The position numbers and the translations under genes are program-made. This document shows positions 1-35,028 of a DNA stretch of 35,028 nt, piece by piece (the stretch's first letter is position 1; every line of letters starts with the position of its first letter). The stretch is from Candidatus Chloroploca sp. Khr17 (lineage in GTDB: Bacteria; Chloroflexota; Chloroflexia; Chloroflexales; Chloroflexaceae), in the NCBI RefSeq assembly GCF_004138165.1, contig NZ_RYFF01000040.1, forward strand, positions 1 through 35,028. The letters are read 5' to 3'. Below the pieces are notes generated by a model. The model saw nothing but the letters and a program-made list of their open reading frames with translations, did not search any database and was not told the origin of the DNA.

Positions 1-87
1 CACCTCGCGGGTGGTGTGGTCAGTGAAGGTCAGGCGGACGTGAAAGCCCTCAAGCGGCTCGGCCGCCACAATGTCCAGAAGCTGCAT
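1..87 (-). CDS. DUF2442-family protein, 3' end outside window
   Basis: Only the first 29 residues are present; the gene runs off the left edge. The visible AEPLEGFHVRLTFTD pattern matches the start of DUF2442 proteins, which are small (about 80-100 residues) and often paired with a DUF4160 partner in toxin-antitoxin-like loci. The ATG at 87 is chosen because GAAGGGG at 94-100 lies 6 nt upstream. A TATACT -10-like hexamer at 123-128 could start a separate transcript, but no good -35 is seen. No DUF4160 gene lies upstream; the next gene up is the unidentified 270-aa protein. The function of DUF2442 is not established. Confidence 0.6.
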   Translation of the reverse strand, partial: MQLLDIVAAEPLEGFHVRLTFTDHTTREV

Positions 88-166
88 CACGATCCCCTTC
101 CATTCGAGTGGCTGATGGCAGGAGTATACCATCTTGAAGGAGCCATCCGTGGGAGGGCATGGCAGA

Positions 167-979
167 TTACCGCGGTGCATCCTCGTCCGCCAGCGGTTCC
201 TCGATCACGTCGGCACCGTGGCCGTTGGGGTGACCGTGGCCGTTGGTGTGACCGTTTAGACCACGACGCTGGTGCCGCCAGTCCTCAAACTGCGCGCGCA
301 CCTCGTAGCCGTACGTCACCCACGCCTCGCCGACGAACAAGTCGTCCATGAGGGTCTGATTCGCTGCCTCCGGCAGCGCCAGCATCGGGAGCGTGACGAG
401 TGAGCCGTGGCCGGTGTCGGTGTAGACCACCTGATGCTTGGCGTTGACCAGGGTGGACAGAGGCAGCCAGAAGGTCCAGAGCGGCAGGCGTTTGCCGGCG
501 ATCTGCTCCGCCTCGCGCAACAGGCCGTTGCGGTAGGCGTTGAAGAGGCCCGTCTTGCCCATCACCGCACGCCCGGTCATCCCGTGGAACGACCAGACGA
601 CCGGCTCGGTGATGCCTTCGGCGAGACAAACGATCTCGGTGTGAATCTGGGCACCGGGCTCCCAGGCTGCAAGGTAGCGGCGATCTTTGCGCTTTTCGCC
701 ACCAGAGACGATCTCAACGACGTGGTAGGGTTGTTGACGCCAGGTAATCAGCGCCAGATGCAGTGTGCGGGTCTCGAAGCCAACCTCGTGCTCGAAGCGC
801 TGCGATGGCACCCAAGGCTCGGTTGGCTCCTGCTGGAGCGCGGTGCCCTTGACGTAGAAGACGCCGGGGGTTTTGGCCGGCTTGTTGCCGTGATACCACC
901 AGATCGCGGGCGTGGTCGGCGTCGCATCATTGACGGTCGGCGTCGCGACGGTGGCGATCCGAGTTGCAAACGTGTTCAT
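167..979 (-). CDS. Unidentified 270-aa protein with Gly/His-rich tail
   Basis: I do not recognise this family. The protein has a globular aromatic-rich body (about residues 20-235), then a short Asn-Gly-His repeat (NGHTNGHGHPNGHG) and an acidic end (EEPLADEDAPR). A flexible linker ending in acidic residues is a general property of SSB-type proteins, and several OB-fold genes occur in this element, so a single-strand-DNA-binding role is conceivable, but this is a guess. The ATG at 979 has AAAGGA 10 nt upstream (990-995). A stronger AAGGAGG at 1022-1028 lies about 42 nt upstream without a standard start codon in this frame, because a TGA follows it directly. Codon choice and GC match the neighbours, so it belongs to the element backbone. 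Confidence 0.6.
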   Translation of the reverse strand: MNTFATRIATVATPTVNDATPTTPAIWWYHGNKPAKTPGVFYVKGTALQQEPTEPWVPSQRFEHEVGFETRTLHLALITWRQQPYHVVEIVSGGEKRKDRRYLAAWEPGAQIHTEIVCLAEGITEPVVWSFHGMTGRAVMGKTGLFNAYRNGLLREAEQIAGKRLPLWTFWLPLSTLVNAKHQVVYTDTGHGSLVTLPMLALPEAANQTLMDDLFVGEAWVTYGYEVRAQFEDWRHQRRGLNGHTNGHGHPNGHGADVIEEPLADEDAPR

Positions 980-1112
980 GAGATCAATGTCCTTTCGCTG
1001 AACAAAACCGATCAGAGTTCACCTCCTTGACCGAGGCGGAGAACCGACCTCGTCCCCACGCGGCTCTTCACCACAACGCGGGGGCGAGGCATGGTCAACG
1101 GGAAGGGGGAAA

Positions 1113-1144
1113 CACAAAAAAACCGCCACGAACGGTGGGCGGTG
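1113..1144 (-). terminator. Rho-independent terminator after the SSB-like gene
   Basis: On the minus strand, ACCGCCCAC and GTGGCGGT form an 8-bp stem (one bulged C, loop around CGTTC), followed directly by a run of eight T (1115-1122). It lies about 115 bases past the stop codon of the SSB-like gene at 1261 and should separate it from the 270-aa gene. Confidence 0.7.
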
Positions 1145-1172
1145 TCATTACGCGTCGCGAAGCCGCTGCGGT

Positions 1173-1296
1173 CGCCTCAGACACGGGACGTTGGCTCGCG
1201 TAGGTCGGTTGGAGCTGGAATCAAGCGCGCCAAGTTACGTGATGAAGCGATGTTCCCGCCTCAGGCGTGGGACGTTGGCTCGCGTGGGTCGGTTGG
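1173..1296. repeat. 84-bp-spaced direct repeat over the 3' end of the SSB-like gene
   Basis: The 40-base segments 1173-1212 and 1257-1296 are identical at 36 of 40 positions and start 84 bp (28 codons) apart. The right copy contains the stop codon and last residues of the SSB-like gene; the left copy lies beyond the stop. Weaker similarity (a GTCG.GAAGCC..TGCGGTC.CCTCAG-type pattern) continues to about 1148. This looks like an old tandem duplication of the end of the gene, part of which is now untranslated. Confidence 0.6.
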
Positions 1297-1821
1297 GGGT
1301 GCGATGGTGGGTCGTCGTGAAGCCGTCGCCCGGGGAGGCTGCATCGGGAGCGATGGGCGTACGGGTGCTGGCGGGACGGTCGAACGTGGGGCCGGTGGCA
1401 GGGCCATCGTACGGGTCGGTGGGGCCGGTGGCGGCGCCACGGTGCGGGTCGGTGGAGCGGGTGGCCGTGGTGCAACAGGCACCAGCACCGCTGCCGCTGC
1501 GTCACCAGGGTCAAGGACGAGATACGAACGCACCCGCACTTCCAGCGGAAAGCGGGCCTGTTCTGCGGGATCATCCGCGGTACAGCGCTGGAGCTGGCCC
1601 TCAACCAGCACCTGCATGCCCGGGCGCAGGTCATTACAGCGCTCGGCCAGCGGTGACCCCCAGGCCACCAGGCGCACGCGCTCAGTCAGCGTGGCATCGT
1701 GTGCGCCAGCGCAGCGCACGTACCACGTCGTTCGTGGCTCACCAGCACCGGTAAAACACATCGTCGGCTCAGCCTCAAGCTGGCCGGTGAGCATCATCTT
1801 GTTCAGATCACGGGTTCCCAT
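1261..1821 (-). CDS. Single-stranded DNA-binding protein-like (OB fold) with Pro/Thr-rich tail
   Basis: 186-aa protein. Residues 1-105 look like an SSB OB fold: an N-terminal strand (NKMMLTGQLEAEP), a mid segment (TTWYVRCAG, TLTERVRLVAWGS), then LRPGMQVLVEGQL, the usual SSB pattern of 'G..v.VeG.l'. SSBs coat single-stranded DNA during replication, repair and conjugative transfer. The rest is a disordered tail rich in Pro, Ala, Arg and Thr with repeats of PPAPPTRT; it lacks the acidic DDDIPF-like tip of housekeeping SSB, so this is probably an element-encoded paralogue. A start 19 codons upstream is possible, but the ATG at 1821 has a perfect AAAGGAG 5 nt away (1827-1833). Three more OB-fold-like genes lie at 10.5-13.9 kb. 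Confidence 0.75.
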   Translation of the reverse strand: MGTRDLNKMMLTGQLEAEPTMCFTGAGEPRTTWYVRCAGAHDATLTERVRLVAWGSPLAERCNDLRPGMQVLVEGQLQRCTADDPAEQARFPLEVRVRSYLVLDPGDAAAAVLVPVAPRPPAPPTRTVAPPPAPPTRTMALPPAPRSTVPPAPVRPSLPMQPPRATASRRPTIAPPTDPREPTSHA

Positions 1822-1950
1822 TGCAACTCCTTTCTTCGGAACGAGCGACAAGAGGACATACCCTGCCATGGCACACAACGCCAGTCGGACAAGAGAAGAT
1901 CATATGGGTGACGATCAGACCGGGAAGAGCACCGCGTGCGCCAGGCAGAG

Positions 1951-1988
1951 GAAACGACAACCCCCTGAAGCACACGTGCGTCAGGGGG
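1951..1988 (-). terminator. Terminator of the xisHI operon
   Basis: CCCCCTGA (1961-1968) and TCAGGGGG (1981-1988) form a perfect 8-bp stem, extended by GCAC/GTGC past one mismatch, with a tiny loop. On the minus strand it is followed by TTGTCGTTT, a moderate T-rich stretch. It starts about 30 bases past the xisI stop. Confidence 0.65.
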
Positions 1989-2019
1989 CAGGGGCGATCA
2001 CATCAACGTGATGGGGGCG

Positions 2020-2355
2020 TCAGGCGACGGCAAACTCGGTAAAGGGACGTTTCTGCGGCGAGTAGAACGCTAGCACAATCTCGTCACGCGGAATTCCGGC
2101 AGCGAGTAACTGCATCGCAATGCCTTCCTCCGTTCCATCATGCTCGATCCAGACTTTGCCATGATGGATCCGCAGATGAATCATCGGGGTAAACACCCGT
2201 GTGGGCCCGTGCCAGCCAAGATAGAGGAGCTGATAGTGGTGTCTGACCGGATCACAGATCTGGCAGACTTCCACCTCGGGGTGCGTCGATATCCGTGCGG
2301 CTTCCTCCGCGATCATGCGCTCGAGGATCGCGCGGTAGTGGGCTATTTTCTCCAT
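2020..2355 (-). CDS. xisI: XisI family, fdxN-element excision controlling factor-like
   Basis: 111 aa, the usual full length for XisI. The protein shows the typical family blocks: N-terminal helix MEKIAHYRAILERM, central HYQLLYLGWHGPTRVF and IHLRIHHGKVWIEHDGTE, and C-terminal FYSPQKRPFTEFAVA. XisI was named in Nostoc/Anabaena, where xisH, xisI and the recombinase xisF are needed to excise the fdxN element; most copies in cyanobacteria and Chloroflexota have no such element next to them, and their job is unknown. The ATG at 2355 overlaps the end of xisH by 13 bases, so the two should be translationally coupled. No xisF-like recombinase is visible in the window. Confidence 0.9.
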   Translation of the reverse strand: MEKIAHYRAILERMIAEEAARISTHPEVEVCQICDPVRHHYQLLYLGWHGPTRVFTPMIHLRIHHGKVWIEHDGTEEGIAMQLLAAGIPRDEIVLAFYSPQKRPFTEFAVA

Positions 2356-2762
2356 TCGACCATCCTTTCCGCCGCGATGTCGATGATCACCAGCAGGACA
2401 TGCTCGTCGGTGACAAGATACTCGGCCAGCGGTTTGACAAACGTGGTATGCGCGGTCTCATGATCAATTGCCAAATACGGCACACGTTCGGGATCAAGCC
2501 GCCGCAGGACACTGCGGTAGAGCGCATACTGACCAACAGCGTCTCGCACGTCTTTGACTGTCGATGCGCCAACAAAGCGCTTCACTTCAACCGCAATCTT
2601 TTCGCTTCCCTGATACGCCGTGATGAGATCCCGTTCCGCTTGCAGGTCAATGGAAACCCGCTGCAAACCGACCGGAATGGTATCGTCCTCAGCGGTGATT
2701 GTCCAACCATCGGCGATGCGTGCGGCTTTGACGGCTTGATGATAGCTATCGCGTGCAGGCAT
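2343..2762 (-). CDS. xisH: XisH family, restriction-endonuclease-like fold
   Basis: 139 aa, full family length. It starts MPARDSYHQAVKAA and carries SIDL (Asp39) then EKIAVEVKRF (Glu59, Lys61), the D...ExK layout of the PD-(D/E)XK nuclease fold to which XisH is related. It ends with the family's LIVxD-like strand and VEWRK. Catalytic residues are all present, so nuclease activity is plausible but unproven. The ATG at 2762 has AAGGAGG 6 nt upstream (2769-2775); a longer frame reaches 3107 but is not credible. A good promoter at 2783-2811 gives a leader of only about 15 nt. XisI follows in a 13-base overlap, giving a self-contained two-gene unit that could move between elements. Confidence 0.9.
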   Translation of the reverse strand: MPARDSYHQAVKAARIADGWTITAEDDTIPVGLQRVSIDLQAERDLITAYQGSEKIAVEVKRFVGASTVKDVRDAVGQYALYRSVLRRLDPERVPYLAIDHETAHTTFVKPLAEYLVTDEHVLLVIIDIAAERMVEWRK

Positions 2763-2773
2763 CCAGATCCTCC

Positions 2774-3295
2774 TTACCATGTAGTATAGCCGGTACCGTG
2801 ACGCGTGCCAACAGAAGATGCGGGTGGCTGCACGCATGCATCCAGCACCACCTCTCCCACAATGATCGTCTGCGCCACCTGCGGCGCAGCGCTGGTCTTC
2901 GTTGCGGGCGGGCGTTGGCGAGCGCGTCCCATGCGGGTCACGGCCCAGCCATACCAGATGAACAGGCTCACGACGCACAGCAGCGGTGTGCCAAAGACAA
3001 CCGCCAGCACCGCGCCGACGATGATCCAGGCGACCAGTTCGGTCTGCCCAGTCAGGATCAGGACACCAAGAATCGCGATGATGCTCAGTAGCACACTGCC
3101 AACCCACACGACCACGCGCAGGGCACGTGGCCAGCGTCGGCGCGTGACTGCCTGATTCGGCGACCTACGCGACTGCGCTCGGGACGGGAGTGGCTGATGC
3201 CGGACGGGTGGGTTCAGACGTGCCGGGAGCGGCACGAGTCCAGCGGAATGATGGCGTGCGTGACGCGGCACGAGCGGGTCGGGCGTGGTGGACAA
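2774..3295 (-). CDS. Small membrane protein, two transmembrane helices, unknown function
   Basis: 173 aa. Residues 1-55 are basic and proline-rich, then two hydrophobic segments follow (VVVWVGSVLLSIIAILGVLIL and, after a short TGQTE turn, VAWIIVGAVLAVVFGTPLL with a hydrophobic extension to about residue 120), then a basic tail. No family recognised. The start is a TTG at 3295, supported by AAAGGAG 7 nt upstream (3303-3309); that Shine-Dalgarno lies immediately after the primase stop codon, so the gene is probably co-transcribed and coupled with the primase. The 3' end contains the xisHI promoter. A membrane-associated accessory role in the element is possible, but nothing in the sequence shows it. 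Confidence 0.6.
   Translation of the reverse strand: MSTTPDPLVPRHARHHSAGLVPLPARLNPPVRHQPLPSRAQSRRSPNQAVTRRRWPRALRVVVWVGSVLLSIIAILGVLILTGQTELVAWIIVGAVLAVVFGTPLLCVVSLFIWYGWAVTRMGRARQRPPATKTSAAPQVAQTIIVGEVVLDACVQPPASSVGTRHGTGYTTW
2783..2811 (-). promoter_or_regulatory. Sigma-70-type promoter of xisHI
   Basis: Reading the minus strand: -35 TTGGCA (2806-2811), a 17-bp spacer, and -10 TATACT (2783-2788). Transcription should start near 2776, just before the xisH Shine-Dalgarno. It is embedded in the last codons of the upstream membrane protein gene, so xisHI can be expressed apart from that gene. Confidence 0.75.
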
Positions 3296-3309
3296 GGGAG
3301 GGCTCCTTT

Positions 3310-4593
3310 CTACGCAGTCCCCAGATGATGATCAAGTCCTGCGGCGCGAAGCAGCGCTCGCGGCAGGTCAGCGATGTAGACAGCGAGCGGGCGAACATGG
3401 GTGTGGAGGTGCCAGGTCAAGGCGGCGGGGCCGTGGATGAGCAGAAAGTTGTCGAGATCTTCCTTCGCGGCACCGGGTGCCAGCGGCAGGCTCAAGACCA
3501 GCACCTGGAGCCCGGCGGCGGCGAGTGTCGCCCCGTGCCGGATCGTCCAGGCTTCTTCGGGGGCCAGGTGTTCATGGCCGTCATCATCGGTTGGTCGCGT
3601 CGCACGCGCGTCGTAGGCCAGGATCGCCACGCGGACGCCCTGGCGGTTCAGCGCCGTTGCCCACGCCGGGCGAAAGTAGTTCAGCCCAGGATGGCCGATG
3701 GCGGGGTAGGGCAGGGCACCAACGCGAAAGGCCGCCGTTGCCGCCAATGCCTTGAACTCGCCCTCGGTGATGATCACCACCTCGCTCCCACGCGTCGCAT
3801 CCCACCCGAGCGGCACCGTCGCGCCACGCCAGGCATAGCTGCCGGGGAGCGAGGTGTAGCCCGTGCCGGGAAAGCGCCGCGTGCGCAGGTCGCAGACCTC
3901 GCCAGCGCTGAGGTAGGGGATCACAATCCGCCCGCAAAGATTCGGGTGTGTTCGTAGGGACACCGCGTGCGGTGTCGGGTCAACGTGCGGTGTCGGGTCA
4001 ACGTGCGGTGTCCGATCCGCATGCGGTCTTCGATCCGCATGCGCTGCCCCTCCCATTTCATCGCGGGTCAGCACACCGGCTTCCTCCGCATAGGGCAGCA
4101 GCCAGGGCGCCTGGCGTTCCAGGAAGGTCACGAGCGACTGGGGATCGCGCAGGGCATACCCCAGCCTGGCCCAGCGCATCGTCGCGAGGTCAAAGCCGCG
4201 TTGGCGCAGATACGCCAACGGCTCCGGATTCCAGGGCTGATGCAGGTTCGCCTCGGCCCAGGTCGCGACCAGCGCGTACAGCGCCCGATAGTGTGGGATG
4301 TGCTCCGGCCTGGGGGTCGGGCCATCCGCTCGTGGGCGGCGCGGCTCAGCCGACTGGCTGGGGCGACGTGATGGCCGCTCATTGGTCAGCTCGGATGCCG
4401 GCCCTTTGCGGTTACAGCGACGGCACCAGTAGCGCTCGCGTCCCGTCGGCGTCAGCCAGACATGAAAACGATCGCTGCGACGCTCATCGCCGCCGCAGAA
4501 CGGGCAGGCCCCAGCGTACTCCTGGCTCGCCCGGCTGACCAGGCGCAGCGGCGGAAGATAGGCGCTGAGCGCCCCGTGCAGATACGTTGGCAC
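3310..4593 (-). CDS. DNA primase-like protein: CHC2-type zinc finger plus TOPRIM domain
   Basis: 427 aa from a GTG at 4593, chosen because AAGGAGG (4599-4605) lies 5 nt upstream; an ATG at 4684 in the same frame has no Shine-Dalgarno. Residues 28-63 hold a four-cysteine zinc ribbon (C30, C33, C57, C60; ACPFCGGDE and WCRRCNRKG) as in DnaG-type primases. A TOPRIM core follows: VVIITEGEFKALA with Glu277, ILAYDARAT with Asp328, and AKEDLDNFLL. The second acidic residue of the usual DxD is Arg here. Between zinc finger and TOPRIM is a linker with 18-bp in-frame repeats (HVDPTP type). It probably primes DNA synthesis on single strands during element replication or after conjugative entry. No helicase domain is present. 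Confidence 0.8.
   Translation of the reverse strand: MPTYLHGALSAYLPPLRLVSRASQEYAGACPFCGGDERRSDRFHVWLTPTGRERYWCRRCNRKGPASELTNERPSRRPSQSAEPRRPRADGPTPRPEHIPHYRALYALVATWAEANLHQPWNPEPLAYLRQRGFDLATMRWARLGYALRDPQSLVTFLERQAPWLLPYAEEAGVLTRDEMGGAAHADRRPHADRTPHVDPTPHVDPTPHAVSLRTHPNLCGRIVIPYLSAGEVCDLRTRRFPGTGYTSLPGSYAWRGATVPLGWDATRGSEVVIITEGEFKALAATAAFRVGALPYPAIGHPGLNYFRPAWATALNRQGVRVAILAYDARATRPTDDDGHEHLAPEEAWTIRHGATLAAAGLQVLVLSLPLAPGAAKEDLDNFLLIHGPAALTWHLHTHVRPLAVYIADLPRALLRAAGLDHHLGTA
3967..4038. repeat. Four in-frame 18-bp tandem repeats inside the primase gene
   Basis: Units at 3967-3984, 3985-4002, 4003-4020 and 4021-4038; the first two are identical and the others are diverged copies. They encode a six-residue PHVDPT/PHADRT-like repeat in the linker ahead of the TOPRIM domain. 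The expansion keeps the frame. Confidence 0.8.
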
Positions 4594-4700
4594 AAAGACC
4601 TCCTTGGTGGGCGGCGAACCCAACGGCCTCGTGGTGATGACCACGGGGCCGTTCTGCGCGCTGCGGAACGATAGATAGGGCATGCGGCGGATACACCAGG

Positions 4701-4841
4701 CTACGCACCATGCTCGAGGCGGTTGAAGATGTCGTCGAGCTCGTCCTCGTCGAACGCTTCCAGCTCGGGGATCGGCTGGCCCTGCTCGTCCTGCTCCTCG
4801 TCCTGTTCCTCGTCGTTGTTGGCGAACAGTTCCTCGTTCAT
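4701..4841 (-). CDS. Very acidic 46-aa protein
   Basis: A short gene: ATG at 4841, TAG at 4701. Nearly half of the residues are Asp or Glu (NNDEEQDEEQDEQG in the N-terminal half, FDEDELDDIFNRLEHG at the end). GAGGT at 4848-4852 lies 6 nt upstream of the start, and the gene is on the same strand as the primase, whose start lies 107 bases beyond its stop. Codons are clean with no interruption. I recognise no family. Small strongly acidic proteins in mobile elements are sometimes DNA mimics or chaperone-like partners of DNA-binding proteins; that is only a possibility here. Confidence 0.55.
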   Translation of the reverse strand: MNEELFANNDEEQDEEQDEQGQPIPELEAFDEDELDDIFNRLEHGA

Positions 4842-5355
4842 CGCAGTACCTCACGTGCGACGGCCCGCAGCGACGGGCACGCCGGATCACGCGCAGCCTG
4901 GGGAGGCTGCGCACACAACTGATAAGCGCACAACGCGCATCAGAAGGGCCGGGGAAAGCAGAAAGCAGAAAACCGAAAGCCGAAAGCGCAGCAGGCACCA
5001 CTGGATGCCTTGCCCGTTTCATCTTTCATCTTTCATCTTTCAGACATTTCCCTTTCCCCGGCGGGCGAATGCCGCCTGCGACCAGACAGTGCAGTTCAGA
5101 AATGACTGCCGGAAGCAGGGGTGGTGAGATGAGTATGGGTGAGACGAGTTGGCGGGGCATCAGTCGGGCTGACTGATAATAAAAGGAAGTGTGAGGGTTG
5201 GAAGGTATGCCTCACCAAGGCAAGATCAGGCAAGGCAATACAGAGGAATATATACTTATCTAACCGCGAAAGAGAGCATGAAATAGCATGAATAAATTAA
5301 GAGAACCGTTTTGCTTCCGAATGCTGTACATAGAGCACCTCGCACGCTCTATAAT
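4842..5355. other. Intergenic region with two 7-bp repeat blocks and a small hairpin
   Basis: No gene seen. It holds five 7-bp units of the type GAAAGCN (4954-4988), almost four units of TTTCATC (5017-5043), and a 7-bp inverted repeat ATCAGTC/GACTGAT with a 5-nt loop (5159-5177). From about 5160 to 5355 the sequence turns AT-rich, marking the edge of the low-GC NTPase gene. Confidence 0.6.
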
Positions 5356-8300
5356 TTAGCCATCGAACTCTTCATCCCTCCTTTGCGAGTCGGCAATATG
5401 TGCCTCTGCTCTGCACAGGAGCATCTCGTAGAAGCCGCGCAGTGGAGAACTCTGAGATAGGCGCTCCAGCGTTGCATGCGCCTGATCTTGTAGCAAGATA
5501 TCTTGAGGAAATGGCTCGCCTGCAGTTTCAGATCTGCTTCCATCCAGAACCGTGCTCGCAAGGTGGCCCTGCACCTTGTTATAGCACTCAGTATCTACAC
5601 TGTAGGCCTGCTCAAGCAGATGCATAGTGAAATTCTCGTTTTCAAAGATAAATGACAGAGATGCCTCCCGCAACAACATACTTGCTAGCGTAATTTTCTG
5701 CTCGTCACCACTATCAATCCACTCCTTCAACACAGCAAGACTTGCTACCTGGTAATTAAGTGACATGGCTTTATAGAGTACCGAAAGCTCACGTGAATGA
5801 TGGGTTGCCTCGTCAAGCGCACTATCTCGTACCAAACGTAATAGGTCACTGTACTGTTCGCTATCAGCAAGAACAGTAAGCTGCTCCCCCAAGCCATCAA
5901 GTGGTAGAGGTTCAAAATTGGCATCAGGGCTTGCTTTACCATGCCGTATTCTCTGTATCAAGAACTCAACCATACGACGCGGAAATCGCAAGGCCATATA
6001 GCCCAGCACTTCCCGAATGTCGTAGTCGCCTATCTCTTTAACAAGTTCCAGTTTGGAGAGCAGCAGTTCCAGTTGCTCATCAGTCAGTTTTTCATGATGG
6101 ATGCCGTGATCCTTATGAAAAACTCGGCAGAGGGCTTCTGCTCGCACGGGACTATCTCCCACTTCTATGCTCAAAGCTATTGGTATGACCAAATCCGGCA
6201 ATATCTGCCCAACATACCCCATAACGCTTACAGCCTGTGTACTCACATTTGGATCTGGGTATCCAAGAAGCGACTGTAAAACCTCTACATCTGCAGGTTG
6301 AAGTGCCGCTCGCCATTGCTCCCAACGGAAGGCATGAGTCAAGGAAAATGCTAATGTAGCATTACCACGGCTTGCAATGTGTTGCTCCAACGCCAGCGTA
6401 GTATCAATATCAGCACGGCGTAGACCAAAAAGCAGCCAGGCAATGTACGGTGCTAAGTGATTATCGGGATTCTCGATAAGGGCTTCAGCCATCGCTGCAG
6501 CATATTGAGGGTGGCTTTGTGAAAGAGCCATCGCAAAGTCAAGTGGCGCAGGTCTCGCACCATCAGCCTGAATTTCTTCGAGCTTGGTGTGAATATACTG
6601 AAGACCCTCAGTTGGATCGGAATGTGTCTCTATAAACTCTTTGACCAATGCATTAATTACTGTTTGCTTCTTTTGTTCCCTCTGCGCATGATCAAGACGC
6701 GCACCACTACCCTCATTATCAAGAAGCCAGATACGCCCGTAAGCATGGCTAAGTATCTTGATCAGACGTAGCTCGTACGTATCGGGAATTGAAGCGATAA
6801 TCTCGCGTGTGCGCTGCCTGATTTCATTCGAAGGATTATGGCGCGTATGCCATGCCAAAGTTTTGATGATCCTGAGATGAACGACTGGATTTATTGATGC
6901 TTGAGCAACCCCCGCAAAAAGCTCTAGCACTGCTTGCTCCTCAGGGAGCCATTGTTTTCGGGCTTCCTCAGAAATCTGCATGTTGAAATATGCTCGCGGT
7001 GGCTGGAGGGCGTTCTCAAGACTCTGAATAGCGCGAAGAACTACTTTCGTATCCGCAGACTGAGCACAATCAGCAATCAGATCAAGCGCACGCTCGCGAA
7101 GAAGACGGGTCTCCTCATAAGAGACCAGGAAGGGGCGCATAACAATGCAGTAGCCTTCTGAGTAATCTGAGTGTCCACTCTTTGCCATTAACTGATCAAG
7201 CACTTCCAAAGGTGAGTGCAGATGTGAATGCGCAGCATCCCTTCGTAGCCATCTGTTCACAGATTCTAGTACGCCTTCATTGAAGACATAATACTTGCCA
7301 ATGTCATATTGTGCGAAGTCCTGAAGGATACGCATGCCATGATTCGGATTGCTATTGGTAGGACGCGCATCATCTCTTCCTAGCTGCCAGAGAATATCGC
7401 AGCAGCGCTGAAGATAATCCAGGTTGTAGCCGATGCGTTGGAGAAGCGGTGGAAGTTTTTGCAGCACTTGGTCATGCGTGAACCATTGAGGTGCTTCATC
7501 CTCAACAGGCGCGGCTGGCTCGCGTATCGCAAGGGTAACGATCTCCAACACTCTCTCTGGTTGATAGAATGCCACATCCTTGAGTGAATCTAGAATTCTG
7601 CAGCGGCCCGCGTGCGATGCCTCCTGGAAACCGGCTACAATGACCTGCCAAATACTCGCTAGAGCGTCAGGTGCTTGCACCGTCGTTTGATGGATGCGCC
7701 AGTCCAACTCAGCGAGATTACTAAGAATCTGCGAAGGAACTAAATGTGCGAATTGTTCGAAAATTTCCTGGGCATACCCTGTGACTTGACCACCTGAGGT
7801 TACGCAAGCGTTATGCAGAATATGATCTGACAGCACATCTGGCGTAATGCGTAGGGAGTAGCCACGCCGTAACAATACCGCTGCCTGTTCGAGCACATCT
7901 AATGCTTTCATCACTGTAGCTTGATCTGTTTTCAAGAATGCTGCGACAGCTTCGACGAGCCTATTTTCATCACGCAATGGCGACAAGATTGCAATCAGCT
8001 TTAGGAGCGCACGGCAGAGATCATGATTAATCTGCTGATGAACCGAACCCACAAGAATGTCTTCGAAACGTGACAACACGGCATACCGAAACTCATCGTC
8101 GCGCTCCAGCAGATGTGGGCTTATTTGTCGCTCCGCAAGGAGGCGTCCCCCAATAACTGTGACGAGTGGGCTATCCCGTGTGACAGCAGCTAGCTGGTCT
8201 ATAAGCTTTTCCTGATCTGCCCCAAGGACATTACGCGCCAGTGCGCGCACTTCATCTCGCGTCAGATCGCGTAGTTCGTCAAGATAGAGAATCTGGCGAA

Positions 8301-9786
8301 TATCAACATGTGCCTGTGATAGGAGCGAGTTGAGATGGTCTATTGCTTGTGGGCGGATCGCCAGGAGCCCCTTCGTTGGTTGGGTGCGTTGCTGCATGAT
8401 GGCGAACAGAATATGCAGATCATCACGCCGATGCGCATCATCCGCAACAATCAGGCAAGGGGCATCTGGCAGTTCGTTAGCGCTCTCTGGAGTAATCGGG
8501 ACTCCTTCAGCTATGAAACATATGTCCAGGTCAGGGTGTCGTTGCTGAAGTTGCTCGGCAAATGCTAAGAGTAAACGGGTTTTGCCGATCCCTCCTCGGC
8601 CCTTCAAAATCGCAAGATCTGGTACAGAACCAATAAAGGTATCGAGACGCTCCAAGAGGATCTCACGCCCGATGAAAGGAATAGCATGATTGAAGAGATG
8701 CGTGGGATTAAGGGTGGCGGCGAAGAAAGACTCCTTAGGAATGAAAGTTTTCAGCGTAGGTCGTAGCGAAGCTATGTCGGAGCGGGCGTCCTGAAGCTGT
8801 TCTGAGATTCGCTGCTCCATACCAGCCAGCGCATCAGTGACTGGTTCAGTGACTTCAAGGCGGAGTATTGCTGGTATGGTCTGAAATTCGCGCCGAAGTT
8901 GCTGCCCAATTTCATCCAGCCTCGCCGAAAAATTCTCTAGCAGTGCAGTATTGGGAGGGCGTGATAGTAGCTCATCTATTTGAGCCAAGACATGCTGTTG
9001 CTGAGTTGCAATATTCTGCTGATCGGAGCCGACGCTATTAATAGCATCACGCATTTGTTCTAGGACGATGCGCTCAAATGCCCGCCATGCCTCAGCGTCG
9101 CGGCGTAGCAGTTCTTCCATATGTACGAGTGTCCGTACAAGTATATTTTGGCGTAGATGCCCCTCAAATTGAAAAGTCCGTAACTCCCCCATGAGCGAAG
9201 CGAACTGATCGTTCAGAAAAGGTGCGACAGCATTGTCGTAGAAGTCTTCGGAGAGGGATCGAGGTGTTGTGTTCTCGATGTAGGTCTGTGCTCTGGTAAA
9301 AGACGCTGTATCTGAAAACGTAATAGGTAAGAGTTGTCCATTTACTACTGCGTGATCTATTTCTCGCAGCAGATGATCCATACGAGCCGCAAGATCCGGG
9401 TCTGTACTGACGAGACTCTGTCCGCCTGGTGTAGAGCGATAGGACAGTGCGACCGGAACCGAACGTGGGTGTTTCCATGGTTGCGGGAATGTTTCTCTTC
9501 CACCAATATCATAAACAGCATTTTGGAAGGCTGTACGAAAGGTTGTCTGGAGATTTCTGCTGATCTGCTGTTCCTGAGGAGAGAATTGATGACGAACTCG
9601 CTGTGCAAGGGCTGTAATGCCGTTGCTTGCAAGGTTACCCAGGATGTTGCCTGTTAGGCCTTCAATGGTGGCTCCTACCAGGCCACCAACAGCCGCTCCC
9701 CCTGGGCCTGCAATACTAGTTCCAATTATTATGCCTAGCCACACCCCTACATTGGAAGGCTGTGTGCTTGTGTCTTCGTCGGTCAT
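5356..9786 (-). CDS. Giant STAND-type NTPase with glycine-zipper-like N-terminus
   Basis: 1476 aa. Residues about 14-50 are hydrophobic and glycine-spaced (WLGIIIGTSIAGPGGAAVGG, then VGATIEGLTG), a glycine-zipper pattern found in membrane-inserting and pore-forming proteins. Residues 210-345 are largely helical, likely coiled coil. The NTPase starts at FIGREILLERLDTF, with Walker A GRGGIGKT (396-403) and Walker B LIVADD (445-450), in the arrangement of STAND ATPases. The remaining 900 residues are helical and repeat-like (HEAT/TPR style). Large STAND proteins of this layout include antiviral Avs-type sensors: the C-terminal repeats bind a trigger and the N-terminal effector acts; here the effector would attack a membrane. 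The ATG at 9786 has GAGGG 10 nt upstream. GC is clearly lower than in all neighbours and codons differ, so it is a recent import. It has no partner gene. Confidence 0.75.
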   Translation of the reverse strand: MTDEDTSTQPSNVGVWLGIIIGTSIAGPGGAAVGGLVGATIEGLTGNILGNLASNGITALAQRVRHQFSPQEQQISRNLQTTFRTAFQNAVYDIGGRETFPQPWKHPRSVPVALSYRSTPGGQSLVSTDPDLAARMDHLLREIDHAVVNGQLLPITFSDTASFTRAQTYIENTTPRSLSEDFYDNAVAPFLNDQFASLMGELRTFQFEGHLRQNILVRTLVHMEELLRRDAEAWRAFERIVLEQMRDAINSVGSDQQNIATQQQHVLAQIDELLSRPPNTALLENFSARLDEIGQQLRREFQTIPAILRLEVTEPVTDALAGMEQRISEQLQDARSDIASLRPTLKTFIPKESFFAATLNPTHLFNHAIPFIGREILLERLDTFIGSVPDLAILKGRGGIGKTRLLLAFAEQLQQRHPDLDICFIAEGVPITPESANELPDAPCLIVADDAHRRDDLHILFAIMQQRTQPTKGLLAIRPQAIDHLNSLLSQAHVDIRQILYLDELRDLTRDEVRALARNVLGADQEKLIDQLAAVTRDSPLVTVIGGRLLAERQISPHLLERDDEFRYAVLSRFEDILVGSVHQQINHDLCRALLKLIAILSPLRDENRLVEAVAAFLKTDQATVMKALDVLEQAAVLLRRGYSLRITPDVLSDHILHNACVTSGGQVTGYAQEIFEQFAHLVPSQILSNLAELDWRIHQTTVQAPDALASIWQVIVAGFQEASHAGRCRILDSLKDVAFYQPERVLEIVTLAIREPAAPVEDEAPQWFTHDQVLQKLPPLLQRIGYNLDYLQRCCDILWQLGRDDARPTNSNPNHGMRILQDFAQYDIGKYYVFNEGVLESVNRWLRRDAAHSHLHSPLEVLDQLMAKSGHSDYSEGYCIVMRPFLVSYEETRLLRERALDLIADCAQSADTKVVLRAIQSLENALQPPRAYFNMQISEEARKQWLPEEQAVLELFAGVAQASINPVVHLRIIKTLAWHTRHNPSNEIRQRTREIIASIPDTYELRLIKILSHAYGRIWLLDNEGSGARLDHAQREQKKQTVINALVKEFIETHSDPTEGLQYIHTKLEEIQADGARPAPLDFAMALSQSHPQYAAAMAEALIENPDNHLAPYIAWLLFGLRRADIDTTLALEQHIASRGNATLAFSLTHAFRWEQWRAALQPADVEVLQSLLGYPDPNVSTQAVSVMGYVGQILPDLVIPIALSIEVGDSPVRAEALCRVFHKDHGIHHEKLTDEQLELLLSKLELVKEIGDYDIREVLGYMALRFPRRMVEFLIQRIRHGKASPDANFEPLPLDGLGEQLTVLADSEQYSDLLRLVRDSALDEATHHSRELSVLYKAMSLNYQVASLAVLKEWIDSGDEQKITLASMLLREASLSFIFENENFTMHLLEQAYSVDTECYNKVQGHLASTVLDGSRSETAGEPFPQDILLQDQAHATLERLSQSSPLRGFYEMLLCRAEAHIADSQRRDEEFDG

Positions 9787-9967
9787 AATCGGTATACCCT
9801 CGCGGCTTGCTGCAAATGAACGGGGAAACGTTAGCGCTCGACTTAAGCAAGCAGTAAAGCGCGTGAGCGTTTATGATGCGTGCTATGTCCGATCAGCAGT
9901 GAAAAAGGTAGCAATACCTGTTCCCCTCCTAACGAGGATGATGCTTGGATTGTCGGGACGGAGTCGA

Positions 9968-10456
9968 TTAGTCTGTGGATATTACCACACTCCCGGCAGT
10001 ACTCTCCACCACCCCTGCTGCGGGTAGCGCTGGTACCGCGCATCCTGGTCGAGGCGTAGGAGAGCAGAAAGCGCCCACGATCGGCATGTAGGCGGCATAG
10101 ATCGGGGGGCCGGACGACGCGGTAGAGCCGGCGGGTCTGGAGACCACGGTGCGTCGGCTCCATGCCAAAGCTTTGACCTGCCGAGAGGATTGCCGCTGTT
10201 GCGCGCAGACTTCCGAGCACGATCAGAACAAGTGCCACGCTGATGACGGGTAAATGGTCGCGCGTATGGCGAGCTGGAGCGGCGTGCCTGACCAGGCGAG
10301 CAGAAGGGTGGCTCGCGAACTGTCCTGGCCAGCGGACGAGCGATGCAGGGGCGACAGGATGAAGAGAGCGCTCTGCTGCACACCAAAGAGCAGCAATACC
10401 AGACGGTCGGCGAGCTCCACCTCCACGGAGGTCTTGACCAGGGCAGCGCTGATCAT
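9968..10456 (-). pseudogene. Frame-broken membrane protein remnant
   Basis: One reading frame (10223-10456) begins plausibly and contains LVLLLFGVQQSALFIL and LLLAWSGTPLQLAI, then degenerates. The next frame picks up with HLPVISVALVLIVLGSLRAT, a third hydrophobic segment, followed by RRLYRVVRPP; a third frame continues with IYAAYMPIVGAF; a protein-like end (QRYPQQGWWRVLPGVW) lies in yet another frame. Read together they look like one small multi-span membrane protein cut by two or more frameshifts, one of them near a run of six G at about 10105. Family unknown. If the shifts are sequencing errors the gene may be intact. It lies on the same strand as the SSB-like gene upstream. Confidence 0.4.
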
Positions 10457-10513
10457 CAGCCCCGCCAGAGCACCATCCGACCTGGCGCGGCGCTCCTACC
10501 TACCTACCCCACC

Positions 10514-10942
10514 CTACGCCGCTTCGTCCCACCAGACCTGCGCCGGCTGGCGTTGGGCCTCCGGCGTTGGCAGCGGGGGGTCAGCATTGAAGATCGTTGC
10601 CACGACGAGGATCAGTTCGCGGCGCGGGACACGCACCAACACCTCGCCGGTGCCATCGGCCAGCGGCAGGCGCTCGATCCCGGTGGCCTCGCGCAGTTCC
10701 AGGTGGCCCTCGACCAAGACGCGACTGCCAGCACCGAACTGCTGCGCAACGCTGGCGACCCGTGCGGCACCAACGACCTCCAGCGTGAGCCGCGTGGTCG
10801 CCACGACCGGGTGCCCGGCGACGAGCAGCGTACGCGCCGCGCACAGCGTGCTGACGCCGTAGATGACCCCATCGTCGCGCCGCCGGCGTTGCAGGTCGCG
10901 GCTGAGATGGCCGATCATGAGGACCCGACACAGATCTGACAT
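10514..10942 (-). CDS. SSB-like OB-fold protein, 142 aa
   Basis: Short OB-fold protein in the style of SSB/PriB: MSDLCRVLMIGHLSRDL as first strand, then VVATTRLTLEVVGAARVASV, FGAGSRVLVEGHLEL ('G..v.VeG.l' signature) and EVLVRVPRRELILVV, ending with a short proline-rich tail (QPAQVWWDEAA). It probably binds single-stranded DNA. A longer frame reaches 11521, but its extra part is translated repeat DNA. The ATG at 10942 is supported by AAGGAG 9 nt upstream (10952-10957). The 7-bp repeat block starts only about 16 bases upstream of the start codon, so any promoter must lie beyond or inside it. Confidence 0.65.
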   Translation of the reverse strand: MSDLCRVLMIGHLSRDLQRRRRDDGVIYGVSTLCAARTLLVAGHPVVATTRLTLEVVGAARVASVAQQFGAGSRVLVEGHLELREATGIERLPLADGTGEVLVRVPRRELILVVATIFNADPPLPTPEAQRQPAQVWWDEAA

Positions 10943-10958
10943 AGGTACATTCTCCTTC

Positions 10959-11128
10959 GTGACGAGCAATGAGTGACGAGTGACCGAGTGACGAGTGGCG
11001 AGTGACGAGCGATGAGTGACGAGTGACGAGTGACGAACGACGAACGACGAACGACGAGTGACGAGTGACGAGTGACGAGTGACGAGCGATGAGTGACGAA
11101 CGACGAGTGACGAGCGACGAGCGATGAG
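10959..11128. repeat. Block of about 24 heptanucleotide repeats (GAGTGAC type)
   Basis: About 170 bp built from 7-bp units: mostly GTGACGA, with GCGATGA, ACGAACG and GCGACGA variants, and one 8-bp unit near 10984. It sits in the leader region of the SSB-like gene. The period is constant although single units vary, as in the short tandemly repeated repetitive (STRR) sequences known from cyanobacteria. Confidence 0.85.
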
Positions 11129-11191
11129 TAGGATTTCCGGCATCCCTCTGCTGGCTGGGCGATGGTATCTTCCGTGTATACACCCCGCCAA

Positions 11192-11299
11192 GGCACCCGC
11201 CAGGGATGCCCGTACATCGGCACCCGCAAGGGGTGCCCCTACACCGGACCCGGCCCTGTAGGGGCACCCCTTGCGGGTGCCCCGTTGTTGGCGGGTGCC
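11192..11299. repeat. Large nested palindrome (core arms 25 bp, perfect)
   Basis: Perfect inverted repeats at 11219-11243 and 11257-11281 (GGCACCCGCAAGGGGTGCCC followed by CTACA, and its complement) surround a 13-base loop. A second, outer pair, GGCACCCGCCA at 11192-11202 and TGGCGGGTGCC at 11289-11299, encloses it. Segment 11192-11218 is also a degenerate direct copy of the left core arm. No gene inside. This looks like a REP/MITE-like dispersed element. Confidence 0.8.
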
Positions 11300-11605
11300 G
11301 CCATTTGCGCCGCTGGTTGCATGCACATGCTGCTCAAGAGAGCGTATTTTTTTGTATCCGGTTTCGTATGATGTAATCGCCCTGCCTCTGCTGGCTGGCA
11401 TCATGGACACGGCGGCCTGGGCATTGGAGGTTCGCTCAGACGCCCACAGGTGAGCCGCACAAGAACGCAAAGCACACACAAGACTGCCGCAAACGGCCCG
11501 ATGTTGCCCGATGTTGCGCACGTTGGGTTCTGTCGTGGTGGATAGAGGTGCGGTCGTCCACCACCTCCACCTGGAGTACGCTTGGTTATCGGCTATCCTC
11601 GCGGT
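11300..11605. other. Intergenic region, little visible
   Basis: No credible gene. It contains a small inverted repeat GTGGTGGA/TCCACCAC (11535-11542 and 11557-11564), about 40 bases past the stop of the 198-aa OB-fold gene on the minus strand; it could slow or end transcription but has no T-run. A 10-bp tandem duplication (CCCGATGTTG) lies at about 11500-11520. Confidence 0.4.
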
Positions 11606-12202
11606 CTATTGGCGCGGTGCATCCAGGCTGAGCACGTAGCGCAGGTAGCGGAGCGACCCGCTGGGCGTCACGACACCGCGCACTCTATTCCAGGCGACAC
11701 TGACCGTTGCGGTGGTGGCGCTACTCCGCCAGTAGACGGCGTCCGCCCAGGAAGCCAACGGGAGGAGCGTCGTTGGGCTGTCTGGCGCTGGGGGCAGCAC
11801 GCGTACCTGGAGGGCGGGCGTCACGGTGAGGGGCGGGAGGTCATCGTTGCGCGAGACCAGGCGCACCTGCGTGACGTCGATGAGCAGCGGGGCCAGGCTG
11901 ATCGCCTGCGCCGAGCGCGGATCATCGGGGAGGGCAACGGCAAAGTGGGGGCGCACGACCCCGGTGAGTTGCACCCACTGACCGCGCCGCAGCGCCAGGC
12001 CGTGTCCCTCCGCGTCAGGGGCCAGAGCGACGCCGAGCGTGCCATAGGCCGGGTGGTGTAGCCAACTGGCATAGAACGGACGGGCGCCACGGGCGGGCTG
12101 CGGGGGCCGGAAGCCCCGATCCGCCGCGCCCGCAGGCAGCCGCTGCTGCCAGGCACTGGTGCGCCCGACCAGCGTGATCGTGCCAGGTGACACGGTGCTC
12201 AC
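11606..12202 (-). CDS. OB-fold-like protein, 198 aa, coupled to the 579-aa gene
   Basis: The GTG start at 12202 overlaps the upstream stop codon as GTGA, a classic translational-coupling overlap. The protein begins STVSPGTITLVGRTSAWQQR and contains GHGLALRRGQWVQLTGVVRP and TPALQVRVL, strand patterns like those of SSB/OB-fold proteins, but similarity is weak. It probably acts with the larger protein encoded just upstream. No catalytic motif is visible. Role in single-strand binding is inferred from fold resemblance and from the cluster of similar genes. An alternative is that it is an accessory subunit unique to this element family. Confidence 0.55.
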   Translation of the reverse strand: MSTVSPGTITLVGRTSAWQQRLPAGAADRGFRPPQPARGARPFYASWLHHPAYGTLGVALAPDAEGHGLALRRGQWVQLTGVVRPHFAVALPDDPRSAQAISLAPLLIDVTQVRLVSRNDDLPPLTVTPALQVRVLPPAPDSPTTLLPLASWADAVYWRSSATTATVSVAWNRVRGVVTPSGSLRYLRYVLSLDAPRQ

Positions 12203-13938
12203 GCGCTGAGCACCGCGTCACCCGACTCGCCCTCGCCCGTCGCACGTGGCTCGTCATCCGCCGCACTCGGGCGCATTCGCGGTCGGCGTGGGCGCACCAG
12301 GCCGGACTGTGCCGCACGCGGATCGTCATCACCCGCCTCGGCGTGATCCATGACCGCCGCGTCACCACCATGGGCTGGATCATCACCGACCGCCTCATCA
12401 CGAACGCCTTCGGCGTGATCAGCGGCAGCGTGATCGCCAATGGCTTCGGCGTGATCAGCGGCAGCGTGATCGCCAATGGCTTCGGCGTGATCAGCGGTAG
12501 CGTGATCGCCAGCACCTGCTGGATGATCAACAACCGCCGCGCCACGCTTCTCAGTTGCCCGCATCGCCTGTACTGCATCACGATCCTGGGCGGCCAGGAG
12601 GGCGGCGCGGTCAGGTGGGGCGGCGGCCTCGCGCCGTGCTGGCGGGGTCCGGCGTCGTTCACCGGCCTCGGCGATCAGGCGGGCGCGTTCCTCGCTGGAC
12701 GCCGGCGTGCCCTGGAGCAATTCGACATAGCCGACCTCGACGCGCACACGGCGATTGGTGAGCAGGCGCTGTTGGGCGCGGGCAATCTGGCGCTCCAGGG
12801 CGTCCCCGCTCAAGGGTTGCTGCCGTGCTGACGGGGTCTGGCTCGGGCGACCCTCGCGCTGCGCCCGCTCCTGGGCCGCCTGACGCTGCTGACGCGCCGC
12901 CTCAGCCCGCTGCGTCAGATCCGCATTGCGCGTCTCAAACTGGGTACGAGTCCGCTCCAACGCCGTCTGCACTGTCGCATCCTCACGGGCAGCGCGGGGG
13001 AGCCGGAAGGTCGCCGGGTTCAAGCGGCCTTCAAGCGCAACCTTGTTGCCGGGACGCAGCAGCGCATCGCTACCAGGAATGATCGCCTCATCCGCGCTGA
13101 TCAGCACCTCGACCGGGATCGATTTCACCACCGGCCGCAGCGCACGCCCAAAACTGGCCGCCAGCACCTCGCGGTAACGCAGCGTCACCCCAGCGTAATG
13201 CTCAACCAGCGTGCGCCGGTCGCCGTACTGGCGCGGATAGACCCGTGGCCGATCGACGACCTCGCCTTCAAGCTGCACCCAGGCCATATCGGGCACATCA
13301 TCGCCGACCTCCTGCACGCCCAGCACATCAATGCGGATATCCCAGGTACGGCGTCCCGCATCGTAGGCATCGCGCTGGAACCGCTGGTCATAGTACTCCT
13401 CCATGCCCAACGGACCAAGGATCGCGATGCGCTGCCCATCCACGAGTAAGTGCTCGGCCCGCGCACGCACCGCATCACTCATCGTAATCGGCAAGCGATA
13501 GCTCGCCCGCGCCGCCCCCTGCGCATCGCCCACGACCTCATGGATACTCAACTCATAGCGATACTCGGCAGCGCCGAGTTCGGTAAAGATCCGGCGGCCC
13601 TCGCCGCGTCCCGTGGTGACGACGCGCACCGTCCCGACAATGATGGTCAAATTCTTACTGCGCGGTCGCCCCTCTGGATCAGGTGTTCCACTGGGCGCAC
13701 GATCACCGTGCAGCGCGGTCTCAAGCATCAGCGCGACGCCATCGGGCAGCACCAGACCGTGGCCTGGGCGCACCGACAGCGCGCCCGCCTCCACGGGCGC
13801 GGGGGGTGGCGCAGCATCAAGCGGCAGATCCGCCGAACGCGGTGGTGGAACGGGCGTGACATCAGAACGCGGTGGCGGAACGGGCGTGACATCCCAATCT
13901 TCGGCCAGCAAACCCTGGTGAGCACCATTGATGAGCAT
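12199..13938 (-). CDS. 579-aa protein with OB-fold-like segments and repetitive tail
   Basis: Residues 1-55 are a proline-rich leader with a 10-residue duplication (DVTPVPPPRS twice). Residues 55-300 hold repeated beta-rich segments such as NLTIIVGTVRVVTTGRGEGR, WVQLEGEVVDRPRVY and LLRPGNKVALEGRLNP, which resemble SSB OB folds in series. Residues 310-385 are charged and likely coiled coil (QRAEAARQQRQAAQERAQRE). Another strand-rich bit (RRVRVEVGYVELLQG) follows, then an acidic/His tail with 12-residue repeats (GDHAAADHAEAI). I know no named family. The ATG at 13938 has AGGAG 9 nt upstream. It is the first gene of a pair with the 198-aa protein. A structural role on single-stranded transfer DNA is the most natural guess. 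Confidence 0.6.
   Translation of the reverse strand: MLINGAHQGLLAEDWDVTPVPPPRSDVTPVPPPRSADLPLDAAPPPAPVEAGALSVRPGHGLVLPDGVALMLETALHGDRAPSGTPDPEGRPRSKNLTIIVGTVRVVTTGRGEGRRIFTELGAAEYRYELSIHEVVGDAQGAARASYRLPITMSDAVRARAEHLLVDGQRIAILGPLGMEEYYDQRFQRDAYDAGRRTWDIRIDVLGVQEVGDDVPDMAWVQLEGEVVDRPRVYPRQYGDRRTLVEHYAGVTLRYREVLAASFGRALRPVVKSIPVEVLISADEAIIPGSDALLRPGNKVALEGRLNPATFRLPRAAREDATVQTALERTRTQFETRNADLTQRAEAARQQRQAAQERAQREGRPSQTPSARQQPLSGDALERQIARAQQRLLTNRRVRVEVGYVELLQGTPASSEERARLIAEAGERRRTPPARREAAAPPDRAALLAAQDRDAVQAMRATEKRGAAVVDHPAGAGDHATADHAEAIGDHAAADHAEAIGDHAAADHAEGVRDEAVGDDPAHGGDAAVMDHAEAGDDDPRAAQSGLVRPRRPRMRPSAADDEPRATGEGESGDAVLSA
12409..12512. repeat. 36-bp in-frame tandem repeat, about three copies
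   Basis: Units start at 12409, 12445 and 12481; the first two are identical and the third differs at one base near 12498 before ending. They encode GDHAAADHAEAI in the tail of the 579-aa protein. Related shorter pieces on both sides suggest older rounds of duplication. Confidence 0.8.
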
Positions 13939-14031
13939 CGTGACAGCTCTCCTGGAACAACGCAGCGCGATGAAGGAAGCGCTGCGACGCGAATAAACCT
14001 GGAGGTATCATCGGCGTTTGTGGAGAAAAGG

Positions 14032-14052
14032 GCATCGGTGATCACTGCTGAT
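14032..14052. promoter_or_regulatory. 21-bp repeated element, copy 1 (upstream of the antitoxin/vapC pair)
   Basis: GCATCGGTGATCACTGC followed by TGAT; a second copy with one mismatch lies at 15422-15442. A TATGAT hexamer (14094-14099) lies about 60 bp downstream. It may be a binding site or the remnant of a shared promoter region. Confidence 0.4.
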
Positions 14053-14232
14053 CAACGCAGCAGGATGCGATAAGCAATGTCTGCCTGATGTGCTATGATG
14101 TGACAGAGCGATCTGTATCATGGTGAAATATCGCGAGCGGTGCAATTGGCATACGGCGTGCTGACGCTCGGCATGTGATGCATGGTCACAAAGTGACTGC
14201 GGATCAGTCGGTGCCAGCCCATGGGAGAAGAA

Positions 14233-14544
14233 ATGATGGCGACGAGCGTGCTCATCACCCGCCAACCGGACAACCGCTACACGGCACGTGCCCTGGTGCT
14301 GCCCGAGCTGGTGGTCAGTGGTGCGACCGAAGCTGAGGCCGTGGAGCAGTTGCGGGTCGCCCTGGCCGATCTGCAGCAGCACAGCCGCGTGATCCAGGTC
14401 GAGCTCCCAATCCCGGATCCGGCTGTGGAACATCCCTGGCTGCGCTTCGCTGGCATGTGGGAGCACGACCTGGACTGGGCGACGTTTGAGGCGGCGGTTG
14501 CCGATCTGCGCTCTGCCGACACGCATGACGCGCCACCCGTATGA
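14233..14544 (+). CDS. HicB-like antitoxin partner of VapC
   Basis: 103 aa from the ATG at 14233, which has GGGAG 5 nt upstream; an ATG at 14221 in frame lacks one. The N-terminal half (TSVLITRQPDNRYTARALVL, then SGATEAEAVEQLRVALADL) has the HicB-like partial RNase-H-type fold, a common antitoxin domain. The C-terminal part (WLRFAGMWEHDLDWATFEAA) is typical of antitoxins that sit ahead of PIN toxins in Chloroflexota and cyanobacteria and would wrap the toxin. The stop overlaps the toxin ATG by 4 bases. It should neutralise VapC and probably represses its own promoter; no operator could be proven. Confidence 0.7.
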   Translation: MMATSVLITRQPDNRYTARALVLPELVVSGATEAEAVEQLRVALADLQQHSRVIQVELPIPDPAVEHPWLRFAGMWEHDLDWATFEAAVADLRSADTHDAPPV

Positions 14545-14963
14545 ACCCACGCTTCATCCTCGATACCGACCACGTCTCCCTCTTTCAGCGTCGCCACCCG
14601 CAGGTGGTCGCTCGCGTCCTGGCCACTGCGCCGAACGACCTGGCCGTCACGACGATCACGCTTGGCGAGCAGCTTCAGGGTCGGCTGGCCGTGATTCGCC
14701 AGGCCCGTTCGCAGGCTGACGCGGCGCGTGGGTATGTGCGCCTACGGGAAACGGTCGCGTTTTATCAGACAATCCACCTGGCCGACTACACGACCGCCGC
14801 AGTCGATCACGTCGAAGCACTGCGCCGCCAGGGGATTCGCATTGGAACGCAGGATCTGCGCATCGCCGCGATCGCGCTGGCAGAGGGCTCGATCCTGGTC
14901 AGCCGCAACGCGCGAGATTTCGCCCAGGTGCCAGGGCTGATACTGGAGGATTGGGCTTCCTGA
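14541..14963 (+). CDS. vapC: VapC-type PIN-domain ribonuclease toxin
   Basis: 140 aa, standard VapC length. PIN acidic residues are in place: Asp8 (FILDTDHVSLF), Glu43 (TLGEQL), Asp105 (GTQDLRIAAIAL) and the end motif SRNARDF (Asn123/Asp126), with the final LEDW strand. VapC toxins are metal-dependent RNases that cut tRNA or rRNA and stop growth when the antitoxin decays. It is coupled to the antitoxin by an ATGA overlap. In a mobile element such a pair often stabilises inheritance. Both genes are on the plus strand, opposite to the backbone genes, and seem intact. Confidence 0.9.
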   Translation: MNPRFILDTDHVSLFQRRHPQVVARVLATAPNDLAVTTITLGEQLQGRLAVIRQARSQADAARGYVRLRETVAFYQTIHLADYTTAAVDHVEALRRQGIRIGTQDLRIAAIALAEGSILVSRNARDFAQVPGLILEDWAS

Positions 14964-15004
14964 AGCGGAACGAAGCATGTGAGAACGCAGAACGCAGAGC
15001 AGGA

Positions 15005-15290
15005 TTACCTCAGTGAGATTCCGTTCTTGGAGACTCGTCTGCGGGTGAACGTGATATCCTCCCACTCACCGTCGTCCAGTAGCTCGTTGGTGAGGAACTC
15101 CTTACCGTTGTCGCTCTCGATGCCAACCAGGAGCATGGAAAAGCGCTGCCGCACCTGGGTCATGGCCTGGGCAAACACCATGCTGACCTTTGTTCAAGAG
15201 CGGGCGACATGCGGTTCAGCCGGTGGCGACATCAGTGCGCACCAGCGTGTCCAAGTAGGAATCCTCAGCATGACCACCACAGGAACCTCA
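15005..15290 (-). pseudogene. Dead transposase fragment (DDE integrase core)
   Basis: On the minus strand, DSYLDTLVRTDVATG, then an in-frame TGA where the family has Trp, then a stretch ending NKGQ, a frameshift, and MVFAQAMTQVRQRF with GIESDNGKEFLTNELL and ITFTRRRV. This follows the rve/integrase-core layout (DVATGW...NKAQ...GIDSDNGSEF...ITFTRSRP) of IS481/ISNCY-like transposases. Both ends of the protein, one stop and one frameshift show it is inactive. No terminal inverted repeats were identified. It lies between vapC and the second giant NTPase. Confidence 0.75.
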
Positions 15291-15421
15291 CGCGATACCC
15301 GACGCTCGCTCGGTTCACGTGCGTTGAGTGACATGCTTCGTGAGGCAACGATCTTGTCAAGGTTCCATCGAATGTGAGGCAATGCGTAGTGCTTGACAAG
15401 TTGAGCCGTTTCAAGGGGAGC

Positions 15422-15442
15422 GCATCGGTGATCACTGCCGAT
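15422..15442. promoter_or_regulatory. 21-bp repeated element, copy 2
   Basis: GCATCGGTGATCACTGC followed by CGAT; one mismatch to the copy at 14032-14052. Shares orientation and distance to a -10-like hexamer with copy 1. Confidence 0.4.
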
Positions 15443-15606
15443 TGAGGTGGTGGTGGGGCACTATCTCGCATCCGGCTGGTGTGGTATCATGCAAATAATA
15501 GTAAGGTCGTTGTGGGATATCAGTACCTGCCGGTTGCATCGTCGTGTTTTGAGAGAACCGTCATAGGAATCGTGCGACTTTGGGAAGGATCAGTTTCTGG
15601 GATCAA

Positions 15607-15683
15607 TTTACATTCTTTTAAATATGTGATATTTAGCAACTAAAACTATTTAATTTAGATCGATTTTATGATTGTCATATACA
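15607..15683 (+). promoter_or_regulatory. AT-rich promoter zone of the second NTPase gene
   Basis: The best pair is TTTACA (15607-15612), a 17-bp spacer and TATTTA (15630-15635). A second option is TTAGAT (15655-15660), 17 bp, TATACA (15678-15683), which would start transcription about 10 bases before the ATG. Which one is used cannot be told from the sequence. Confidence 0.4.
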
Positions 15684-15699
15684 GTAAATTCCATTAGTC

Positions 15700-18600
15700 A
15701 TGCCAGACGAGACTGACGAGAGCCGTCGCACTGCAAGCCCGTACTCCACGGGCGGAGGTGGCACGCGCCTTGAGCACCGACTCGGGGCGGTGCTGCTGGT
15801 TCGTCTACTCACGGCTGAGCCTATGCTCGAGTTGGGCGAGCGGGCACCGGAGCGCGTCGCGTTCCAACAGTCCCCGGCAACAAGCGTGGATGACCTTGTC
15901 GCCACAGCATCCACTGCGGCAGGGACTTCCCTTCGCCTTGAGATCGCCGTGCGCCGCTCGCCGAAGTTCATCAGGAGCGACGAGAAGACTAAAGAGCTCG
16001 TTGTAGCACTGGTTCGAGCGGATCTCGACGCCGAGCATGCTTCCGAGCCACTCGTAGAGCGCCGGCTTGCAGTCGCCGTCTCCGGCCAGCAAACGCACTC
16101 GCACGAGATCGCCGAGCTCGCTGTTGTCGCTCGAGGTCAGTCGACCGCCGAAGAGTTCATCGAACTTATTCGCACGCCGGGTAGGTTTGCGATCCACAGT
16201 CGGCTCGATCATCTCATCGACATGGTTGCCGCCGCCCTGTCCGAGATCTTCGACAAAGATGCTGGAACCCCCGAACACCGGTGTTGGAGCTTGCTCCGCC
16301 GGCTGTGGATCATGCAAGTCGATCTGGAGACCGGTCACGAGGGTGACTGGACTCGCCTGGTCAGCGACCTGAAGCGGGTTGCGCTCGATCCATCAAATGA
16401 AGCAGCCGTCGCTCTTCGCGATCGGATCGAGCAGCTGTCCGCTGAGTTTGCGCGAAGCGCTGCCGTGGTCGACGCCGCATTGCTGCGCCGACGGCTCCAC
16501 GGCCACATCCGTCCGGACGCACACGTACCGCCAGTTGGCTGGACGCGCCTGCTCGCACTCGATGAGCAAGCCCGCCTAGCAGTGGCGCGTTCACTCATCG
16601 GGGCCGGATCGACATCGTTGAAGCTGCCGCGTCGCGCGATCCGCGAGGAACTCGCAGCTGCGATGACGGTCGACGGCGACCTCATCGTCACGGGTGACTC
16701 TGGCGTTGGCAAGAGCGCCTTGGTGATGGATGCCATCGAACCGGGTGAGTTGGACGTAAACCGTCAAGCGATTGCCCTCAACTTGCGGCACCTACCAGCT
16801 AGCCAACTGGAGCTACTCGGACTGCTCTCCACTCCATTCGAGGACCTCTTCTCGGAACTGACTGCTCCCGACCGTCTCCTCGTTATTGACTCAGCAGAGG
16901 CAGCCGTCGAAGACCATAGGGATGCCTTCTCCTACTTGCTTCGCAGCGCGCGGGGCGCGGGCCTCAAGGTGATCGCTATTGCAGCGACCGAAGGAGTCGA
17001 CACCGTCACTCAATTGATGACATCCGGGCCACGCCAATTCACGGTTCAAGGACTCGACGATGACGAGCTTGCAACTGCCGCTTCGCACATCCCCGTCCTT
17101 CAGCGACTCGTCGACAACCCGCGTGCTCGCGAGCTCCTGCGCCGACCAATCGTCATCGAGCTGTTCGCGCGAGCCAACGATCCTGGCTTGCCTCTCAGCG
17201 AGGCGCAGGCACTCGACCACATTTGGCATCACCTTGTGCGAAATGACGAGCGGCGCAATATGGGAGCGCCCGATGCCCGCGAGCAAGTCATGTTGCGACT
17301 GGCTGTTCATGCGGTGCGGAGAGGTGATGTCGACGACCTGCTGGCACGGCTCGATTATACTGCCGTCGACGGCCTCCGACGGAGCGGGCTGCTCCTCCCC
17401 GCCAGCCGCCTTCCATGGGAACGGGCACCTGCCTTCAAGCATGATCTTCTGCGCGCCTACTCTCTCGCTCGTTGGCTCCTCTCAGAACGCGATCTTGTAG
17501 CCGCCCTGACGGCGATTGGCGCACCGCGGTGGACTTTAGCGTCGGCGCGACTCGCCTGCGAGATCGTCTTGTCTGCGCCGGATGAGCCGGCGCACCCACG
17601 AGCCGGCAGGTATGCTCGGCTCCAAACAGGGATCGATGCGATCGCCGATGCTGGCGGGGGTGAACGATGGTCCGACGTCCCGGTCGAAGCACTCCTGGTG
17701 ATGCCGGACGGCGACGAGCTACTCAAGGACGCGTGGCCGACGCTCCTCGACAACAAGGCTCACGGGCTCGCGCGCTTGATTCGCATCCTGCACGGCCGGC
17801 ACCAGCGCAAAGGGATACTCGACACTATCATCGCTGAACCGGTGATCTCCCAACTTCTCGACGTTGGAACGCCACAGACACTGGCCAAGGAAGTCAATGA
17901 GCTGATCCGTGACTGGCTGCGGGCACACGTGCATCAAGGCACCCCCGTCGGTCAACTAACACGAGTTGCATTACGCGACGCCATCCTCGACCAGTGCGCG
18001 AAGAAGGAGCGTGTACTCGACGAGCAAGAAGCCACCCGACAAGCCCAACTGGCTGCACGAACGCCAGAGGAGATCGCAGCTGACGAAGAGCGATGGAGGA
18101 ACCTGGCGTCAATCAGTAGCGTATCGGCGTCGCGGCACCGCCGTCGACGGCCCGAACCCACACGACACCGCCCACACATGTGGATCCGCGACGCCCAGGT
18201 CGAGCATCTCGCTTTGCTAGGGCCAGACCTCGGGCCGGAAGGCGAGGCGATCCTGCGACGTATCGCCGAGGACGAACCGCACTCACTCGATCACGCAGTC
18301 GAGCCGCTCTTCGCCGGTCACAGCCTTTCTGCCTACGACTCGAAGCTCCTCATCGACCTCGCGGCCGCGTACTACATCGAAGAGGAGGATGACGGCTTCG
18401 GGTGGTCCGGTGGAGTCCACGATGATGGCATCCGCAATCACCGATTCGGAGGAATCTGGTCACCATTTGCATCTTTCACAAAGGGACCTTTCCTCGCATT
18501 GTTCCGAGCTGACTACCGCGGCGGTGTCACATTCCTGAACCGGATGCTCGACCAGGCAGCTCGACACCGCGTCCGCATGCTCTCGATCCATCGCTACGGC

Positions 18601-20808
18601 TACCCTGCTGAGGAAGATCGACCCGGCACGAAGTACGTGCTCTCCATCACCGGTGAGCCACGCGAGTACATTGGTGATGGCAACGTCTGGGTCTGGTACC
18701 GGGGTATGGGTACCGGGCCATATCCCTGCATGAGCGCGTTGCAAGCGCTTGAGTTTGTGACCGAGGAGTACATCCGCGTTGGCATTTCGCCTCACGTCCT
18801 GACAACGATCATGCTCAAAGGTTCGCATAACTTGGCGATGCCGGCGCTGGCCCTCGGCGTGTTGGTTCGGCACCTGGAGATCGCTGGAGAGGCAATTGAT
18901 CCGTACCTCGTGGAGCCCATGGTCTGGCTGCTGGAGTCCTCCCGCGCGGTTAATGACCGAATGGACGGCCTCGCGGCACGGGTTCCCGAGCTACCTAACC
19001 CCGAGCGCCGGGGATGGAGCCTCCGCGAAGTGAGTATGATGCTGACACTTGGCGCAGAAGGCGACCGCATCGTTCATTTGAAGGCGCTCGGCAAACGATT
19101 GCTGGCCAACGCCGTCGCCAGAGTTGGGGACGACTCGTCGACTGGTGCGCACGAGCATCTCGCCGCTGTTCGAATATGGGCCTCGGCCCTCGACCGAGCC
19201 GCATACGATGTGAGGCAAGAGGGCGACCGCTTACTGATCCAGCTGGCTCGCGATCCAGAAGTTGAGCAAGTGCTGGGAGACAGTAACGCCGATCTTCGCC
19301 GAACGAACGACGCCATGGGGCTGACACTTCGGCACGCGCACGTGCGCGATAACGGCGGTCGCGCCCCTGACATCCATGCCGAAGCGCTTGCTGCAGACAT
19401 TGCCCTTGCGAGACAACTGCTAGACAAGCCTCCTCAGTCCGTAGGCTTCTCGGCGGACGGATCAGTCGCAGCTGCAGCTTCGGCAGTCGAGTTGCACCTC
19501 AGCGGCCGGAGCGCCGTCGCTGACGACGATCTGGCCTGGAGCGCGACGGTCCTCCTGCAAGTCGCAGCTAGCATTGCTGAAACCTCGGTCGATCGCTTTG
19601 ATGACTCCTTCTTCAGCCAGGGAGCCGATCGGTCTGCTGCGCGATCGTTGCCGTTTCTACTGCTACCTGCGGCACATAGCCTGCGAGCGGCGCTTGGCGT
19701 CCAGGGAACCGATGACGTGAATGAACTCATCGAGCTCAACCGTGCAGTTTCGGTGAGGGGAGCGAGCGAGGTGCGACTTGCCTACGCTCGTGCGCTCGAC
19801 GCTGTATGGAGCGCACCTTGCGACACGACACACCTACACGGCCGGTGCCACCACAGCATCGCCCTTGATCTTGTCACAGAGTCCTTCTTAGACTCCGTGA
19901 AAAGCCCATGGGACACCAAGGCGCAACGACAGCCGGTCGTCAGACTGGACCCACCCGAGGCCAGCACACTCGACACCTTGAATGGAGAAAATATCTATGC
20001 TCAGAGGCTCATACCCGCGCTACGAGCGATGGGTGCTGCGGCCATCAGCTCTGCGTGCTGCCGGGACGACGCACGAGCGGCGTTGCGCTCCCTCCTTGCA
20101 GCGTATCAGCGGGCGATGCTGACCTATGAGCACGGGTATAACCACAGCCAGAGCGACGCGCTCGTGGCTGCACGGGCAGCCCTGTGGCAGGCGATCGACG
20201 AGCGCGATGACGTCGTGCTCGACTACGTCCGGAACTATGTCTCGAACGCGCGCGTACTGGCCGAAGCACTACAGGCCCTTGCGGCGGCGGCGGAGGAGCG
20301 GGCGGAGGCCGGTCAGCACGCCTGCCGGCTCTGGCCGAGCGTCATGGATCTCGTACTCGACACGGCAGAGGCGAACTCGGAGCTCTTCACAGAGCACACC
20401 TGGGGGGACTACGCCGAGGCAGCTTTGATCCCAAACTCGGCCGCCGGGAGGAGTTACATCACGATCGAATTGGCGGGACAGCCGTACCGCTGGCGAGATC
20501 TTCTCACCTGGGGGTCCCAGGTAGACCGATGGCTAAGAGCGATCACCGGCAGTCGTATGAGCATCGATCATCTCGTGATCGCGGTACGGGATCTCGATGT
20601 TGCGAATCAGGTTGAACAAGGTCTCCGTTGGATCGAGCGAATAGTTGCCAAGAGCGGCGTCAACTGCGCCTCGACGTTCACGCTGCCCGAGTGGCTCCAC
20701 GAACGCCGAGCGGATCTCGTCACCGACGATCAGATCACTCGCTGGCAGCGGGTTGTCGACCTGCTTGTCGTCGCCGGTGACAGCCGAGTCTCTGATCTGG
20801 CTGATTGA
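15700..20808 (+). CDS. Giant P-loop NTPase with restriction-endonuclease-like N-terminus
   Basis: 1702 aa. The N-terminal 110 residues (YSTGGGGTRLEHRLGAVLL, then VDDLVATA, then LRLEIAVRRSPKF) resemble a type seen in large actinobacterial proteins and, in layout, the Cap4/DUF4297-like PD-(D/E)XK nucleases (Asp64/65, then ExxVRR where a nuclease would have (E/Q)xK). The usual Lys is Arg, so activity is uncertain. The NTPase has Walker A GDSGVGKS (332-339) and Walker B LLVIDS (about 393-398). About 1250 helical residues follow without known repeats; they probably sense the trigger. Fits a STAND/Avs-like defence protein. The ATG at 15700 has no Shine-Dalgarno, and a -10-like TATACA lies close upstream, so translation may be leaderless. 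GC-rich codons unlike the first NTPase suggest a different donor, perhaps actinobacterial. Confidence 0.7.
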   Translation: MPDETDESRRTASPYSTGGGGTRLEHRLGAVLLVRLLTAEPMLELGERAPERVAFQQSPATSVDDLVATASTAAGTSLRLEIAVRRSPKFIRSDEKTKELVVALVRADLDAEHASEPLVERRLAVAVSGQQTHSHEIAELAVVARGQSTAEEFIELIRTPGRFAIHSRLDHLIDMVAAALSEIFDKDAGTPEHRCWSLLRRLWIMQVDLETGHEGDWTRLVSDLKRVALDPSNEAAVALRDRIEQLSAEFARSAAVVDAALLRRRLHGHIRPDAHVPPVGWTRLLALDEQARLAVARSLIGAGSTSLKLPRRAIREELAAAMTVDGDLIVTGDSGVGKSALVMDAIEPGELDVNRQAIALNLRHLPASQLELLGLLSTPFEDLFSELTAPDRLLVIDSAEAAVEDHRDAFSYLLRSARGAGLKVIAIAATEGVDTVTQLMTSGPRQFTVQGLDDDELATAASHIPVLQRLVDNPRARELLRRPIVIELFARANDPGLPLSEAQALDHIWHHLVRNDERRNMGAPDAREQVMLRLAVHAVRRGDVDDLLARLDYTAVDGLRRSGLLLPASRLPWERAPAFKHDLLRAYSLARWLLSERDLVAALTAIGAPRWTLASARLACEIVLSAPDEPAHPRAGRYARLQTGIDAIADAGGGERWSDVPVEALLVMPDGDELLKDAWPTLLDNKAHGLARLIRILHGRHQRKGILDTIIAEPVISQLLDVGTPQTLAKEVNELIRDWLRAHVHQGTPVGQLTRVALRDAILDQCAKKERVLDEQEATRQAQLAARTPEEIAADEERWRNLASISSVSASRHRRRRPEPTRHRPHMWIRDAQVEHLALLGPDLGPEGEAILRRIAEDEPHSLDHAVEPLFAGHSLSAYDSKLLIDLAAAYYIEEEDDGFGWSGGVHDDGIRNHRFGGIWSPFASFTKGPFLALFRADYRGGVTFLNRMLDQAARHRVRMLSIHRYGYPAEEDRPGTKYVLSITGEPREYIGDGNVWVWYRGMGTGPYPCMSALQALEFVTEEYIRVGISPHVLTTIMLKGSHNLAMPALALGVLVRHLEIAGEAIDPYLVEPMVWLLESSRAVNDRMDGLAARVPELPNPERRGWSLREVSMMLTLGAEGDRIVHLKALGKRLLANAVARVGDDSSTGAHEHLAAVRIWASALDRAAYDVRQEGDRLLIQLARDPEVEQVLGDSNADLRRTNDAMGLTLRHAHVRDNGGRAPDIHAEALAADIALARQLLDKPPQSVGFSADGSVAAAASAVELHLSGRSAVADDDLAWSATVLLQVAASIAETSVDRFDDSFFSQGADRSAARSLPFLLLPAAHSLRAALGVQGTDDVNELIELNRAVSVRGASEVRLAYARALDAVWSAPCDTTHLHGRCHHSIALDLVTESFLDSVKSPWDTKAQRQPVVRLDPPEASTLDTLNGENIYAQRLIPALRAMGAAAISSACCRDDARAALRSLLAAYQRAMLTYEHGYNHSQSDALVAARAALWQAIDERDDVVLDYVRNYVSNARVLAEALQALAAAAEERAEAGQHACRLWPSVMDLVLDTAEANSELFTEHTWGDYAEAALIPNSAAGRSYITIELAGQPYRWRDLLTWGSQVDRWLRAITGSRMSIDHLVIAVRDLDVANQVEQGLRWIERIVAKSGVNCASTFTLPEWLHERRADLVTDDQITRWQRVVDLLVVAGDSRVSDLAD

Positions 20809-21113
20809 TAGTCCGCCAACAACGCCCCAAAACGCTGCGGCTACCTGACCAGTGGCGTTACGCACTGGCAGTTATAGGAAGGCTGAGAAGTGTCGATACC
20901 GAGAGTTTCGACATGTACCTGACGCGGAAAGGTGGCGCTGGATGGAAGAAGCAATCAGCTTGTTTCAGAGCTTTTTCACACCATGCTCTACTTGAGACAC
21001 CTTGTCCTCGCCGGACTGGCGGTGTGTCCAACAAGACGTTGCATCTGACGGCGATTCGCGCCGCTGCTGAGCGTCGGCACGTTGGGCAGCATGTTCTGTT
21101 CATACCTAGCCCA
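20809..21113. other. Intergenic region with inverted repeats, one attC-like
   Basis: No gene seen. CCAGTG/CACTGG (20849-20854, 20863-20868) forms a short hairpin about 40 bases past the NTPase stop. TGTCGA/TCGACA (20891-20896, 20908-20913) is a second. Segment 21026-21087 begins with GTCCAAC and ends with GTTGGGC, with GACG/CGTC and CGGCG/CGCCG inside, a layout similar to integron attC sites. Confidence 0.4.
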
Positions 21114-22100
21114 CTACCACCCATCCCACGCTGGGCTGTCAGCCTGAAAACGCGTGCGCAAAACAGGCCTCGGCTGCTCAAACCGTACCACCGCCTCCTC
21201 CAGATCCCACGGGCGCAGCGAGCGCGGGCGACCTTCCATGTCATACCAGACCCAGACGCTGCGCCCGTCAGGCAGGTACCGGCGCGGGTTCCAGGGGTGC
21301 CAGTGGGTGCCCGTGCCAAGGCTGAGCGTTGCGGTGGTGGTGAAGAAGGCGGGTAACAATGCGTGCTGCGTCCAGGCGCTCCAGATGGTTTCGAGGCGGG
21401 GCCAGCCCTGGTCGGTGATCCAGAGAAAGATGGTGTGCGTGGCGGGCGGCCAGGTGGTCTGGTCCCAGCGGGTGCGCCAGTTGCGGGCGCGCTGGGCGAG
21501 TTGGCGGGCGTCTTCGCTGCCGCTGTCGATCTCGACCACCAGGCGCATGATGCCGAGGCCCGGCGGTGGGGTGTAATCCGCGCCGAGGTACTCTGGGGCG
21601 TAGGCGTCGGGCCGCGTGCGCTGCGCGGGCAGCCCGTCGAGGTCGTAGCCAATCGCTGCGAGGCCGTCGCCGCGGGCGTCGCTGCCGCTGAAGGGCCGGA
21701 TCATCCAGCCCATGCCGCTGATGCCCAGGTCGGTGCGGATGTCTTCATACAGTGCGACGCCGAACCGGTTGGCGAGCAGCAGCCCTGGCCGCACGCGCGC
21801 GGCGACTGGGCGCACGGGCGCGAGGCGTGGGAAGCCCGCCTCGCGCAGCAGGCGGGCTCCGTGGCGCCCGAGTTGGTAGCCGCGCCCGTCAGAGATGGCG
21901 ATGGGCTGGATGTATTGCTCGGCCAGCCAGCGTGCGAGCCGTTCGGTGCGCGCTTGCCGACTGACGGCCTCGGGCCAGACGAGGGCGCAGAGGTCGTTTT
22001 CGCTGAGCAGGATGCTGTCGTTGAGCCGCTGGAGCATCAGCCGGGTGCGTTCGCCGAGGTTCGACCAGGTGACGCGGCGGCGTGATCGCGTGGTGGGCAT
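21114..22100 (-). CDS. Replication-relaxation (Replic_Relax) family protein
   Basis: 328 aa. The N-terminal 100 residues form a winged-helix-like region (LMLQRLNDSILLSENDLCAL, ARWLAEQYIQPI, YQLGRHGARLL), typical of Replic_Relax proteins of plasmids and conjugative elements. The second half holds IMRLVVEIDSGSEDARQLAQ, the family's 'vEiD.gse' strand, and THTIFLWITDQG. Such proteins are linked to plasmid replication and DNA processing for transfer, but their chemistry is not settled. The ATG at 22100 has AAAGGA 10 nt upstream; the frame is open 14 codons further but that part is repeat DNA. It is the last gene of the transfer operon in this window, 216 bases after the coupling protein gene. Confidence 0.75.
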   Translation of the reverse strand: MPTTRSRRRVTWSNLGERTRLMLQRLNDSILLSENDLCALVWPEAVSRQARTERLARWLAEQYIQPIAISDGRGYQLGRHGARLLREAGFPRLAPVRPVAARVRPGLLLANRFGVALYEDIRTDLGISGMGWMIRPFSGSDARGDGLAAIGYDLDGLPAQRTRPDAYAPEYLGADYTPPPGLGIMRLVVEIDSGSEDARQLAQRARNWRTRWDQTTWPPATHTIFLWITDQGWPRLETIWSAWTQHALLPAFFTTTATLSLGTGTHWHPWNPRRYLPDGRSVWVWYDMEGRPRSLRPWDLEEAVVRFEQPRPVLRTRFQADSPAWDGW

Positions 22101-22131
22101 GGGCGATGGATCCTTTGCTGCTGATGGGCTG

Positions 22132-22196
22132 GGCCGAAGCATCCGCCGTCGCAGGGTTCGCCGAAGGCGAACCCTGCGGCGGCGGGTGCTTCGGCC
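22132..22196. repeat. Long hairpin, 31-bp arms with two mismatches and a 3-nt loop
   Basis: GGCCGAAGCATCCGCCGTCG and the rest of the left arm (22132-22162) pair with 22166-22196 across a GAA loop. It lies in the gap between the coupling protein gene and the replication-relaxation gene. There is no T-run on either strand, so it is not a standard terminator. A pair of direct repeats (22208-22235 and 22263-22290) follows next to it. Confidence 0.8.
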
Positions 22197-22316
22197 TTAC
22201 GTCGACGGCGTGCGCTGGCGGGCCTGGGATGGCGGTGGCGTGCGCTGCGGCGCGGCCTTCCGGCGTACGCTGGCGGGCCTGGGATGGCGGGCCTGAGACG
22301 ACGGTGGTGGGCGCAT

Positions 22317-25300
22317 CTACGGGGGAGCCTGTCGTCTCGCCGGTGGGCCGGGCACGGCGGGCGGGGTGACGGCGGGGCCAGTGGGTGGGCGGGACGCGTC
22401 GCGCGGCCGCCGTCCGCGATCCTGCTGGGCCATGCTGCGCTCGTCGGTGGGGTAGCGGCGTACCAGGGCGGCGACGTAGCAGGCGTTGATCAGGGGGTGG
22501 ACGCCGTCGCGCTGCTGGCTGAGTTGGGCCAGGTGTTGGTCGGCGGGGAGGGTGCGTGGGCGCTGCGCCAGGTGCTGGGCCTCGTGCTGGGCACGGCGGG
22601 TCGCGACCGCACGCAGTTGTTCGATCAGCTGCTGGATCACGGCCCAGGCCTGGTCGCTCAACTGGCTCGTCCTCATTCCTTGCCCCTCGGCGACCAGCGC
22701 GGCGCGGTGTTCCTGGTGGAGGGCGCTGAGCCATGCGTGGGCCACCGCGCGGTAGACCGTCTCGGGCAGCAGATCCGGGTGGGTCGCCAGCGCCTCGCGG
22801 ACGCCCTGCTCCAGCGCTTCGAGGGTGGCTAGGTCGAGCGCTTCGGCGGGCGAGGCGGGCGTGAAGGGGGGCCGTGCGGTCGGGGGGTGCGCGGGGGCGG
22901 GCTGCTCGGGCGGGCGTTCACGGGGGATGGCTGACATCAGGCCCATGTCGCGGCGTTCCACGGGAAACCGAATGAGCAACTCTTCGCGGGGTTTGACGCC
23001 GGTGAAGTCCTCGGGTTGAAGCCCCTGGTTGGCGTAGGCGTTGACCAGGTCGCGGGTGTCATCGCGGACGCCGCTCGTCAGGCACATGCCGCCGATCACG
23101 TTCAGCACGATGCCACCCAGCTTTTCGCCCAGTTGGTTCAGCCCCTGGTGCGCGCCAATCAGGCCGACGCCCATCGAGCGCGTGCGCGTCCACATGCGCT
23201 CGGCGTCTTCGGCGCGTTCGGCCTTCACGAACATCTGCACCTCGTCGACGAAGAGCGGCCAGTCCCAGCGTTGCTCCGGGTCGGTTTCGTCCTGCTGGGC
23301 GAAGGTCGCGCTGACGATGCTCTGGAAGAGCGCCGCGCCCCAGAAGGCGGCATTCGTGTCGCCGATCGTTTCGGGCACGAATTTCATGATCACGATTGCC
23401 TGCGCGCGCATCGCCGTGGTCAGGTCGATGGTCGACGCAGGCTGGCAAAGCAGGCGCTGGCCGGTCTCGGAGCCAACCAGGCCGGTCAGGCGGCGCTTGA
23501 GGCTGTCAATCGAGGTCTTGATCTTCTCCGGCATCGCGGGCACCTGCACCAGCCAATAGTCACGGATGGCGGTGTCGACGACCCGGCTGAGCACGTCGTC
23601 GCGGTAGGCGGGCGACAAGTAGAAGCGCTCGAGGTGCAGCAGCGTCGGCGTGCGCTCGCCTTCCAGCAGCGCGCTGAGGCCCATGAAGAGCGCTTGCTGC
23701 ATGCCCAGCGCCCCGGCCCAGATCTCCGGCTCGATGCGGGCGAAGATCTGGCCGATCTCGCCCGCGACGACATCGCGTGGTTTGGCACGGATGAGCCGTC
23801 GGTCAAAAGGGTTGAGGCACGGCACCCAGGCGGCGGTGGTGTCGATCACGATCACGCGGTCGTACGCTTCCGGGGGCAGAATGCGCAGCAGCCGGTCGCA
23901 CAGGTCGCCCTTGGCGTCAATCACCCCGCAGCCACCGCCGAGGCGAGCAATTTCAACGACCATCGTCTCGACCAGGCTGCTCTTGCCGCTGCCCATACTG
24001 CCCATCGTATCCCAGCCCTGCCGCAGGTCGCGCAGGGTCGGGCCGATCAGGGCCAGCGTGCCATCGCGCTGCTGGGCGTAGGCCAGGCCCAGCCGACTGC
24101 GGCCAAGTTCGTGTGGTGTGGCTGGGCGTGGCTGCACCTGGCGCGCCTCGGCGGCGGCGGCCTCGGCGGGACTGAGGAAAGCGGCGACGGGCGCAGGCAG
24201 GTGCTTGCTGCTGCGCCAGGCGAACAGCGTCTCCAGGTCGAGCGACGGCGGGTGCCAGAAGGCGGCCAATTCGTACGGGCCGAGGATGCTGCGCTGCGTG
24301 CCCGGTGCTGGGAAGACCGTCCAGCGTGCGCCCGGCCAGACCGGGGGCGGGGCGTGCGCCCGCAGCGTCGCCAGGCGGTCGCGGCCCCGTGCGGCGCGCC
24401 GACGGGGGCTGCACGCAAGGACGCCGAGCAGGCCAGCGAGGGCGCTGAGGCTGGTCAGCACCGGGGCGAGCACGCAGGAGGGCAGCGTCAGCGGGGCCAC
24501 GGGCAACGAGATGGCGAGGTGGGGCAGCGCCTGGGCCAACGCCAGGCCTGCTACCGCACCGGTCAGGCCCGCCACCACCGCCCCGCTGATCGTCAGCCCG
24601 CCCCAAGGCGGCAGCGGGGCCGTCCCGATCGTCGCGGGGGTGAGCGGGATGAACACGAAGCCCGGGGTGCGTCCAGGCAGCCGACTGCCGACCCGCCGGA
24701 GGCGCTGGCGAGCGTCGCCCGCCGGACGACTGAAGGTTTGCAGCGCGTGGTGCATCGCCCGCACCTGGCGCACGGCGGCCGCACGGGTCTGGGCCGCGAC
24801 GAGGCAGCGCACGACGACGTCGAAGCCGTGGTGCTCGACTTTGCGCACCAACGCCTCGTAGGCGGCGAGGTCTTCCGGGTTGACCGTACCCTGGATCTGG
24901 CCGATCTGGTCACGCAGCGGCGCACGCCAGTCGTCGTGCGGCGGCAGCGCACGCAGGATCAGCTCGTAGGCCGCGTAGGTGACGCCCTCCTGCCGGGTCA
25001 GCGCCGTCGCCAATGGCCCGAGCGGGTCGCCGCCGACGAACATCGCCAGGTCTTTGAGCGGGTAGGACGGCGACCGGGCCAGGATGTAGTCGGCGGAGCC
25101 AGCGAGACGCGGCCCGTCCGGCTCCTGGCACTGGGCGAACATCGTCGCGACATCATCGCTCGCCGGGCGGGTCGTCGTGCCCGGGGCCTCGCCGCTCACC
25201 AGGTTGCGCAGGGCGTCGGTGCTAGCGAGCTGGGCAGCCTGCTGGGTGGGGGTCCGCACGGCCAGGCGCACCCGCTGATCCGCCATGCCATTGACCAGGG

Positions 25301-25841
25301 CAAAGACGACGTGATCGTCGCGGCCCTGGAGTTGCCCGGCGGGGTTCAAGAGCTCGCCGAGCCCGGCGAAGAGATCCACGCCTCGGCCCAACTCGGCCGC
25401 CGGGGTTCGCGGCAGATCGACGAGCATGGTCTGCACCGTCGTGCGCCGCCGCCGCACGATCTGGCGGGCGAGCATCCAGCCGCCAAGCACCAGGTGGAGC
25501 ACGACGCCGCTGAGCAGCGCGACCAGGCCCAATTTCACCCAAGGATAGGCCCCCTGCAGCCATGCGCCAAGCCGAGCCGCCAAGGGAGCCAGCGTCGGCG
25601 GGGCCTGGGTCAACGCATGCAGCACCGGGGTCGGGGCCAGGACGAACCCGTACACGAGCAGCAGCAGCACCACCCCGCCGAAGCGCATGAGCGAGCGCTG
25701 GCGACGCCGCGCCTTTGCGAGTTCCGCGTCGGTCGGCGGGCGCTCGTACGGATTGCCGTGCCAACGCGGGCTTTGCGTACGCGGCGGCACCCGCGACGGC
25801 GAGGACGCCCCGCCCTGGGTACTGGGGGAACGCGGCATCAT
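22317..25841 (-). CDS. VirD4/TraG-type coupling ATPase of the type IV secretion system
   Basis: 1174 aa. The N-terminus has a basic/proline leader, then two membrane segments (VVLLLLVYGFVLAPTPVLHAL; LGLVALLSGVVLHLVLGGWML), and two or three more around residue 410-470. The motor domain follows with Walker A GSMGSGKSSL (Lys620), CGVIDAKGDL, VIVIDTTAAWVPCLNPFDRR and Walker B LFVDEVQMF (Asp866/Glu867). Coupling proteins bring the relaxase-DNA complex to the secretion channel and pump the strand. The tail (about 960-1174) is proline- and glutamine-rich. The ATG at 25841 overlaps the upstream ORF by 4 bases and has GAGGAG 11 nt away. Longer than standard VirD4 because of the added membrane region and tail. 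Confidence 0.85.
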   Translation of the reverse strand: MMPRSPSTQGGASSPSRVPPRTQSPRWHGNPYERPPTDAELAKARRRQRSLMRFGGVVLLLLVYGFVLAPTPVLHALTQAPPTLAPLAARLGAWLQGAYPWVKLGLVALLSGVVLHLVLGGWMLARQIVRRRRTTVQTMLVDLPRTPAAELGRGVDLFAGLGELLNPAGQLQGRDDHVVFALVNGMADQRVRLAVRTPTQQAAQLASTDALRNLVSGEAPGTTTRPASDDVATMFAQCQEPDGPRLAGSADYILARSPSYPLKDLAMFVGGDPLGPLATALTRQEGVTYAAYELILRALPPHDDWRAPLRDQIGQIQGTVNPEDLAAYEALVRKVEHHGFDVVVRCLVAAQTRAAAVRQVRAMHHALQTFSRPAGDARQRLRRVGSRLPGRTPGFVFIPLTPATIGTAPLPPWGGLTISGAVVAGLTGAVAGLALAQALPHLAISLPVAPLTLPSCVLAPVLTSLSALAGLLGVLACSPRRRAARGRDRLATLRAHAPPPVWPGARWTVFPAPGTQRSILGPYELAAFWHPPSLDLETLFAWRSSKHLPAPVAAFLSPAEAAAAEARQVQPRPATPHELGRSRLGLAYAQQRDGTLALIGPTLRDLRQGWDTMGSMGSGKSSLVETMVVEIARLGGGCGVIDAKGDLCDRLLRILPPEAYDRVIVIDTTAAWVPCLNPFDRRLIRAKPRDVVAGEIGQIFARIEPEIWAGALGMQQALFMGLSALLEGERTPTLLHLERFYLSPAYRDDVLSRVVDTAIRDYWLVQVPAMPEKIKTSIDSLKRRLTGLVGSETGQRLLCQPASTIDLTTAMRAQAIVIMKFVPETIGDTNAAFWGAALFQSIVSATFAQQDETDPEQRWDWPLFVDEVQMFVKAERAEDAERMWTRTRSMGVGLIGAHQGLNQLGEKLGGIVLNVIGGMCLTSGVRDDTRDLVNAYANQGLQPEDFTGVKPREELLIRFPVERRDMGLMSAIPRERPPEQPAPAHPPTARPPFTPASPAEALDLATLEALEQGVREALATHPDLLPETVYRAVAHAWLSALHQEHRAALVAEGQGMRTSQLSDQAWAVIQQLIEQLRAVATRRAQHEAQHLAQRPRTLPADQHLAQLSQQRDGVHPLINACYVAALVRRYPTDERSMAQQDRGRRPRDASRPPTGPAVTPPAVPGPPARRQAPP

Positions 25842-26389
25842 GGGGTGGCGTTCTCCTCAGCGTCAGGCCGCGGCTGGTGCGCCGAGGCACTGGGGTGGGT
25901 CTGGGCGGCAGACGGCCTCATACGCACCCGCGTCGAGGGGCGGCGTTGGGGGCGTGGGGAACGCGCCATGATTGCTTTGGCCTCCTGCTGGTCGTCAGGC
26001 CGCGGCTGGTGCGTCGAGGGGCGGCGTTGGGGGCGTGGGGAACGCGCCATGATTGCTTTGGCCTCCTGCTGGTCGTCAGGCGACGGCTGGTAGGCCGAGG
26101 CACTGGGGTGGGCATGGGGGCAACGCCGCCGCATCACGTTGGCCTCCGCTTCCTCACGTCGGGGCGAAATGCACACCGAGGCTCCGCCCGGCGTGTTGGG
26201 GCAGCGGGCCATGATTATGATCGTTGCAGCCTCTGCTGGGTCGTTCGGCGGTGAGATGCGCGACGGCGCTGCGGCACGGTGCTGTGTCGGCACAAAAGGT
26301 GGCATCAAATGGGCGACCTCCTGCGGGTCGTCATCCGCCGACCCTCGTGAGGACGCACGGCCCTGGGTGCTCGGGAACAACGCGCTCAT
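25838..26389 (-). CDS. Repetitive 183-aa ORF made of duplicated translation start modules
   Basis: The frame starts with ATG at 26389 (TGATG overlap with the upstream stop) and ends at 25838 (ATGA overlap with the coupling gene). It is built of units of 26-31 residues of the type MARSPRPQRRPSTHQPRPDD with QQEA at the end. Each unit carries on the DNA a Shine-Dalgarno-like GGAGG-C block 7-12 bases before an ATG: ATGs at 26389, 26305, 26212, 26134, 26050 and 25969; the coupling protein's own start (25841) is the seventh copy. I do not recognise a protein family; the product is disordered and basic. It may be a real but unstructured protein, a leader that couples translation, or a by-product of DNA slippage. 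Confidence 0.45.
   Translation of the reverse strand: MSALFPSTQGRASSRGSADDDPQEVAHLMPPFVPTQHRAAAPSRISPPNDPAEAATIIIMARCPNTPGGASVCISPRREEAEANVMRRRCPHAHPSASAYQPSPDDQQEAKAIMARSPRPQRRPSTHQPRPDDQQEAKAIMARSPRPQRRPSTRVRMRPSAAQTHPSASAHQPRPDAEENATP
25969..26389. repeat. Degenerate tandem repeat array (units 78-93 bp)
   Basis: Distances between successive ATGs are 84, 93, 78, 84 and 81 bases. The two copies starting at 26050 and 25969 are nearly identical over their first 80 bases; the others are older. The next copy, at the coupling protein start, is in another frame. Confidence 0.7.
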
Positions 26390-27810
26390 CACTGGCCCTC
26401 CGCTGCGTCGTTCTGCCGCAGCGCGGGTTCGACGAGCAGGGGCAGGCCACGCCAGACCGTCTGCCCTCCGGGGAGCCAGGCGATGGCCTGGCCGACGTTG
26501 ACCACGGGCAGTCCGGCGGGGCGGAAGGCGTCGGGCAGCGCGGGGTACGGTGGATCAGGCACCTCGATCACGGGCAGCCGATGGCAGGCCGCCCGCAGGG
26601 CGGCAAGCGGCGGGCGGTCGCCCAGGATGAGGATGACTTGCACGCCGGGCTCAGGCACGAGCAAGGGCTGGAGATCCGGCCAGATCGTCGCCGAGGGCGT
26701 CATCACGAGCACCAGTGGCGGTGGGGCGAGCGTCGCCACGTGCCCGCGTGCGCGGGCGAAGCGCTGGCGCAGTTGTGCGTCACGGGCCTGGGCCAGGGCC
26801 TCAGGCTGCGGAACCAGGGCCGCCAGGCTTGGATGCAGCTCGCGCAGGCGGCCATCAGGGTCGTGGACGAACACCGCAGGGTGGTGGGCACCGGGCACCT
26901 GCGCACGCCCCGCCAGCAGGCCGAGCAGCGGGCCGTGCATGGCCCCCGCGAGCACCAGGTGCTGGTGGCACGGCAGCGGCCACCAGATCGGGCCCTGGCG
27001 CGTGCGCACGACGGGCAGCCAGCGCCACACCGCAGCCGCGGCGGCGGAGACGGCGGGCAAGGCGGCGGCCCGCACGGACGCCCGCAGCACGCTGAGGGTC
27101 GCCACGTCACGCCACCGCGCCCGAACCCCGTGCCCCTGAAGCGCCTGGATCACGGCCCGCTGCTGGCTCGTGGTCAACACCGGCGTGAGCGCCAGCTGGA
27201 ACACGAGGTGCCGGGGCTGGTCGTGAACGGCCAGCAGCGCGGGCGGGTGCGCCGTGACCTGGGCCACGGTCGTCATGACGAGCGTCGTCACCTCGGGCGG
27301 GGCGGGCTGCACCTGGCCCAGCGCGGGCCGCACTGGCGCTGGCGTGATGAACTCGAGATCCAGCGTCAGCCGTGGCCCGCGCACGCGGGGCCGGGCCAGG
27401 CGACGGGGCACGGCGGCGGCGCGGTGATGCGGCGGTTCCTGCGGCAGCGCGGCCGGGCGCGGCGGCTGTGCCGGTCGCGGCGGCGGGGCCATGAGGTGGG
27501 CGCGAACCGCGAGCCCGCGTACCTGCCAGCGCGCGAGCCGCAGCGCGGTGGGCCGCGTGGCACGCCAGGGCGGGGACGGCAGCACCACCCGCGTGCGGTG
27601 CCTCCACCAGCCGATGCCGAGACTGCCCACGCTGGTGGTCACGAGCATGACCAGCCCGGTGGCTGGGATGCGCTGCAGCGCATCCCAGCGGTGGAACCCG
27701 ATGAGGGCACCACCGACCAAGCTGACCAGGCTGACCAGGCCGACCAAGCCGACCACCACGACGGCAACGCGCAGGGCACGGGAACGGAACCTTCGGCGGT
27801 TGGACGTCAT
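26389..27810 (-). CDS. FtsK/HerA-like membrane protein lacking a P-loop
   Basis: 473 aa. The N-terminus has two membrane segments (VAVVVVGLVGLVSLVSLVGG with a Leu-Val-Ser repeat; GLVMLVTTSVGSLGIGWW). The C-terminal half follows FtsK/TcpA order: a strand-rich segment (LVFQLALTPVLTTSQQ), then PLPCHQHLVLAGAMHGPLLG where FtsK proteins have 'hllvaGatGsGKS', then PLVLVMTPSA in place of Walker B and VILILGDRPP in place of 'lilatQRP'. The Lys/Ser of Walker A and the acidic pair of Walker B are missing, so it is probably a non-hydrolysing partner, perhaps of the coupling ATPase or VirB4. The ATG at 27810 overlaps the upstream stop by 4 bases, and GGAGGC lies close upstream. The relation to FtsK is my reading of the pattern and needs a profile search. 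Confidence 0.5.
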   Translation of the reverse strand: MTSNRRRFRSRALRVAVVVVGLVGLVSLVSLVGGALIGFHRWDALQRIPATGLVMLVTTSVGSLGIGWWRHRTRVVLPSPPWRATRPTALRLARWQVRGLAVRAHLMAPPPRPAQPPRPAALPQEPPHHRAAAVPRRLARPRVRGPRLTLDLEFITPAPVRPALGQVQPAPPEVTTLVMTTVAQVTAHPPALLAVHDQPRHLVFQLALTPVLTTSQQRAVIQALQGHGVRARWRDVATLSVLRASVRAAALPAVSAAAAAVWRWLPVVRTRQGPIWWPLPCHQHLVLAGAMHGPLLGLLAGRAQVPGAHHPAVFVHDPDGRLRELHPSLAALVPQPEALAQARDAQLRQRFARARGHVATLAPPPLVLVMTPSATIWPDLQPLLVPEPGVQVILILGDRPPLAALRAACHRLPVIEVPDPPYPALPDAFRPAGLPVVNVGQAIAWLPGGQTVWRGLPLLVEPALRQNDAAEGQ

Positions 27811-29264
27811 TGCAGCGCCTCCGGCTGAATCTGCACGTACCAGAGCGCCGTCGGCCCGGTCGCCAGCAGCAGCTCGTGGCCCTGCCAGATCCCCCCCGTG
27901 CGCCCCTGCGTCTGGATCGTCGGCAGCACCACGAGCGTCGCGTCCGCATCCGCAGGCCAGCGCTGCACGGCCAGCGTGCCCTCCGCCGTGGGCCGGACAA
28001 TGCGCAGCGTCCCATCCGGTTGCACCGTCAGCGCGACCAGGTCGTCGGGCAGCGGGCCGACCCGTTCGGTCACGCCCGCCGCCAAGGTGACGCGATCCAG
28101 CGCCAGGCCCAGGCCCGTATCGGTCACCCACCAGAGCGCGTCGGCGGTCCAGGCCAGCGGGATGAGCCCCGCCGGGCGCGCCGGCGGAACGCGCAGCCGC
28201 GTCGCCCGGGCATCCGCACCGGGAGGGGCGAATTGGATCAGCACCGCGGTGTGGTCGAGCAGCGCCGTCGCGGTGGGTGGGGCGTCCGCTGGGGGCGTGG
28301 GCCGCGCCACGTGCGGCGGCGAGGGCGACGCGAGCGACGTGATGATCACCGCCGCCGCGCCATCCGGACTCCAGGCGAGGTGGTGGATCGTGCCAGGCAC
28401 CGTGATCAGCGGCACCTGGGCGTCAACCTGCGGCCGCGCCGGGTCAACGACCAGCACATCAACGCCCTGCGCGTGCGGCACGGCCACCAGCAGGTGACGG
28501 CCCCCTGGCGACCACCACACCCCGCGCAGACTCCGAGCCGTGGTGATGACCTGCGTGCCCGTCGGGCGCGTCAGGGTCAGGCTGCCGGCCACGCCGGGCA
28601 GCGGCGCACCCCGGTGAGGTTCCCAGACCGCCCAGAAGCGTGCGCCGTCGCGCGTGGTCTGCTCATCCGCGATGGCGTACGTCTCCAACACCGGGAGGCG
28701 CGTCAGGCCCTGGGCATCCAGGTGAAGGTGATAGGGCGCGGGTTCCGGCTGCGGCGGCCCCCAGCCCGGAGCCCCGGCCGACCGCTCCGGTTCCGGTCGC
28801 GTCGCCGTCAGCCGCCACCCGCTCCCCGCATCAGGACTCACCTGGAGCCAGGTGCTCTGCGGGTGCGGCAGCGGCACCGGCTGAACGAGGGGGATCGGGC
28901 GCATCGGCGGCACGATCAGCGTCGTCGTCTGCTGTCGGCTCACCTGGATCACGCTCGTCACCGGAAACGCCCCCGGCTGTGTGAAGTGCAGGGCATGCGG
29001 GCCGCTCGGCAGCACGATGCGTCCGGGACGCACCGGCCGGTCGGCGAGCTGCACCTGCACCTCCGGCGGCAGCGGCGGCACCAGCAGGGTACCACTGCCG
29101 CGCAGCACCGGCAGAAGCAGCCAGACGACGACCGCCAGCATGCTCACCACGCCTCCGGCCTGCAGGCCCTGCCGCAGGCGGTGGCGCTGGCGCTGGAGCC
29201 GGGCCGCCAGCACATCCAGGTGCAGCGTGAACGGGCCAACGTCAAGTTGGGACGGCACCCGCAT
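27807..29264 (-). CDS. Membrane-anchored PEGA-like/beta-propeller protein of the transfer operon
   Basis: 485 aa. One transmembrane helix near residue 35-60 (VSMLAVVVWLLLPVL) leaves a short basic cytoplasmic start and a large outside part. Residues 60-120 look like a PEGA domain (VQVQLADRPVRPGRIVLPSG, HALHFTQPG...). The rest is strand-rich with propeller-type blades: RGVWWSPGGRHLLVAV, IHHLAWSPDGAAAVIIT, LIPLAWTADALWWVTD, LVALTVQPDGTLRIV. Such TolB/WD40-like domains bind proteins or cell wall. It overlaps VirB4 by 23 bases and the FtsK-like gene by 4, so it is almost surely part of the machine, possibly the part facing the cell envelope. No such component is standard in known type IV systems. 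Confidence 0.6.
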   Translation of the reverse strand: MRVPSQLDVGPFTLHLDVLAARLQRQRHRLRQGLQAGGVVSMLAVVVWLLLPVLRGSGTLLVPPLPPEVQVQLADRPVRPGRIVLPSGPHALHFTQPGAFPVTSVIQVSRQQTTTLIVPPMRPIPLVQPVPLPHPQSTWLQVSPDAGSGWRLTATRPEPERSAGAPGWGPPQPEPAPYHLHLDAQGLTRLPVLETYAIADEQTTRDGARFWAVWEPHRGAPLPGVAGSLTLTRPTGTQVITTARSLRGVWWSPGGRHLLVAVPHAQGVDVLVVDPARPQVDAQVPLITVPGTIHHLAWSPDGAAAVIITSLASPSPPHVARPTPPADAPPTATALLDHTAVLIQFAPPGADARATRLRVPPARPAGLIPLAWTADALWWVTDTGLGLALDRVTLAAGVTERVGPLPDDLVALTVQPDGTLRIVRPTAEGTLAVQRWPADADATLVVLPTIQTQGRTGGIWQGHELLLATGPTALWYVQIQPEALQ

Positions 29265-31308
29265 CCGCGGCCTCCTCGTCAGGTGGCGGCGCCGCCGGGG
29301 TGCGTGCGCCGGGGATCAGGGCGTGGATGGGCGCGGGGGCCCGGGGAATCCGCAAGGGGATCGGCTCGCGTCCGACCAGGAGCAGCCCCGTCACCCCATC
29401 GGCATCCCGCCGACAGCGCGACAGCCAGGTGATCTCGCCCGGCGTCAGGCCCAGTTTGGTGGCCGCCTGCAGGATCGAGTTGTCGTCGTCCTGCACGCCC
29501 GCCCGCGCCGGGCGCAGCTGCCGGAGCAACAGGATCGTCTCGCAGTTGTCGAGAAAGGTCATCCCGGCGGCATTCGGCACCACCTGATCGCCGACCCGCC
29601 GCACGAGGAACTCGCGGATCTGCTGGGTGATGACCGTCACGGCGACGCCGAGTGAGCGCCCGAGCCGAGCCAGCAGCTCGATCGTCTGCGCTCCAGCTGC
29701 GGTATTGAGCACCGCCCAGGCCTCGTCGATGATCAGTTCCATGGGCCGTCCGGTGCCGCGCATCGCGACGGTCATGACGTAGTCGGCGATCAGCGCCGGC
29801 AGCACGCGCTGCAAGGTCTGATCCTGGCCCTGGACAAAAGCACTCAGGTCAATGCCCAGCACGCCCACATCGGCACGCAAGCGGGACGGTGGGATGGCCA
29901 AGGGCAGCGGGCGGTTGCCGTGGAGCAACCGCCCCAGCGAGCCTTCGGTAAAGAGCGTCAAGGCCGCGTCGAGCGCCGCGTCATGCGGACGCGCCGCCAG
30001 GGCCTGCGCCACCGTCCGCAGATCGGGCACGTCGGCATGAAAGGTCGTCGGGTCGCTGGTGATGCCGCGCTGCGCATAACAGGCCAGCACCGTTTCTTCC
30101 AGTTGGGCTTCCGCCGCGCCACTGAGCGGCATGCCCCGGGCGAGCGCTTCACTGGCGACCAGGTGTTTGACCAGCGCGGCCCGGCGGGCGCACAGATCGA
30201 TCTGCAAGCGGGCAAGCCGCGCCCCGACCGCCGCCTCGCCCCAGGGCAACGTCAGCGGGTTCAGTTGCAGCTCGGCTTGCGCCGAGAGCACCAGGTAGGT
30301 GCCGCCCAGGCCGGTCTCGATCAACGTACGATACTCCTGGTCTTTCGGGTCAAGCACACAGAGGTCGCAGGCGCCGTGGGCGAAGCGTTGGAGCAGCGCA
30401 GATGCTTGCTGGTAGGTTTTGCCGCCCCCGGTGGCGGCAATGGTCGCCTGATGGGGCGACGGCAGCGCAAAGCGGTCGAGCACCACCGGCGCCCCCCCGA
30501 CTTGTCCGGCCCCACTGCCCTCGGCCCGCACGCCATAGAGGATCGGCACGCCCTGCCCACTCTGCAGCGTCGCCGACGAGGCGGGCAGCAGGCGGGCGAG
30601 GGTGGGCGTATCGGTCTCGAACAGGGAACGCACCGCATCGTGCCCGAGCGGGGCCGTCGTCAGCAGGCCTTCCCAATGGTGAGCATCACAGGCCACGATC
30701 ATGATCTGGGCCTCGGTGCACGCGGCGCGGAGTTGGCGACTCCGTTCGTGCAACTCACGCCCATCGGCCCCCGCGACGGTCAGGTAGAGCCCGATCAGGT
30801 GCAGGGCGCGCTGCTCCTCGGTAATGGCCGCCAGCACCCGCCGCAGATCGTGGAGCGCGAGCACCTCGTCGGCCCCGGTCTCCCCGCCCTGGGTGAGCGC
30901 AACGCCCAACTGGTGAGCCAGGTGGGTCAGGCGCTCTTTGGCGAGCGCCCGGGGGAGCGGATGATTGACCAGCGCTGTCTGCACGCCGGGCAGTTGCATG
31001 ATCGGGACGAGCGCGCCAGGCGGAAGCATGCGCGGCAGCGCCAGCACGGCAAACGTGCGCGTGTAGCTCTGGCCGCTGCGCACATGGTCAATGGCCCCCC
31101 GATCAATGCTCGCCGGGGCGATCAGATCGGTCTCGGTCGTCACCGTACGCTCCCGCCGTCCGCCCACGGCGATCAGCGGCGCCCCGCTGCGGCGCCGGTG
31201 CCGGGTGATCAGCGGGGCCGCAGGATCAACCGGAGGCGGTTCTGCGGGGGCCTGGGCGGCCGCCGCCGCCCAGGGTGGGGCAGGCAACCGGGGATCAACG
31301 GGTGGCAT
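29242..31308 (-). CDS. VirB4/TraC-type ATPase of the type IV secretion system
   Basis: 688 aa. The N-terminus is a short proline-rich leader, then a VirB4-like middle domain (YTRTFAVLALPRMLPPGAL). The motor shows Walker A ATGGGKTYQ (Lys297), VLDPKDQEYRTLIE, the VirB4 signature LNPLTLPWG, and Walker B LIIDEAWAVL (Asp528/Glu529), followed by VTVITQQIREF and FLDNCETILLLRQ. VirB4 powers assembly of the channel and pilus and is required for conjugation. The ATG at 31308 has GGAGG 6 nt upstream. It overlaps the upstream 232-aa gene by 14 bases and the downstream gene by 23. The usual N-terminal domain is shorter than in classical VirB4 and may be supplied by the upstream gene. Confidence 0.85.
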   Translation of the reverse strand: MPPVDPRLPAPPWAAAAAQAPAEPPPVDPAAPLITRHRRRSGAPLIAVGGRRERTVTTETDLIAPASIDRGAIDHVRSGQSYTRTFAVLALPRMLPPGALVPIMQLPGVQTALVNHPLPRALAKERLTHLAHQLGVALTQGGETGADEVLALHDLRRVLAAITEEQRALHLIGLYLTVAGADGRELHERSRQLRAACTEAQIMIVACDAHHWEGLLTTAPLGHDAVRSLFETDTPTLARLLPASSATLQSGQGVPILYGVRAEGSGAGQVGGAPVVLDRFALPSPHQATIAATGGGKTYQQASALLQRFAHGACDLCVLDPKDQEYRTLIETGLGGTYLVLSAQAELQLNPLTLPWGEAAVGARLARLQIDLCARRAALVKHLVASEALARGMPLSGAAEAQLEETVLACYAQRGITSDPTTFHADVPDLRTVAQALAARPHDAALDAALTLFTEGSLGRLLHGNRPLPLAIPPSRLRADVGVLGIDLSAFVQGQDQTLQRVLPALIADYVMTVAMRGTGRPMELIIDEAWAVLNTAAGAQTIELLARLGRSLGVAVTVITQQIREFLVRRVGDQVVPNAAGMTFLDNCETILLLRQLRPARAGVQDDDNSILQAATKLGLTPGEITWLSRCRRDADGVTGLLLVGREPIPLRIPRAPAPIHALIPGARTPAAPPPDEEAADAGAVPT

Positions 31309-31993
31309 GGGAAACCTCCGGGGCAACGACCTGCAGCGGGCGGGGGGCTGCCACGGCCGTCAGCGCCTGCTGGCTCTCGGCGGCGACCGGGTCAAGCGCA
31401 GCGCGCAGCATGCGGCGAATGGCAGGGGCGCTCATCAGGGTGGGGGCGGGTTCCAGGCCCAGGGTCGCGAACTGCCCGGCCAAACGCCGCGCCCGCGTGA
31501 GCGCCTCGGTGACCGGATCGCCGGGCAAGCGCGTCACCTGCCCGACCAGCGCCGCCGGCCGCAACTCTCCCCACATCCCCGACGGCGGCGTCTCGGGGGC
31601 CACCGACGGCACGGCGATGACCCAGCGCACCGTGCGCAACTGCCCCAGCGCCGCCCAGGCGTGTTGGAGCGCGTCGGTGAGCGCCCCCAGGATGGCGTAA
31701 CTCCGAAAATCTGGGGCGCGTTGCTGCGCGGCCGTGAGCGTCTGAATGAGCGGAGCGTAATCCAGCGGCACCGCCATCGTCAGCAGACTGCACCGATCCG
31801 GGCAGGTACTGAACACATGGGTCGCCGCCTCGAGCAGCCGTGCGAGGGACGTCGCATCGTGCAAGCGCAGATCGGGTGGGGTCAGATCGATGAGTGCCAC
31901 CGCCACGCCATCCCCTCGCACGAGATAGCCCTCGCCGATGGTCAGGGCGCCCAGTGCCTCTTGCACCGAGCCAGGGGGTCGTGAACGAGCCAT
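31295..31993 (-). CDS. 232-aa protein, possible detached VirB4 N-terminal domain
   Basis: The protein reads EGYLVRGDGVAVALIDLTPP, then ATSLARLLEAATHVFSTCPD and SLLTMAVPLDYAPLIQTL, resembling the N-terminal part of VirB4/PrgI-linked ATPases, where a strand-rich start handles a dozen 'v...dg...aiiev.p.nf...s..e' residues. Helical end with many Ala and Arg. No P-loop. It sits directly upstream of VirB4 with a 14-base overlap and has AAAGGAG 8 nt before its ATG at 31993. It may associate with VirB4 to complete the missing N-terminal domain. This assignment is tentative. Confidence 0.5.
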   Translation of the reverse strand: MARSRPPGSVQEALGALTIGEGYLVRGDGVAVALIDLTPPDLRLHDATSLARLLEAATHVFSTCPDRCSLLTMAVPLDYAPLIQTLTAAQQRAPDFRSYAILGALTDALQHAWAALGQLRTVRWVIAVPSVAPETPPSGMWGELRPAALVGQVTRLPGDPVTEALTRARRLAGQFATLGLEPAPTLMSAPAIRRMLRAALDPVAAESQQALTAVAAPRPLQVVAPEVSHATR

Positions 31994-32010
31994 GAGCGGA
32001 TCTCCTTTCG

Positions 32011-32118
32011 TGGGTCTCGGGTCTCGGGTCTCGGGTCTCGGGTCTTGGGGTTCAGGGTTCAGGGTTCAGGGTTCAGGGTTCGGGGTTCGGGGTTCGGAGT
32101 TCAGGGTTCAGGGCTCAG
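32011..32118. repeat. Heptanucleotide repeats (GGGTCTC, GGGTTCA, GGGTTCG types)
   Basis: About fifteen 7-bp units in succession: four GGGTCTC, one GGGTCTT, then about four GGGTTCA, three GGGTTCG and mixed ones up to 32118. The block starts right behind the Shine-Dalgarno of the 232-aa gene. Confidence 0.85.
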
Positions 32119-32388
32119 AGGTTGCGTGGGCAGGCCAGCACGGGCCTGATCAGGGCAACTGGAGGAGTCAGACCAGAGACCGTTGCGTAGGCTCCTTGAC
32201 CACCCTGAGCGAAGCGCAGGGTCGCAGGCGTCCCAACGGCAGTGTCGTACGCAGCCTGACCTGACCATGCGGCACCTTCACGGGTCATTGGTCTCACCTG
32301 GCATCGGGACACCCGGCGACCATCCTGGCCTTCAGGCTTTCCGATCCCCACTCCCCGATCCCCGATCCCCAATCCCCGACCGTCGGCA
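32119..32388. other. Intergenic region with further 7-bp repeats
   Basis: No gene seen. ACCCTG/CAGGGT (32202-32207 and 32217-32222) around AGCGAAGCG is a common small intergenic hairpin type. A second heptad block of the type CCCCGAT lies at about 32345-32380, and a third (TGACCCC type, 32409-32445) already lies inside the 3' end of the next gene. Confidence 0.5.
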
Positions 32389-32772
32389 TCACCCCCCACG
32401 GCGCATCCTGACCCCTGACCTCTGACCCCTGGCCCCTGCGCCCCGTTCCCTCACCTCAACCGTACGCGTCACAATGAGCAATGCGGGTCGTCGGACGTGG
32501 CGGCTCAACACCACCACCCAGGACAGCGGCGTCCGGCCACGTGGTTTCAGTTCCACCAGCGCGGCGATAAGACTGGCCGGAACCAGGACGATCCCGGCCA
32601 GCAGGGTCCACGCGATGGGCGTCAGCGTTGCCAGCGCCCCCCAGATCAGCACCGCCACCAGCAGCAACGTGCCAGCACGGGCGGGGAGCCGGATGGCTCG
32701 CCCGGGAAAGGGGCGGATCGTGACCGTGGGACGCACCTGCAACCCAGTTGGCACCTCGTGAACCAGACTCAT
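32389..32772 (-). CDS. PrgI/VirB3-like small membrane protein of the type IV secretion system
   Basis: 127 aa. Two hydrophobic segments back to back (LLLVAVLIWGALATL, IAWTLLAGIVLVPASLIAAL) after a basic start, with KPRGRTPLSWVVVLSRHVRR behind: the hairpin layout of PrgI/VirB3 proteins that sit at the inner membrane and bind VirB4. The ATG at 32772 has AAGGAGG 9 nt upstream. The last 20 residues (RERGAGARGQRSG...) are encoded by 7-bp repeats, so the repeat block has taken over the end of the gene. The short distance to the pilin gene and position ahead of VirB4 agree with the usual order. Confidence 0.65.
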   Translation of the reverse strand: MSLVHEVPTGLQVRPTVTIRPFPGRAIRLPARAGTLLLVAVLIWGALATLTPIAWTLLAGIVLVPASLIAALVELKPRGRTPLSWVVVLSRHVRRPALLIVTRTVEVRERGAGARGQRSGVRMRRGG

Positions 32773-32878
32773 CCTCACAAACCTCCTTCCTGCTTCGGTT
32801 CAGGCGACCGGTTCGGGGCTCAGTAGGACGCCGACCGCATCCAGATGCGCGGTGCCCCACCACCCACCGCCCCTCGCC

Positions 32879-33145
32879 TTAGGGCGTTGCCCCACCACCA
32901 CCACCGCCGGCGGCCCCAATGAAGAAACCAATAATGGATGCGGCATTAAACGCGACCACCGCCACCAGGCCGACGCCAAGGGCCTTGAAGAGCGCGGCGA
33001 ACCAGGAAAACCGTTCCGGGTTCTGGGTCCAATTCTCATAAATGCTCCAGACCAAAATGATCGCGGCAATGGTCGCCACCGCCGCGGTCGCCCAGGTCAA
33101 CACCGGGAGCAAGAGGGCGTTCAAATCGGGTAATCCCGTCCACAT
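32879..33145 (-). CDS. VirB2-like pilin subunit
   Basis: 88 aa. Two hydrophobic helices (VLTWATAAVATIAAIILVWS and LFKALGVGLVAVVAFNAASI with IIGFFIGAA) separated by a short polar loop with NPERF, ending in a run of glycines. This two-helix layout and position as the first gene fit VirB2/TrbC-type pilins, which form the transfer pilus or channel. Cleavable signal not obvious. The ATG at 33145 is preceded by AAGGAGG at 11 nt (33157-33163). It is the first gene of the transfer operon in this window; no clear promoter was found in the 33146-33480 stretch. Confidence 0.65.
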   Translation of the reverse strand: MWTGLPDLNALLLPVLTWATAAVATIAAIILVWSIYENWTQNPERFSWFAALFKALGVGLVAVVAFNAASIIGFFIGAAGGGGGGATP

Positions 33146-33765
33146 AGCGCGTCAAACCTCCTTCCAACAATGCCAGACGTCGCGTGAAGAACCGCGCGTG
33201 GGCCAGCCAGTCGCGCTGGCCCTGGCGCGTTCCCTGGGCGACACCCCCAACGAACCACGAGCAACCGACGGGAACGAACGGGGCTTATGACGACAACGGC
33301 ACCACCTCCTTCACCGTGAACCAGGAACGCAGCAGATGCTGATGAACCTAGTCTAGGGCGAAGGAGGGACTGGGGCATCGGTAGAAGGTGGGGATGTTGA
33401 AGGGTATCAGAGTGTGTGTCGATGTAATAGAAGGACTTGCAACGCGAGGCCGGTTGATGACCTGACGGCGATGCGATAATGCCGGCATCTGTAAAAATCC
33501 GGCGGAACGTGCTACAATGGGATAGGGCAAGAATATGTGCATATTCCAGCACGTTTCCGACCTACAACACGGTTCAATTCCGGCATATGTCGGTTTGCGC
33601 TGACACAGCGTTTAGATTGACGATACCGGACGACGGCATCTCAATATCGCTGAACCTTATCTTGATGCCGTATACCGCCATTGTATACCTGCAATCAACA
33701 ATCTAAAATAGATCCAGGACTAGCCACGATCTCGATGCCAATTCACTCCCTGGAGGTATGCCACG
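33146..33765. other. Divergent intergenic region between transfer operon and CpXC gene
   Basis: No credible gene. It contains an 11-bp palindrome CCTAGTCTAGG (33347-33357), a 16-bp palindrome GAATATGTGCATATTC (33531-33546) flanked by CGTGCT (33508-33513) and AGCACG (33548-33553), and becomes AT-rich toward the CpXC gene. The two palindromes could be operators; none matches a site I can name. An AAGGAGG at 33306-33312 on the minus strand has no following gene. Confidence 0.4.
33681..33709 (+). promoter_or_regulatory. Promoter of the CpXC-domain gene
   Basis: TTGTAT (33681-33686), 17-bp spacer, TAAAAT (33704-33709). Transcription should start near 33716, giving a leader of about 50 nt. An alternative, TTGATG with TATACC (33662-33687), overlaps it. 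Confidence 0.5.
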
Positions 33766-35028
33766 ATGACCATCTCGCTCGCCCAAACGGCCAGCCTCAC
33801 CTGCCCCGTATGCGGCGTTGCCTTCGACGCCGAGGTCTGGCTGATCGTCGCCGCCGATGAACGCCCGGATCTCGTTGCACGCATCCGCGCCGGTACGCTG
33901 CATACGGTGGTGTGCCCGAACGGCCACGCCAGCCAGATCGATGCGCCGTTATTACTCTACCGCCCGGATGCCGATCCGCCGATCCTCTTTTCGCCGGCCG
34001 AGCAGACCACCCGCGAGCAGGATCAGCAACAGGCCGCCGGGCTGATCGGCGCGCTCCGCGAGCAACTGGGTAATGCATGGCGCGACGCATGGCTCGTCCA
34101 GGGTCTGCCCGGCGTGCAGCGCGCAATGCTGCCCATTGCGCTGGCTGACGACCCAGAGGCGGCGTTGCATGCGGCACAGGCACAGATGCAGCAGGCACTC
34201 GACGAACTGCGTGAGCGTGATCCGGATGCGTTTGCCCAGCTTGAGGCCGAGGCGCAGCAGATGATGGAGACTACAGACGCGCCTGATGCAACGCCCGGCG
34301 ATACCGGCGACATAGCGGACATTCCCGCAGTTCCACCACTCGTCGAGACGCTCAATGCCTTTATCAGCGCGCGCTCCTGGATGGATTCCTACCGCCAGGT
34401 GCAGGCTCACCCTGAACTGCTCAGTGATGAAGCCCTGGCCTTCCTCGACCAGGCGATCACCGCCGCACAGGCGCAGGGCAATAGCAATGCCGTGGCTATC
34501 TACACCGAGCACCGCGACCTGCTGCGTCGCTGCCGCGAGATCGGCACGGATGCGGCGTTTGCGGAGAAGATGAATGTGCCGGTGGCGCAGTTGCAGGATC
34601 AGCAAGCTCCAGGCAACCTGCCACCCGACGTGCAGGCGGTGCTTGCGGAGCTTGCCCGCGAGGGGCCGATCACATCGCCCGAAGAACTCGAACGCCGGTT
34701 GGCAGCCCGGCCCGATCTGCGCGAGCGCCTGGAGCGCGCAGCCGGCGAGACTGCTGGTGCGATGCATATTCCACCCGAGGTTCAGCCAGTTATTGCAAAG
34801 ATTGCTCAACTCAACCGCGTCTCTGAGATGCTCCAGCGCGTAGCATTGTGTCGCCAGGCACTCACGCTCATCGTACCAGCAACCCATCCGCAGCTTTGGG
34901 CCGCACTCCAGGGTGAATTGGGGAATAGTCTTGCCCAAAATCCGCTCGGCGAGCGGGCCGAGAACCTCGAACAGGCGATTGCCGCCTATGAGCAGGCGCT
35001 CACGGTCATGACCCGCGCGGCCATGCCC
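33766..35028 (+). CDS. CpXC-domain protein, C-terminal part outside window
   Basis: 421 codons are present, no stop before the right edge. The start shows the CpXC zinc-ribbon: LTCPVCGVAFDAEVWLIV, then VVCPNGHASQIDAPLLLYRP. The family often continues with TPR repeats and a CHAT-type protease domain in Chloroflexota; here helical segments begin to look TPR-like at the end (LEQAIAAYEQALTVM), but no CHAT domain is in view. Region 90-330 is helical and rich in Gln/Ala. The ATG at 33766 has GGAGG 9 nt upstream; an ATG at 33758 gives only three codons. Possible regulator or sensor of proteolysis; function unknown. It is read away from the transfer operon. Confidence 0.7.
   Translation, partial: MTISLAQTASLTCPVCGVAFDAEVWLIVAADERPDLVARIRAGTLHTVVCPNGHASQIDAPLLLYRPDADPPILFSPAEQTTREQDQQQAAGLIGALREQLGNAWRDAWLVQGLPGVQRAMLPIALADDPEAALHAAQAQMQQALDELRERDPDAFAQLEAEAQQMMETTDAPDATPGDTGDIADIPAVPPLVETLNAFISARSWMDSYRQVQAHPELLSDEALAFLDQAITAAQAQGNSNAVAIYTEHRDLLRRCREIGTDAAFAEKMNVPVAQLQDQQAPGNLPPDVQAVLAELAREGPITSPEELERRLAARPDLRERLERAAGETAGAMHIPPEVQPVIAKIAQLNRVSEMLQRVALCRQALTLIVPATHPQLWAALQGELGNSLAQNPLGERAENLEQAIAAYEQALTVMTRAAMP

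Follow-up and report, generated by a model that had tools for sequence, protein, structure and literature searches.

Introduction

Operons commonly contain junctions at which a stop and a start codon overlap, and to our knowledge the upkeep of junction function during internal repeat expansion is rarely visible. Gene pairs overlapping by ATGA or TGATG are described as being translated by termination-reinitiation (PMC6728339). Repeats that set expression are reported for Moraxella catarrhalis, in which the poly-G tract of uspA1 and the repeats of uspA2 lie between the promoter and the start codon, and the same source describes heptamer repeats that precede start codons in Beggiatoaceae and Cyanobacteria and for which a role in translation has been proposed (PMC4679880).

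The locus considered here shares with the termination-reinitiation pairs, as there described (PMC6728339), overlaps of 1 or 4 nt, found at both ends of a leader ORF and between the genes P0004 and P0003, together with Shine-Dalgarno (SD) motifs inside the upstream frames (GGAGG for the first unit, U1; a moderate GAGGAG for the ATPase), but differs in that the junction has apparently been multiplied. The result is a relay ORF that contains several further starts in its own frame, the coupling being putative. As far as the account of uspA1 and uspA2 goes (PMC4679880), the uspA2 repeats sit in an untranslated leader, whereas the present array sits in an ORF and consists of units of ~80 nt that resemble copies of a gene start and carry an SD and an ATG. 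The heptamer repeats of the same account are likewise direct repeats beside starts, although they are seven-base units as opposed to junction-derived SD-ATG modules.

No description of a tandem array of gene-start modules was found in the literature searched by title or abstract opening. The locus captures the expansion of a junction while relatives keep the ancestral state, and if the internal starts feed the shared stop, tandem duplication would alter the translation of one operon gene with its promoter untouched.

The locus and its operon

The window, i.e., the whole stretch of 35,028 nucleotides that was analysed, comprises positions 1 to 35,028 of contig NZ_RYFF01000040.1 (assembly GCF_004138165.1) of the green phototrophic bacterium Candidatus Chloroploca sp. 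Khr17. The array lies on the minus strand, in a DNA-transfer-like operon with the following features:

22317..25841, minus strand: P0002, VirD4-like ATPase gene (1174 aa), the apparent original owner of the copied start
25838..26389, minus strand: leader ORF of 183 residues, ATG 26389 to TGA 25840-25838, made up of tandem diverged start units
26389..27810, minus strand: P0003, the upstream gene, whose SD-bearing tail apparently supplied the rest of the copied junction
27807..29264, minus strand: P0004, in the same operon as P0003, with an ATGA overlap with P0003 at 27810-27807
29242..31326, minus strand: P0005, VirB4-like ATPase gene in the same operon, start uncertain

The start of P0003 at 27810 was deduced from its ATGA overlap and from the gene in relative G014. 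As originally predicted, the leader is a repetitive ORF of 183 residues read through in one frame, with the ATPase ORF in another; counted from GTG 26392 instead of ATG 26389 it has 184. It begins on the P0003 stop (TGATG, or GTGA if GTG 26392 is used; 26392-26387) and its own stop lies on the start of the ATPase (ATGA at 25841-25838), an arrangement that would maintain coupling of the overlap type at either end.

P0002 appears to be VirD4-like, its core resembling annotated T4SS DNA-binding proteins and a VirB4-like gene lying nearby. Searches with tblastn matched plasmid T4SS DNA-binding, conjugative DNA transfer and TraM-recognition proteins (E 7e-18 to 3e-8), the best plasmid match (E 2e-38) being annotated as hypothetical; distant ATPases were present in 11 plasmid records, with 30.6% identity at best. 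Its match to TrwB_AAD_bind (E 0.036, 13.4 bits) fell under the cut-off of 20.5, it had no NCBIfam match, and the viral contigs searched yielded no close relative. P0005 matched the CD1110-family VirB4-like model of NCBIfam (E 1.6e-23; 82.9 bits, below the cut-off of 325), and PADLOC recorded weak mad8 matches for both proteins and also HerA for P0005. A fold model of the ATPase based on a 5-sequence alignment (mean pLDDT 36) was unusable for a fold search.

The start units

The minus-strand ATGs at 26389, 26305, 26212, 26134, 26050, 25969 and 25841, which the original prediction had taken to head seven copies of a translation start module, were all present. With an eighth, in-frame ATG at 25921 they delimit seven units ahead of the ATPase start:

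26306..26389, minus strand: U1 (84 nt), GGAGG with 7-nt spacer, from P0003; of all copies the closest to the ATPase start
26213..26305, minus strand: U2 (93 nt), AGGAGG with 11-nt spacer
26135..26212, minus strand: U3 (78 nt), weak SD, GAGG 16 nt from the ATG
26051..26134, minus strand: U4 (84 nt), GGAGG with 8-nt spacer, GTGATG
25970..26050, minus strand: U5 (81 nt), AGGAGG with 11-nt spacer; within a 71-base exact repeat
25922..25969, minus strand: U6 (48 nt), a shortened U5 copy
25842..25921, minus strand: U7 (80 nt), in-frame ATG without an SD motif; U4-like

The ATPase start itself (25841) follows GAGGAG and an 11-base spacer. A GGAGG-type SD had been claimed for every copy, and a strong GGAGG does precede five of the six upstream ATGs, that at 26212 having only a GAGG 16 bases away. 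The steps of 84, 93, 78, 84 and 81 are as expected, each a multiple of three, whereas the supposed final step of about 128 resolves into 48 + 80 at ATG 25921, which has no SD motif and heads a unit like that of 26134. In all, six of the seven steps are divisible by three; U7 is one base short of 81, so that the frame is shifted there. The proposed CGCG..CCC start of coding is found as an exact CGCGTTCCCC in 26050, 25969 and 25841, and is common to those three only. The exact 71-base repeat (26081-26011 and 26000-25930, 81 nt apart) marks a recent duplication; U4 and U7 have 19 identical bases in common, and U2 contains a stretch, APSRISPP, resembling SPSRVPPR of the ATPase. An assembly artefact is unlikely because most units differ.

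An 81-bp array was detected by TRF. The pattern GGAGG-N5..12-ATG-N60..85-GGAGG matched five times in the window (three times in the array) against an expectation of 0.41, none of 100 shuffled windows reaching five matches, and a longer form of the pattern gave four matches in the 6.38-Mb genome, three of them in the array. When the seven units and the ATPase start were aligned locally in all 28 pairings, scored as z against shuffles, the similarity was strongest for U5-U6 (z = 24), U4-U7 (9.7) and U1-ATPase start (9.3); U2 and the ATPase start scored 3.2, and U2-U3 (-0.1), U1-U2 (0.3) and U7-ATPase start (1.3) remained at shuffle level. Several pairs are too diverged for pairwise proof of homology. 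Global identity to the ATPase start (0.62-0.67 for U2-U7, 0.80 for U1, 0.61 for shuffles) was not discriminating, so that the homology of the units rests on the local alignments and on the relatives.

The ancestral junction in relatives

In the four relatives with a readable junction (G013, G014, G074 and G031), all from outside the genus, the two genes abut with a 4-base overlap (ATGA twice, GTGA twice) and with no extra unit in any of the four; a unit number shared among homologues, named beforehand together with conservation of the leader protein as evidence contrary to the original prediction, was consequently not seen. Neither of the two congeners had a readable junction, and no second strain with one was found. 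The single G014 junction (6602-6683) aligns to window positions 26428-26347 and also to 25883-25802 (ends approximate), and G013 10532-10581 likewise aligns to both array ends. Against the single junctions of G014 and G013, U1 scored z = 9.0 and 5.8, and U3 z = 3.4 and 4.0, respectively; with its upstream bases, U3 was identical to the G014 junction in 48 of 72 columns.

Given one junction in the relatives and a copy of it at each array end, with diverged copies between, the copied piece would be the whole junction. Serial duplication of a start module is hence well supported, with the correction that the piece copied is more precisely a gene junction, and as judged from these alignments the array almost certainly arose in this way. 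Among 20 more distant homologues, for which the first or best-SD start was taken (a choice that may be wrong) and from which the window and L048 were left out, no upstream self-repeat exceeded z = 3 (the highest, L070, being 2.9); when the overlap start was used, the window scored z = 6.6, and L048, L049, L032 and L045 from -1.1 to 0.2.

Origin and consequences of the array

The array is best explained, with a probability of roughly 0.7, as an expansion, specific to this lineage and still under way, of a junction between coupled genes, and as a mainly tolerated one. The P0003/ATPase junction, with its overlapping stop and start, would have been duplicated head to tail repeatedly in steps of ~81-84 bases, each copy bringing with it the SD of the P0003 tail and the first ATPase codons. 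Older copies would then have diverged, the newest, U5/U6, being nearly identical, and the in-frame copies would constitute a leader ORF that inherited overlaps at both ends. Ribosomes leaving P0003 may reinitiate on the leader and pass to the ATPase at the ATGA. Internal SD-ATGs may load some more, every such start leading to the same stop. That the leader is translated and coupled is somewhat probable; that the internal starts matter for dose is rather unlikely. Because coupling presumably survives, the expansion would be mostly tolerated, and any change in ATPase dose would be modest. Tolerated slippage, the alternative offered in the original prediction, fits at least as well as tuning by copy number.

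Shine-Dalgarno strength and dose

The 16S 3' end was found neither in the window genome nor in the two congeners, and SD energies were calculated with the anti-SD of a family member (G033) and compared with those of 71 background ATGs. U1 reached -10.0 kcal/mol, and the energies of U1, U2, U4, U5 and U6 were equalled by just 1-5 of the 71; U3 (ATG 26212) had -5.8 kcal/mol, as strong in 21 of 71, and the moderate SD of the ATPase was matched by 9 of 71. Local folding left the starts 0.36-0.59 unpaired (regional mean 0.41, sd 0.08), the most open being U3 (0.59) and the ATPase (0.55), and strong-SD starts were not special save for U6 at 0.53.

A selected dose device, in which each SD-ATG unit loads a ribosome and the number of units sets or varies ATPase output, is unlikely. 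A neutral simulation retained ATG, strong SD and open frame in 10% (at 30% divergence) or 24% (at 20%), as compared with five of the seven real units (four of six if U5/U6 are counted as one), which speaks for selection, as do the predominance of steps in multiples of three (6/7) and the recency of the newest duplication. However, the ancestor in that simulation was assumed, and the units were defined by their ATG and are not independent; moreover, the SD is weak in one unit and absent as a motif from another, no variation between strains was seen, the four relatives manage without an array, and the 11-nt spacers are long. The related proposal of a ribosome-collecting leader, whose in-frame SD-ATG units, derived from the start of the gene itself, share one stop on the ATPase start so that every recombinational gain or loss of a unit would add or remove an entry point for ribosomes and step ATPase dose, is distinctly doubtful.

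Reading frame and coding character

It is highly improbable that the array represents an N-terminal extension of the ATPase cut off by one missing base (80 vs 81), be it a sequencing error or a frameshift, recent or programmed. In favour of an extension, every other step is divisible by three and the copied codons keep the frame of the ATPase itself; against it, G013 and G014, which have no array, begin at the same ATGATG and share the conserved N-terminus (window vs G014 over 30 codons: 14 identical, 15 synonymous, 1 non-synonymous), so that no extension is needed, and no canonical slippery heptamer was recognised by eye at the ACCCCATGA end.

The leader region is open in one of six frames, by itself weak evidence since 394 of 5000 Markov sequences were also open, and its GC at the three codon positions (0.69/0.63/0.76 vs 0.74/0.52/0.88 in the ATPase gene) is suggestive of an eroded coding pattern. 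Conservation of the 183-aa protein, the other part of the evidence that would have told against the original prediction, was not seen among 90 genomes, in which the leader matched its own genome and one weak, chance-like sequence (31% identity across 71 residues, interrupted by a stop). U1 and the ATPase start, compared over a hand-picked gapless 10 codons, showed 3 synonymous and 2 non-synonymous changes. A functional repetitive protein as the product of the leader is likewise highly improbable, for although the leader is open in one frame only and has SDs, it lacks a convincing homologue in those genomes and any Pfam or NCBIfam match, and U4 and U7 differ over 21 codons (10 identical) by 9 non-synonymous and 2 synonymous changes; its amino-acid sequence is probably without function.

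Similar patterns in other genomes

A scan of 61 genomes with the SD-ATG pattern returned 48 matches in 25 genomes, and the reversed control 17 in 13 genomes. On contig 70 of genome G036, four adjacent matches were chained at 83-bp steps, so that repeats mimicking an SD-ATG array do exist elsewhere.

Organisation of the Array and Its Start Signals

An open frame of 183 codons on the minus strand (the leader) separates P0003 from the putative ATPase gene P0002, and contains seven tandem units (U1–U7), each headed by an ATG:

26389-27810, minus strand: P0003, the gene upstream of the leader (start inferred)
26389, 26305, 26212, 26134, 26050, 25969 and 25921, minus strand: ATGs of U1 to U7; the ATPase ATG comes next, at 25841
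22317-25841, minus strand: P0002, the ATPase gene (1174 residues)

The successive ATG-to-ATG steps from 26389 down to 25841 are 84, 93, 78, 84, 81, 48 and 80 bases, only the final one (80) not being a multiple of three. Tandem Repeats Finder called an 81-bp array, and the spaced pattern GGAGG-ATG-GGAGG had five matches in the window (three within the array; 0.41 expected). A longer form of the pattern had four matches in the 6.38-Mb genome, again three within the array, while its reversed control had no match in that genome. Scanning 61 genomes, this one included, gave 48 matches over 25 genomes (1 to 5 each) and 17 over 13 for the reversed control. Chained matches also occurred in one further genome, G036, with four consecutive ones in an 83-bp tandem repeat (contig 70, 84477-84827), 83 not being a multiple of three.

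Since searches for a 16S gene in the window genome and its two congeners found none, the anti-SD sequence was borrowed from a family member (G033). The resultant duplex energies for U1–U7 were −10.0, −11.5, −5.8, −9.5, −10.3, −10.3 and −6.3 kcal/mol, respectively, with −8.6 kcal/mol for the ATPase start, and the numbers of equally strong ATGs among 71 background examples inside neighbouring genes were 2, 1, 21, 5, 2, 2 and 14, respectively, with 9 for the ATPase. These energies and ranks therefore establish a clearly good SD at five of the seven upstream ATGs, counting 25921. The original prediction listed the first six unit ATGs plus 25841, all of which are present, and overlooked 25921; the SD that it placed before every copy is clearly good at those five and weak at 26212, and the overlooked 25921 has no clearly good one either.

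Origin from a Gene Junction

From sequence comparison, the copied piece is the junction between the end of P0003 and the start of the ATPase gene. Searches of 200 and of 158 genomes yielded seven others with a piece of the ATPase at ≥54% identity, three of which (the congeners G001 and G002, plus G035) retain C-terminal pieces only. G014 has its upstream gene ending at 6644 and its ATPase starting at 6641, an ATGA overlap also present in G013, while G031 and G074 have GTGA overlaps. None of these four relatives has an array upstream of the ATPase, or a self-copy upstream of its own ATPase start (z −1.1 to 0.2; window z = 6.6). In G013 the upstream gene is cut down to its tail (residues 448-579), and a search of that genome for the VirB4-like gene found none.

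DNA alignment matched the single junctions of G014 (6602-6683) and G013 alike to both array ends, at approximately 26428-26347 and 25883-25802 for G014; U3, an internal unit, was identical to the G014 junction at 48 of 72 columns (z = 3.4). The ATPase N-terminus, MMPRSPSTQGGASSPSRVPPR, recurs in altered form in the translations of U1 (MSALFPSTQGRASS), U2 (MPPFVPTQHRAAAPSRISPP), U3 (MARCPNTPGGAS) and U5 (MARSPRPQRRPST). The serial duplication originally proposed is thus upheld both by the match of the array ends to the relatives' single junction and by these altered N-termini, although some pairs of units, taken alone, are without provable homology.

Overlaps and Proposed Working

The operon is built on overlaps, including an ATGA at 27810-27807. 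The leader starts on the P0003 stop and stops on the ATPase start, so that the stop-start chain stayed intact when the array expanded. One study (PMC6728339) tested coupling across overlaps of this kind with reporters, using E. coli and Haloferax volcanii. Ribosomes leaving P0003 would traverse the leader and then reach the ATPase, internal SD-ATGs may contribute additional ones, and those from either source would all finish at one common stop. Tolerated expansion offers the simplest explanation.

Age and Selection

The stretches 26081-26011 and 26000-25930 (offset 81) share 71 identical bases and, on that identity, are a recent duplication; outside this pair most units have diverged strongly. 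Changed codons in the ATPase N-terminus were 15 synonymous and 1 non-synonymous against G014, and 10 and 1 against G013, a pattern of purifying selection as judged from these counts. Corresponding figures were 2 and 9 for U4 versus U7, compared without gaps, which may inflate the non-synonymous figure, and 3 and 2 for U1 versus the ATPase start over 10 codons.

In the leader, GC by codon position (0.69/0.63/0.76) follows a coding-like pattern that has eroded. Its open frame alone is weak evidence, since 394 of 5000 sequences from a base-composition model were also open. ATG, SD and open frame are jointly kept in five of the seven units, whereas a simple neutral simulation kept all three in 24% of units when divergence was 20%, and in 10% at 30%. 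The balance leans toward some upkeep of the start signals, subject to the units having been picked by their ATG, to their non-independence and to an assumed ancestor.

Identity and State of the Operon

P0002 is distantly similar to plasmid proteins annotated as T4SS DNA-binding (E down to 7e-18), making a VirD4-like ATPase likely; it reached none of the curated models (TrwB_AAD_bind, E 0.036, below cut-off). P0005, of the same operon, resembles VirB4-type ATPases below the cut-off of the VirB4-like model, and both proteins match the PADLOC mad8 model weakly, so that the label 'coupling protein' is likely but uncertified.

Neither congener offers a readable junction: G001 keeps only ATPase residues 833-1174, and the G002 contigs break off inside P0003 and inside the ATPase. 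One short repeat, resembling the end of an insertion sequence, lies both at the G001 break and at the G002 break in P0003 (end of L046; L076 near 5330-5410), which suggests that the module is decaying within the genus. At 6.38 Mb, the window genome is larger than the published Chloroploca asiatica genome, a 5.8-Mb draft from 150-bp Illumina reads at 86-fold coverage (PMC6180586).

Neighbouring Features

Heptamer tandem arrays occur at 10959-11129, 32012-32123, 32341-32379 and 32407-32438, and a stretch matching (GTGACGA)n lies at 5731-5768 of L049, the G013 locus. Two pairs of proteins were also recorded:

5356-9786, minus strand: large protein
15700-20808, plus strand: large protein
L051, 9-2273 and 2277-4256 (contig about 35008-39255, from the window's last bases onward): two neighbouring CHAT-domain proteins

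The large proteins may be products of conflict or defence genes near the operon; one has a novel STAND NTPase match that is weak and falls short of the cut-off, and one a weak Avs4 match. The first CHAT-domain protein has a weak TPR match and also matches the Csx29 TPR-CHAT model, under its cut-off.
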